NCBI RefSeq assembly: GCF_026151205.1
Contig: NC_087083.1
Coordinates: 11,034,944-11,098,943 of the forward strand
DNA length: 64,000 nt
Direction of reading: 5' to 3'
Source of the DNA: Bolinopsis microptera
Taxonomy: Eukaryota > Ctenophora > Tentaculata > Lobata > Bolinopsidae
The translations under genes and the position numbers were made by a program. The notes under the pieces are model-generated. The model was not told where the DNA came from and ran no database searches. It worked only from the letters and a program-made list of their open reading frames with translations. Below, piece by piece: positions 1-64,000 of this stretch. Numbering within the stretch: the stretch's first letter is position 1; each line of letters starts with the position of its first letter.

Positions 1-145
1 GATCATGAAAATATAAGCAGTGTTAAAATAATAATTTTCATTCATCAATAAACTCTGCTTCTTGCAGGTACCACCCGTATTCACACTCAGACCTGAGTTT
101 AGTCATTTTCCGATGGCGATACGAGATTGGGGACGGGTTCTATAA

Positions 146-168
146 ACAAACAAACAAACAAACAAACT
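146..168. repeat. (AAAC)n microsatellite
   Basis: A run of AAAC units. Nothing else recognisable lies in positions 1-230. Confidence 0.8.
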
Positions 169-229
169 CTGCTTCCGAACCACCGATTTAAAAAATTCAA
201 AAATGGGTTTTTAGATAAAGAATTCTGAG

Positions 230-705
230 CTTTAATAGTAGAAATTTGACAAAAACCCATAATCATGGGTAGAGTGAACCGCTGCCAGTGTCTCTCTTTT
301 CCGAACAAAAGGAAATGATATTAATTTGAGAAACCGTCCGCAAACGCAAATTGATACCGAGAATGAAATCGGTCGCTCGCTTTTCCCATTCATTCACGGC
401 TAACGAATTGTAATAAAGCTTATTGCTATGGCGATTTTGGGTTTTTTACCTAATTTCGTATAACATGCTGGCGGGTATTTTGCGCAAATTTCTTAAAAAC
501 CTACACATAACTATTTCTTATTCCTGTCATCTTTAACATTGAATTAGAATATTTTTTACTTAAATATACCTGCTAAACTACTTTCGATGAGTCTTAATGC
601 CTGGAAAACAATAAAGGGGATATAATAGTATAGGGGGTAAATAGTATTGTGAATATAACGGCAACGGTAATGCTTGCCAGCATTGTGATTATGTTCATTT
701 GTTCT
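230..705 (+). repeat. Dispersed repeat family R1, copy 1
   Basis: Shares long blocks with copies at 26,757-27,560 and 62,975-63,740. Landmarks are a block with CCCATAATCATGGGTAGAGT, a block reading TATGGCGATTTTGGG, a short run of GGGGGTA(T)AATAGTA units at about 616-650, and a closing CTTGCCAGCATTGTGAT. The middle 400 bp present in the other two copies is missing here, so this copy has an internal deletion. No ORF is supported; it behaves as a non-coding mobile repeat. Confidence 0.8.
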
Positions 706-988
706 TCAGCGCAGACTGGAGACTTAAATAAGGGGTTTGATAATGGTTCTGATTATATTTTTAAAGAAGTACATTCTTTTTTTTAATTCGCGAATTTTTC
801 TCGACTTTGAAACCATCATAAATAAAAGTTTTAAAAGAAATATTTTTAAATTGCATCATTCAAGACGGATATCAGGTCGGTTCTAATTATATCAAGTTAA
901 CTAGTTCAGTGACACCGAAGTAGTCCTGTTTAATCCTGTTTGTGTGATCTTTAAAACATGAAGATTTAAACTTGAAGATTACTGATAG
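706..988. other. No gene seen
   Basis: AT-rich sequence without a supported coding region or repeat relationship that I can see. Confidence 0.5.
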
Positions 989-1157
989 CGAAAGTTAAGT
1001 GTTTCTAAAATACTTCCTGGTGAAAGTTAAGTGTTTCTAAAATACTTCCTGGTGACAGTTAAGTGTTTCAAAATACTTCCTGGTGAAAGTTAAGTGTTTC
1101 AAAATACTTCCTGGTGAAATTTAAGTGTTTTTAAAATACTTCCTGGTGAAAGTTAAG
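989..1157 (+). repeat. 30-33 bp minisatellite, about 5 units
   Basis: Tandem units of the form GAAAGTTAAGTGTTTC(T)AAAATACTTCCTGGT. Units differ by one- to three-base indels and single substitutions. Confidence 0.9.
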
Positions 1158-1544
1158 AACAGAAAGCAACAACTAGTGGTGTCCCAATGGTAAAAAGACT
1201 GAGGCTATGGTCATTATGGTAAAGCAACCTCTCAACGGCCATACACGAAAGAAGCCACAGTGAACATCACTGTTGAAGACATGCCAGTGCAGCAAGTTAG
1301 TGACTTTACGTACTGTACTTAGATACAATTATTTCCAGCGACGGTACTGATTTGATTTGAAACTTTTACAAAATAGCAAATATACAAATGTACAGCAAAT
1401 CGAACAAACATATAAAATGGGCCGAAATGTATAAATGCTATAAAGCGTGGGTCAGTGAAACAAGTACAGAGGACAACTTTTAAAACACGAGGTTTATGGC
1501 CGCCCAAAGTCTCAATAACGTCACCTCCACCTAGTAATAAAATT

Positions 1545-1618
1545 ATGAAATATGAAGTGTGAAACAAATTATGAATTATGAAGTGTGAAACAAATTATGA
1601 AATATGAAGTGTGAAACA
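1545..1618 (+). repeat. Short tandem repeat, 3 units
   Basis: Three units of about 30 bp sharing TATGAAGTGTGAAACAA. The overlapping minus-strand open frame (1,319-1,567) runs into the repeat and has no recognisable domain. Confidence 0.8.
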
Positions 1619-1741
1619 ATCAAGAAATAGCTCGTATATAAATTATAAAATTGTCTCTCAAATACAGATAACGTCCGAAAACTATTAAGATACACAATAC
1701 TCATTCAAATACTGATCAGTGTCCGAGAGACATGAATTGCT

Positions 1742-2686
1742 TCATGGTGGTTTCTTATCACGGCTACAGACTTTCCCGTACCGGATATAGTGGTCGAGAT
1801 GAGTCTGTTCAGCCCTCTTCTTCTTCAGGTCGGTAACCAGATGTTTCCTCGTTGCTCGTTCTTCGCTAGATCTATCTGGACAGATCCATACATTTTTGTG
1901 GGTCTCAACTAGCCTCAGTCTTCCTGTTTTCATCAGAATCTGTTGAACCGCTGTTGAGCTTGGGACAGTGATCTTTACTGGTCGGATAGTCGTACTACCT
2001 GGCCTCTTCCTGCCGACTCTAGTCGCTTCGAAGTGAGGTTTCTCCCCAATCTCCTCCAGAACTGCGGTTACTAGCGCTGGAAGCTGTTCTCCCTCTTCTT
2101 CTTTCAACCCAAACACAATCAGGTTCTTGCTCCTGTCCTCCTCTGCAGCCACACTCTTCATCACCTTCTTCAGGATGTTACTGTTGCAGACCGTACCACT
2201 TGCACTGTTCTGTTGTACAGTTGCACTGTAGCTCTTAATCCCTTACTCCACTGTTGTTTGCACTGTCTCCTTAACCGACGTCTTAAACAACTGTAGTTCT
2301 TTGTCCTTCTGCACAAGCAGCTGGCCCTGCAGCCTGATCAACTTATCCTTGTCTTCTAACGCTTCCGTCTTCAAGAAATATATGATCTCCTCCATTTTAG
2401 CCATCTGGCATTCATGCCGTTGAACGAGGTCTATTGCTTCCACAAGCCGAAGTGCCAGATGCTTTTTATAGACAGTTGGAGCCATAAATATTTCTCTGTC
2501 CATATCTCCACCAATATCTATGTCGTCTATTTTCAGTTCTTTTCCCAGCGCAATGAACCACTTAGTACAACTGTGATTCAATTTTGTCTGTTCATCATAC
2601 TCGAATCCTTGAATTTGGTCCAGAGATTGGGTCACCTTACGATCATCCTCCATAGTGTACTTGTATAGGAATGTACAAGTACACAC
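1742..2686 (-). pseudogene. LINE ORF1-like protein, one in-frame stop
   Basis: Two open stretches (2,686-2,243 and 2,164-1,742) lie in the same frame and join through about 25 sense codons and a single TAA at 2,242-2,240. Read through, the product is about 315 residues. The N-terminal half is acidic and then coiled-coil-like (KMEEIIYFLKTEALEDKDKL). The C-terminal half has the RRM-like block of L1/CR1-type ORF1 proteins: RSKNLIVFGLKEEEGEQ, then ATRVGRK, then VWICPDRSSEERATRKHL. In this family the product is an RNA-binding chaperone of the retrotransposon RNP. No endonuclease/RT ORF follows downstream on the minus strand, so this is a detached ORF1. The TAA could be an ordinary nonsense mutation from CAA or AAA; readthrough is not indicated by anything I see. 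Confidence 0.75.
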
Positions 2687-2814
2687 GCAAAGGCTAACTA
2701 CGCGGTAGCAGCAAACTGAACTTATCGCAATTTACAAAAGATAACAGAGCTCGATAATTGCAACGTAAGCTACACTGACTACACACTGTGTCGACACTGT
2801 ATCGACCGTGAGCT

Positions 2815-3345
2815 GTCAGCTAGGATTCAGAAAGCTTCCGGAGCCTTCAATCAACTGAGTAATATATGGAAAAACCGCAACATCCAGTCTTATACAAAGA
2901 TCAGGATTTATAAGGTAGCGGTTTTGACAATATTGTTATATCTTTATATGGTAGTGAGGTTTGGAACACAACCAAAAAGCAGCTACATCGCTTTGAGGTG
3001 TTCCATCAGCGTTGCTTGAGGAGAATACTTAGGATAAGATGGCTCGATCGGGTTAGAAACACTGAAGTGCTGGAGCGTGCAAAGATAAATCCAGTTGAGA
3101 TGTACATAGGAGCAAACCGCCTGCGTTGGTTTGGCCATGTCACCAGAATGCCAGACACTAGGCTTCCTAAGTACCTGCTTAACTGGCCCCCTGCGCATGG
3201 GAGGAGATCTAGGGGTCGTCCAAGAAAGAACTGGATGAAACGTTTGCTGGAAGATGCTGCAGCGTTTACAGGAAACACTGACATAGACCTAGAAGGAGCG
3301 AGTGAGATGGCTATAAGTGACCGCAAACTTTGGAGGGAGACATGA
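2815..3345 (+). pseudogene. LINE RT C-terminal fragment (RTE/CFDP2-like)
   Basis: The frame beginning about 2,820 reads ARIQKASGAFNQLSNIW and continues to a one-base shift near 2,940 within the LLYGSEVW motif. From 2,998 it reads RCLRRILRIRW, RLRWFGHVTRMPD and GRRSRGRPRKNW to a stop at 3,346. These are the thumb and C-terminal signatures of RTE-like LINE reverse transcriptases. Catalytic motifs A-C are absent, so the piece is 5'-truncated and frameshifted. It is in the opposite orientation to the adjacent ORF1 remnant, so the two are separate insertions. Confidence 0.85.
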
Positions 3346-4127
3346 TTCTTGCTTAATTTTAAACGATTCTTGCATAGTTCTAAACGTGTATTTAAACGTG
3401 TATTGGGTCCTTATATTTTAAAATATAAGGACCTGATTGTCTGATATCGAATTTTCAATGGTTATAAAAATTCTCTGAAAATTCCTGTTGATATCCGGCT
3501 AAGCAGCTTTAAAACCGGACCGGAAACGGTCGGTTCCTAGTTGCGAACATCTTTATTTTTCTCAAATGTAAGTGGTTTCAGAAGAGATGTCAAATCGCCA
3601 CAATATTAACTATATAGCTCAGAGATGTGCGCCGTGTTACTTTTAAATTAGGCGGCGGCGGTCTGACTACTGGATATTCAAATCTCGGTCTGTGAGGACA
3701 TTTCGATGATTTATAAGATGAAAATTGTACTATTACTTAGCATTACGCTATAACTACTGTATATTAGCTGGGTTATGGAACAAGAACTAATTCCATAGTT
3801 TTCAGTTACATTATATGGTAATTTGGTTGTGTAACTGATGTATATGAATTGATTTCTTAACATCGATCTACATACACGGCGGCGAATCGCGGTGGTGCAC
3901 GTCTCTGATATAGCTAGACGCCAAAGTGTCTGGGCTTTGTGCTAGACAAATATTCAAAACTCGTAATTGCACTCACTGCTAACATAGTGACAATATCACG
4001 TGCAACATAGAATCTTAAGAGCACTTCCTCACAAAGTGTCCCATTTATCACCCAGCCATCATCTCTGACAACTTAAAAAGCCTTCTAATATTAGAGTATT
4101 GCTGAAGGAACGTGTAATAATTTTAAA
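3346..4127. other. No gene seen
   Basis: AT-rich DNA. Imperfect repeats of TTAAACG and a short inverted ATTTTAAAATATAAGGACC block occur near 3,405-3,435. No coding signal. Confidence 0.5.
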
Positions 4128-4190
4128 GTTAAACGGATTAAATTTAAACAATTAAATGATTAAACGATTTAAACGATTCATGAGTCAAAT
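4128..4190 (-). repeat. Short copy of LINE 3' tail (TTTAATCCG type)
   Basis: Shares TTAAACGGATTAAA and the AAACGATTCA...GTCAAAT block with 16,976-17,020, the 3' end of the intact LINE at 17-21.5 kb. Interpreted as a heavily 5'-truncated insertion of that family. Confidence 0.5.
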
Positions 4191-4804
4191 AACTCATCAC
4201 AGATGCAGGAATTTGTCAACCACGTACTATATACTTATATAGTATATCATACCATCGCGATTGCAAGATTACTCCCTTTTTGTTTTATAGCACTGTCCTA
4301 ACGGAATAAAAACCAATCAAAAAAATAATGTAATGTCTTTGATGTGTAATTCTTGGTCTCTATTCAATTTCATGTCATTGGATATGTTTCACGTGATCAT
4401 GGGCTTGAAAAGGCATTCGGGGATGCAGAATGCAGATATAGAGGGACACACAAATTGGAATTATGAAAGTATCAATTATGGATTAAGTAAACACTTTTTA
4501 AAAATAAATAGATTTGTGGAACTTATATAATATATAAGTAGAATTACGCAACTTGGGTTTTTAAATTTAGGTTTTTAAATTTAGGCTATCAGCGATTTAT
4601 AGTGAGATAGTGGGAACGCAGTAAAACAGCTAATGCTATTGGTATGACTAAGAAAACGATGGTTTCAATCAGCTGAATTGTTTATTCGTTAAACTCCAAA
4701 CTGTATAATATATTTACTGGCTACACACTAACATATCATATTTATGCTCATATGTAATATTAACGCATTATATTTATAAGAATATTAATCAAATATTATA
4801 CATC

Positions 4805-5480
4805 TAGTTGAAACGCGAGCGTGCTAAATCATTCTATTTCTACGACTACACTCGACCTTCGAGGGTTTTCTAAAAGGGCCCCCCGACAGTTAAATAAACC
4901 AACTTAAATCAATGGAACAAAAAATGTTCAATGAAACAAGAAATTTAATTTTAGCACATTTTACAGAATAAAAAGATGTAAAACAATTCATAAAATATAA
5001 TGCCCATTTGGTGTATGACATTTTGTCCTGCTAGTTTGGTTTTGGAAGGACAGGTAACTAACAGGGCAAGGAATGCGCGTGCCTGGAAGCTTTTGCACAC
5101 AAAGTGGATGTGGAATGATTTTATAAAGTTCGCTTACGAGCTTTAATGTAATCTTCCCATGATAGGTTCTCGTCAATTATAATACCCGATGATGTTTTTT
5201 CGGACGCTGCTTCCGAATTACCCCCATGGCATAGGGTTATTGTTAAACTTAAAATGCTCCCCTGGTGAGATATTGGCGAAAATCTATATAAGAAATAATT
5301 TGAGGAAACGATCTAATTGTAACAGAGTCAATATATTTTAAAGTCCGATAGTTTAACTGCGTCCTAATATGACCGTATAAGGAAGTTGGTCTAATTTCTC
5401 GTTAGGGTTAGGGTTTCTGCATATGCTTTTGTTAGCTGGATTGGGTTAAGGTTAGGCTGTTGGGATCAGATTAGAGGGTT
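4805..5480 (+). repeat. Dispersed repeat family R2, copy 1 (telomere-like motifs)
   Basis: Matches the reverse complement of 28,975-29,345: GCGAGCGTGCTAAATCA near 4,815, GGGCCCCCCGACAGTT near 4,876, CGGACGCTG, AAAATGCTCCCCTG, ATGACCGTATAAGGAAGTT and the TTAGGG-rich end near 5,400-5,480. About 300 bp between 4,890 and 5,200 is not in the second copy and looks like an insertion. No gene. Confidence 0.7.
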
Positions 5481-5482
5481 CA
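5401..5482 (+). repeat. Interstitial TTAGGG-like block
   Basis: Degenerate TTAGGG units (GTTAGGGTTAGGGTTT, GGTTAAGGTTAGG, TTAGAGGG). Part of repeat R2, so it travels with the element. Confidence 0.7.
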
Positions 5483-6578
5483 GTATTTAGTCTACTATTG
5501 CGAATTTGCTTTGGCTTTCTATTTGAACCTCTATGATAATTTAAAAGGATTTCCTGGAATTAGTTTACAGCTCAAGTTCAGTTCTGAGAATAATGGTAAC
5601 CAAAATTGTTGTAACCAAATTCAAAATGTATGGGCCTTATTAAGGTACCATAATAGGTCAAGATGCAATGAGAGTATGAGTAACGTCTGAATAAATCTTA
5701 TAGTTATACAGATTAGGGGTCACTCACATATTACGTTATCACTGAAGAGGAAGGAAGCGGTTTCTAAAAAGAATACGTTAGTGTATAATTTTAATTTTAA
5801 TTTTTTACACAATAGCTTCGTCCTAACAAGAATTGCGCCCGTTGTTTCGTTTTGGCGGACGCTAGATTTCCATTTCACATTTACTATAAATTTAAGTATA
5901 AGCTCCAATCAGCTCACTTCAATCTTCATGATAATAATATTGATAAATTATGCATCAAATACAGGAACAAATTCAGTTCAATTGCCGTAGAACTTAACTT
6001 GTATCTGTAATTCAAGAAATTATCAGCAAAGGTCAACTATACTCGTGTACACATCAATACACTACGCGTGCCACCCACGTACAAATTGGGCGTATTACCT
6101 TATAGTAATATTATACATTACATGCATCATATACATTAAAACACAGTCGCGCCGCGCATTCATAGATCACAGGCTATCTATACATCACATCTCCGCAAGC
6201 AATCCTCGCGCGCGCGCGCAACTTTTTCGTTGCTTGGTAACGAACGGAAGCAAGGAACACGACATACTCAGACCCACCTACTGCAATCTCCAAAATCCAC
6301 GTTTTTCTGCAAAAACCTCCATTCGTAACCTTTCACTATTGCCTTTTTTCAAAAGGGTGAAAAGGAAAAAATAAATAAGAAATGGTATTTCTTTATTGAC
6401 ATTCAGACAAATCATCATACTCAAGACAAAACTGATTTTTAATTGTTTTCAGGTTTCTCTACAAATTATTTAGGATAACCGAATAGAGTTAAAACTTGCT
6501 GATTCCACACTTCGAAGTTAAGTATTTCCGTATCCGGCGTATCCCGTCATCTAGATACATAGAATTAGAGGGGCCCAC
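5483..6578. other. No gene assigned; CpG-rich pocket at 6,140-6,290
   Basis: Open frames here (for example 6,045-6,374 plus) show no recognisable domain. The stretch 6,140-6,290 is locally rich in CG, including an (CG)n run at 6,208-6,219, against an AT-rich background. Confidence 0.4.
6229..6241. promoter_or_regulatory. Candidate RFX X-box
   Basis: The minus strand reads GTTACCAAGCAAC, which fits the X-box form GTTRCC-N-RGYAAC bound by RFX factors. It sits in a CpG-rich pocket. No adjacent gene is identified, so a promoter role is only a possibility. Confidence 0.35.
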
Positions 6579-6935
6579 ATTAGCAGGATCACGTGGTGTG
6601 ATAGCAGGATCACGTGGTGTGATAGCAGGATCACGTGGTGTGATAGCAGGATCACGTGGTGTGATAGCAGGATCACGTGGTGTGATAGCAGGATCACGTG
6701 GTGTGATAGCAGGATCACGTGGTGTGATAGCAGGATCACGTGGTGTGATAGCAGGATCACGTGGTGTGATAGCAGGATCGCGTGGTGTGCTAGCAGGATC
6801 ACGTGGTGTGATAGCAGGATCACGTGGTGTGATAGCAGGATCACGTGGTGTGATAGCAGGATCACGTGGTGTGATAGCAGGATCGCGTGGTGTGCTAGCA
6901 GGATCACATGGTGTGATAAAAAGATCACGTGGTGG
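6579..6935 (+). repeat. 21-bp minisatellite, 17 units, each with an E-box
   Basis: Unit TAGCAGGATCACGTGGTGTGA repeated 17 times without spacers. Fourteen units keep CACGTG; two have CGCGTG and one CACATG. Two variant units (GATCGCGTGGTGTGC) lie five units apart, a sign of a 105-bp higher-order duplication. Since 21 is a multiple of three, the array is open in a forward frame (repeating AGSRGVI) and in a reverse frame (repeating LLSHHVI). The forward frame has no ATG. Confidence 0.95.
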
Positions 6936-7340
6936 AATCCCCGAAAAAAGAAAACGGGATATATAATATGCGAAACTTTCAGGACATCTAAGTTTGACCC
7001 ATATCTATAATCTCTGAAATTTTTGTGAAATTCGGAGACGAATATTACGTGAGTTATTTAAGCTTTAACGTTCATAATGAAAATATGGTGGAGTGACAGT
7101 CTGGCGCCGCCCAGTATAACGATGCTGTTGAAACGTTTAATTTTCAAAACCAATACTTCAATCGCGGAACTTAAGTTATCAGAGTTTCGTAATCTAAAAG
7201 TAAAAGTAAGGTGTCTAGACTCTAGCTAAAACTGCACTACTTGTAACTACTCAATTATAAGCTATATAAGTAACAGAAAAGTAACAAGGAAATTTCTAGA
7301 AAGCTACCATCTAACATTCTACCGCTCTCACTCGTACAGG

Positions 7341-7440
7341 GGAGTCACGTGGTATTGTGATGGCGTCACGTGGAATTATTAGGACGTCACGTGGTATTGT
7401 GATGGCGTCAAGTGGAATTATTAGGACGTCACGTGGTTTA
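7341..7440 (+). repeat. Second E-box array, 21-bp period, 5 units
   Basis: Cores start at 7,346, 7,367, 7,388, 7,409 and 7,430, exactly 21 bp apart. Four are CACGTGG and one is CAAGTGG. Flanks alternate between two forms (GTATTGTGATGGCGT and AATTATTAGGACGT), giving a 42-bp super-unit. Outside the core the units do not resemble the array 400 bp upstream. Confidence 0.9.
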
Positions 7441-7630
7441 TCCCCGCTAGAATTGTTCTATGCTCAAATATATTGTGCAGCTAGAAAGTAGACATGCAGC
7501 TTGTCATAACCATATAATAAGTGCTTTTATTTGTAACCAAAGCCAGATTATATAAGTATATACACGATACTGCCACAGCACGACCACCCTTTGCTCCGTC
7601 AACCTATATCTAAACTACTTAAAGAGTGAC

Positions 7631-7673
7631 AACCAGTACCACTACTAGTACTACTAGTACTACTACTAGTACC
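7631..7673. repeat. (ACTAGT/ACT)n microsatellite
   Basis: Alternating ACTAGTACT units. Confidence 0.8.
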
Positions 7674-9150
7674 TTAGGTATACGCATATATAATAAGGCT
7701 TTCAAGTTCCTTTAAAAATCGAATTGAACTGTTTTACCCTAATTTTTATTGTAATAGATGGCATAAAACTGAAATTTTTGTTTGACTGATACCCGTAAAT
7801 ATTTGTTTGTACTGCTCAAGTACGATCTTTTCAGTCAGTTTTGATGTAACTGCTAGATTTGAGACAGGTGTCTTGATTAATGCAGTATTCATCTCCAATC
7901 TCAGCTGGAAACACACCTTGCAACATCGTACAAGGTGGACTTTCAAAGGGACTTTCAAGGATTCTTTAATGTGCCATATTAACCTTTAAATTCTAACTGG
8001 AACACGTTGCTTTGGGAGAAAAGACTGCTCTGGAGAAAGGACTGATTACCTCACCTCTTTCCGAATTCCGATTAAGGGATCGATCATAGCTTTAAATGTT
8101 GAGAGTTTGTAAATGGATTCTTTTTAAAATATAAAGAGGGGACGATATATATTTGTTGCCATCTTACTGATACCACGACTTCAACTTTAACACGACTTCC
8201 CGCGAAAACCGTGATAGATATACTATTGAAACTTGTTTGAGTATACATGAGTGGGTCGAACAATTTGATGGCCTTTTAAGTTTTCACGTTAGGCTGGTAC
8301 GAAGTATCAATTGCTATACTGGTGGTTGTAGTAAGGTAGTGTAGTACACTTGCGGGAAGAAAAGGTACAAAACAAAAACAACACCATTATATGACACCAT
8401 GGTACTGTATCCTCGAAATTGAGTTTTCGAAGGACACACCTTATATTAACACTGTAACACATAATGTTCAAGTCAGGATAAAACGCATCACGCATGTCTC
8501 ATTGTAAGCAAAAACTCCGGACTTCGTATTCTAGCACTCTCTAAAAACAGCGTTACTGTTGGACCGAGGAAGGGGCGTAATATGATAGTCTCTAGTAGGA
8601 AGGGCACCGCCCAACAGACCTTAAGTCCTCGACTAGTAGAGGTCCTCCGTTTCATAAACGTTTAATAAACGTTTAATAGAGGTCTTTGACGTATAATCCT
8701 CGATGCATGGGTGAAACATATAAACAAACAAAAACCTCTGTCGACTTGTCGAGCGATGGACCGTGGACGCACCATTGACGCACGATAATTCACAATATCA
8801 CAGTGCTGACAAGTATGACCGTGGCACTTATAATACATTCTATACTATTTACCCCCAATACTATTACTATTTACCCCCAATACTATCAGGCATTAAGACT
8901 CACCGAAATTTCAAACAATTCTAGTTCGATGTCAAAGACTAGTACCTTAGTTATACACATATAAGTCTTTCAAGTTCCTTTAAAAATCGAATTGAACTGT
9001 TTTTAAGCAAAGACTCCGGACTTCGGATCCTAGCACTCTCTAAAAACAGTGTTACTGTTGGACCGATGAAGGGGCATAATATGATAGTGTCTCGTTTGAA
9101 GGACCTTGTGCTCTGGTAGAGGTCCTCGGATTGATGTGTGTCAATTGTCA
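7674..9150. repeat. Mosaic of duplicated fragments, no gene
   Basis: 8,507-8,600 and 9,003-9,090 are diverged direct copies (CTCCGGACTTCG...CTAGCACTCTCTAAAAACAG). A CTAGTACCTTAG...AATCGAATTGAACTG block occurs at 7,667-7,730 and 8,939-9,002. 8,125-8,290 resembles one arm of the foldback element at 25,116-25,900. 8,790-8,900 is an inverted fragment of repeat R1 with TTTACCCCCAATACTAT units. Confidence 0.6.
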
Positions 9151-9782
9151 TGAATTGATTAAAGATTTAACTCAAAGCAAGTAAATGTGGCTAAGCATAT
9201 GAATGACCCGTCATTTTGGGGCGGGGAGCAAATATAATTAGTATCACAGCTATCGTTTAATTTTAGAATTAATGATTTTTTAATTAATAACACTGCTAAC
9301 GGCTTGCAAAGACTGCATTAAAGTTGACCACGTAACCTCTCGATCATCACGTGACGAGTATGATGCAACAAAGAAATGAGCAATACATGTTGCAACTCTA
9401 CAATATTGGGGAGGATCAATGACAACTTGACTATCACGCTATGAATCATAGCGTCAGAGACGCAGTTAGCGGCTCTGTGCTGAAATATTGCCTCTAATAT
9501 TACCGATATTTAATACTTTCAACACTACTATATAACAAATGATTAAAGGAAACGATCATTCATCGCAGTACGATAGTTTCACTGCATCCTAATATAACTA
9601 TTAACTACTTAATTATAACAACCATTGGAACTGGAAGCTCCAAAGACTGTTAAATATGTAGTATTACTTATATTAAACAATCGAAGTTCAACTTAAACAG
9701 TTGACCTTAAACAGTTAAAGTTCAACCTGCGCTGGAATATTATCTATAATATTACCGATATACCTACTAAATGAACCAGACC
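9151..9782. other. No gene seen
   Basis: AT-rich sequence with no coding signal or repeat partner recognised. Confidence 0.5.
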
Positions 9783-10847
9783 ATATACTCATGTATAGAA
9801 ACATAACCTCGGCCGGTTTGGAAGAGGTTTGAGTGACACTAATTCGATAGCGGTAAACATTGTATTGACAAATTGACCATTGGAGCTCTCCCGCGTTGAC
9901 CGGTGAAGACCGATATGAATCTGAAGGCGCACCACCTGTTTGCCGCTCCGGGCAATAGCCGAGAGAGGGTGCAACTGAAGCTTGGGAACACATTATTGAA
10001 GGAATGTACCTATTAGTGGACATCACTGCAACTGATAGTCTGTGCTAGGAATTCTAGGAATTCCAGCATCTCGATTATTGGGTGACCAACGAAAAGTCGA
10101 AATCTGACTATAAGCCACCACTATAATTTGTAACTAATAATCTGATTGATAGACTGATTCAATTTATCACGTTAACCCTGAACTTATAAATGGTTATATA
10201 ACTGTACGTGGTTACTAAAGCGGCTATTAACTTATTAAATGTTAATGTGGGAAATGTGCCAGCCGTTTTAATGGACCAACCACAGCTGTGAGAACACGTA
10301 CCATGATGGTCTAAATGCCGCACATTTAGATTAAAAGGAATGGGAGCTGGGTTTAGTCTTCCCTGAAGATAATGTTTCATTTATGAGGAAGATTTTTTGT
10401 GGATGTCAATCTGGCACCATTCTCAACATTCAAATGGGGATTGGAGAACCCGCATTAATGATCTGTCAACTAAAAAATTTGATTATTTGGTCGATTAGAT
10501 ATTATAAAGCGACAGTTTTCATGAGAAATATTGGTGATTGGTGTCCCGTCTCTTCCCCCACCCCCCCCCCACAGGAGGAGCAATGTGCAAAGAAACCGCC
10601 ACTAACTGCCACTAACTGCTACTGACTGCCGCTAACTGCCACTAACTGCTACTAACTGCTGCAATCGCGCCCACGCATTCGCGCGCTGTTTCACGTTTGC
10701 AGCAGTTAGTAGCAGTTAGTGGCAGTTAGTGGCAGTTAGTAGCAGTTAGTAGCAGTTAGTAGCAGCTAGTGGCAGTTAGTAGCAGTTAGTAGCAGTTAGT
10801 AGCAGTTAGTGGCAGTTTCTTTGCACTAATTGCTCCTCCTGTTGTGG
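9783..10847 (+). repeat. Segmental duplication block A, copy 1
   Basis: Near-identical to 12,901-13,885 over its whole length apart from a deletion in the second copy. Small open frames are shared by both copies but show no recognisable domain; their parallel small changes and stops argue against coding. It ends with the foldback element at 10,568-10,847. Confidence 0.9.
10568..10847. mobile_element. Foldback element with 10-bp minisatellite arms
   Basis: Outer inverted repeats are ACAGGAGGAGCAA and TTGCTCCTCCTGT, followed inward by TGCAAAGAAAC and its complement. Next come arrays of a 10-bp unit in opposite orientation: six (ACTAACTGCC/T) units at 10,601-10,660 and eleven (A/GGCAGTTAGT) units at 10,701-10,810. 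The whole can fold into one long hairpin with a CG-rich loop. A poly-C tract abuts its left end. Confidence 0.85.
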
Positions 10848-12010
10848 GCTTAGGGGGTAATTTGGTAGAAGGAGTTAAAGTTGAGAGTTTTAGGCGAGGT
10901 CAGAGGTGTCTTTAGCTTTTCTTTACTTTCGAGATAGAGGGGGGACAATTGAGACAAGTTCGTAAACTAATGTAAAGCGAAGTGGAGTAAAGTATAAATA
11001 CTACTTGTCACAAAATGAGTCACAGTATAGGATTCTGTACCCTCAGTACTGGAACTTACAAACTTTTAAACGTCAAACATTGGGACTCAAGAGTCAAGGC
11101 CCAAGAACCAAGAACCCAGAGCTCAAAAGACAAGAACCTAGAACCAAGCCCTAAGACCCAAGGGTCTGAAGCCTAAAAGTCAATAGCCCGAAGCCACTTA
11201 TTGGATGAAAATACGACCTTATAAATAATTCCTTATCGCATTCATGACGTCATTCACGTGTCTGAATCGTAACAATATCATTATCAATGTCTCTGAATTC
11301 CGTGCAAAATTCAAATCAATTTATCTGATCTCGTTCTTAAAAGTGTTATAATTGTCTTCGTAAATCTCGTTGCTACTAAAACAATATTGCAAAACATTCT
11401 TACGTCCTTCTCTTTCAAAGGGATAACCTCCTTATCTTTCAAAGGGAAAACTCGTCTTATAAATCATATGCTACAACAATATTGCAAAACATTCTTACGT
11501 CCTTCTCTTTCAAAGGGATAACCTCCTTATCTTTCAAAGGGAAAACTCGTCTTATAAATCACGTTGCAAATACACAAAACTCGAACAGCATAAACTTGTC
11601 TCCGTGCGAATCTCCACAGTAACATATTTCTTCACACGATCTTATTACTTTAAAAATTCTAAAATAAGCGCACGTGAAAGTCTGATTTAAATTCCTGCAG
11701 GCTTGGATCATTAACCTGTAAATAATTCTAAAACTTTGTTAATTATCACCTTATCGTGAAACCTGGAGATGAGCCGACTGGCTCAATCAAAATACCAGTC
11801 AAGACCATTCAAAACTAACCACTTGGAATGCTCGGAATATCAAGAACTTAAATCTAAACAGCTTAAAATAAGGGTACAGAATCCGTGGGAGGTTCCGTAG
11901 TAAATGGGCTGTAAGTTTCAAGGTCTTTACAATAATTTACGATCATATTAAAATGTGTTATTTGGACTTAAAGAAATGCTCGAATCAGGACGGATATTAA
12001 ACAGCGTACA
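10848..12010. other. No gene; local duplications
   Basis: A 93-bp direct duplication (11,374-11,466 and 11,471-11,563) contains CTTTCAAAGGG motifs. 11,095-11,185 is low-complexity CCAAGAAC-like. No ORF with a recognisable domain. Confidence 0.6.
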
Positions 12011-12901
12011 CTGTGCCCCCCTCGATTAAAAGTCTAAATTTGGTCTTCGGATACCTACAAATTTGCATTTTAAGATTCGACTTAAGTCTTAAATGTTTCA
12101 ATATCAAATATGAAACAATGGGTTGTATGAAAAATAAAGCAGCGTAACATGAATGATAGGAAGTTGGGCACTGCAAGAGCTTCAGCTGTAACTGAGTACA
12201 GTGACCGAAATGCGGGAAGCCTGACTGTAGAATTCAACTTGATTGTAGAAATTTAATAACTGATCTGAGCAGGCATGCTCACCCTATTCTCAAGTAAAGT
12301 GATCAACAAGTTAATGATCGACATTATATGGGCACTGCTAGTACGGGGTAAGCAGTTTCCACCACGTGTCACGGTGAGATAAACATCAAATTAAAATCTG
12401 ATTTGATTTGTATCTCTAATCTACCAATCACGTTGCAGGATTCCCACTTTTAGTTTCACCTGTCTCTCACTGTCAATTGACTACTTAAAGTGGCATGGAA
12501 GTGGTTACCTCGGCTACTGACTACTGCTAGTGCTTAAAGTAGTTTTCTAGATAAACTAGTGAATCTTACCGAGTGATTAACCATTTATCTCGCCGTGGGT
12601 AACGGTAATGCCATTTAATCAGCGCTTGGCTAGATATATTATAAAAGTAGGGCAAATTTTCTGTTCATGGACGCGAGTAGCTCTAGTATATCTTAATACA
12701 GAAAGAACATTTGCTGGTAAAACAAATATAACACCTGCAACAAAATTACTGCAGTGTTAGTCATGTGACCGTGACCTCACTTTAATCATCATTTGGTCTA
12801 AGTTATTTGATGTATTTTTTGTACCAAGTCATGCGTACTTCAACTGCTGCGAAGAAAATTGATTATCCAAAACCGTCCAGACTGTGAACCAAAAAATCTC
12901 A
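12011..12901 (+). repeat. Segmental duplication block B, copy 1
   Basis: Near-identical to 13,882-14,790, with small indels. No coding signal. It runs directly into block A copy 2. Confidence 0.9.
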
Positions 12902-13885
12902 TATACTCATATATAGAAACATAACCTCGGCCGGTTTGGAAGAGGTTTGAGTGACACTAATTCGATAGCGGTAAACATTGTATTGACAAATTGACCATTG
13001 GAGCTCTCCCGCGTTGACCGGTGAAGACCGATATGAATCTGAAGGCGCACCACCTGTTTGCCGCTCCGGGCAATAGCCGAGAGAGGGTGCAACTGAAGCT
13101 TGGGAACACATTATTTAAGGAATGTACCTATTAGTGGACATCACTGCAACTGATAGTCTGTGGCCTGTGCTAGGAATTCTAGGAATTCCAGCATCTCGAT
13201 TATTGGGTGACCAACGAAAAGTCGAAATCTGACTATAAGCCACCACTATAATTTGTAACTAATAATCTGATTGATAGACTGATTCAATTTATCACGTTAA
13301 CCCTGAACGTAAAAATGGTTATATAACTGTACGTGGTTACTAAAGTGGCTATTAACTTATTAAATGTTAATGTGGGAAATGTGCCAGCCGTTTTAATGGA
13401 CCAACCACAGCTGTGAGAACACGTACCATGATAGTCTAAATGCCCCACATTTAGATTAAAAGGAGTGGGAGCTGGGTTTAGTCTTCCCTGAAGATAATGT
13501 TTCATTTATGAGGAAGATTTTTTGCGGATGTCAATCTGGTACCATTCTCAACATTTAAATTGGGATTGGAGAACCCGCATTAATGATATGTCAACTAAAA
13601 AATTTTATTATTTGGTCGATTAGATATTATAAAGCGACAGTTTTCATGAGAAATATTGGTGATTGGTGTCCCGTCTCTTCCCCACCCCCCCCCCCCCCCC
13701 CCCACAGGAGGAGCAATCGCGCCCACACATTCTGCATTCGCGCGCCGTTATTGCAGCAGTTAGTAGCAGTTAGTGGCAGTTAGTGGCAGTTAGTAGCAGT
13801 TAGTAGCAGTTAGTAGCAGTTAGTGGCAGTTAGTAGCAGTTAGTAGCAGTTAGTGGCAGTTTCTTTGCACTAATTGCTCCTCCTG
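12901..13885 (+). repeat. Segmental duplication block A, copy 2
   Basis: Copy of 9,783-10,847. The left minisatellite arm of the foldback element has been lost. The outer ACAGGAGGAGCAA now joins directly to the CG-rich loop sequence (13,703 onward), and a longer poly-C tract (13,684-13,703) precedes it. Confidence 0.9.
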
Positions 13886-14790
13886 TGCCCCCCCTCGATT
13901 AAAAAGTCTAAATTTGGTCTTCGGATACCTACAAATTTGCATTTTAAGATTCGACTTAAATGTTTCAATAAAATATGAAACAATGGGTTGTATGAAAAAT
14001 AAAGCAGCGTAACATGAATGATAGGAAGTTGGGCACTGCAAGAGCTTCAGCTGTAACTGAGTACAGTGACCGAAATGCGGGAAGCCTGACTGTAGAATTC
14101 AACTTGATTGTAGAAATTTAATAACTGATCTGAGCAGGCATGCTCACCCTATTCTCAAGTAAAGTGATCAACAAGTTAATGATCGACATTATATGGGCAC
14201 TGCTACGGGTAAGCAGTTTCCACCACGTGTCACGGTGAGATAAACATCAAATTAAAATCTGATTTGATTTGTATCTCTAATCTACCAATCACGTTGCAGG
14301 ATTCCTACTTTTACCCAAGATATGAAGGACTTCAAAACTGTCTGTCACTGTCACTTGACTAATTAAAACGAGGCATGGAAGTGGTTGCTATGTGGCTAGG
14401 CCGGTAATCCTGCTAGTGCTTAAACTTTAATCAGTTTTCTAGATAAACTAGTGAATCTTGCCGAGTGATTAACCATCGATCTAGCCGTCGGTAACGGTAA
14501 TGCTATCTAATCAGCGCTTTGCTAGATATATTATAAAAGTAGAGCAAATTGTCTGTTGGACGCGAGTAGCTCTAGTATATCTAAATACAGAAAGAACATT
14601 TGCTGGTAAAACAAATATAACACCTGCAACAAAATTACTGCAGTGTTAGTCATGTGACCGTGACCTCACTTTAATCATCATTTGGTCTAAGTTATTTGAT
14701 GTATTTTTTGTACCAAGTCATGCGTACTTCAACTGCTGCGAAGAAAATTGATTATCCAAAACTGTCGAGTCTGTGAACCAAAAAATCTCA
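13882..14790 (+). repeat. Segmental duplication block B, copy 2
   Basis: Copy of 12,011-12,901. Both B copies end at the same AAAAAATCTCA. There B copy 1 continues into block A and B copy 2 into unique sequence, so the right boundary is sharp. Confidence 0.9.
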
Positions 14791-16031
14791 ACATGCAATG
14801 TAATGGTCGAATTCAAGTATCACAACGGCCCAATCACAGAAAAAAATAATTTACTTATTGGCTGAGGACAAGCTGCCATGACCAGCTCAATATAACCACC
14901 ATGATACAGATCACAAATATCCGGTTAGAATATAACTATGACTATGAGATTATGCTATAAGGCTGATGAGAGAAATTACTGCTACTCCTTATAATGCACT
15001 ACCAACTCACTGTATAATATGTAGCCTACATTTGCTAATCTGAATTCTGCAACTGATAAATTCTAAATAAATTCAATAAAAGCTTTTTTAGATTGCACAA
15101 TATAAAATGATGAATGATGATATATAATATCTATCTAAGGTATGAAAAAAGGTGCTTATTGGTCAAGAAGAATATGCTTAACCAATAGTTAAAGTAGTCG
15201 CACTGATAAACCATGCAACGGCTATTTATACAATTCTGGAAATTTAATACACTGATTAATAAAGTTGCTGACATACTGTTTGAATATTATAACTAACACC
15301 AATAATCATTATATTTTACCAGATCAATATGCTAAGAGTCATCAAACAAAACGGGCTTTGTGATACTTCATTTGTTTTTATATCAAATTATTATAGTTTA
15401 TTGCGCGTAAATTTTTGTTAGCCAAAATCCCGGTCCTGCGGTCCCAGTTTAGTCCTGGTCCCGGTCCTAATCTTGGTCCCGGTCTTATTCCCGGTCCAGG
15501 GACCGGTCTTATTCCTGGTCCGGGGACCCGGTATTATTCCCGGTCCGGGGACCCGGTATTATTATTATTTTTTAAATTAAATCAAATGTGACAGAATCAA
15601 TCTACGAAACAGGAGATTAAAAATGGAAATTGATTAAATTTCCCCGGAAACAAGTTCACTTTCCCGGAGAACGGACAGGCTTGTAGATTGCCATACCGTT
15701 CTATACAACTAATAACTATATAATAACTATAATCTCAGCCACTGGTTCACCTTGCTCAATCTTCTCAATTAATTGACTTTTAAATATAAGACTCGTATGA
15801 TATTAGTCATATTAATATAATCTGGAACCTGCATTTCTAACGTTCCACATCATCCACAGGTTTCACAGTACTTAGAGCTTTAGAGTTAGACTGGTTAGGT
15901 GGTTGTATACTAAATACTTTCCTACCTGTATACTTTTATAAAGATGCTGCGCGTATACGGCTGATGATTGAGATTTAAGACTTGTCACGTTTGACTGGTC
16001 ACGAGTGACTTGTCACGTGTGACTGGTCACG
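14791..16031. repeat. No gene; GGTCC-type and TCACG-type repeats
   Basis: 14,791-15,420 is AT-rich with nothing recognised. 15,425-15,560 is a degenerate tandem of GGTCCCGGTC-like units ending in TATTATTATT. 15,985-16,031 has four TCACG cores exactly 14 bp apart with alternating flanks (28-bp super-unit). Confidence 0.7.
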
Positions 16032-16930
16032 TTTTTTTTGTAGGGACTGGGCCTGGGTGGCCCACGAGAGGATAACATGTGGATGCTTTGCCTACCTCTG
16101 GGGTATGGCAGTCCTATGGGAGGATGCCGGAGGAATGAGAATGTGTATTGCAGGGTGATGGTAAGTGTTGTGAGATGTGTCATAAGTGATCAACGCTTAA
16201 GTGGCAGCTGGGTGTGGAAGAGAAAGGTGAACTAAGACGAAGTGTGAGTAGTCGATATGTCACACCGGTCCATGGTCCAGCTCCTTTCGTACAATTAAGC
16301 GTTTGGTGTGGTTTGCGAAGTTGACAATAGTGGAGATGTGTTGGTTGTCGAATATGTCATTGACGGAGAGGTAATTGTCCTGGAAATATTGACCTCTTAT
16401 TTGGGCAATAGCCGGAACTGTCCTAGAAAGTGTGAGAGAGTCTCCTCCCCGTCGCCGCACATAGGAACTGGTGCTTGATTAGCAAATGGTATGGATGTGT
16501 TTGTTTAGGCCACAATGTCCCGTGATGAGGAGCACTGCAGTTCTATAATTTTGTCTGTTGTTGCTGAGTGTAGTGTTAAAAATTTTGATCATGTTGATGT
16601 GTTTGTGACCAAGTGTCAGTTTGGTGTGTCTGGGACCATCAGTTAACCAGGTTTTCCGATTTAGTCTGGTGACTTTGTCGTCGATCAGGAGTTTGATATA
16701 AGATTGTGGTATTGGGCCCTTCAAAGTGGATTCACTGGTTGTGCAAGTTTTGGCCAGCTCATCTGCTTTTTCATTACCCCACAATCCACTGAACACGTGT
16801 GACTCTCGTGATCACCAGAGTTGTGTTTAATTCGGTGACCGACAACTAGGAACCTCTCATTCTGGCCTCCTACAGGTATCACATCACATGGCCCAATCAG
16901 TGACGTATCATTTGTGATGTGATCCATATT
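16032..16930 (-). pseudogene. LINE 3' end with RNase H (I/Jockey-like), degraded
   Basis: Minus-strand frames around 16,870-16,480 read a C-terminal RNase H segment (GLWGNEKADELAKTC) followed by the family tail RTAVLLITGHCGLNKHIHTI. The next piece (16,460-16,260) reads PAIAQIRGQYF and VNFANHTKRL. Frames are broken by at least one shift near 16,800 and stops near 16,480. The 3' UTR runs from 16,260 to 16,032 and ends in an A-run on the minus strand. Only RNase H and the C-terminus remain; RT and endonuclease are missing. Copies of the same 3' UTR recur at 26,010-26,160 and 28,850-28,915. Confidence 0.8.
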
Positions 16931-16975
16931 ATAACCATCCTAACAGCCGGACATCCAAGGGTTCACATGACAGTT

Positions 16976-17175
16976 TAGTATTAAACGGATTAAACGGATT
17001 AAACGATTCAAAAGTCAAATTACAATGGTAATGTCTGACCAGATATAAAAAATTAAATTTACCCAAAAGTCATAAAATATATAATATATACAATGAACCC
17101 TGTAAATCTTAAGAGTGAGATTCAAAATACTTAATAATTTAACTGAACTTTTCTGAAAGTGTTCCGAGTCATAGA
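16976..17175 (-). repeat. 3' UTR and repeat tail of the intact LINE
   Basis: Minus-strand sequence after the ORF2 stop ends in tandem GTTTAATCC units (16,976-17,006). Simple-repeat tails of this kind, instead of poly-A, are typical of several LINE clades. Confidence 0.65.
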
Positions 17176-20100
17176 TTATAATTTGGCAATATTGTTAATG
17201 TTAGGAATTTGTTTGGAGGACGCTTTAGGGAATCTTCGTTCATGAGCTTTGGTAAGGAACCTTCCTAGGTCTCCGATGGTTGAAGGGTGTGCGAAGATCT
17301 GTCCAATGTCAGAGAAGAGTAATGTTTTACTTTGTTGGGACAAACAGTGGCGAAGATCTTCATAGAGAGGGCAAGTACGCAATACATGAAGTTCATCTTC
17401 GATGATTGGATCAGGGAAAGGAAGCTCTAGAAGAAGATCGAGTGACTCCGCATCTGTAGTGGAACAGTGTTTGCATGCCCTATTCGAAAGTTTATGTCGA
17501 TGCATGCCATGTCTTCCAGTTTCGATGTTGTATTGATGCGAGCTTGTTCTGAGTTGCGCAAGTCTCCTAGTCTGCTGTGGCCGTAGGTTGATCGACAGGT
17601 ATGTTTCGCAACCGAAGCTTGCCTTGATGAGGTTGTAGAATCCTAGTTTTCTGTTGAGTTTTCGCTCTTTGTTCCATTGTTGAACGAAAAGGGTTTTCAT
17701 AGCCTCGCTGATTTCGAGCGGGTTTGAGATATCACTTCCTCCTGTCAGTTGTTTCACTGTGTTCTTGGTGGATTCCAGCCGGGAGAACCATAACAGATTC
17801 AGATCCCTCTGCTCGGCGTAAGCGTGCCTTACTAAAGAAGAGCATCCCTCTTTGTCAAGTCCCTCCAACCTCCCGAGGTAGCTATAGACTTGGGACGTAA
17901 GCTCGATGGCAAGCGGGTATCTTCCAGTGTCACCCCACACAGCGGTGTTTGAAGTCGATTTGTTGACATTCATAGTCCATTTCATAAATGATAGGTGAAC
18001 TTTCTCCAGGGGGTCTTTTGCTGTATCCTGAGTAGCCGGATAACTCCCCGAAGCAAAGATAGACATGAAATTTGTCATGGGAAGCCAGATCTGACACCCG
18101 TAGGATAGAACAGGAACAATCAGAGTGTCGAAAAGCTTAAACACAGTTGTCTTCCGGAGGTATCGAAGGTCAAGCATACTCTTGAGAGAGAAGTAGCTCC
18201 GGAGCCCTTTTTGTCTAAGCTTTATCTGGGCAAGTTTTAAAGATCCCGTGAGTGTGAACGTAATTCCAAGATATGTGTACTCACGCACTGATGGCAAGGT
18301 CATTTCCCCGTAGACAAAATTAGTACTGTCCTTGAGCACCCGTCCTGCCCGGTTAAACACCATAATTGCTGTTTTTGATATGTTAACCGATAACCCCCAC
18401 TCTTGACAGTAGGTATGTAAAACTTCTAACATTCTTTGAAGACTCTCTTGATCGAGAGCCAGCAGAATCAGGTCATCGGCCCAGAGGAGGTGGGTTACTC
18501 TAGTACTTTTCAGTAACGGTACTTCGACATTTTCCATAGAATTAAGGTCTTCTGATAGTTGGTGTATGAAGCATTTGAAGAGTTCTGGAGACATGGGGTG
18601 TCCTTGTTCAGTCCCGCAAAGAACATCGATCTTTTCAGAGAGCTTGTTCAAGAGCTTGATTTTTGCTTTGGAGTTTGTGTACATGAACTCCATGCAACCA
18701 AAGAATCTTCCTTTGATGCCTAGTTTCCAGAGTTTGTACAAGAGTGCCTCCCGGCAGACTGTATCAAACGCTTTGGCGTAGTCAACAAAACAGGAGAACA
18801 ATCTGCCTTTGTTAGCTTTTACATATTTTTCTATGCAAGTCGACAGTGTCAATATATGATCTGCTGTTTGCGCGTTTTTGCAAAACCCCAGTTGATTGGG
18901 GGTGTCAGGGTTTGTCTCAGCACGGAATTTTATAAGTCTCTGGAGGAGAATACTTGCAAACAGTTTTCCCACGTTGCTGGCTACTGCAATTGCCCTATAG
19001 TTATTGGGATCGTAGATGTTGCCTTTTTTGTGCAGAGGCGTCACAACAGATGTTCCCCAGGGATAAACTCTGTGTGATAGACATAGGTTAAAGAGATGCA
19101 GTATAGCGCACTGCATATGTTTTCCAGAGAGTTTGAGAAATTCATTTGGGATTAAATCCTCCGACACTGCTTTCCCTTTCTTGAGCACTCGAGTACAAGC
19201 CAACAGTTCTTCGGAGCTTATGTCTTGGTCAAGGATTTCTGTGAGTGTTTGCTGGGTGGCATCTCTGTCCATTTCGTCTTGTAGTTCTTTTATTTTCTTT
19301 GGGCTGATCGATGGTTTACTATACAGCTCTTTGAAGAATTTGCTGAAGTTAAGCATGTCAAAGACGTCCAATTTGCTTCCATTTGTCTTCATATCTTTAA
19401 GCCTCTTGAAACGGGACCAGTTAATATTTTTGCCTCGATCGATGTCACTACATAGGTCCTCTATGAATGCAGACTTTTTAAGTTTTATGAGTTTCCGATA
19501 TGATCGTCGACTTTCATAGTAAGAGTCTCTGAGATTTTTATTCGTAGGATTTTTGCCGTAACTTTTGGACAGTTTGTTCAACTCCCGCTTGCCGTTTATA
19601 CAACTTACATCAAACCACGGAGCTTTGGGCTTCATCCTTTGTCTCCTTTTTCTTTTTCCGCTCACTATTTTCCTATCTGGCTTGTTCTTCGGACCCTTTG
19701 TCGGAAGAAGAACATCGGCAATGTCTTGGAAGATAGATACGAGTTCTTCATTAAGACACAAAACTTGTTCTCTGTCTGTGCATTGGGTTTCCGCGATTCG
19801 GGTTATTTTCTGAACAAATTCTGGCGAATTCTGGATCGCATGAAACTGAAATTGAAGTTTCTCGTCCTCATTATCCCATTTGTATTTTTTAGGTGCGTCT
19901 TCTAGTGTTTCTAGTAGATCCTCTGCATCAACCAAGTTGTGTTTGTGCCTTATTTTGCAGATGCACGGCTTGTGGTCAGAAAATTTGTTAAGATTCTGCA
20001 CTTGGAATGACAGCACTGATTCAAACAATTCAGGTGTGACTGCCATATAGTCAACTACGCTGGCACCATTGTAGTTGACAGAGGTATATTCCCCAAAGAT

Positions 20101-20811
20101 GTCTCCCAGTGTATTACCATTTAGCAGCGATAGTCGATTACAAGCGAGGAAATCTAATAGTAGGTTACCCCTAGAGTTAAGTACTTGGTCCTTGCTTACT
20201 CTCCCGCTAGTCTTTGGATGGCTGGAGGGGATTTCATCTGGTTCAGAGTTAGGGTCGTCATCTTCAAAGTCGAAGTTTGTGTTTCCAGTACGGGCATTTA
20301 GGTCACCCACCAGCAAGATCTTTCCAAGATCGGGATTCTGAGCTTTAAAGTCAAGGAGGTGCTCTAATGTTGTCATGTAAGGGGAGCCATCTCCAGCTTT
20401 GCGTTTTGACTTGTACGACGACTGCTCTGGTGAGTCGTAGACATTGATGATGGTGAACTTGTTTTCCATATCATTGGGATAGAAAGTAATAGCTTGGAAG
20501 TCAGGGCAATTTGTTTTGACTAGCTTTACTTGTTTTGAAATTGAGCGATGTACCCCAATGCAAATTCCACCCGATCGAGAGCCTTTTCTTGTGCTGTTGA
20601 AGCACTCATAGTTGGGGAGAAAAAACTCCTGTTTGGTTTCTTGCAGGCAAAAAACGCTGCTTTGTGTCAGGATGTTGACAAAGTCACTGTCTTCCATTTT
20701 TGGCCCTTCTTGGCTCATAACCGAGTCGTGGATGTTCCATGATAAAATTGGGAGGTTTTCGAGCATAGTGACCTTTTGTGCGACAGGAGGCAATCTGTGT
20801 GTTTTATTCAT
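17176..20811 (-). CDS. LINE ORF2: endonuclease-reverse transcriptase, full length
   Basis: 1211 residues, uninterrupted. Residues ~20-282 form an APE-type endonuclease with its catalytic blocks: LSWNIHD, VFCLQETK (55-60), INVYDSP, LLVGDLNARTG (167-176), SVVDYMAV and SDHKPC (278-283). Residues ~540-880 form the RT: TPLHKKGN...NNYRAI, CFVDYAKAFDTV (motif A, D677), GTEQGHPMSPELF (motif B) and LLWADDLILL (motif C, D779 and D780). A C-x2-C...H-x4-C finger lies at 1113-1147. The protein nicks chromosomal DNA and copies its own RNA at the nick. The start ATG (20,811-20,809) overlaps the stop of ORF1 (ATGAATAA), which suggests coupled translation. All catalytic residues I can check are present, so it may be recently active. 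A mutated relative lies at 29.8-31.0 kb. Clade assignment is open; motif B with GTEQGHPMSPE is distinctive. Confidence 0.93.
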   Translation of the reverse strand: MNKTHRLPPVAQKVTMLENLPILSWNIHDSVMSQEGPKMEDSDFVNILTQSSVFCLQETKQEFFLPNYECFNSTRKGSRSGGICIGVHRSISKQVKLVKTNCPDFQAITFYPNDMENKFTIINVYDSPEQSSYKSKRKAGDGSPYMTTLEHLLDFKAQNPDLGKILLVGDLNARTGNTNFDFEDDDPNSEPDEIPSSHPKTSGRVSKDQVLNSRGNLLLDFLACNRLSLLNGNTLGDIFGEYTSVNYNGASVVDYMAVTPELFESVLSFQVQNLNKFSDHKPCICKIRHKHNLVDAEDLLETLEDAPKKYKWDNEDEKLQFQFHAIQNSPEFVQKITRIAETQCTDREQVLCLNEELVSIFQDIADVLLPTKGPKNKPDRKIVSGKRKRRQRMKPKAPWFDVSCINGKRELNKLSKSYGKNPTNKNLRDSYYESRRSYRKLIKLKKSAFIEDLCSDIDRGKNINWSRFKRLKDMKTNGSKLDVFDMLNFSKFFKELYSKPSISPKKIKELQDEMDRDATQQTLTEILDQDISSEELLACTRVLKKGKAVSEDLIPNEFLKLSGKHMQCAILHLFNLCLSHRVYPWGTSVVTPLHKKGNIYDPNNYRAIAVASNVGKLFASILLQRLIKFRAETNPDTPNQLGFCKNAQTADHILTLSTCIEKYVKANKGRLFSCFVDYAKAFDTVCREALLYKLWKLGIKGRFFGCMEFMYTNSKAKIKLLNKLSEKIDVLCGTEQGHPMSPELFKCFIHQLSEDLNSMENVEVPLLKSTRVTHLLWADDLILLALDQESLQRMLEVLHTYCQEWGLSVNISKTAIMVFNRAGRVLKDSTNFVYGEMTLPSVREYTYLGITFTLTGSLKLAQIKLRQKGLRSYFSLKSMLDLRYLRKTTVFKLFDTLIVPVLSYGCQIWLPMTNFMSIFASGSYPATQDTAKDPLEKVHLSFMKWTMNVNKSTSNTAVWGDTGRYPLAIELTSQVYSYLGRLEGLDKEGCSSLVRHAYAEQRDLNLLWFSRLESTKNTVKQLTGGSDISNPLEISEAMKTLFVQQWNKERKLNRKLGFYNLIKASFGCETYLSINLRPQQTRRLAQLRTSSHQYNIETGRHGMHRHKLSNRACKHCSTTDAESLDLLLELPFPDPIIEDELHVLRTCPLYEDLRHCLSQQSKTLLFSDIGQIFAHPSTIGDLGRFLTKAHERRFPKASSKQIPNINNIAKL

Positions 20812-21544
20812 TTAGAGTCCGTTCCTTTGAGAGTGAGCTAGGGTTCGGTAGGTCAAGGCATCTATAAAAGCAATCTTTGAGCCTCAACCAGAGTAACCTC
20901 TTTCCGTTCTCGTTAATAGAGAGGTCTCTATTTTGGGAGTTGGTTAGTCTTGTAACGAATCCTCCAAGACGTTCGTTACAAGAGCAGTATATTCTGTCTG
21001 CAAAGTTTCCTCGCCTTCTTAAGTACGAGACAAAGTTCGAAACTTCTTTGTTAACGTATAATATGTCTTCATTTATGTCCGGTAGTCCTGGTATTGATGA
21101 CTTTGATGCCGCTGCTGCACTGGAGGAGTTGTTAGAGGAACTGCTGTTGGAACTCTCTCCGGTGCTTCCACTTCCCTCCGAGTCTGACAGGTCCTTAGAA
21201 GCCCTGAACAGGTCATCTTGAGAAGCAGCAGCAGAAACTTGATCATAAGGGTAATTCACAAGTAGAAGTCCTGAAGGGACACAAACGAAGAGCAAGCTGT
21301 CAACTAACAAATGAGAGCTGCAATCAAGAAACAGATCCCCGCTGATGTGGAGATAAGATACACTGTCAGCCTGCCGATAACGTAGCGTGGTTGGTATGCG
21401 CTTACGTTTACTAGAAATAGTAAGTAGCTGTGTATTATGAAGTATATTAAGAAGTGTTTGAGCTCTCGGCATGTGTTCACATAAGGGACGTGAGCCGGGT
21501 CCGAAAGGGGCTTGTTCTCGTATCCAAGGATGTGAGCCAAGCAT
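20804..21544 (-). CDS. LINE ORF1, probable
   Basis: 246-residue frame ending in TAA inside the ORF2 start (8-nt overlap). The middle holds a serine-rich low-complexity tract (EGSGSTGESSNSSSSNNSSS). The C-terminal 100 residues look structured (DINEDILYVNKEVSNFVSYL, then CSCNERLGGFVTRLTN), with two close cysteines. I do not recognise an RRM, esterase or CCHC knuckle. Position and overlap make it ORF1 of the same element, presumably an RNA-binding partner. The ATG at 21,544 is simply the first in frame; the Ser-rich region and C-terminus are the more credible part. Confidence 0.7.
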   Translation of the reverse strand: MLGSHPWIREQAPFGPGSRPLCEHMPRAQTLLNILHNTQLLTISSKRKRIPTTLRYRQADSVSYLHISGDLFLDCSSHLLVDSLLFVCVPSGLLLVNYPYDQVSAAASQDDLFRASKDLSDSEGSGSTGESSNSSSSNNSSSAAAASKSSIPGLPDINEDILYVNKEVSNFVSYLRRRGNFADRIYCSCNERLGGFVTRLTNSQNRDLSINENGKRLLWLRLKDCFYRCLDLPNPSSLSKERTLNE

Positions 21545-22426
21545 TCAATGGGAGCGATACGAGACATACAATCACAAGTACGAGAGCTGATCAGCTGTTA
21601 ATATACAACCGCACTTCTGGTATATATCCACCAGCGTGCGCTTTTTCGCATAGCGGGCTCTCACCAGCCCGCTGTCAAAGGGCCCGATATCTCTACAGCC
21701 CGCTCATGATATAGCCCGCTAACAAGTGACATTTAATTTGACCAGTAGCAATATAGCCCGGAGTTCTCTAAAATATTTCCAGTTTCTGTATCGTCTCCAT
21801 GTGAAATTCCATTAGACAACAACTTACAAGTTACTTAGAACTATAGTTGAAACCGGTTTAATTCATTAACGATGAATTCAATTGCAATAATCGTACAGTG
21901 AGCTAATTATTGTAGTTTCTGTTTCTAAATTCCCACGGCAATATGCAGTGGATGTAAAGAATGTATCAACTGTAAACTCTGATCGCTCACCCTCTATCGG
22001 ACGCTATATCAGTTGTCACGCAGTTTGCCATGATTGGCTCATAATTAACACGTGACACTGACACACTGTTACTATGGTTACCAAATTCGTGGAGACGTCC
22101 AGACTAAATTCTAAGCCGGTGATCTCTATTATAGTATCGATAATTGTTTTGTGTTTACCATTTCAGTTGTGTTTACCATTTTCATTTCACTAGTTCAGTC
22201 GATAAATCTTGAAATGTAGGCCGAAATTTTACGTGTTATTCTATTGTGTTCCCGAAAGATATTTTGCCCTGTTTTTGTTTTGAAACTGCCATTTAAATTG
22301 ATGTTAAGAATTTGATCTTTAACTTTCATATTAAATGTCCATGATCAGACTGTGATCTCGAGCTCTCTGGGTTACTACTTTTAAGTGTCCAGCCACTCAG
22401 TAGCTGCTACAGAAACTGTAGTAACT

Positions 22427-22442
22427 GGTTACCCGGGTAACC
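22427..22442. repeat. Perfect 16-bp palindrome
   Basis: GGTTACCCGGGTAACC, followed two bases later by the near-repeat GGTTACCCAGGTAAC. Confidence 0.9.
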
Positions 22443-22522
22443 CTGGTTACCCAGGTAACTGACATGATAATGACAACTAACTTGGTAGTAGAGGGCTCTG
22501 TGGCGACTGGTGGTGCTTGTTC

Positions 22523-22735
22523 CAGGGAGGGAGAGGGGAGAGAGGTAGAGAAGTATAGAGGAAGAGTAGGAGAGAAAGAGAGGGAGAGGAGGAGAGAGGG
22601 AGATAAAGAGAGAGGGATAGAGGGAGAGAGGGACGTAAGGAGAGTGGGAGAAGGTGAAAGGAAGATAGGGAGAGAGTGAGAGAGGGATAGAGGGACAGAG
22701 GGAGAGAGGGAGAGAAGGAGAGAGGAAGAGAGGCC
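22523..22735 (+). repeat. Polypurine (GGGAGA)n tract
   Basis: About 210 bp almost wholly A/G on the plus strand. The open frames on both strands here are a by-product of low complexity. Confidence 0.9.
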
Positions 22736-23111
22736 TATATTTTGATCGTTTACATTAAAATATGTACCTGAAACAATGAGCTGAAACATTGTTTGATAGC
22801 AGCCGCTTTTTCGTTCTATAGTCAGTCATTTTGGCCTGTTTTACATCTTAAACCAAAAGCAACATGATTTTTTCGTAACTTTTCTGAAATCTTGTACATT
22901 AATTTGCTGTGATTGTCGCAAACTGAAGCTTCGTGATAAACGCCCGCTGATGGATATACACGATATCATTCCTCGCCTCGAGGGCGGAACTATCGTATTA
23001 CTATTAGAAACATGTTGAAAGTAAAAGTGAAACTAAATTAAAAATGGATCTCTTGAAGAAACTAAAGTAAAACTAATATCTGTAAGAAAAAGCTTACGCT
23101 GGTGGATATAA

Positions 23112-23285
23112 TCCACATCACCTCGACCCGCGGGCGGAAAAATCGTATAGCACTCGGGCCCGATGGGCCCTCCGTGCTATACGAAAATATGTCCTCCTCG
23201 GGCTAGCGCCCTCGGGGACATATGAAATATTGCACGCGCGTGCGCGTGCAATATTTTGTTCCGCCCGCGAGTCTCCGGTGATATG
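23112..23285. repeat. Three-armed GC palindrome (cloverleaf-like)
   Basis: An outer perfect 11-bp stem (23,129-23,139 with 23,259-23,269; CGCGGGCGGAA) extends imperfectly outward with CATCACC/GGTGATAT. It encloses three hairpins. Arm 1 is an 11-bp stem (23,143-23,153/23,174-23,184) topped by GGGCCC-GAT-GGGCCC. Arm 2 is an 8-bp stem (23,187-23,194/23,216-23,223) topped by GGGC-TAGC-GCCC. Arm 3 is a 14-bp stem with a 4-nt loop (23,225-23,238/23,243-23,256). A diverged partial copy of the left flank lies at 22,946-22,998. Confidence 0.9.
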
Positions 23286-23302
23286 TATATATATACTGAA
23301 AC

Positions 23303-24035
23303 GTGCACATGAAGAGTATCGGTTTCAATTCAACATGCCTGCTTTCTCCAAATTCATCGAAGGACAGATCTCCCAGAAAGAAAGCTAAAGATACAGCAAT
23401 CTACTCTGCTTGGCGATGCCGGAAGCACAACCCTCCTACCAAGTGTCCCAATCATGCCTACCTCAACCTGTCAAATAACTCTTTAATCTTTATCCCTCGG
23501 CTCCAAACTCCACAACCACCCTGCTGACAACGCTGCTCCACAGAAGCGTGAAGTCCTCTCCTCACTGAAGCGGAAAGCTGCTGAACAGCCCTTGTCGGTG
23601 ACCAAGAACCTCCTCTCTGAAGTCCTAGCAGATCCAGCCTCAGAAGCTAATCAGACGCTACTGAACATGGAATCCCTCGCTCGAGCCCTTTGTTCTCTTC
23701 GACGGGAAGACAGTGAGGAAAGGGTTCCTCCCAAATTTCCTTTGACGTTCTGGAATCACTATTCCAAGACGTTGGAGGATCCGGAGTTTCCCCGGACCTC
23801 TAGCATGGTCGAGGGTTTTCATCTTTGATTTAAATCCAGGGTGAATCGACGGGAGCAGCAGGTAATCACTGATTACCATATCGATCGACTGGGTGTTGCA
23901 AAAACTCCTTCTAAGAAAAGGATTAAAAGGAAAACTTCCAATGACCAGTTGTTCCATATTTGTTCCAAATACTCGGATTGCTCTAGCAAGGTTGACTATC
24001 TGAATGTTCAAAGTATCCTGTTCAAAGTATCCTAG
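23303..24035 (+). pseudogene. FLYWCH/MULE transposase, broken, core deleted
   Basis: The N-terminal frame (23,303-23,520) ends in a Cys/Trp-rich piece (AWRCRKHNPPTKCPNHAYL). After a frameshift near 23,510 it resumes with LHNHPADNAAPQKREVL and LSSLKRKAAEQPLSVTKNLL. FLYWCH fingers followed by this basic helical linker are usual in animal MULE-type transposases. The frame then jumps to the C-terminal signature LEDPEFPRTSSMVEGFHL, where a TGA (23,826-23,828) stands in a likely Gly codon, and continues FKSRVNRREQQVITDYHIDRLG to 24,035. The catalytic DDE core between linker and C-terminus is missing. So there is an internal deletion, one frameshift and one nonsense. Confidence 0.8.
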
Positions 24036-24237
24036 TTAGCTAGTTGGGGGACGGGGATATGTAATGATTGTAGGAGCTGATTGGATTTCCCAAGCTTGCA
24101 TGTTAATTAGTTCACTACGTAAAATTGTCAGCCGTTTAATTAATCAATATTAGTTTTATAGGGGTTTCTATAACTCCACGTCAGCAAGAGCCATTATAAC
24201 ATAGTGAGATAGTGAAACTGAAGAGTATCAGAATTTG

Positions 24238-24371
24238 TTTTAGAATTATAGGAATCTCACTTCCCACGAGAATTGTGATTACATTTATGAAAATTAGTTT
24301 ACTAGGAGTTAAAGAGTTTCCAAACGATTCCTGCTATTAATTGTGGGAAGTGAGTTTCCTATAATTCTAAA
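24238..24371. repeat. Inverted repeat, about 28-bp arms
   Basis: TTTTAGAATTATAGGAA...CTCACTTCCCAC at the left, complement at the right (GTGGGAAGTGAG...TTCTAAAA). Part of a wider dispersed repeat whose other copy is at 27,620-27,775. Confidence 0.75.
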
Positions 24372-24524
24372 AATGTAAAATACTAATACTTTTCATTATG
24401 TTATAACCATTATATTTATAGTTATAACATAATTATATGCACTAAAACTCGTGGACACTGAGAGCTGGTAATTTCAAATATTTCCGGCAAGGGAAGCGAG
24501 GGTATTTTCAGCACAGTTTTATTC

Positions 24525-25014
24525 ATGAATATCCGACCACTGAGTGAAGATCAATTGCAGCTACTGGCAGCTGATTCGGAGGGTCAGGGGACAAAGAATC
24601 AAAATAACTGGTCGAAAAACAGATACAAAGCCTGGGCATTGTGCCACAATGAAGTGGCCCCCTTGGACAACATTCCTAGTGAATTCAACGACGTTCCTTT
24701 AGACAGAATCACCTTTGTTCTATTGAAAGTTGAAACCCATAACTGGAATAACTGATATCAAGGGGCAACCTTACGAAGCTAAAACTTTCCATGCCCTTTT
24801 ACTTGCTCTCTGTCGAGTAAGTGTATTAAAGAATGGTGAGATTGGAAATTTCATGTCGAAAGAACCGAAGTTTGGTTTTCTTAACAGGGTCATAAACGAA
24901 AAAATGAAGAATTTTTTAGGATTAAGAAGAGGAAAACAAAGGAAACGAGGAGCAGATTTTGTTACTTCTGAACACGAAGACAGTCTCTGGAAGTACGTTT
25001 TTGAGGTAAACTGA
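24525..25014 (+). pseudogene. Crypton-type tyrosine recombinase fragment
   Basis: Two overlapping frames (24,525-24,755 and 24,730-25,014) read as one protein through a frameshift near 24,745. The first has WSKNRYKAWALCHNEV and LDNIPSEFNDVPLDRITFVL. The second has GQPYEAKTFHALLLALCRV and FGFLNRVINEKMKNFLGL, ending EHEDSLWKYVF. This is the N-terminal SAM-like half of the DUF3504/Crypton recombinase family, related to the domain in ZMYM2, QRICH1 and KIAA1958. The catalytic R-H-R-Y half is absent; an in-frame stop follows at 25,015. Likely a truncated transposon copy. Confidence 0.65.
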
Positions 25015-25115
25015 CACAAGAAAAATTTAATATATTCTAAGCTATATCAGCAGCATCAAAATCATTCGCTTGTGTCCACAAAGAAACCAAATACGTTCAT
25101 CGAGTCGACCCGTCA

Positions 25116-25900
25116 ATCTTACTATATATAAAGCGAGACGATATATATATATATATATTTATTTATCCGTGCCATTTTACTGACACCACGGCATCAACTT
25201 TAACGCGAATTTCTGCAAAAACTGTAAAAGATATACAACTGAAACTTTTTTGACTGGGTCAAATGCTTTAATGGCCTCCAAATCAGCATGAAAAAATAAA
25301 AAATTGGCCAAGAAATAGGAGTTTTAGAGCCCAAAATTTGGTACCCCAAGTGGTGTCAAAAACGCGAATTAAATAGGTAATAATTGTTTTAGTCTCTTGA
25401 GTCTTGACACCATTTTAGGGTTAGACGGGTTCCTGCTAGTAGTTATAACAAATAGTACCTTGGCTGTTTCGTGCCGCGCGTTCACTCCAGCAGCAAGCTG
25501 TCGGGAATTATCGCGCGTAGCACTCAAAAGCCAAGGTATTATTGGATTATATTTACTATAGCAGGAACCCGTCAGGAACCCGTTTAACCCTAAAGTGGTG
25601 TCAAGACTCAAGAGACTAAAATAATTATTACCTATTTAATTCGTGTTTTTGAAACCACTTGGGCGCGCCTGGGGGTCCAAATTTTGGGCACTAAAATTCT
25701 TATTCCCTGGCCAATTTTTATTTTTTCATGCTGATTTGAAGGCCATTAAAGCATTTAAACCAGTCAAAAAAGTTTAAGTTGTAAATCTTTTACGGTTTTT
25801 TGCGGAAACTCGTGTTAAAGTTGATGCCGTGGTACTGTCAGTAAAATGGTATAGTAGGGATATATACACATATATCGTCTCGCTTTATATATAGTAAGAT
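25116..25900. mobile_element. Foldback element with about 330-bp arms
   Basis: Ends are ATCTTACTATATATAAAGCG (25,116) and its complement (to 25,900). The arms mirror each other through blocks such as TACTGACACCACGGCATCAA, AATGGCCTCCAAATCAGCA and GGTTAGACGGGTTCCTG, interrupted only by small differences. The centre is about 120 bp and has a small TACCTTGGC/GCCAAGGTA hairpin. No ORF. A diverged piece of one arm lies at 8,125-8,290, so it is a repeat family. Confidence 0.9.
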
Positions 25901-26009
25901 AATAAGCTGACGTTGAGTTACAAATTGACAAGCCAGTAAACATTGGGGTTAACGCGCGCTCCAAGATAATCTGGGTTAGTAATTTTTTTATTATTTGTGG
26001 AGAGTTTGG

Positions 26010-26160
26010 GAAAGCAAGCATATGGATTCCTTGCCTACCTCTGGGGTATAGCAGTCCTATGGGAGGACCGGAGGATGCCGGAAGTATCAGAATGTATAAT
26101 GGAGGATGATGGTAAGTGTTATGACTTTGTGAGGGGAGATATGTCATAAATGAACGCTTA
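26010..26160 (-). repeat. 3' UTR copy of the RNase-H LINE
   Basis: Matches 16,070-16,200 (GCCTACCTCTGGGGTAT, CAGTCCTATGGGAGGA, GATGGTAAGTGTT, AACGCTTAAG). No coding part remains. Confidence 0.75.
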
Positions 26161-26756
26161 AGACTTACCCCAGATTCTCAGATTATCTTGGGGCGTTTAC
26201 CCCAGTATTTACTGGCTGTCAACGTCAGCTTAATTGTAACATATAAACGATCGTAATCGTGGGGAAACTTTAACTAGTTCCAGATCGACCTAGGCAGGCA
26301 GGCAGGTATACATTTCTTACTGGGCGGCGCTCAGCCTGTCATTCCGCCGAATCTTTATGAACATAATAGCCTGGGGTCCCCAGGTAATACACTTCATGTA
26401 ATTTTCATGATTTCGCAAGAATTGATTATTATATTTATAAATTCTGGTATATTAGTCGCAGCATGAGCGACAGTAATATTTTTTTAAAACCACTCTGATT
26501 TGTCCTTTTACAACATAAAGGCAAATTTGTTGCTGATAGCTAATCTAATCAGTATGATTGGCTGCTCGGTGATCATGTTATAGTTGCTTAAGAGTTGCTG
26601 ATGAGCTCCAGAATAATAAAGTAATACGAAATTGTTTTAAGATTGCCAAATACTTTGGCCATGAGATTTATATCGAGTAATGTATTCTGTATGTAATTAT
26701 TATGTTGAGTTTTAACTATCATTATCTTTAAAAACATCTTTGTCTTAATTAATTAG
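26161..26756. other. No gene seen
   Basis: AT-rich; a (GGCA)n stretch near 26,293. 26,495-26,640 shares a block (TTGCTGATAGC.AATCTAATCA) with 27,790-27,890. Confidence 0.5.
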
Positions 26757-27560
26757 TGTAGAAATTTGACCAAAACCCATAATCATGGGTAGAGTGGACC
26801 GCTGCCAGTGTTTCTCTTTTCCAAATAAAAGGAAATGATATTAATTTGAATAACCATCCGCAAATGCAAATTGATACCGAGAATGAAATCGGTCGCTCGC
26901 TTTTTCCATTCAATAAGCTTTATTACAATTCGTATAAAGCTGTGAATGAATTTGATGACGTCATCAAGTGATGATGATGACGTTAAATTATTTTTGATAT
27001 AATGAAAACTGAAGTATAAACGATTATCTTCAAGACCTGTGGTTCAAAATGACTGTATCTTTTATACTTTTGAATCTACTGACACTTGAATCTAGGCTAC
27101 AATTGATTGCCAATTGACTGCCAAATTAGCGTCTATAGATAGATAGATAGATATACTTCACGACAATCTGTTGTACAACAGGGGTTCCAGGAAACCCACT
27201 TTCCGATACTCCTGAAACTTTTAATTTTTTTAACAGTCGATTTGGTCAACGTCTAGACGCCCTGCAAAGTTTCAGATCTCTAACTCAATTTTAACACGGT
27301 TTTTAAGGCACCTGAATATGGCGATTTTGGGTTTTTTACCTAATTTCGTATAACATGCTGGCGCGTATTTTGCGCAAATTTCTTAAAAACCTCACATAAC
27401 TATTTTTTATTCCTGTCATCTTTAACATTGAATTAGAATGGGGGTAAACAGTAAGGGGGGTAAATAGTAAAGGGGGTAAATAGTAAAGGGGGTAAATAGT
27501 AAAGGGGGTAAATAGTATTGTGAATATAATTGGGCGACGGTCATGCTTGCCAGCATTGTG
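26757..27560 (+). repeat. Dispersed repeat family R1, copy 2
   Basis: The most complete copy: left block, a TAGA microsatellite at 27,136-27,152, central block, and five GGGGGTAAATAGTAAA units (27,439-27,516), then the conserved GTCATGCTTGCCAGCATT end. Non-coding. Confidence 0.85.
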
Positions 27561-27619
27561 ATATATACAGCACAGCTGTGAAATCAGTGGACACCTGAAT
27601 GTTTAAAGTATCTCCAGAG

Positions 27620-27775
27620 GTTCCTAGTTGTCGGGATATGTAATGATTGGTTCCTAGTTGTCGGAGCTGATTGGATTTCCCAAGCTTGCATGTTAATTAG
27701 TTAACTAGGTAAAATTGACTGTTAAAGAGTATCCAGATGATTTCTGCTATTAATTGTGGGAAGTTAGATTCCTTT
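27620..27775 (+). repeat. Dispersed repeat, second copy of 24,040-24,370 family
   Basis: Shares GGGATATGTAATGATT, GGAGCTGATTGGATTTCCC and TTAATTGTGGGAAGT with 24,050-24,350. Confidence 0.7.
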
Positions 27776-27931
27776 TACAACATAAAGACATAACAAATTT
27801 GTTGCTGATAGCCAATCTAATCAGTATGATTGGCTGCTCGGTGCTCATGTTATAGTTTCTGATGAGCTCCAGAATAATAAAGTAATAATAGCATGTGTCC
27901 AATATTCAAGCTTACAATGGTCGGCAGTGAT

Positions 27932-27962
27932 GCAGTGGCGTAACGTTGCATTTTGCGCCTCC

Positions 27963-27993
<31 letters not shown>

Positions 27994-28035
27994 GCGCCCC
28001 CTGCTATAGGCGCCCCTCCCCCTCTTAAAATAGAG
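27932..28035. mobile_element. Possible hAT-like transposon end with poly-C
   Basis: CAGTGGCGTAACGTTGCATT followed by a 27-base C run and a GCGCCCC-rich segment. CAGTGGCG termini are common among hAT-like elements, but no partner end is found. Confidence 0.35.
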
Positions 28036-28849
28036 ACGTAAAATTGGACCAATTAGGTGAATTTAGAGGATACGCTGGAAAAATCTCTAAAAGAGTGTGT
28101 TTCTAGGTAATCTCGGGTACTTAATAACTCATCTGAAAAGAGGAAGCAGGTTTTTTTATCTGGTAAGGGTTTCAGCCGAGTAGCATCATCAGATGTTTAA
28201 ATCGATCATTATAAGAAGTCACGCGTGGAAGGTTTTTGCTCGATCTCAGCTATTTCATGTTATAAAACTCATGTGATAAACTACAGTTGACGGTGGTCAT
28301 GTCGAGCAGAGGTACTGATACTGTCTGACTGTCTGATATAAAGAATTAAAGATAGTATCTGGTAAGTGAGAGATCGCGAACTTGATAATTTAGTGAAACT
28401 AAGGATACGAGAACTGTGATTGGGTGAGCGGGAGCCGGGGATATAATATAACATTGTAAACCGAGACGGTGCCTGGTGGTTCTAATGACCCATTCTAATC
28501 TTAACAAATAAATAATAAAAATATTAATAATCCCTCACAATGGCACTGTACTCTTAATAGGAAAATGCCACACTGTGTAGATCAGCACTTAACGATGGAA
28601 TTTAAACTTCATCTGAGAAATAATAAGTCTGCTGGATATTAAATTTAAAACAGGCAAACCGATTTTTCAAACTGTTCGGCTCACTGAATTTATAAGTGGT
28701 ACACTATAGGAGGCGAGACATTTATGGCATTTACCGTTTAAAAGGGTTGTTTTTTGGCCGCTGATTCCGAGTTTCCTACATACTTACATAGGGATCATGT
28801 CTGTGAGTTGTAATTAGTTTACGTAATAAGCACCATCAAGACTGCCATA
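28036..28849. other. No gene seen
   Basis: No coding signal. 28,735-28,790 shares GGTTGTTTTTTGGCCGCTGA with 29,430-29,450. Confidence 0.5.
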
Positions 28850-28915
28850 CGCCAGAGGTAGGCAAAGCATCCATATGCTATCCTCTCGTGGGCCAACCAG
28901 GCCCAGCCTCTATTT
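28850..28915 (+). repeat. 3' end copy of the RNase-H LINE, plus orientation
   Basis: GACTGCCATACGCCAGAGG through TCTCGTGGGCCAACCAGGCC matches the complement of 16,050-16,115 and ends in an A-rich tail (28,910-28,935). Confidence 0.75.
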
Positions 28916-28974
28916 TTAAAAAATTTAAAAGATAAAAAACCATCAGTAATTGGCAGGATGATGATTAATCACTC

Positions 28975-29345
28975 TACACTCGACTGTCACGTGACTTTTT
29001 CAACCCGTTCTCTAGCTGGTCCTGAACGACTATTCTAAACCCTAACCCTCTAATCTGATCCCAAGCCTGACCCTAACCCAATCCTTAGCAAAAGCATATA
29101 CTGAAACCCTAACCCTAAATAACGAGAAATTAGACTAACTTCCTTATACGGTCATATCACGTGATCAAGACAGTTTTTCGCCGATATCTCGTCAGGGGAG
29201 CATTTTACCCCTATGTCATAGGGGGTGATTCTGAATCAGCGTCCGAAAATACATCGATTGAAGTTGGTTTCAACTGTCGGGGGCCCGTTTAGAACAATCT
29301 CGAAGATCGACTGTAGAGTGATTTAGCACGCTCGTAATTGACATA
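28975..29345 (-). repeat. Dispersed repeat family R2, copy 2
   Basis: Reverse complement of parts of 4,805-5,480, including CCCTAACCCT telomere-like blocks at 29,037-29,127. Confidence 0.75.
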
Positions 29346-29641
29346 AAACGTTTTGTCTCCGATTTTGATAAACTTTTGATAAACAACTTTTTGGTACCAA
29401 AATTATAACATTTGAAGGACCAAAGAGTTGTTTTTTGGCCGCTGATTCCTACATAGGGTAAACGATTCCCTAAACTCTGAATTCAATGCATGAGGAGAGT
29501 TGTTATAAACAGGTTATGATATTTAAAATTTAAATGCCTTGTTATGAGGGGAAATGAAAATTGATGATATGAAGGTATTAGACCAGGATAATCTTAAGAT
29601 ATTAAGATATTATAGTTAAATATCAAGATCAAGACAGTTTA

Positions 29642-29769
29642 TGATGTTTAACGGATTTGTTATTTTGAACCCTACTACATAGGGTTGATTGAAGTCAACG
29701 TGGGTAGACGTGGCGGTATATTATTATTATATTATCATACTATAGCATTATAAGCACATGTCTACAGCT
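29642..29769 (+). repeat. Flanking direct repeat, left
   Basis: About 128 bp nearly identical to 31,200-31,333 (TTTAACGGATTTGTTATTTT, GAAGTCAACGTGGGTAGACG, CACATGTCTACAGCT). The pair brackets the broken LINE. Confidence 0.85.
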
Positions 29770-30985
29770 ATAACAACTGTAGAGTATAGCTGCACATGTT
29801 GATAGGGTCGGTCAGGACAGGCTCTTTCTCTAAATTCGATCAGCCATTTAAGGAGTAGATTTTCCGAGACAGCTCCCAATAATAATAGCTCGATAGTTAT
29901 CAGAGTTTTGCCGGTTACCCTTCTTATGAAGGGGAGTTGTGATTGAGTTGTTCCAGGGGTAAGTTCCATGCTGGAGGCAGGCATTGAAGAGTTTTACCGC
30001 GACGAGTTGAAGTGTCTCATTTGAGTTTTTCAACATCTCGTTGGATATCAGATCATCGGACACACTTTTATTGTTTTAAAGTTTTTTAGTCGCATCTTTG
30101 ATCTCCTGTAAGGTAAAGTGGCGATTCAGTTCGTCGACCAATTTCTTGATAGGCTGCGAATCGTTGGACATAGGAGTAGAAGTGACATCATCCTTTGAGT
30201 GATTGTTCACTTCACACTTTCGGTTGTAGAGATCATTGGAAAATTTGTGAAAGAGGAGGAGATCGTAGATGTTAAATGATTCCTTATCTTTGTACTGATC
30301 CACATTGTACCTCTCCACATTCGTATATCTTCTGGTTCATCTCGTACAGAAATTTCCCCTTTATCGTTACTCCTTTTTTCTGAGAAAGTGCTGGTCACGA
30401 AGGAAGTTGCTGTGTGGGTTACTGTTGGCATTTCTGTCAGCTCTGTCAGTTTCCCTTTCAGCATGTCTGAAGCTTTGGTCAAACCACTTTTTCTTACTGG
30501 TAAGATTGTGGTATGTTGCGACTACGTCTTCATTATAAAGCTGTGCAGCTCCGTTTGCCGTGTTCACTGGTTGATTAAGTAGGCAGTCCATTAATTTGTC
30601 TTTGAATAACTGATCACTCTGTGCCAGCCGGAACTTAGTTGCTGTATCGGCAGAGAGGTTCTCTGATCTGTTCCATTTAAAATATATAGGTGCATCTTGG
30701 ATATCTAGTGATTCAAGACTGGTAGAAATCCTTCTTGAGGGATTAGTGGATATTGACATTGATAGTAATGCGATCGGAGTATTGAGAGATGCTCTCGATT
30801 TTGAAGGATCCATTAGTGGGTGAGTCATAGACATTGATTAGATAGGTGTTTCGGTCTAGGTCGAAGTAGTTAGCTTTCAGCTTAACTACAACGATATCTT
30901 CCGTGGAGTTCATACGATCACATTGGTTACACCGGCTTTTAAGCTTTTGTGTACTCCTATGCATACCCCTTCCTGTTAGAATTAA
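29770..30985 (-). pseudogene. Degraded LINE, relative of the 17-21.5 kb element
   Basis: Fragments in order on the minus strand. Endonuclease strand: IVVVKLKANYFDLDRNTYLI then NVYDSPTNGSFK (30,900-30,780). Linker: DAPIYFKWNRSENLS...KKKWFDQS (30,690-30,370). Pre-RT: FNIYDLLLFHKFSNDLYN...LTQEIKDA-like (30,318-30,076). RT motif 1/2: SDDLISNEMLKNSNET, TYPWNNSITTPLHKKGN, DNYRAI (30,063-29,880). The same order and spacing occur in the intact ORF2 (INVYDSPEQSSY, PWGTSVVTPLHKKGN). There is a TAA at 30,075-30,073, at least two frame changes, and loss of RT motifs A-E. Confidence 0.8.
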
Positions 30986-31199
30986 AGCAACAGTAGTAAT
31001 TTATGTTAATCTCCCCTTTTGTTTCTTACAGAGCAACTTTGTCCCGAGTGTGGTTGATATTCCAGCACAGGAACTTAAGGGAGTGGCGGGACCTCGTTGG
31101 TGTTTTATTTTACCCCAAATATTTAATCTTGATTTAAAAAACTAGTCAAACTTGTCGCGCAATGCAGCTAACTTAAATCCTTGCCCAACCGATGATTTA

Positions 31200-31333
31200 T
31201 GATATTTAACGGATTTGTTATTTTGAAACCTACTACATAGGGTTGATTGAAGTCAACGTGGGTAGACGTGGGTGGTATATTATCATTATACTTATACTAA
31301 CATACTGTAGCAGTATAGCACATGTCTACAGCT
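31200..31333 (+). repeat. Flanking direct repeat, right
   Basis: Partner of 29,642-29,769. Confidence 0.85.
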
Positions 31334-31905
31334 GTCAGCTATGGCAAATGTCTGTGAGTTGTAATGAAGCTGTCTGATAACAGGTTGGTAAGGTAAGTGA
31401 TTCGATATCTGGTTAAATCTATAATTAGAAACAGCTCCGGATTTATCCATATACCATTACCAACACGTAATAATAAACAAATCATTTGTTGACAAACCCA
31501 GGAAACCTTGCCGGCTGTGGCCGGGTCTATCTCCAAAAGTAAAAGAGATATATATTTTGCAATAGATTTTGCTTATATATAAGCAAAATATATGGCACCA
31601 TTTTCGTCTCGTAAAAGTAACGTTTCCTTCCCAGCTAAGAGGAAAGTTGGGGATACTGTAGATTTTAAGTCATTCCAAAAAGTCTTATTTCGAGCCAAAT
31701 TAAATTTTCAGAAAATAAACTTTGCTGCAGAATTATTGTCATCCAATCAGAAACATTTAAAAATAAAATAAATAAAATGATAAATACATAAATCAGTGTA
31801 GGATTGAGCTTTGCCCTGTGGTATCGTTGCTTCGTTAAATTTGAGAGCAACCTGTGCCATGCTTGATACCAGCTCAACTCTATATAATATACGTTAACAT
31901 GAATA
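31334..31905. other. No gene seen
   Basis: AT-rich sequence; TATATAAGCAAAATATA-type inverted motif near 31,550-31,590. No supported coding region. Confidence 0.5.
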
Positions 31906-31907
31906 TA

Positions 31908-32696
31908 CAGGGTGGGCCAAATGTAAGTACCCATTATACGTTGGATCTTATACCTCCGCCGTCTTTTATATTTGAGAGTTGTTGCTTTGCAGATGGCATA
32001 CTGTACCTACTTGTTCGAGGATTCCGTCGCCAAAATTTGAAAATTCAAATATTTTAGACCACACCCATTCAATATTAAAACACCTATATTGTTCTCTCTG
32101 AACAGTGAACATGTTGGACGCCTAATTTTTTCTGAGACGGTAGATTTGAGATATTTACATTTTGCATCTGATCTGAAAAAAATGATGTGATACGGATTAG
32201 AAATGACGAAGTTATCAAGCGATTTGTGTATCTCGTTAGCAAAATTAATAGGGTGATTATGTGACACCGTGACACGACACCTTAATTGGGCAGCCTTAAC
32301 GATTCCCATAATGTTTAACGGGGTAGTTAACGGGGTCACCTTATCACGTGATTAGGTAAGCCAATTATCACCTGATCACATGTAATTAATAAACTCGTTA
32401 TGCTTCGTATCTCGGTCATCTGAGAAGCTATAACTCTAATTTTGTTCAGGACAAACGTAATTCGAATGGCCAAACACAATTGAATAAAATTTAGCTCGAT
32501 CCGACTATCCAAATTATCAAATAAATGCGAAAATGAATCTTCATTTGAAAAAAATGAACACGAATATTTTTCGAGTTGACAAATTCCTCGAACCAGTAGT
32601 GGTACTAAGTTATACCAGAAAGAATTATTTCAATTGGGCACTTAGTGACTGAGCTATAAAGGTCAACGTATGGGTACTGACTGTTAGCCCACCCTA
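31908..32696 (+). mobile_element. Mariner-like MITE, copy 1
   Basis: Terminal inverted repeats CAGGGTGGGCCAA...GTACCCA and the complement of GGGTACTGACTGTTAGCCCA. TA flanks (31,906-31,907 and 32,697-32,698) match the Tc1/mariner target duplication. 789 bp with no transposase. A second copy in opposite orientation lies at 53,097-53,926. Confidence 0.8.
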
Positions 32697-32914
32697 TAAA
32701 ACACATAATATAAAAGACAAGATATAAGAATCTAAAATATGAAAATATTTAGTTGACTCTGTCAAAGATGATTAAAAGTAGCTCAAGCTGCGAAGCTGGA
32801 TTTATTGAACGCACGATGCACATCGATTAAAAGACATGGACATAACTCATAAGTAGTAACTTCTGGACAAATTTTGGAGAGGTCAAGATAAAACATTATT
32901 ATATATATATAATA

Positions 32915-32978
32915 ATATTTTCGAATATTTATTATAAATAAATATATATATTTATTTATAATAAATATTCGAAAATAT
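32915..32978. repeat. Perfect spacerless 64-bp AT palindrome
   Basis: Arms 32,915-32,946 and 32,947-32,978 are exact reverse complements with no central spacer; each arm carries one TTCGAA. Checked base by base. Confidence 0.95.
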
Positions 32979-33674
32979 AGCAACTCGACAAATTTTCAAA
33001 AATAAGGGGTTCAATATGAGTAAGATCACTAAAGTCAGTCGTGAATACTCCCTGAGGGCTGAGGCAAGGATGAAAGAGATTGAGTATAAATGGCTGAGTT
33101 TCCTTCTGCTCTACAGGGTGCATAAAATTAAATAAACTGTACACTTGATTCTTAAAATTCTGGAAGAAAATATATAAGGAGTTGGTACAAATTCTTTTGA
33201 ATAGTATCAGTTATATATGCCTTGGGCTTGAGATAGCTGATACAAAATATCAAGTAGATTGAAGATTTTAGTCATGTATTGGTTTTCATGTAATTGTAAG
33301 GGTTCAAAATTTAAATTCTTTTAAAAAATGGTACAATTCTTGCATGTTTCCTTGTGCGGTTCTGGGACTGTAGCTCAGCCAAAAATCAATATTTTTCTCC
33401 ATGCTTCCATACATGTAAAAGTTATTATTGTAACGGTATATTTTAACCAGACAGAAACAAAGTGTGAAGGGCCTGGACGGAACCCCTCGGTTTCAGTTCC
33501 TTGTTTAACACTGCCGTACAGCAAGGACATTCGCCGAGTTCGCCAAGGATGGGCACATAGCTCACTCCACAAGATGTTCTGTCAAATGTTGCTTATATAC
33601 CGAGGATTTACAGGAAATATTTCCTTGTAGGTTTTAGAGGGTGATCTGTGAAAGTGTGAACAGACAACTATACC
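32979..33674. other. No gene assigned
   Basis: Open frames here (for example 33,328-33,630 plus) are not recognisable. TTATTGTAACGGTATATTTT at 33,425 recurs diverged at 35,141. Confidence 0.4.
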
Positions 33675-34169
33675 TTATTCCCAACTTATAGGAATTAGAA
33701 TTTCATTACTATCCCAACGAGCTACACCAAGCATATGTAGCTCTGACACCCCATGTAAAAAAACTAATTGGTTATTGAGATAATTGATTTTATGTGAGGC
33801 GCTCCGCAATCCAATGCCCAAAAAATGAGCGTTATCTGGCTCGAGAACAATATCTGTCTTAAAACCATAGAAAGCACCGAGATTAATCTTAATATTGATG
33901 GTTTTAGATGTAAAATACATCAAGGAACACAGTAATGAATTCCATTTGCTGCTAACTTTCATAATTAGACCGCCACGGCCCACGCCTATTTTATTATTAG
34001 AAAACGCCCATTTTGCCTGATTTTTGCCCTCAAATGAGTCTGGTGACCCTAAAAACTCACACACTCCTATAAAATACTTTTGATGACCAACCCCATATGA
34101 CCTGATTATGATATTCAGAACAACATATTCGATCTGATCACTTTGAGTGAATACTGATAGTGAAGTTCC
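33675..34169 (-). CDS. Unrecognised open frame, 165 codons
   Basis: Open from just after a TAA (34,172-34,170) to a stop before 33,675, long for AT-rich DNA. The first ATG (34,064) leaves 129 residues. The translation has a balanced composition, with FLGSPDSFEGKNQAKWAFS, LIMKVSSKWNSLLCSLM and LGAFYGFKTDIVLEPDNAHF. No transmembrane segment or known domain is recognised. An AG (CTATCAG) just inside the upper end could be a 3' splice site, so it may be an exon. It lies 2.4 kb beyond the GPCR stop on the same strand. Chance is not excluded. Confidence 0.3.
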   Translation of the reverse strand, partial: GTSLSVFTQSDQIEYVVLNIIIRSYGVGHQKYFIGVCEFLGSPDSFEGKNQAKWAFSNNKIGVGRGGLIMKVSSKWNSLLCSLMYFTSKTINIKINLGAFYGFKTDIVLEPDNAHFLGIGLRSASHKINYLNNQLVFLHGVSELHMLGVARWDSNEILIPISWE

Positions 34170-36595
34170 TTAGAACCGAAGAAATTCGCGTTATAGCGCT
34201 TCGGTTGCTGTCCTATAAGCAGTCTCCAACCAACCAGGACATTGATTGACTGACGATATCACTGATTAAGTGCTGGATCACGTAATCTTAAAGTTAAAAG
34301 GGTCATAACTCGGTTAAATTGTGAACAACTAACTTGAAATTTTGGGAAAGCACTTCAATTATCTAACCAAATGTGTCTAGAAACTTTGAAGTTCCTAGCT
34401 AAAGGGGTTATCACTTTATGGTGACAATACTAATAGTTAAAAAGAGGGAGTGGCGTGCCACAGCCACTGTAATTAATTAAATTTAACGGAACTTTCAGGA
34501 AATCTAAGTTTGACCCATAATGTCCAAAGATTCCCTGAAAGGAACTGTTTTGGATTATGTTTGTTGGAAGAAAAAAACAATATGTGCTATTTTCCAAGCT
34601 ATAACAATACCATGATTATAAACGATATATTCGGGCCATAGCAGCAACTAACACCAAAAAATCTTGAAGAAATATTGGCAAAACTTACCTTTAAGCTTTT
34701 ATTTACCCCTTGTGCAGCTTCGAGATAAACGCGCCACAATTTTAAAGTTTGTTTTAAATTGCATTACGCGTTTATAGACATGCATTTTATTATAAACTGA
34801 TCGCAAATTTATGTTTGTCGAGACGAATTCGTCACTGAATTTTATCATTCATGGATACTTTAAATCATTTAGACTTAGTTCAGCGGAACTAGTTAAATAA
34901 CTGTAACACTATATACCGTTTATAATTATATAACCATATAAAATTATGAGTTATTCTGGAGGGGTCTTCGTGAAACATATTAAGCATCGTGTTTATCGTC
35001 TTCGGATGAGTTATACTATCAAATTCGTTGGGTGAGCACGTGTTCCGCCACCAAAAATCGTTATTGAATACGATATTAAAGAGACATTTTAGCAAAAGAA
35101 AAACCAGCTTTATTTGCTTACTGGTAAGATATTAAAGTCATTATTGTAACTGTATATTATAACCAGACAGACACAAATTGTGAAGACATCTGTGCCTGAC
35201 ATCTGTAAAATCTTATATAGATTTGTCGGAGATTTAATTTGTCGGAGATTTAGATAAAGCAATAAATACTGTTTATGTTAAATTCCCAGAATTTGAAATA
35301 TAAGACAAATACGTAATGTCTAATATAATAACCACAAAATAGCAAAGGCTAGCATGCCGTCATTTGTTAGGTTGAACATACAAAAATTCTGTTGGATGAA
35401 CTTGTTGTGAATTGAATTATTAATCAATTATAAATCAATTGCAGTGCTGGCATGAATAATTTAAACACCAAATTCCTTAAAATACACTGAAGCTTAAGTC
35501 AACAGTTAAAATCTGAATTGTTCATTTTATTTTATTTATATTGACGTTGATGCAACAAAAACCCAAAAACAACAGCTGCTGAAAATTAAATCATCGGCAT
35601 TGTTATGTGTTAATTTATCGTCGATATAGCGATAAAAATAAAATTTGTTTACGCTGTACGTAAACGCCAAAGAAATATAAAAATGAACGTATGTGTAAAA
35701 ACAACATTTTTGTTTCCGTTCACGAGATTTTGAATTATTTTTTTAGTTTTCAATTTATTACAATCACGATTACACAAAACCAAAATATCTGCAATGAGAC
35801 AACAACAATCAACATGATGTATGAAGGTTAGGAAAATATAAATGAAACTCAACACTACCATACTGCAGCTGGAGTGAAATGAATTTATGCCAAACGTTTT
35901 TAACATTAGATTTGGATATTGCTTATAATGTGTTCGACAACATTTATACTTTTATAAAACGTTTATGGGCATTAATTTGTGGCGATTATACAAATTATTG
36001 GTGCATTTATGTTTTTGAATATCGATTATAAAAAACTTCTTAAGAATCACTCATGAGCGATTTTTAGGGTTTATATATTTATAAACGGTATTTTTTTAAA
36101 AAGCGCCTTTAGCCTTAGGAGGCAGCAATTTCCCGAATTTTAGGTTTTTTAATAATGCAATACGTCTGATTTGTGTATTATCTTGTCCATAATGAATGTT
36201 GGGCTGCAAAAAGCTGTAGGGAGGATAAAAAGGTTTGACCTTTTTTCTTTAAGGGGGCGGGAAAAAATGCAATGAGGCGGCAACTGCAAGTTTTACCGCT
36301 GTGCTCCAGCCTCAACAATTATAGTAATGTATTAAGTTTGATGCACGAGTTTTTCATGTCATGTAGTGTTCCATGTTCATTTTATACTGCACCTGCCAAA
36401 GACTGGGTTCATGGGTGCTATATATGCATGCCACACTCAAAATCAAATTAGGGCCTTTGTCTTGAAGGAAAGTATCTTAGCACAAATAGATCATATAAGT
36501 GAACGCTGGACCATAATTTCGTACTTTAAAAAAGGGAATGTGGCAGGTATATGTTTTTAAAAAACATATTATTGCTGAGAATTGCTTAAACTTTT
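34170..36595. other. No gene seen
   Basis: AT-rich, with no coding region I can support. It lies downstream of the GPCR stop; polyadenylation sites could be here but none is clear. Confidence 0.45.
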
Positions 36596-36747
36596 TTAAG
36601 CATGATTAGCTCTATAATTCCGTTGTTCCTCCTTCTTCATATTCCCACCCTTTTTGTTTCTCATCAGTGATATAATGAAGATAAGAGGGTTTATTGATGC
36701 GTTCACCAAGATTGTTGTATAGCTGGCGGTGATCAGTAGGGAGAAAT
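36596..36747 (-). CDS. GPCR exon 6 (TM7, tail, stop)
   Basis: Acceptor ATGTTTTGCAG|AT. Reads FSLLITASYTTILVNASINP then LIFIISLMRNKKGGNMKKEE, stop TAA at 36,598-36,596. NPLIF matches the NPxxY/F motif at the end of TM7, followed by a short basic cytoplasmic tail. It needs a phase-1 donor upstream, which exon 5 does not show. Confidence 0.75.
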
Positions 36748-39700
36748 CTGCAAAACATTAGATGATGAGTCTTTATCAAACAGTTTGAATTCTAAATAGC
36801 TTTCAATTAATGATCGCTATATTTATAAAGGGTTTTAACTTTTACAAGCAGTTTTATTAAATATTTTGATGATAGTTGGTGACGAAGTGAAAATCTCCAC
36901 TCAGTGTTTCAAAACAAATTAGTTGTCGAAATCATCAAAATATATGATCGACCCACTCATAAGAGCGAAAAAAAGACCAAAGTTTTATTAAATGTATCAT
37001 TTAAGGGGACATACATCAAAACCTTTTTTGCCAAGACCCGGGATTTGACTTCATATTATGAAAGTATAGATTACAACTGTAAGATTTGAGGCATTGAAAA
37101 TATTTTTTGAGAGTACGCACATTCGAAAAAAAATTATTTTCTTTTTCGAAAGTTTTGGAAATTTTGAGAAGTCTGTCAATACCGATATTTCAGTCATTTT
37201 AAACGTTTTTTTGGCTGATTTTTTTACTGAACATTATTTACAATCCTTAAAAGAAGCCCTTCAAAGGATTTTATAATCAAACAATAGATGACGAATTTAT
37301 AATTATAGACAAAACAAGGTCGTTTTTTTTCCTTTGGTTTTCCGCAAATAAGTCACGTTCTGAATATCCTAAAAGATTCTAGTTTAAACTTTAAAGCAGT
37401 GTGTTTAGAAAACAAAGAAGGATCGGCTATTCAGAACGATCGCATTTCTCGATGAAAGTGTAATAGATGCTTTTTATTCGGAAAATTCTACACTAGCTAC
37501 CATAAAGCTAAATGGAAGATGAACAATGGGGCGCATGTACCAGTGACCACTCTTATGAGTACAGCTCCGAAAAAGCTGCTCATTCAAAACATCAGTTGCA
37601 ACTGTTTAAAGTCAGGTTGTGGCAATACTTGTTCATGCAGAAAAGCAGGAATACATAGTGGATCAACCTGCCTCAAATGTCAGAACAATTGCACCAATGT
37701 GCCAGCTGAGGACTCATAAGACTCTTATCTAGCATATATGGTTACATGATAAAGTACTGCTTCGATTTACCGATTAATTTAATGAAAAGTTGTTAATTAT
37801 TCGTGTCATGTAATTTTAAAATATTTTGATCGAAAATAATTTTTATAATCTTTGAATATTTGTCAAATAATTGATTAACTAATTAATTAATTATCTAATC
37901 CAATGGTTGTCGAATAAAAAGTTGTTCTCTTTCATGTTTTGAACACATTGGTTCAATCTAGATTTTTCTACAACATTCAGAAGTCGTTTTATTAGCGGAG
38001 ATTCAATGTGGTAAAAAGTGGTAAATAGTGGTTATTCTTTACAAATTTCGAAAAGTCCAAAATATTGCAAGTGAAAATTTTCAAAAGCTTTATAAAAATT
38101 AGTTCATTATACGTGTAATGTAATTGTGAACATTTTTTATCAAAATATATTTTTGAAATATTTTAAAATATATTAATTATTTAATTAATTAATTAAATAA
38201 TTTATTTTTGAAAAATTTGTTACAGAAAAAGTTTTTCTTTTTTGTTTTCTAAACACACTGCTTTAAACTAGAATCTTCTAGGATATTCAAAACGTGACTT
38301 ATTTGCGGAAAACCAAAGTGGTAAAAAGGTGGTAATTGTGGATTTTGCTCTAGTCAGAAATTTTGGGAATTCTCTGGAATGATTCCTGGGACCTGTCCTG
38401 ACCATTTCCCGTTAAAATCGCTTAGTTGCGAATTTTGTCCGACAAAGGCTTAAACTAGGACGTATTTGACTGTACGCGTACTCTCAAAAAAAATTTTGTA
38501 CCGTCAAGGAAGATGAAATGTGAGTGGAAAGAGTGATGGGTAAACACCATTAGCGCGGATTCCAATGCAGTTAGTGTTACATACAATTCTTGAGAAAAGC
38601 ACGCCCCCGTTATTTGGTCCCTAATAATTGAGGGTTCTAAAGGGAATTGAGTTTGAGACAATCACCGTGGTCAACATCCACTGCGAAGCCTTAATTTACC
38701 ATTATGTTTAATAGTATTTGACTCCCAAATTAAAGTTATAAAAATAAATCTAGAACCCTTATAATGCTGTTATAGTTATTTGAGGTATTAAACCCAATAT
38801 TTAAACTTTGATCTGTCTATAAAAAATATAAACAAGTGGAAGAACCGTTATGCGTTCTAACTCTAAATTCTAACATTCTTTGAGTCTGGCGAGTGGCGAA
38901 TATCAATTAATACTTTGAGTCCGGTAAATAAATACTTAAAGTCTGGCTATAAAAGCACAAAGTCTGGTAAATTAATACTTCAATGGTGTTTGGCCGTATT
39001 TCCAACCGGTCCTTGTAAAATGAGCAAACAATTCCAAAGGTGAATGACCGGAAAATATGCGTAATTGCGAAAAAAATTTAAATTCTTTTCAACCGTATTC
39101 TCTTTGAGCATGAATGCATTAATTTATTAAAATCACTATCAAACCAAAATTGATAACAATTTCGTTTTGCCAAAATATATAAAATTGCGAGGAGAAAAAT
39201 AAATCGTAAACATTGGTAAAACTAAAAGTTTAGTCTTGACACTCAAAACTTACGAATTTCAGAACAAAATTTTTGAGATTCTTTACCTTTCATTTCAATT
39301 TCTTTAAAGAAGAGAATGTCGAATGTAACCGTCATCTGAGGTTGAAATTATGCTTAGAATTGAGCAGAAATCCTGTACATACCTTAATTTAAATTCAGAA
39401 TTGAACAAATTTCATCTCACAACAGAGAAGACCACGAGCCTGAAAATAAAGTTAAATATAATAACCTCCTGATCAAGGTAGTGATACCGCACATATTTGC
39501 ACAAAATCTCAATCATGATAAGCCAGTAAGGTAGATAACAAAGCAAAAAGGCGGTCATCACGGTTAGGGTTGCGTAGGTTGCTTGGGTTAACCATTTTGA
39601 CCTTCTCATGACGTCAGTTTTTTCCTGACGACTCTGATGGATGATCCGTCCCCAGTTATAGTGGTCTCCCTGTTTTAAAATTTTTTTAATTTGAAAATTC

Positions 39701-42700
39701 AATTAATAATTTAATTAGTTATTATAAAAATGACGGTATAGAATTAGATGTAATAATATTATAGTTATAGTATAACTTATACTATAAGATTATTATATCG
39801 AGGCTTAAAATCATTCAATGTTACTTTAGTCATATTTGTTGAATCATTGTAAGAGTTCCACGCACAGTCCCTTTTACATGATATTGATACATAGAATTAC
39901 TTACCCTTGCACGCTTGCAGAGGTTAAAGTCAACACTTCGCATGACTTAGTGTTAATTTTATCTTTGTTTCCCAACGGTTGGGCAGACTTTAAATGTTTC
40001 TTTAAAACCCTGTTCCAGCCCTGGATGATACAGTTTCCTCGTAATACGACAGAATTTTCATTGTTTGGTCTTTCAGCTATATTATAACAGTTAGCGAAAC
40101 TTACTTTTAGTACTTTGATACTATTTAATCTGCAAATAATTTTCATTTCTACTGAAAAATCAATTTGTACCTTCTTAGAATGATCTCGTTTATGTCTAAG
40201 TTTAATCATCTCCACTACTATAGCAAAGTATAGCGCCAGAATCAGAGCACCGGGTATCATCAGAGGTATAATTACCATAAACACGTGGCCCCAGACAATT
40301 AACTTTCCGTCCGGTAGTAGCTGAGATGATAGGAAAGTATAGTGATTGAAAACAAAAAGTAAAAAAAGTAAAAACTTTTTTGTTTGGAAGTTTCCAAAAG
40401 ATTTAGAACATTATATTTTGTCAAGAATTTCTCATTTGATTGATCTCTGATTGGATTTCAATAGGAGTGGCCAAGAGTAGTGACACTAAAAACAAACTCT
40501 ATGATATTTGGGTTATGAATAAAACTAGAGTTAATTGGAACAAATATGTTGATTACAAACGAGTGTTTGATGCTATTAGAAGTAAAGAAAAATTTGAGTA
40601 TTTTGATAAATGTTTTAAAGCAAATCAACATGATTTGAAAAAGACTTGGAAACTGATAAACGGTTTGCTAGGTAGGAAGAGATCAAACAGATTACTAGTT
40701 TTTCCTAATCAAGATGCAGCGCATAATTTTAATTATTATTTTGTTAATATTGCTAATGATCTTTTACTAAAAACGTATGGTGAAAATGCTAACGCGGATT
40801 TAACAGATTTTAATAAATATATGCCTGAGAGGAACATAAGCGAGCTATCGGATATTAATTTTTCAAGTGAAGAAATAAATAATATTATAAGTAAGCTTAA
40901 TAATAGCAAGGGTACGTATTATTCTCCTAGGGTCCTCAAACTTTTAGCTACCACTATAAGTCCTTTACTGGCTGATATTTTTAATAAATGTGCAAATGAA
41001 GGTTATTTTCCGAAAGAATTAAAAGCAGCAAAAATAATTCCTTTGTATAAGAATAAAGGATCTATTTCTGATATAAGCAATTATCGTCCTATTTCAATGT
41101 TACCTGTTTTTGCTAAGATTTTCGAGAAGTTAATACATAAAAACGTATCTGATTTCTTTAATAAGCACAATCTTTTCTGTGATAATCAGTTTGGTTTCCG
41201 CAGTAAGCACTCAACCTTTCATGCACTTGTTTCAGCAGTAGAAAATCTTCATGATGCTATCGATAATAAGAATTTTACATTAGGTATATTTATAGATTTT
41301 TCCAAAGCTTTCGATACAGTGCGGCATAATATTTTGTTAGAAAAGCTGGAGAACTATGGTATTCGAGGAAATGTCATTAAATTATTAAACAGTTATTTAT
41401 CAGATCGGGTTCAGTATGTTAGCTATGGGGGATTCGAAAGTTGTCTCTTAAAAATAACCTGTGGTATTCCACAGGGGTCAGTGTTAGGCCCCCTGCTCTT
41501 CATTATTTTTATCAATGATTTGGCAAATATTTGTGAGTTAGCTAAATTTATCCTCTTTGCGGATGATTTAAACCTTTTTCTTCAAAATAAAGACCGAAAT
41601 TTACTTTACAAAAATGCTAATGAGGTATTATCAAAGATTCACGAATATTGCTGCTTAAATAGGTTAATCATTAATTTTGAAAAATGCTGTTTTATGGAAT
41701 TCGGAAATAGTAAAGTTCCTAAGAATCAAAAGTTTGTTGGAATACTTAACAACCAGTTTAATCAAGTGAATAAGTGTAAATTTTTGGGAGTCATTATTAA
41801 TTCTAATTTAACGTGGAATGATCATATTACCAATGTAATAACGCAAGTTTCAAAATCTTGCGGATCACTCTACTCAATAAGTTCTATAGTACCAGCCAAA
41901 GTGTTAAGACAAGTATATATTTCACTTGTTCAACCATATTTAATGTATTGTATACCACTGTGGGGTGCTGTTTTTCACCATCCTTTGCTGCAAAAACTGT
42001 TTGTGTTGCAGAAAAAATGTATTCGTATTGTGAGTAGAAAAACAATAAAGATTGATCACAAGTTTCAAAATACTAAACCAATGTTCTTTCGTTTGAAATT
42101 ATTAACCTTGTTTAACTTATTTACATACTTTACTGGATGTATTGCAATGAGGCTACTTAAAGAACAAATTCCTATTGATGTTTATCGCCGGTTTAGCAAG
42201 TCAAGTAGATCATGCAGACTGCTATATCCTAAATTCTCAATGTCTAAGACCAAGAATAGTAATTTTGTTTTTAATGCATCCAAAATTTTAAATTATCTCC
42301 TCGATCATGATGTACCGTATCATATTTTGTCAATTTCACTATTTAAAAAGAGATTTAAGAACCATTTGCTTCATATACAAAACCTAGGGCTAAATGGGGA
42401 TCATGGATGGCTACCATGTAATCACGATATCTTCTCGAATGTATCAATTTCATAAAATAAGTTAATTTCAACTAGGGAAATATAAATTGAAGTTAATGTT
42501 TTGGGGACGTTTGTGTGTTTTTTGTGTGCATTTTATTGTGAGTATTTAAAACAAGATAGGGACTATAATTGTAACGGTTTAAGTGTATACGTCTTTATTA
42601 ATGTTGCCTCCGATTTCACTACACTGACAACATTCACTTTTTATTTTTTGTGTTATTTTTTACTTGAGATCTCATATCATAAAATTTTACCATCGCGATA

Positions 42701-45700
42701 CGGGTATTAATTTACCTCCCAGCGGTGAGACACCGCTTCCCTCCATCGCCATGTTTGAAGCTCTCCCATAATCTGTTCTACTTCAGAGGGAAGTGACTTA
42801 TTTTATATTTTAAAATTGTTATTATTCCAGTATATAACAAATAAATTTTCTAATCGTGTAAAAAAAAATCGTGTATTTATTTCAATCAAATTATAGAAGC
42901 TGTATTGCACAAAATTATGACATAATGTTAAAATTGCTAAATTCGTAAACAGTTCATTTTAACAGTTTTAAATTATAAAACCTTTTAAATTAAAATGAAC
43001 TTTTAGTCCTGTAATACTTTTTACTCTATTTTATGAACGATAGCGAACCTCGGTAAACGGTATTTAGTTTGATAATTGTACAAGGACTGGATTCAATTTC
43101 AACGTACGCGTAATGCAAATGTAGTGAATGCCACCTGCTCTAAGCTTCTAAGTCTATATACCTTATCGGACCTTATTTGGACGGACATTACTTGAACGCT
43201 GGAGGCCCTAGCGTTCATCTTAATGTCCGTTCAAATAAAGTCCGTTCAATTAATGTCCGTCCAAGTTAAAGTCCGTTGAAATTTTTTCAAAAATTTTTTC
43301 ATTTCGAACTTTTTGTCCAGAATATGACAACTTTGAGAACTTTATTGTGCCGTAAGTTAACGATGGAAAGGTTCTCCTTGGTCTGCCGGAGGCACAGAAA
43401 ACTCTACTAGTATATGATATTTTCAAGGGTCACTTGGCGGAAAAAAGTCAACGAAATTATGGCACTCAACAACATAGTTCATGAACTAGTCCCCGCCAAC
43501 ATGACAAACTTGTTCCAGCCTCTAGATATTACGGTAAATCGTGTTTCCAAGGACATTGTCCGACGTTGTTATAGTTCATATAACTCGGGGGCGGTCATGA
43601 AACAGTGCTAGGAAAGCTCCACGTGATGTTAAGGTTAACCTAAGTTGTCTAAGATAAAACCACTTCACGCCGAATGGCTTGTAAAAGTTAACACTGAAAT
43701 GCAGGACCGGGGTAGTTTGATAAAAAAGGTTTCCATATAAAGCTAGAAATCACTGATGCTTTAAGCATGGACTATTTCATGCACGAAAACCCATTTGATG
43801 AAGATGATATGTGATATTAGACACTGATCATGTACAGATATTTTAACATTTTTACTGCTCAATGACTGCTTTTCTTACTTACTGTATAACCCGGCGCGAG
43901 CTCTTCACTCAGGAAGCGCAAACACGTCAATATAAAAAGTTTCGCGCCCTACAAACTTCGGTAGACCTTAATGCTCGTTACACGTGGTTCACTGCGCGTG
44001 CAGTGTCTTCAGTGTCATACAACATAAATCGGATTAGAAGTGAAAGCTATTTGTACAGGGATTTTCTTATCGCGATAAGAAGTTAATTTGCAACTGAACT
44101 CTCGTTTGCAACTGAACTCTCATCATTCACATCATACTGCACGCGCAGTGTGTACTGTATAATACAAAATCAAACATGTATAACTATTGTCAATATTCAT
44201 TATGCATTTAATCTTTAATTTTTGATGGAAATTATGATGTATAATTGCTGTTTTCCATACGAGTTAGTATGCCATGTAATATACAAAATAACACATAACA
44301 CATAATTATAACTAATACGCGACTCAAATTTAAAACTCGTTGTAAAACAATGTTTGTAGGCATATCACTATTTGTTCCGTATTGAAGTTGATTCATTTGG
44401 TTGCTTTTATTTTTCATTTTAGACATAACTACCTGTTGTATTGTAAATTACTAATCGAAAAGACTGTTTATGAATTTCTTATTTAATTATAACCTTCAAC
44501 TTTGTAATTTTAAGGCGCGCGTCTTTATACATTATATGTGATCATGATATGTTTGATGTTGTAAGTTTTAGTTATTGATAATATAATATTTATTGAAGCT
44601 CAAAATGTTGATAGAAATAATAATATCACAAGTAAATTTCAAAAATCTATCTGCAATCACAAAGTTTTACTATACTACTAGACTAAGTCAGTACACAGTA
44701 GCCCAAAATCATAATATGTAAGGTACATTTATATTTAAATATCTAAGGACATTTCCATACATTTTTTGATAAAAATTATTACTTCATGTTGTTCATAACG
44801 TTTTTTGTCTAAGAAGAACATCCTTTTGTAATTTTGTTTTCCATTATTCATTTTAAAAATAATTTATTTTTGATTGTTAGAGCACGCACTACGCCGCGCG
44901 TTTATAAATTTATATTGCGAGAAAGATTTAGCCAAAATATTCGTTGCGCGTATATGATGGCTGCTCACACGTTTCACTGCACACTGCTAATTTTCGACCT
45001 GTGATCGTTTGTCGACTACCAGCATTGTTTTTTACAGCTTGGATTTTGGTTAACACCACCGAACTTAGTTTAATTGTTGGTTCTTTGTGCATTTTATTGA
45101 CATGACGAAATAGTTTAATTATTGGGTAATTCGTCGACTCTGCCTTTGTGATGGCTTGCAACTGAATGCCTGATACTTATTTCTAACCTGGTATAAATTA
45201 GTAATAGTGTAGCACATGTTCTCAGATTTTAAATGACATTGTACTACAGTTCTTAAGTTTAGCAAAGAATCAAAGTCTGCACACTCTAAATTCTCTTATT
45301 TACTTTCTTTTGCTTTTGTTGGGTTTAGCGCACTGCAACAGGTTCATCAACTATCTTGACCACCCATGGCTCCGATGTTACAGGATCCTTTCACCAATCC
45401 AGGATGTATTAGTGCCTGATTTTATGTAAAATTGAGCTCTGCAATTGGCGGATCGAATAGGTGTCGAGTATCACGAATATTCCTATTTTTCTTATCATGC
45501 AATGACAAATGTTTGCACATACACATTTTCTTACAGCATCTTTTATTCCAAAGTTGTACCTAATGGCTAGGGCGTCATTGAATTCTTGCTTGTTGAGACA
45601 GAATCCAAATGATTTGATTTATTCCCTATAATTCTGAATTACATATTTTGATTTAATCATCACCCCAAGAAGAAGACATGTTTATGTATCCAGAATTTGC

Positions 45701-48700
45701 TAAGAAAGCTCTCGGAGATCATTCTAAGAATCTTCTATGTTCCAAATCAAAGATGGTCATATGAAGGTTTGTTAAGTATTTCTTTAATGGACTTTTTATT
45801 GGATCTTAAACATTTATACAAGGTTTTCACATGATCTTGACTGGTAGAAATATAGATAAGCCCATAGGTAAAGTACAATTTTACAATTTAGGTAAAATAC
45901 AATTTTTATTTTCCACAGAAGAATCAATACATGTTGAATTATAAATATCCGATAATTTCATTAATAATCATAAAAAGTTGCTTTGTAAAAGCAACTTATA
46001 CATAAGCAACTTATATTTACAAAATAATACCAAATTTCAGCCTGGAACGAAACGAATGAAGAGACCGAAATGAATAAAGAAGACCTTTTCAGGTAAATAA
46101 ATAACTGTGCTAAATATGTGATGAGGGTTTGTAGATGTTTAACAACCATGCTTCACTTTTGGACAATTTCTCAATTAAACAAGAAATTCAAGTTAAAACA
46201 ATGATCGTAATGTGAATCAGGACCCTTATTATTTGTTAAGGGCACTGCAATGAATTTGAATTCCATGGCTCTTAGATAGTGAACGTGAAATGACTAGTAA
46301 CTAGAAAGTGTAGCACAGCAATGCCTTCAATCTTAACTGCTCATGTTAGGAAAATCCTCTAGTTAGTTTATGTCATAACACTGTGCCAAGGCCAGCTTTA
46401 ACATCTAGGACTGTAATATTGAAAAAGCTGAATTGTGTGACTAACCTGCACTGATCCTGTTCTAAGTGCAGAAAATGTCTCAGAATATGCCCAAAATGAG
46501 CAAAAGTCAATGATTTGGCAAAAGTTTGGTAGAATTAAGATGAATTAGGTAATCTTCATCTAAACTCTAGATAATTCAGCTAAAAGTCATAGTTGAAAGA
46601 ATGATCTGCGAACTTTTTTCTGATTGTTGTCACGATGGACAAAAATACCGACAATAGCATTTATATGTTCATCGAGAAAATTTTGTACATACCATCGATA
46701 TTTGAAGTATTGAACCGGATTTAAGTTAGTCATAGTAGGTTATCATAACATTGACATTGCTTACAAAGCACCAATTTCATGTGGTTTATCATTGGTACAT
46801 GCCTAAAACAAGAAGTCATTTTAAGGTGGATAATGACACACAGTTCAACCAAATTATGTCAACAAAAAGGCACCCACTCCCTTGAACAATATTCTAAACT
46901 TCCATTTTGATAAATGAGTAAGTCACTTTCTGTTGATTTCCAGATGTCAGCTTCTGGTTCAGATACAAAACTTAGAATTGAACCAAAATGTGCCTGAGAT
47001 GCATGTTTAATGGCCACCAGATTTTTGCCAAATGTACATGTACAAAAATGTACAAAATATGTCTTTTCCTGTTCCGTTTCCAGGGATTTCCGATTTTTGT
47101 ACATTTTTTAAGACCATTAATGTACATGGCCATCAGATTTTTGCCAAATGTACGCTAAATTAGTGTACAAAAATGTAGTTGGACCCCCCCCCCCTCCCCC
47201 AACAACAGTTGTGCATGGAACTGGATTGGATATCTACATGAATTTAGTCGAAATTGCATAGTAAAAGGTCATTTCATAATAAATTACTCATATAAACTCA
47301 TACTTCATACAACTCTAAGTTCTTATGTACATGTTAAATGTTCATGATTCGCTGTAGAATAAAGGGCGGTTCACAAAACCACTTTTCGTTCAAATAATTA
47401 GATATCACCTCTAATTAGTTGCTCTATAGGGTCAGGAAAAACCAAAAAAATGTTTATGTCTCTAGGGTTTCGTATAATACTGACTTGGGCCACGCTTATA
47501 TTCTTCACCAATTTTTAACAGGTAAAATTATCTAAATTCTAAATCGTCAATTTAGTCACGAATGAGTATGGAACGGGTTCTAAATGTGTGCTCCTCTAAT
47601 ATAAACAGTAGGAAATGATTAACTTTAGTCGAGGTTTCAGGTCCCTACAATGTCGGGAAGTTCCTGCAGGAATTTGTGCATTGCGCTGAAGCGCAAGATT
47701 GACTGCGCCAAAATCGAAGGTCGTAGAGACATGAGACCTTGACTAAAGTTAACCATTTCATACCATAGCTATAAGAGTATGCCACTTTCAGAGTCATAAC
47801 ACACTCCTACAGCTCTTAATCGTCAATTATATGAATTTTACCAGTTAAAATATATCATCTTTAACTGATATCAATTTAGTTTAACACTGTTAGTTTTAAA
47901 AAAGAACATAATACTTCACACCAAACTAACGCACAATATGATAATATAAAAAAGGAAGGTTTTCCTTGGATTCCAAATTCATCTTTGATTGTATCCTGGC
48001 ACTGATTATCATTTTCGATTGTTCTCCATTTTCCAATGCAGTCAGCAAGTTCCAATTTAGGTAGACTAGGTTTTCGAATCTTCATATTATGTTCAGAAGC
48101 AGGCCAGAAGGAATTGTTACCAGAGGATTATCTTCTTGGAACAAGGGAATTAATGAGGTCTTCATTTATTTCTTCATAACTCGTCACTGACAGTCCGGAC
48201 AGGATGAGCATTGACGAGATCCACTGATTACTTCATAGCTCGTCATTGATAGGATCAGTATTAAATGAGGTCGAATGATTACTTCATAGCTCGTCACTAA
48301 CTGGATCAGCATAACATGACTAACAACTAGAACGAGGTCCAGTGATCTCTTGCTGATACGTCAAGACAGGATCAGTAAATAACTAAAAATATCGAACAAA
48401 ATTAGCTTAGAAATTACAGAGTACAAATGCCTTCTTCACTACTAACTCTTTGGCCTCATCTTTTTAAATCACTTATTCCCTCTGAAACAAGATAATGCTT
48501 AGGACTAGGAGGATTGAGGAACTTAGTTAACTTCTTGTATGATTCGGTAAGAGGAAAATTCCTTAGTAAGCTAACATTCTTTTGTAGGATGTTACCACTT
48601 ATCATATCTGTTATCCATTATATATTCTCATATTGTGTGTTAGTTTGGTGTGAGGTATCATTTTCTCTTTTAAAACTAACAGTGTTAAACTAAATTGATA

Positions 48701-51700
48701 TCAGTAAAAGATGATATATTTTAACAAGTAAAATTCATATAATTGACGATTAAGAGCTGTAGGAGTGTGTTCATGACTCGGAAAGTGGCATACTCTTATA
48801 GCTATGGTATGAAATGGTTAACTTTAGTCAAGGTCTCTACGACCTTCGCTTTTGGCGCTGTGAATCTTGCGCTTCAAGCGCACTGCGAAAATTCCTGCAG
48901 GAACTTCCCGACATTGTAGAGACCTGAAACCTCGATTAAAGTATATTAGAGGAGCACACATTTAGAACTCCTTCCATACTCCTTCGTGACTAAATTGACG
49001 ATTTAGAGAATTTTACCCGTTTAAAATTGGTGAAAAATATGGGCGTGGCCTAAGTCAGTATTATACGAAACCGTAGAGACACAAACATTTTTTTGGTTGT
49101 TCCTGACCCTATAATAGAGCAACTAATTAGAGGTGATATCTAATTATTTGAACGAAAAGTGGTTTTGTGAACCGCCTTATAATGCCAGATAACCCCCTCT
49201 ATATCCCTGAGCTGTCCCGCATCAGGGTTCGCAGATCCTCTTTAGAGTTTGTCCCAATTTCCTTCAGTAACATAGACAAGTAGCTTTGTCTTGGTCGGCC
49301 TTGTTGTGCTCTACCAGTACCCTGAATACGTTCCCATAAGACTAAATCACTGGCAAGTAGCTCAGGATTTTACTAACATGTTCAGCCACTCAGAAGTGCC
49401 AAATGATCCTCTGGTTCATGAAATGAACAAAAATGAACTTAACCCTAAAATCGACTAAACTGAGTTGAAACCGATCAGAGTCTGTTGGTCAATTCGTGGG
49501 AATTTAGAATAATGTTAATTTATTTGTTCTTTTTGTTCATTCCATGAACCAGGGGAATATTTCGCACTTTTAAGTGACTGGAAATGTTAGTACACATGCC
49601 CCTCTACCATACCAGATCCATTTCATGCCAGTTCAGGCATAATTACCGCTAAAAAGCATGTTTCTAAATTTCTGTCAAATGTTTCCAAAATCTTAACTAC
49701 TGCTCAGAAGCCAAAATGGAAATATTGCCCAGAGCCCTTTCTGAACAAGCTGGACCCACTAAACTTCCCGGGGACACTCCTGGTATCAATAGCAATCGGT
49801 TTCAGTTCAGTCCAGGACATTCTGAGACAATGTTCATTTTTTGTTCATTTCATTCATTCCATGAATTCCATGAATTCCATGAATTCGATAAATATTTCAA
49901 AACTAGCTGGACAAATACCGCCAAAAACATCGATAAAATGTTGTCTCCAACATCTTGGATACATCTTCTGTACTTTGGATACCGCGAGTTCATGAATCCG
50001 AGATTTTGGAAACATTTTGGAAACATGTGTCAGAATTGTGTCAGAATTGTGTCCGATTTGGAAACATGCCTTTGTAGCCACAATTATGCCTGGACTGACT
50101 TACAATCGATCTGGTATGGTAGAGGGACATGTGTACTAACATTTCTAACCACTCAGAAGTGCGAAATATTGCCCTGGTTCATGGAATGAACGAAATGAAC
50201 AAAAAATGAACATTGTCCTAGAATCGCCTAAAATGAGCTGAAACCGATTGGGATCGATTGGTATTAGTACCACAAGTGTCCCTGAGAAGTTTGGTGGGTC
50301 TAGCATGTCCAGAAGGGCTCTGGAGCAATGTTTCCATTTTGGTGTCAGAGTAGTTGAGCTCGTGGAAACATTTGTGTCCGATTTGGAAACATGCCTTTGT
50401 AGCCACAATTATGCCTGGACTGACTTGAAATCGATCTGGTATGGTAGAGGGACATGTGTACTAACATTTCTAACCACTCAGAAGTGCGAAATATTGCCCT
50501 GGTTCATGGAATGAACGAAATGAACAAAAAATGAACATTATCCTAGAATTGCCTAAAATGAACTGAAACCGATTGGGATCGATTGGTATTGATACCACAA
50601 GTATCCCTGAGAAGTTTGGTGGGTCTAGCATGTCCAGAAAGGGCTCTGGGGCAATGTTTCCATTTTGGTGTCAGAGTAGTTGAGCTCGTGGAAACATTTG
50701 TGTCCGATTTGGAAACATGCCTTTCTAGCCACAATTATGCCTGGACTGACTTGAAATCGATCTGGTATGGTAGAGGGACATGTGTACTAACATTTCTAAC
50801 CACTCAGAAGTGCGAAATATTGCCCTGGTTCATGGAATGAACGAAATGAACAAAAAATGAACATTGTCCTAGAATCGCCTAAAATGAGCTGAAACCGATT
50901 GGGATCGATTGGTATTGATACCACAAGTGTCCCTGAGAAGTTTGGTGGGTCTAGCATGTCCAGAAAGGGCTCTGGAGCAATGTTTCCATTTTGGTGTCAG
51001 AGTAGTTGAGCTCGTGGAAACATTTGTGTCCGATTTGGAAACATGCCTTTGTAGCCACAATTATGCCTGGACTGACTTGAAATCGATCTGGTATGGTAGA
51101 GGGACATGTGTACTAACATTTCTAACCACTCAGAAGTGCGAAATATTGCCCTGGTTCATGGAATGAACGAAATGAACAAAAAATGAACATTGTCCTAGAA
51201 TCGCCTAAAATGAGCTGAAACCGATTGGGATCGATTGGTATTGATACCACAAGTGTCCCAGAGAAGTTTGTTGGGTCTAGCATGTCCAGAAAGGGCTCTG
51301 GAGCAATGTTTCCATTTTGGTGTCAGAGTAGTTGAGCTCGTGGAAACATTTGTGTCCGATTTGGAAACATGCCTTTGTAGCCACAATTATGCCTGGACTG
51401 ACTTGAAATCGATCTGGTATGGTAGAGGGACATGTGTACTAACATTTCTAACCACTCAGAAGTGCGAAATATTGCCCTGGTTCATGGAATGAACGAAATG
51501 AACAAAAAATGAACATTATCCTAGAATTGCCTAAAATGAACTGAAACCGATTGGGATCGATTGGTATTGATACCACAAGTATCCCTGAGAAGTTTGGTGG
51601 GTCTAGCATGTCCAGAAAGGGCTCTGGGGCAATGTTTCCATTTTGGTGTCAGAGTAGTTGAGCTCGTGGAAACATTTGTGTCCGATTTGGAAACATGCCT

Positions 51701-54700
51701 TTGTAGCCACAATTATGCCTGGACTGACTTGAAATCGATCTGGTATGGTAGAGGGACATGTGTACTAACATTTCTAACCACTCAGAAGTGCGAAATATTG
51801 CCCTGGTTCATGGAATGAACGAAATGAACAAAAAATGAACATTATCCTAGAATTGCCTAAAATGAACTGAAACCGATTGGGATCGATTGGTATTGATACC
51901 ACAAGTATCCCTGAGAAGTTTGGTGGGTCTAGCATGTCCAGAAAGGGCTCTGGGGCAATGTTTCCATTTTGGTGTCAGAGTAGTTGAGCTCGTGGAAACA
52001 TTTGTGTCCGATTTGGAAACATGCCTTTCTAGCCACAATTATGCCTGGACTGACTTGAAATCGATCTGGTATGGTAGAGGGACATGTGTACTAACATTTC
52101 TAACCACTCAGAAGTGCGAAATATTGCCCTGGTTCATGGAATGAACGAAATGAACAAAAAATGAACATTATCCTAGAATTGCCTAAAATGAACTGAAACC
52201 GATTGGGATCGATTGGTATTGATACCACAAGTATCCCTGAGAAGTTTGGTGGGTCTAGCATGTCCAGAAAGGGCTCTGGGGCAATGTTTCCATTTTGGTG
52301 TCAGAGTAGTTGAGCTCGTGGAAACATTTGTGTCCGATTTGGAAACATGCCTTTCTAGCCACAATTATGCCTGGACTGACTTAAAATCGATCTGGTATGG
52401 TAGAGGGACATGTGTACTAACATTTCTAACCACTCAGAAGTGCGAAATATTGCCCTGGTTCATGGAATGAACAAAATGAACAAAAAATGAACATTATCCT
52501 AGAATTGCCTAAAATGAACTGAAACCGATTGGGATCGATTGGTATTGATACCACAAGTGTTCCTGAGAAGTTTGGTGGGTCTAGCATGTCCAGAAAGGGC
52601 TCTGGAGCAATGTTTCCATTTTGGTGTCAGAGTAGTTGAGCTCGTGGAAACATTTGTGTCCGATTTGGAAACATGCCTTTGTAGCCACAATTATGCCTGG
52701 ACTGACTTGAAATCGATCTGGTATGGTAGAGGGACATGTGTACTAACATTTCTAACCACTCAGAAGTGCGAAATATTGCCCTGGTTCATGGAATGAACGA
52801 AATGAACAAAAAATGAACATTATCCTAGAATTGCCTAAAATGAACTGAAACCGATTGGGATCGATTAGTATTGATACCACAATTGTCCCTGAGAAGTTTG
52901 GTGGGTCTAGCATGTCCAGAAAGGGCTCTGGGGCAATGTTTCCATTTTGGTGTCAGAGTAGTTGAGCTCGTGGAAACATTTGTGTCCGATTTGGAAACAT
53001 GCCGTTGAAAAGAATGAGAAGTGATGGTGGACCCCTAAACACTCCCAAACGTGCCAGACGTTGGATTTAAATGTTTTTGTATACTATTGAATAATACAGG
53101 GGGGGGAGCAAAAGTCAGTACCCATACGTTGGCCTTAATAGCTCAGTCACTGAGTGCCCAATTGAAATAATTCCTTTTGGTATGACTTACTACCAAATGA
53201 AGGTTCATTTTCGCATTTATTTGATAGTTTTGATATCCGGATCGAACCAAATGTTATTGAATGGTGTTTGGTCATTTAAATTACGTTTGTCCTGAAAAAA
53301 TGAGTCCTAGCTTTTCAGATGACCGAGATATGAAGATAATAATTTTATAGATAACCGGTAGTAGAGACTTATCAAACTATTGTTTAGGAGGAAACGCGAG
53401 CTTTCAGTGTAATACACTTTCATCAGGCTCAAATTATTTGCTATATAGTAGTGTTGCAAGTATTAAGACATATGAAGCATAACAAGTTTGTTCATTACAT
53501 GTGATCAGGTGATTAGGTTGAGGCTAGACCCGCATTATGGGAAGCATGCAGAGAGCCCAATTACGGTTGTCGTAATTGGGTAATCATTGAGTACCCAATC
53601 AATTTTGCTAACGAGATAAACAAATTGCTTGATAACTTCGTCATTTTAATTCCGTTTCGCGCCATCTTTCAGATTATTTTCCGGATTAAACGACCCAGGC
53701 AATATGTTACAACGGAGTCTCTAACATATTCACAAACACGAATATAAGTAATTCAATGTTGATTGCGTGTGGCCCCCAAAAATCGAATTTTTTAAATTTT
53801 GGTGACGGAATCCTCGAACAAGTAGGTTCAGTATGCCATCTGCAAAGCAACAACTCTCATAAAACACGGCGGTGGTATAAGACCCAACGTATGGGTACTG
53901 ACTTCCCCCCCCCCCCCCCCCCCCCTCAACTCGATTCCAGCTCATTTCAGGCGATTCTAGGATAATGTTCATTTTTTGTTCATTTCGTTCATTCCATGAA
54001 TCAGGGCAATATTTCGCACTTTTGAGTGGTTGGAAATGTTAGTACACATGTTCTTCTACCATACCAGATCAAAACCTAGTCAGTTCAGGCATAATTGCGG
54101 CTACAAGGGCATGTTTCCAAATCGGACACAAATGTTTCCACGAGCTCAACTACTCTGACACCAAAATGGAAACATTGCCCCAGAGCCCTTTCTGATCATG
54201 CTAGACCCACCAAACTTCTCAGGGACACTTGTGGTATCAATACCAATCGATCCCAATCGGTTTCAGTTCATTTTAGGCATTTCTAGGATAATGTTCATTT
54301 TTTGTTCATTTCGTTCATTCCATGAACCAAGGCAATATTTCGCACTTCTGAGTGGTAAGAAATGTTAGTACACATGTCCCTCTACCATACCAGATCGATT
54401 CCAAGTCAGTTCAGGTATAATTTAATTGCGGCTACAAGGGCATGTTTCCAAATCGGACACAAATGTTTCCACGAGCTCAACTACTCTGACACCAAAATGG
54501 AAACATTGCCCCAGAGCCCTTTCTGAACATGCTAGACCCCCAAACTTCTCAGGGACAAGTTTGTGGTATCAATACCAATCGATCCCAATCGGTTTCAGTT
54601 CATTTTAGGCAATTCTAGGATAATGTTCATTTTTTGATCATTTCGTTCATTCTATGAATCATAGAAATATTTCACAGGAAGCTTAAAATGTTAGTACTCA

Positions 54701-57700
54701 AGCCACTGTATCATACCAGGGCAAATCCAACTCTGTTTACGGACATATACTGTATACAGCCAAAAACATGTTTCCAAATCGGACACAAATGTTTCCACGA
54801 ACTCGGATTCATCTTCTGGATACCGCGGGCGCGATCTTGTTTCACCAACGAAATCCTACTAGCTTCATCAATTTTGAATAAATTTTACGCGCGCGCGCGG
54901 CGAGACGCGCGGATTTTCGGAGATGAACGAATTTAAGTAAACCCGATTTATTATTTTTGCTCTGAAAATTAATATATAGGTGGAAGTAGAACCCAACTTT
55001 ATTGCACTCTACGCATCTAAAACTCATATTAGTAGTAATGTTAGTTGTCGCTTAACTAAACCATTTCAGATTTTATGTCGAGTTACGTCATTGTTTGCAT
55101 CATTGATGTAAAATATACCTGGGAAACTCCTTCTAGCCGCACCTCACGCATGATGAGTGATAGCTCATATCGAAAACCCCCGAGCTGAAGTGTGTGTCAC
55201 ACGAGAGTCTGCAACATGGTGTGTAGTTAATACTTTTGAAAATTAATTATTTCACCACTAGAAGATTTACAGGTTGTAATTGTAATAAGTCTATCTATGT
55301 GTTATGATTCATGTTTGTCTATTAATAATAATTATTTTTCTCAGGAGTCACGTGCGAAGGACAAAATTTGCCGTTACGGCAGTAGACAATTCTAGCTAAG
55401 AAAGCAGAGTTCAGAGCAGAATTGAAGCAGAAAGCTGCCGACCAACACCTGTACCTCTCAGCGCAGCAACACAAAACAAAAAAGGTGGCACCCAATCTAT
55501 TCACCCAACTCCTGACAGTACATGGAATCACCCCAGACAATTACAGACTTCCTCTGGCGTTTGGTCTTCTCCCTGGAAAGCGGCAAGAACACTACACAAA
55601 CTTACTAGAAGAACTGGATCGCTTTGGACCTTTCCAGCCAGACACCGCCCTTTGTGATAATGAAGCTAGACTACGGAACAGTGTCACTGCTGTCTGGCCC
55701 GGGACTACTCTACGTGGCTGCTACTTCCACTTCAAACAGGCTCTATGGAGGAACTTCGCTCGCTCTGACCTTGTTCCGGAGTATCAGGTGGTTGGATCCG
55801 ACATCCGGAAAGCCTTCCAACGGATCGGAGCTCTACCTTTCATCCCTCCTGATGACATTCACTACGGAGGGCAGACCTTTAGACCTATCCTCTCCGCAGA
55901 TATGGATGTCTTAACATTATACTTTGAGTCCACGTGGATGGGAACACCAAACAGACCTGCTCGCTTCGATCACCTGTCCTGGAACCAGTACGATTGCTGT
56001 CTAGCTGGTCTCCCACGCTCTTTGAACCTTACAGAAGGATGACATAATGGTTTCCGCAGCCTCGTCCAGTGTTCAAATCCTACCATCTGGAAATTCCTTG
56101 AAGCCCTCAAACTAGAGCAAGGACTAACAGACTCAACACTGACAACACTCTTGGAGTATTCTAAGACAGGACAACACGTGTTATGCTCCAGCTCTACAAA
56201 TCCCTGATAAGGTCCAGAGTGGAGTACTGCTGGCCGCTTTGGAATCAAAACAAGATCTATGATGTCCAGTCTATCGAGAGCATACAACGCTAGTTCACCA
56301 GACGGATTCTAGGGCTCAGAGACACCGATTAAATGGAATAGACTGAAGGAACTGAAACTTACATCACTGCATAGACGCCGAGAACGCTACACCATCATAC
56401 ATCTGTGGAAAGTTCTCCAGGGAATATGTCCAAATGTTCTAGATGTACAGTTCAGAGAGAATGCCAGACTGGGAGTTAAAGTTATACTCCCTTCTCTCAC
56501 CAAACAAGCATCAGCTGCTGCACGCTCCACCTACGACCACTCATTCGCAGTAAGAGCTGGAAGACTCTGGAATGTTCTCCCCAAAATTGTCAATACTCGA
56601 AGGACTTTGACAAGCTTCAAGACATCTCTTGGAAACTTCCTAGACACCCTTCCAGAATCCAGACAAGCCCCTACTTCTGGATACAGTGCAGAAAACTCTA
56701 TTTCTACAGACATAGCGGAGTTCTACAGTTACTAGCTACGAGTCCACATGGATCGAGATCTCATCAATCCTACCTTCGCTCACTACAAATGGAGTCCACC
56801 AAGATGCTGCTTCCCCGGAGTTCAACATAGCTGAAGGATTGCTCCACGGCCTCTACTGCACTCAATGTTATCCTTTTCAAACCTTACTATCTGGAAATTT
56901 CTGGACTGTCTGAAGGCGGGGCAGGACATAACATATGTGAAACTCACGAAGAGACTGTGCAGAGAACGTCCTAGCCGAGGAGCAGCAAAGTGGATCTTAA
57001 GTATGACGAGAGACTGCAGACTGTTAACTTGATTTTCTTAAAGTTATTGGATGTATGATTTGAATTTATGATATAATGAATTTGTGATTTAAATTTATTA
57101 ACATGACTTTCAAATTGATAATCTCTCTTGGTGAAGAATATAATAATAATTTGTATAATTTGTAAAGTTCGTAGATTCCTCTACAGGGTCATCGAATAGT
57201 TCGACCGCCCTTGTTTAACAGTACACTACATTGTAGATGTTCTGAAGGAGTATCCTAAGATTCTTGATCTTTTGGCACAGGCACCCCTCCTCATTTAACC
57301 CTCAATCAAGTTTCCTATCATTCGGCTAATTCGACCGAGGAGATCACATAGATCCAATGAATCCTTAGCTACTCCCTAGACTGAGTAAAACTGGGATTCT
57401 AACCCTGAACCTTCTGTACAGAAGGCGGAAGCTCTTAACCACTAGGCCACCCAGCCATTGAGAAAAATTGGGGGAAATTCAACTAAGCGTCGCTTATTTT
57501 CGGTACTGCTTGTCCCCGTTGACTAACCGACGTGTTACCACACTTAGTATTAAGGCTTCATGCAGAGAAAAGCATGTCAAGACGATAATCCCGCTTAGGC
57601 CATATTACAATTCAAATACACGATGCAACGAATTTTGAGGCCATGCCTTGGCCTTGTTCATACAAGTTGTATATCCTACTGGAGAACTAAAGCAATATTG

Positions 57701-60700
57701 GGCCGCATTCTTTGTTGGCACCGCAATCATTTCCTATTCTAACATACATAGCATAATAACATTGAACATAGGTAAGCAAGCAACACCACGATTTTCTCGT
57801 AAAATCGGTAATATTTCTGTATTTAATGTAGAGCCGGGCGCTAGATCACAGATATCCCTAGATATGCACGATCTTTGATCCATCTAGGGTCGCCCCTGAA
57901 ATTGGAGATACTCTCTCTAAGGCATGCTACCATCTTATTTCACAATTGCCTGTAGGGAGGTACCCCAAAAATTACCTTTTTAACTAACAGTTGCACTGCC
58001 ACCAGACAGGAGGGTGTAAAATGCAGCTCTGATTTGAAGAAATCAATATGACTGAAGACTCTTATAAAGCTAATTTGTAGCGATTGTATCGGCAATCTGT
58101 TCAGCCGACAACCACTACATTTATTGATTACGAGCTGTGCTTGTAATCGATAAAGGATTCCAATGTTGTAGTGTCAGAGTCAGTAAATTAACGCATGCTA
58201 CCCTAAATTAACGCATGCTACCGGCCCTGTACCCCAATACACACGATGTCCTCAGACCTCATCATTGATTCTCCAGTAAATTTAACGACATTACTTCGGA
58301 GTATTCCAACAGCCACATTGTTACACACGTGCAACCAGCCAATTGTAGGTAGCCGAAGGATTAATTTTGGCCAGTGACGGTTAAACTTAAAGTAGTGTGT
58401 ACCGTACTTCGCCCGAGACTGCTGCAATGTGCAGCTCCTCATTTAACCCTCACTTCCGATTTCCCGAGTATTCGGCTGATAGAAATGTTCCCTTTGTCTA
58501 TAAGTATAACCACGATCCAATAAACAATAAATGAAAGCAAAAACTATATTCATCACTTATTTATCGCCATTTAAAAGTTTATAATATTTGACCCTATGTT
58601 CTCCAGTCCTAATATATAATATAACCGGCCCGTATAATATAACCCGTAAAGAGCGAGTAGTGCGACCGACGTAAGCCTTTCCACAGACACTACATTGGGA
58701 AATAACAAATAAATGATGTTGTAACTCTATAAGCAGTAGAAGTTTCCACTTTCCAAGGGAAGCTTTAAGTTCACAACATTTGCATCGTGGCACATTGCAT
58801 TCGCTGGTTCATGGTTGGGCCATGTTTAGCTCCTAAAGCAAGTAAAGTTCTTTCAATTTGACGAGGCGAGATTTTAACAACATAACTCGCAGGACTGCTG
58901 TATTTAGCACACGCGCGACTGTAATGATATGAAAAATGAGCCGTCCACTCATGCCTATATATAGTCATCGTGTCCATAGATACGTGAAGCGACGCGTATC
59001 CATAGATACGTGTAGTGACGCGCAAGTTATTCTATTATGAATTCATTTTGTTCGGCGCGCGGCGTAAGAATTTATTTTGACCATATAAATGTTCATAACT
59101 GTTTATGAGAACCTGCGCTGAGTTTTTTGAGAAGGGCGACATTCGATTGAGCATTTTTGCTATCCAATGGTATAAAATGTAGCACCAGCGCAATTATCGC
59201 TCAATAATCTTATTTCTACGCGCAGCTCTCAGCGGGAAAAAATGGATTTAAAAATCATTTGCTGAAATTTAAAAAACGTCAAAAAAATTGAAAAAATTCG
59301 GATTTTTGATGGTTTTGAATGCCGTCGAGCGTTCATATTAATGTCCGTTCATAATTATGTCCGTTCATGTAATGTCCGTCCAAATAAGGTCCGATAAGGT
59401 AGTAGTTAAAACAGATTTCGTAATTTATTTCAAAATGTGTGCCTTTTTCAGCGTAAGATTACATTTTTTTTATTCTTAACCAAAATAAAATGTTTAAGTC
59501 ATTTGATTCACTCATTTTTATGCTATATCCCAGTAATGCAATTATAGCAATGGTATCTCTAAATTCTAATAATGAACGATCCTAATTTTATACAAAATCC
59601 TTGATTCATTGAAATGTTCATTAAAGCAGATATTGGTGTGATTGAACGGTGAACCTTCAAAAAAATAACCGATCAGTTTTGAATTGCATATATTTTTTAT
59701 ATCCAACCATTTTGTCAAGAAATTATGTAAATCAGATGTTTTTTAATGTGTCAAATCCTCTATTTCTTATAAAAAACTTATATATATTTGAATATCTCAG
59801 AAAATTGAATTTAAGAATATATGCGGAATCCGAAAAATATGCAAATTAGGAATGTTTTTCACTGCACTGTAAATCACAAATTAATAAACGAATAATTAAT
59901 AATTAATAAACTTATATTTAATAAACTAAAATATATTTGACGTCTTCATACCTCGTGGATGGACCAGGTGCAGAGTCCAATGTACTGACTGTAAACATAT
60001 CTGGCTCCTTTAAAGAATGGCACAATGGAAACAAGTATCGGTAGGATCCACATGACTATCATGTATCGGGATACTAAGGTTCCTTGGACCAGTCTCTTGA
60101 AGTGCATTGGTCGGGTTATTGCCAGCAGCCGGATCAAACTCAGCCCTATTGGGGAATATTGATTTGTAAAATTATCAAGACATAATAAAAAAGATACCGG
60201 CATAAACATCATAAAATATTATGAATGATTTATGTCGACATTAGTTCGGGAAACATTATCATTTATCACCATTGGATTCATTATAGTTATTATGATGCAT
60301 TGTAGGTATTGATGATTGTAGATATTGATACATTGTAGATATTGATGCACTGTAGATATTGATGCATTGTAGTTATTATGATGCATTGTAGATATTGATG
60401 CATTGTAGATATTGATGCATTGTAGTTATTATGATGCATTGTAGATATTGATGCATTGAAGTTATTGATGCATTGTAGTTATTATGATGCATTGTAGATA
60501 TTGATGCATTGTAGAATTTGATGCATTGTAGATATTGATGCATTGTAGATATTGATGCATTGTAGATATTGATGCATTGTAGAAATTGATGCATTGTTAA
60601 TATTGATGCATTGTAAATATTGATGCATTGTACATATTGATGCATTGTAGTTATTGATGCATTGTAGATATTGATGCATTGTAGATATTGATGCATTGTA

Positions 60701-62627
60701 GATATTGATGTATTGTAAATATTGATGCATTGTACATATTGATGCATTGTAGATATTGATGCATTGTAGATATTGATGCATTGTAGATATTGATGCATTG
60801 TAGATATTGATGCATTGTAGTTATTATGATGCATTGTAGTTATTATGATGCATTGTAGTTATTATGATGCATTGTAGTTATTTTTGCATTTTAGTTATTA
60901 TGATGCATTCCTTGGAAGTCATTTTAGTGATGACGATCCGATGGATACACCGGTTCCCGGGTTCCAATTATGATACCTCAGATTCACTGGTTGACCAAAT
61001 ACTCGGCTCCACTTTAAATGGTGGTTAATGACGCCAATGTTTAAATGCAGATTCCATGACTGTATAATTTCGAAGTTCACAAATTTAAATTTCTCTAGAA
61101 ATTGTTAGTTTCGAAGCATTGATCCTTCATCAATTAAACCAAATTTAAACAGTTTTAAAACTGACAGATTTAACTCAACATCAAACTCTTACCTGCGATA
61201 GAGAGAACAACATGTCTGAGAGTGACGTTAAACACGAATCCAGTGACATTGCATGCAATTTCAGATAACCATCCTGACCCCATGTATCTATAGTTCATCG
61301 ATGGTAAATACGTCAAAAAATCGCCTGTAAATACGCCGTATTCAAAAATTCTAAGAAATACGTGAAATACGGCAAAATTTGGCGCTTAAATTCTTTGATG
61401 GTAAAATTTTTCAAAATACGCGCGTATCTCTTTCGAAATACGTGATTACAGATTAGTGATATTTGCGCGTGCGTCGCTGGCCCAGTGGTATATTAATATA
61501 GCAATACTGACAGTCGTTTTGGAGACTTCACGGTGCTCGAATGAAAACGCTGCAGCGACTTGCTATTCTTATGCTGAACCAACCAATCAGTCAGTCTGCT
61601 GCAGAGCAGAGCTTCTCAGGTTATAAAGCAGTTATGCCTCCCTCGAGGAATAGACTTTCAACCGAGACCCAGTTCCAGTGCATTTTTATCTATTACAATA
61701 TTCGCAGACTAAGATCACAAGTCTCTCTTGCTTGAATTTTGAAACCGGTTACCGGATTAACACGGACTTCCCAGTGGCATAAGTTTAAAAAGTGACTAGG
61801 AATCCAGCCTGGAAAGAAAGAACGGCTATAATAAACTTTTAAAACGGCTATAATAAATTTTTCGGCCGGATGACGATTTCATTTCACCTTGCTAGTTATA
61901 TTACAGAGGTATTTTTAGTTATTCATTAGTTATTCATAATTGCCAAAAAGTATGGGAAAAATTATCCTATCCGAGTCACGAACTCGCAATCTGCTGATTT
62001 GGAGCTAGCGTATTAACCAATTAGGCCACGATTCCATATGCTGTGATGTAATATTTATATATCGATCTTCGCGCGTTACTGCAACTTAATTTGAAATACG
62101 TAATTTATCATCGGGAAATACGTATGCGTAGTACCTACGCGTAGTCTCCCCAAAACGCATTTACCATCCTTGCTATAGTTAGCTACGCTCACCAACGAGG
62201 CAATCATTGGGAATATTGTGTAGAGGAAATCGCTGACAGAGGTGCTGAAAGTGTAAAAATCAGGTTTCGGTTCTTAAATTTTCCTTTTTTATTCAAATCT
62301 CTGCAATCTCGATATGTTTAAAAGAAAAAAATTCGATATCTATGGCCCTGTTTTAATTTTGGAAGATTTAAATAGTTAACACATATAGATTGCAGCGGAA
62401 TCAAGCAGAAGAATTGCCAGTGAGCCATATAAAATTGTACCTATCCGGACGTTCACTTACTTGAATACGATTCTGAGAGACGGGTTCATGAAATGAGCCG
62501 GCTTCCACTCTCTCCAAATGTTTCTCAAAGTGTAAATATTTAAACACATTGATAGGATAATCAAAACAGCCAGTACCGCACTGATACAAACGTCACCTCG
62601 CCTCCTGAAAATTTCCGCCACGTTCAT
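36596..62627 (-). CDS. Class A (rhodopsin-like) GPCR gene, six exons, transposon-expanded
   Basis: Exons on the minus strand: 62,627-62,461; 62,244-62,173 plus 61,289-61,193 (one exon split by a hAT element); 60,145-59,952; 40,320-40,171; 39,669-39,466; 36,747-36,596. The ATG exon carries TM1 and the last carries TM7 and a short basic tail, about 345 residues in all, normal for the class. Canonical marks: Asn in TM1 (CLNIYTL), SDFL in TM2, Cys at the top of TM3, Trp and Pro in TM4, ECL2 Cys, Pro in TM5, FLLCYLPYW in TM6 and NPLIF in TM7. The DRY motif is replaced by I-R-L. Junctions 1-5 agree in phase; the last (39,466 to 36,747) does not close, so a small exon is missing, the donor is elsewhere, or the gene is broken. 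A G-protein-coupled receptor at the plasma membrane; the ligand cannot be told. Introns are 216, 1,047, 19,631, 501 and 2,718 bp. Confidence 0.75.
37322..38335. repeat. Inverted repeat pair, about 90-bp arms, around a Cys-rich frame
   Basis: 37,335-37,418 (GTTTTCCGCAAATAAGTCAC ... AGCAGTGTGTTTAGAAAACA) equals the complement of 38,235-38,320 with few differences. A third, diverged copy in the orientation of the right arm is at 37,935-38,015. The pair lies in GPCR intron 5 and may be the TIRs of a small element. Confidence 0.75.
37460..37719 (+). pseudogene. Cys-rich C-terminal domain fragment
   Basis: The frame reads FGKFYTSYHKAKWKMNNGAH, APKKLLIQNISCNCLKSGCG and NTCSCRKAGIHSGSTCLKCQ, ending NNCTNVPAEDS. 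The C-x-C...C-G-x-x-C-x-C-R-K...C-x2-C...C pattern after AP-x-x-LL is a tail seen at the C-terminus of many invertebrate repeat-borne proteins of unknown function. A stop closes the frame upstream at about 37,455. Probably the 3' end of a transposon-borne gene of which nothing else is readable. Confidence 0.5.
37720..39411. other. No gene seen (GPCR intron 5)
   Basis: AT-rich, with TTAATTAATTAA runs at 37,880 and 38,175. A tandem-like TTTGAGTCTGGCGA/TTTGAGTCCGGTAA motif spaced about 30 bp lies at 38,878-38,975. Confidence 0.5.
39466..39669 (-). CDS. GPCR exon 5 (ICL3, TM6, ECL3)
   Basis: Acceptor TTTTAAAACAG|G, phase 0. Reads a hydrophilic loop (RIIHQSRQEKTDVMRRSKW), then TM6 LTVMTAFLLCYLPYWLIMIE, where Tyr replaces the usual Trp of the CWxP motif. 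The lower end is uncertain: GAG|GTTATT at 39,466 is the only reasonable donor, but its phase (0) does not match exon 6. Without splicing, the frame runs to a stop before 39,412. Confidence 0.8.
40171..40320 (-). CDS. GPCR exon 4 (TM5, ICL3 start)
   Basis: Acceptor TATCATCTCAG|C with a pyrimidine-rich tract upstream; donor AAG|GTACAAAT; phase 0 at both sides. Reads LLPDGKLIVWGHVFMVIIPL, MIPGALILALYFAIVVEMIK and a basic end (LRHKRDHSKK). TM5 Pro is present. The LINE insertion begins only about 110 bp upstream of the acceptor. Confidence 0.85.
40440..42455 (+). CDS. LINE reverse transcriptase, endonuclease lost
   Basis: 671 open codons from just after a TGA; the first codon is TTG and the first ATG in frame is at 40,515. 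RT motifs are intact: KIIPLYKNKGSISDISNYRPI, SMLPVFAKIFEKL, NQFGFRSKHST, IFIDFSKAFDTV (A), GIPQGSVLGPLLFIIFINDL (B), FILFADDLNLF (C), CKFLGVIIN. The C-terminus runs through VYISLVQPYLMYCIPLWG to a stop after SNVSIS. This belongs to the Jockey/CR1-like superclade. The APE endonuclease expected upstream is absent because of 5' truncation, so it could not insert on its own. The open frame and low divergence imply a fairly recent insertion. Confidence 0.9.
   Translation: MISDWISIGVAKSSDTKNKLYDIWVMNKTRVNWNKYVDYKRVFDAIRSKEKFEYFDKCFKANQHDLKKTWKLINGLLGRKRSNRLLVFPNQDAAHNFNYYFVNIANDLLLKTYGENANADLTDFNKYMPERNISELSDINFSSEEINNIISKLNNSKGTYYSPRVLKLLATTISPLLADIFNKCANEGYFPKELKAAKIIPLYKNKGSISDISNYRPISMLPVFAKIFEKLIHKNVSDFFNKHNLFCDNQFGFRSKHSTFHALVSAVENLHDAIDNKNFTLGIFIDFSKAFDTVRHNILLEKLENYGIRGNVIKLLNSYLSDRVQYVSYGGFESCLLKITCGIPQGSVLGPLLFIIFINDLANICELAKFILFADDLNLFLQNKDRNLLYKNANEVLSKIHEYCCLNRLIINFEKCCFMEFGNSKVPKNQKFVGILNNQFNQVNKCKFLGVIINSNLTWNDHITNVITQVSKSCGSLYSISSIVPAKVLRQVYISLVQPYLMYCIPLWGAVFHHPLLQKLFVLQKKCIRIVSRKTIKIDHKFQNTKPMFFRLKLLTLFNLFTYFTGCIAMRLLKEQIPIDVYRRFSKSSRSCRLLYPKFSMSKTKNSNFVFNASKILNYLLDHDVPYHILSISLFKKRFKNHLLHIQNLGLNGDHGWLPCNHDIFSNVSIS
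42721..42737 (+). other. Hairpin in LINE 3' UTR
   Basis: AGCGGTG-AGA-CACCGCT, 7-bp stem and 3-nt loop, in the 3' UTR of the truncated LINE. In several LINEs a 3' stem-loop is what the RT recognises; here that is only suggested by position. Confidence 0.5.
43325..43815 (+). pseudogene. Pogo/Tigger-like DDE transposase remnant
   Basis: The core is VPANMTNLFQPLDITVNRVSK (43,490-43,550), the widely conserved strand around the last catalytic region of pogo-like DDE_1 transposases. Upstream is LPEAQKTLLVYDIFKGHLA and downstream are pieces such as GFHIKLEITDALSMDY. The pieces are in different frames. The DNA-binding region and earlier catalytic Asp residues are not found. It lies 160 bp inside the TIR at 43,161, the expected place for the transposase of a TA-targeting element. 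Confidence 0.7.
43830..47354. other. No gene seen (inside GPCR intron 3)
   Basis: AT-rich, about 3.5 kb. Near-palindromes such as CACTGCGCGTGCAGTG (43,995) occur. Minus-strand frames at 44,232-44,426 and 44,928-45,161 have no recognisable domain. A poly-C tract lies at 47,187-47,203. Confidence 0.45.
47365..49182. mobile_element. Long-TIR element, about 585-bp arms
   Basis: The left arm (47,365 to about 47,950) and right arm (about 48,610 to 49,182) are reverse complements with scattered differences. The ends read GGCGGTTCACAAAACCACTT. Inner landmarks are CCTGCAGGAA...CGCTT/AAGCGC and AACACTGTTAGTTTTAAAA. The 660-bp centre has three imperfect 60-bp repeats (TGATTACTTCATAGCTCGTC). A 69-residue minus-strand frame is not recognised. 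Foldback or MULE-like architecture without transposase. Confidence 0.88.
49370..49990. repeat. Diverged satellite units, direct then inverted
   Basis: 49,370-49,490 resembles a direct unit and 49,520-49,870 an inverted unit of the 326-bp satellite. The edge of the inverted unit has an ATGAATTCC triplication. Confidence 0.75.
50051..53000 (+). repeat. 326-bp satellite, nine direct units
   Basis: Anchor GTCCGATTTGG occurs at 50,051, 50,376, 50,702, 51,028, 51,354, 51,680, 52,006, 52,332, 52,658 and 52,984, a 326-bp period with one 325-bp unit. Units are nearly identical. Each carries a GTTCAT-GGA-ATGAAC inverted motif followed by more ATGAAC copies. Identical 85-aa frames recur in every unit, but 326 is not a multiple of three and frames open on both strands overlap, so coding is unlikely. 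Confidence 0.97.
53097..53926 (-). mobile_element. Mariner-like MITE, copy 2, homopolymer ends
   Basis: Reverse-orientation relative of 31,908-32,696: GTCAGTACCCATACGTTGG at the left, complement of CCAACGTATGGGTACTGACT at the right, and internal GGTGACGGAATCCTCGAACA. The CAGGGTGGGC end has become a G run (53,099-53,106) at the left and a long C run at the right, with no TA there. It lies between the direct and inverted satellite arrays. Confidence 0.8.
53935..54810 (-). repeat. 326-bp satellite, about 2.6 inverted units
   Basis: Complement of the satellite unit; anchors CGGACACAAATGTTTCC at 54,124, 54,455 and 54,780. The last unit is more diverged. Confidence 0.92.
54811..55400. other. No gene; CG-rich pocket
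   Basis: 54,880-54,920 has a (CG)n run (ACGCGCGCGCGCGGCGAG). Otherwise AT-rich with no supported coding region. Confidence 0.45.
55401..56190 (+). pseudogene. MULE transposase fragment, one nonsense codon
   Basis: The frame 55,422-56,042 reads the MULE transposase core: LPLAFGLLPGKRQEHYTNLL, TALCDNEARLRNSVTAVWPG (catalytic Asp/Glu region), LRGCYFHFKQALWRN and LPRSLNLTEG. A TGA (56,040-56,042) replaces the expected Trp, and the same frame goes on HNGFRSLVQCSNPTIWKFLE. The N-terminal FLYWCH region is missing. The 3' part runs into an unrelated LINE fragment near 56,190. It is distinct in sequence from the MULE remnant at 23.3-24.0 kb. Confidence 0.85.
56191..56735 (+). pseudogene. LINE RT C-terminus (CR1/L2-like)
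   Basis: Reads LYKSLIRSRVEYCWPLWNQN, IESIQR, a stop, FTRRILGLRD, then LKELKLTSLHRRRERYTIIH, LWKVLQGICPN and FAVRAGRLWNVLPK to a stop at 56,734. This is the thumb and C-terminal end typical of CR1/L2-type RTs, without motifs A-C. It contains a stop and a small frameshift near 56,325. It sits between two MULE fragments. Confidence 0.85.
56740..57031 (+). pseudogene. MULE transposase C-terminal fragment
   Basis: Reads EFNIAEGLLHGLYCTQCYPF, then after a one-base shift LTIWKFLDCLKAGQDITYVK and GAAKWILSMTRDCRLLT, stop. It parallels the end of the fragment at 55.4-56.2 kb (HNGF...NPTIWKFLEALKLEQ) but is not identical, so it is a different copy or the displaced end of the same gene. Confidence 0.75.
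57285..57456 (-). repeat. tRNA-derived SINE
   Basis: The minus strand starts GGCTGGGTGGCCTAGTGGTT, a good pol III A box, with the B box GGGTTAGAATCCC about 50 nt downstream. The body (57,285-57,365) resembles 58,433-58,525 (CTCCTCATTTAACCCTC...TTCGGCT.AT). No intact acceptor stem, so a SINE rather than a tRNA gene. Confidence 0.7.
57457..58556. other. No gene seen
   Basis: Open frames at 57,648-57,878 (plus) and 58,218-58,442 (minus) have no recognisable domain. CGCATGCTACC is repeated at 58,191 and 58,210. Confidence 0.45.
58557..58793 (-). pseudogene. Possible Penelope-like GIY-YIG fragment
   Basis: The minus-strand frame reads LQHHLFVISQCSVCGKAYVG and RTTRSLRV, ending TGEHRVKYYKLLNGDK. 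Penelope-like and related GIY-YIG endonucleases carry C-x2-C-G-x-x-YVG-x-T followed by an R and a nearby H, which fits in order. The fragment is short and without RT motifs, so the call rests on this one signature. Confidence 0.45.
59952..60145 (-). CDS. GPCR exon 3 (TM3 end, TM4, ECL2)
   Basis: Acceptor CCCCAATAG|GG, donor GAG|GTATGAAG, phase 0 at the end. Reads LSLIRLLAITRPMHFKRL, where family members have D/E-R-Y before the LAITRP block and this protein has I-R-L. TM4 follows (YMIVMWILPILVSIVPFF), then ECL2 with the disulphide Cys (YIGLCTWSIHE). Confidence 0.88.
60270..60905 (-). repeat. 17-bp minisatellite in GPCR intron 2
   Basis: About 35 units close to TGATGCATTGTAGATAT on the plus strand, with an ATTATGATGCA variant. 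Open minus-strand frames repeating (HQYLQCINIYNAS) are a repeat artefact. Confidence 0.95.
61193..61289 (-). CDS. GPCR exon 2, 3' part (ECL1, TM3 start)
   Basis: Reads RYMGSGWLSEIACNVTGFVF and on to RHVVLSIAG; the Cys is the conserved TM3 disulphide partner. The donor is GCAG|GTAAGAG, phase 1. It joins in frame to 62,173 once the hAT element and one duplication are removed. Confidence 0.85.
61541..61735 (+). pseudogene. hAT transposase C-terminal dimerisation domain
   Basis: 64 residues: LAILMLNQPISQSAAEQSFS then MPPSRNRLSTETQF and IYYNIRRL. This is the hAT-family dimerisation signature (A-E-x-S-F-S...RNRLS). The N-terminal zinc-finger/BED region and the RNase-H-like catalytic core are missing. 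It cannot transpose itself. Confidence 0.85.
61973..62048 (-). ncRNA. tRNA-like / SINE head inside the hAT element
   Basis: The minus strand reads an A-box-like TGGCCTAATTGGTTAATACG followed by a B-box-like GCGAGTTCGTGACTCG with a T-arm stem (CGAG/CTCG). Acceptor-stem pairing is poor, so a tRNA-derived SINE or tRNA pseudogene is likelier than a working tRNA. Confidence 0.5.
62173..62244 (-). CDS. GPCR exon 2, 5' part (TM2)
   Basis: Acceptor TTTACACTTTCAG|C, completing the split Asn codon from exon 1. Reads TSVSDFLYTIFPMIASLVSV, the TM2 helix with its SD pair, then ANY and the AACTATAG target duplication of the hAT element. Confidence 0.85.
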
Positions 62628-62974
62628 TGCTTCCTAAGATATGAGATGATTGTCAAACGTATAATAATTAAACTTCGAAACACTCAATCAGTAAAATGAA
62701 TGATATGGATTATGACATTTTGCTGAAAGTGCAGTTTACTCTTAATCGAAGTTTGTATAGTAGCGGTTCAGTACCATGATGAGCTCGGTCCAGTGCACGC
62801 TCTTTTTTGCCAAATCCTTTGATCCTTTGCCTCAAAATAAATTCATAAAATGAGAAATAAAAGTTTAGGCAAAATATGGCAATCAAATATTAAAAAGGAC
62901 GAAAATTAATGCATTTATTATAAGCTGCAACAAGACGAGCTCTTTTAGTAATGTAAAATAAAATATTTTTAATT
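62181..62974. other. Outside GPCR exons: intron 1 and upstream DNA, no other gene seen
   Basis: Intron 1 (62,245-62,460) and the 5' flank (62,628-62,974) show no other gene. No clear TATA box or initiator can be called. Confidence 0.4.
62461..62627 (-). CDS. GPCR exon 1 (start, TM1)
   Basis: ATG at 62,627-62,625, then 12 residues and a hydrophobic helix (VCISAVLAVLIILSMCLN) ending in the conserved TM1 Asn. Basic loop 1 follows (RNIWREWK), then MNPSLRIVF. The donor is a perfect AA|GTAAGTG, phase 2. An AG (TATCTTAG) 7 nt upstream of the ATG leaves room for an earlier exon. Confidence 0.8.
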
Positions 62975-63740
62975 TTACCAAAACCCATAATCATGTGTTT
63001 ATGACGTCAAATAAATTTTTTATACAATGTAAACTAAAGTGTAAACAATTATTTGCAAGACCTGTGGTCGGAAATGGCTGTATCTTTTATACTTTTGAAT
63101 CTATGGACACTTAAATACAGGCTACAATTGACTGGCAAAGCGTCTATCCCTGAATATATATGTATATCTGTATGTATATGTCCCGACAATCTGTCGTAAA
63201 ACAGGGGTTCTAGAAAACCCATTTCCCGATGCTCCTGAAACCTGAAACTTTTTTTGCAGTCAATTTGGTCAACGTTTAGACGCCCTGAAAAATTTCAGAT
63301 CTCTAACTCAATTTTAACATGGTTTTTAGGGCACCTGAATATGGCGATTTTGGGTTTTTTACCGAATTTCGTATAACAGTGCTGGCGAGTATTTTATGCA
63401 AATTTCTTAAAAATCTGAACATAACTATTTTTTATTCCTGTCATCTTTGACATCAAATTAGAATGTTTTGAACTAAAAATAAATCTGCTGAACGACTTCC
63501 GATGAGTCTTAATGCCTGGAAAACTCCTGCCGGAGGCGGCGGCCTTCGGCCGCCGCCTCCGGCCGGAGTGCACGCTTTGCGTGCACAAAAGAGGCTTGTA
63601 ACGTGTACCAAAGGGGGTATAATAGTAAAAGGGGTATAATAGTAAAGGGGGTATAATAGTAAAGGGGGTATAATAGTAAATGGGGAACATAGTATACCCA
63701 CAATAAATGCAACGGTCGTGCTTGCCAGCACTGTGATAAT
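62975..63740 (+). repeat. Dispersed repeat family R1, copy 3
   Basis: Matches 26,757-27,560, including the GTCAATTTGGTCAACG and TTTCAGATCTCTAACTCAAT blocks and the closing CGTGCTTGCCAGCACTGTGAT. It carries four GGGGGTATAATAGTAAA units (63,611-63,686) and a GC-rich palindrome insertion absent from copy 1. Confidence 0.85.
63529..63586. repeat. Two adjacent short-loop GC hairpins
   Basis: Hairpin 1: 16-bp stem, loop TTC (63,529-63,544 with 63,548-63,563; core GGAGGCGGCGGCC). Hairpin 2: 8-bp stem, loop TTT (63,568-63,575 with 63,579-63,586; GTGCACGC). They lie in repeat R1 copy 3 and are absent from the equivalent place in copy 1. Confidence 0.92.
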
Positions 63741-63791
63741 AGTTTTAAAAGGTTTTTAAAGGTTAAACTAAGTTTTTTTTAGATTGACCGT

Positions 63792-64000
63792 ATGGGTAAC
63801 GCCAGCGGCGGAGAGACGACAACATCGCCCTCCGTAATGTTTACCTCAGCTACAGGACGATCCCTGTTTGCTACACTCCTCATCAGCTTCGCCACCTTTA
63901 ACATACGTGGCCTCGGTTCTTGTGATGATCCAGACGACATCCACAGCAAACGGGAGCAACTGGGTACCGATTGTCTACGGTACGGCATAGATATCTGCGC
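63792..64000 (+). CDS. LINE endonuclease, N-terminal end, runs off the window
   Basis: ATG at 63,792, open to the edge. Reads MGNASGGETTTSPSVMF, then ISFATFNIRGLGSCDDPDDI, SKREQLGTDCLRYGIDICA. The sequence F-N-I-R-x-L followed about 25 residues later by Y-x-I-D-I-C-A is the start of an APE-type endonuclease in RTE/CFDP2-like LINEs. The second catalytic block (LQET) should follow outside. It starts 50 bp after repeat R1 copy 3. Whether the element is intact cannot be seen. Confidence 0.75.
   Translation, partial: MGNASGGETTTSPSVMFTSATGRSLFATLLISFATFNIRGLGSCDDPDDIHSKREQLGTDCLRYGIDIC

Follow-up and report, generated by a model that had tools for sequence, protein, structure and literature searches.

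A recent hAT insertion in a coding exon most likely disrupts one copy of a class A GPCR gene in the ctenophore Bolinopsis microptera

We analysed a window of 64,000 nucleotides of Bolinopsis microptera DNA and found that a class A GPCR gene, encoded on the minus strand, is interrupted in exon 2 by an 877-bp hAT element. This recent insertion most likely disrupts the receptor copy that carries it, leaving a minor in-frame isoform at best.

Results

The host gene, here called W, is one of four near-identical receptor genes, and its paralogs A, B, and C are free of the element. A composite protein made of C exons 1-5 and W exon 6 matched PF00001 (7tm_1) with an E value of 3.9e-20, which assigns it to class A GPCRs, and the same composite matched the PDB melatonin receptor 1A (E 5.1e-9). 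Positions in the window of the exons of W are as follows.

62461..62627, minus strand: exon 1, coding part, with TM1
61193..62244, minus strand: exon 2, interrupted by the element and 167 nt long in its absence, with TM2, loop 1, and the start of TM3
59952..60145, minus strand: exon 3
40171..40320, minus strand: exon 4
39466..39600, minus strand: exon 5, core only (5' boundary not fixed)
36596..36747, minus strand: exon 6, with ASINPLIF (TM7) and the stop

W is a chimera, A-like in its 5' half and C-like in its 3' half, and its intron 3 spans 19.6 kb and contains a long plus-strand reverse-transcriptase-like frame. Element aside, no stop or frameshift was found in the exon parts that were read (exons 1-4, the core of 5, and 6), a state that fits a very young null allele and a functional allele equally. 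Among distant paralogs, we also observed that exons 1-3 are near-identical while introns 1 and 2 are unrelated, a pattern that may be more interesting than the insertion itself.

The insertion comprises the following parts.

62173..62180, minus strand: target-site duplication AACTATAG, upstream copy
61296..62172, minus strand: non-autonomous hAT element of 877 bp, CAAGGATGGTAAATGCG...GTATTTACCATCGATG
61288..61295, minus strand: target-site duplication AACTATAG, downstream copy
61514..61699, plus strand, antisense to W: remnant C-terminal dimerisation region of a hAT transposase (PF05699; E 8.7e-8; E 1.5e-10, 41.2 bits against a cut-off of 21.4)

The original prediction of a hAT element within a coding exon, flanked by an 8-bp duplication, is borne out, although its length of 875 bp has to be corrected to the measured 877 bp. 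Excision had also been said to restore the reading frame. The element and one duplication amount to 885 nt, which is divisible by three, and the exact empty site (GTAGCTAACTATAGATACATGGGGTCAGG) is present in tandem paralog A (L013, C12:11.02 Mb, ~74 kb away), matching letter for letter, so this claim holds; the two alignments of paralog A to the window overlap by the 8-bp duplication. The proposed location in the first extracellular loop agrees with an alignment in which melatonin receptor MT1 shows a gap of 5 residues next to the insertion point, between TM2 and TM3.

Terminal inverted repeats (TIRs) of hAT elements are short and start with CA..G, a rule that the window element follows with CAAGGATGGTAAATGCG at one end and CATCGATGGTAAATACG at the opposite end (read inwards). 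The PF05699 match covers only 62 residues inside a 74-residue frame, and the 877-bp element lacks a complete transposase; the element is therefore non-autonomous. Relative to the majority sequence of 22 aligned copies it has 7 substitutions and one gap column, and we read it as young and as derived by deletion from a hAT transposon. Perfect 8-bp duplications flank 25 of the 28 genome copies with both ends, the window copy included, which exceeds chance, and imperfect ones are found at L035 (7/8), L034 (3/8), and L008 (3/8, or 7/8 after a one-base shift).

When the empty sites of these 28 copies were joined, a frame of at least 100 aa crossed the site in 6; random points in these flanks fell within such a frame in 26.8% of cases, and thus no enrichment of insertions in long frames was found. 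By inspection, the six joins correspond to L036, L043 (a receptor frame with the insertion at its ATG), L047 (a LINE-like frame), L004 (a simple repeat), and L042 and L037 (long frames of no assigned identity). Only the window copy and L036, which lies in a receptor-like single-exon gene, interrupt a receptor frame in these joins. The L036 insertion is read as lying inside TM3.

We scored candidate splice sites with matrices of human-type frequencies, not trained on this species, and ranked them among the inferred sites of the GPCR family, 13 donors and 8 acceptors placed by protein alignment and not by cDNA. The candidates are listed below (a slash marks the exon boundary).

62191..62192, minus strand: cryptic exonic donor TTG/GTGAGC, 4.1 bits, phase 0
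62159..62168, minus strand: 5' splice-like site in the TIR, GATG/GTAAAT (GT at 62164), 1.4 bits
61808..61819, minus strand: strongest acceptor of the region, TTTCTTTCCAG/G, first exonic base 61808, 9.8 bits, premature stop
61324..61333, minus strand: element-internal 3' site TATTTACAG/G, first exonic base 61324, -1.2 bits
61273..61281, minus strand: originally predicted 3' site GGGGTCAG/G, first exonic base 61273, -6.2 bits

The strongest of these signals point to disruption. A non-autonomous hAT element would have entered exon 2 recently, by ordinary cut-and-paste insertion, in one gene of a small class A GPCR family of recent duplicates. Read-through would terminate inside the element, 32 residues beyond the NY at the insertion point, and use of TTG/GTGAGC and TTTCTTTCCAG/G, the strongest donor and acceptor at hand, would likewise give truncated products; the translations predicted for the read-through and for the 61808-acceptor product are both truncated. 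This acceptor scores above the best inferred real acceptor in 22/22 aligned copies. The exonic donor, 28 bases upstream of the TIR donor and stronger, is in phase 0 and therefore would not keep the frame when joined to the in-frame acceptors, and skipping of exon 2 shifts the frame because the exon is 167 nt long. The TIR donor and TATTTACAG/GCG might yield a minor isoform that is 15 residues longer in extracellular loop 1: the inferred real sites include weak ones (donors down to -1.8 bits, acceptors from -3.8 to 3.6 bits), so that an in-frame pair of low score could also serve. Loss of W would be tolerable, since near-identical, element-free paralogs persist. Together, these features lead us to infer that the insertion disrupts the W copy.

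We consider it unlikely, though better placed than the other alternatives, that the element supplies both sites of a working intron, with CAAGGATG/GTAAAT in the TIR as donor and TATTTACAG/GCG as acceptor, and that the receptor, gaining 15 residues in loop 1, could still work. The TIR donor is fair, as had been claimed: its 1.4 bits equal or exceed 3 of the 13 inferred donors, it ranks at the 96th percentile of minus-strand GTs in the window, and GATG/GTAAAT is conserved in 22/22 aligned copies. Its partner at -1.2 bits equals or exceeds 3 of the 8 inferred acceptors, is likewise present in all 22, and sits 29 nt before the far end of the element, a tail of the same length in 21/22 (28 nt in L042). 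These copies are young, however, and the conservation is therefore uninformative about selection. The predicted splice would leave 37 nt of element (8+29) and the 8-nt duplication, or 45 nt, so that frame is kept wherever the element inserts, and this leftover is stop-free in two of three phases. The predicted product is open in the window, where the 45-nt insertion is in frame, and also at L036 (351 aa). Moreover, loop 1 varies in length, and MT1 lacks 5 residues there. Against this, stronger sites compete, namely the 61808 acceptor (9.8 bits), the exonic donor (4.1 bits), and two further element-internal donors (2.2 and 2.1 bits), and the TIR donor is paired with the opposite TIR in the predicted RNA fold. 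Slightly less likely again is the general form of this idea, a hAT family acting as a portable intron whose sense insertions in any coding exon could be spliced in frame, with two of three phases open. The window and L036 receptor interruptions both have the permitted orientation and fall in one and the same open phase; an in-frame insertion of 15 residues in the L036 TM3 should be harmful as well.

Another improbable reading holds that W had been unexpressed or a pseudogene before the element arrived, which would make the insertion neutral and leave no transcript to splice. Consistent with it are the chimeric structure of W, its long intron 3, and three changes in exons 1-3 found in neither A nor C, two replacing residues (codons 8 and 44) and one silent (codon 169). 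The uninterrupted exon parts argue against it, as does the small coding difference between W and A (4/528 nt), given that introns 1-2 differ at 2-3% of aligned sites.

SOS splicing removes DNA transposons from mRNA without the spliceosome and relies on base pairing of terminal repeats and ligation by RTCB, with CAAP1 as a factor. We regard its action here as very unlikely. In the minimum-energy fold of the element with 60-nt flanks, positions 1-18 pair with 860-877 with two mismatches per side, and the duplex of the two 120-nt ends reaches -50.2 kcal/mol, whereas 100 mononucleotide shuffles average -35.8 and go no lower than -46.8. The TIR is short, however. A CAAP1 family search gave no match, with control genomes likewise without a match.

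Least credible is the originally predicted splice from GATG/GTAAAT to GGGGTCAG/GATGG, swapping five residues of loop 1 for three. Its frame arithmetic is correct (NY-RYMGS-GW becomes NY-SKD-GW, with an open predicted product), but the acceptor finds no support: at -6.2 bits it falls below 8/8 inferred acceptors and at the 45th percentile of minus-strand AGs, better AGs lie upstream within the element, and only 35% of the 20 nt scored are pyrimidines, in line with the caveat given at the time. An 'intron at birth' would need sites other than this acceptor, or another RNA mechanism.

Discussion

RNA work in maize by Dennis in 1988, Wessler in 1991, and Giroux in 1994 reportedly showed splicing of Ds/Ds1 from exons. 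As there, a non-autonomous hAT element lies in a coding exon with candidate 5' splice sites at its terminus; unlike there, the host species is animal, the highest-scoring sites run into a stop, and the case is known from DNA sequence. Rushforth and Anderson are said to have described removal of Tc1 from C. elegans mRNA in 1996, and Zhao reportedly described SOS splicing in 2026. The window element resembles these as an exonic DNA transposon with terminal repeats able to pair in a predicted RNA fold, but its TIR is a short hAT one and it has been read as DNA. Aureococcus-type introners carry both splice sites and add 12 bp, 4 from the element and 8 from the duplication (PMC9860276). The window element likewise has both splice-like sites within it, an 8-bp duplication, and a small multiple of three as its leftover (45 = 37 + 8). 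Introners, however, are working introns in many genes, whereas the splice sites here are predicted and only the copies in W and L036 interrupt receptor frames; many copies as introns of different genes were not found among the 28 empty-site joins. Maize Ds and introners are precedents. On the DNA evidence as it stands, the window case is an ordinary insertion.

If the element were spliced, this would be an animal hAT family acting as an incipient introner, and the window and L036 receptors would hold newborn introns. A young exonic transposon, a paralog with a clean empty site, and sister genes that are nearly identical together offer a datable natural experiment in a comb jelly, and raise the question of whether exonic DNA transposons of ctenophores are knockouts, newborn introns, or substrates of an RNA repair that removes transposons.

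A hAT element in exon 2 of a class A GPCR gene

The receptor gene studied here (W) is a class A GPCR gene on the minus strand of the window, and its exon 2 is split by the element, as set out below.

Exons of W and the inserted element (window coordinates)
62627-62461, minus: exon 1
62244-61193, minus: exon 2, element included
62172-61296: hAT element of 877 bp, splitting exon 2 (read on the minus strand)
60145-59952, minus: exon 3
40320-40171, minus: exon 4
39600-39466, minus: exon 5, core
36747-36596, minus: exon 6, which contains ASINPLIF

A composite protein made of exons 1-5 of paralog C and exon 6 of W matched PF00001 (E 3.9e-20), and its top PDB match was melatonin receptor 1A (E 5.1e-9). 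The original prediction, that a hAT element with an 8-bp duplication lies in a coding exon, was borne out: the element is bracketed in W by two copies of AACTATAG, and the empty site is present in paralog A, a tandem gene on the same strand ~74 kb from W (C12:11.022-11.024 Mb). A and W are 96.4% identical upstream of the element and 86.9% identical downstream, where a tandem repeat of variable length is part of the aligned stretch. In A these alignments have exactly 8 bases in common, which are the duplication, and the uninterrupted GTAGCTAACTATAGATACATGGGGTCAGG of A is the empty site. Paralogs B and C, ~6.5 Mb away, are also without the element and carry AACAAAAGAGACATGGGG at this position. 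Excision of hAT elements usually leaves a footprint, and excision would therefore be no sure repair.

A non-autonomous hAT element

Searching the genome for the element, with scores computed for 40 of the 210 first-look candidates, gave at least 44 matches. Perfect 8-bp duplications, differing in sequence, flank 25 of the 28 copies that have both ends (the window's counted), and the plus strand of the element holds a 62-residue match to PF05699, the hAT dimerisation region, within a 74-residue frame. Therefore, the element is a non-autonomous hAT deletion derivative. No autonomous copy was found among 29 genome occurrences of the exact left terminus, 24 of them at both-ended copies or the window and 5 one-ended, fragmentary or not individually counted. 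We aligned 22 copies, comprising the window's and 21 of 27 loci retrieved (the filter, on length or ends, removed L031, L037, L046, L047, L048 and L049; the ten older loci L053-L062 lie outside the alignment). Measured against the majority of these, the window's copy has 7 substitutions and 1 gap column, and is young. One of the filtered loci, L047 (C6:2.95 Mb), is a copy with a further long insert and sits within a LINE-like frame of 704 aa. A tRNA-like box A/B motif in the element (~62030-61960, minus strand) received no support from ARAGORN or Rfam; on this stretch Rfam returned a single match, to mir-2941, which was sub-threshold (E 0.27), and the whole window had no Rfam match at gathering score.

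Splice sites at the insertion

Splice sites were scored with human-type matrices, using as a benchmark 13 donors and 8 acceptors of the receptor family inferred by protein alignment. It had been proposed that the insertion may have become an intron at birth, with a donor in the terminal inverted repeat (TIR), GATG|GTAAAT, joined to a downstream acceptor, |GATGG. This junction does keep the reading open, with the product NYSKDGWLSE (NY being the residues at the insertion point, in extracellular loop 1), and the TIR donor, at 1.4 bits, equals or exceeds 3 of the 13 inferred donors. The proposed acceptor was rejected: its score of -6.2 bits is below all 8 inferred acceptors (range -3.8 to 3.6), and it is the weakest acceptor side among the choices scored.

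Two further donors inside the element, at 2.2 and 2.1 bits, both score above the TIR donor, and an exonic donor, TTG|GTGAGC, reaches 4.1 bits, which is at least the score of 7 of the 13 inferred donors. The exonic site was discarded as an in-phase donor; it is phase 0 and gives a truncated product with the strong acceptor described next. On the acceptor side, the site at the duplication, AACTATAG|A, scored -5.7 bits, and three sites within the element scored -1.2 bits (TATTTACAG|GCG, at least equal to 3 of the 8 inferred acceptors), 0.5 bits (TATTTCTTAG|A) and 9.8 bits (TTTCTTTCCAG|G, above all 8). The last of these outscores the best inferred acceptor in 22/22 copies and leads to a truncated protein with either donor tried. 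Reading through the element meets a stop 32 residues beyond NY, and skipping exon 2 shifts the frame, since the exon without its insert is 167 nt long.

A better in-frame route joins the TIR donor to TATTTACAG|GCG. The element then contributes 8 + 29 nt to the transcript and the duplication a further 8 nt, 45 nt in all, and the frame is thus retained at any insertion site. This remainder is open in phases 0 and 2 and has a stop in phase 1. In the window the route yields NYSKDGDFLTYLPSMNYRYMGSGW, and the 29-nt tail behind the acceptor is present in 21/22 copies.

When the element is folded in silico together with 60 nt of flank on either side, nucleotides 1-18 are predicted to pair with 860-877, with two mismatches on each side, and this predicted end duplex was better than those of 100/100 mononucleotide shuffles. 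Ends paired in this way would suit SOS splicing, the spliceosome-independent removal of DNA transposons from RNA, and would put the TIR donor out of reach of U1. A family search for CAAP1, a factor associated with SOS splicing, had no match, and control genomes were equally silent.

Other copies in reading frames

A second copy, L036 (C7:17.214-17.217 Mb), interrupts a receptor-like frame that consists of a single exon and encodes 336 aa. Long frames were not in excess across the 28 empty-site joins (6/28, versus 26.8% at random points in the same flanks). The L036 frame had no match in a Pfam search. It has seven genome relatives (61-65% identity) that are stop-free over nearly full length, and it is matched (E 2.5e-20) by the L043 receptor locus, which itself matches PF00001. 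Spliced between the TIR donor and TATTTACAG|GCG, L036 would give a product of 351 aa; as we read the protein, the insertion lies within TM3, where 15 extra residues should be harmful. Its orientation and phase are the same as those of the window's insertion, which proves nothing, as n = 2 (a one-in-three case occurring twice). A third copy is found at L043 (C5:21.19 Mb), at the start of the PF00001 receptor frame; there the downstream copy of the duplication retains the start because the duplication holds the ATG.

Exons of A and C are more alike than their introns

Although A and C are 6.5 Mb apart, their exons 1-3 are 97.6-98.5% identical (11 differences/528 nt), with synonymous divergence at 4/121.7 sites (3.3%), whereas the identity of introns 1, 2 and 4 is at or near the shuffled level (introns 1 and 2 were checked twice). 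Identity is 95.3% in exon 4 (2/36 synonymous sites) and 80.7% in the exon 5 core (14/29.8 synonymous sites, 47%); synonymous divergence differs between exons 1-3 and exon 5 with Fisher p = 1.3e-8. The simplest reading of this likeness would be gene conversion, or exchange, templated by spliced RNA. Counting against a strict exon limit, ~25 nt at the start of intron 3 and ~100 nt ahead of exon 4 can be aligned, and a permissive alignment of A and B runs tens of bases into the introns by exons 1 and 2.

W is a chimera (59928-36596 region), A-like before the break and C-like from intron 3 on. Its upstream introns 1 and 2 are 97-98% identical to A, and from intron 3 onwards it is 98.5% identical to C over 40437-37660. 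The window contains the following further features.

Other features of the window
60293-60909, intron 2: 17-bp minisatellite, 35.5 copies
55386-56042, plus: 218-aa frame, possibly resembling a MULE transposase
50047-53007, intron 3: tandem array, 326-bp unit, 9.1 copies, 98% matches
40440-42455, plus, intron 3: 671-aa frame with the look of a LINE reverse transcriptase

A has a repeat of the same kind as the intron 2 minisatellite, at another length. C is without the LINE-like stretch, its match to the window stopping at 42875 and restarting at 40437. Two glutamate-receptor frames of the genome were also compared with the PDB. The top match of one is ML032222a iGluR, from Mnemiopsis (E 9.7e-121, against 3.7e-71 for the best differently named chain), in keeping with a ctenophore genome; the other is closest to a kainate receptor, with no ML032222a chain among the 60 matches listed.

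A probably disrupted receptor

Most likely, a young hAT insertion disrupts one of four near-identical receptors. Cases of this kind are already known. Maize Ds is a reported precedent, and another is given by introners in which both splice sites are present and which contribute 12 bp, the 8-bp duplication included (PMC9860276). The idea of an intron at birth, which fails as proposed with its weakest acceptor, stands only in altered form, as a possible in-frame route through the element's own acceptor.
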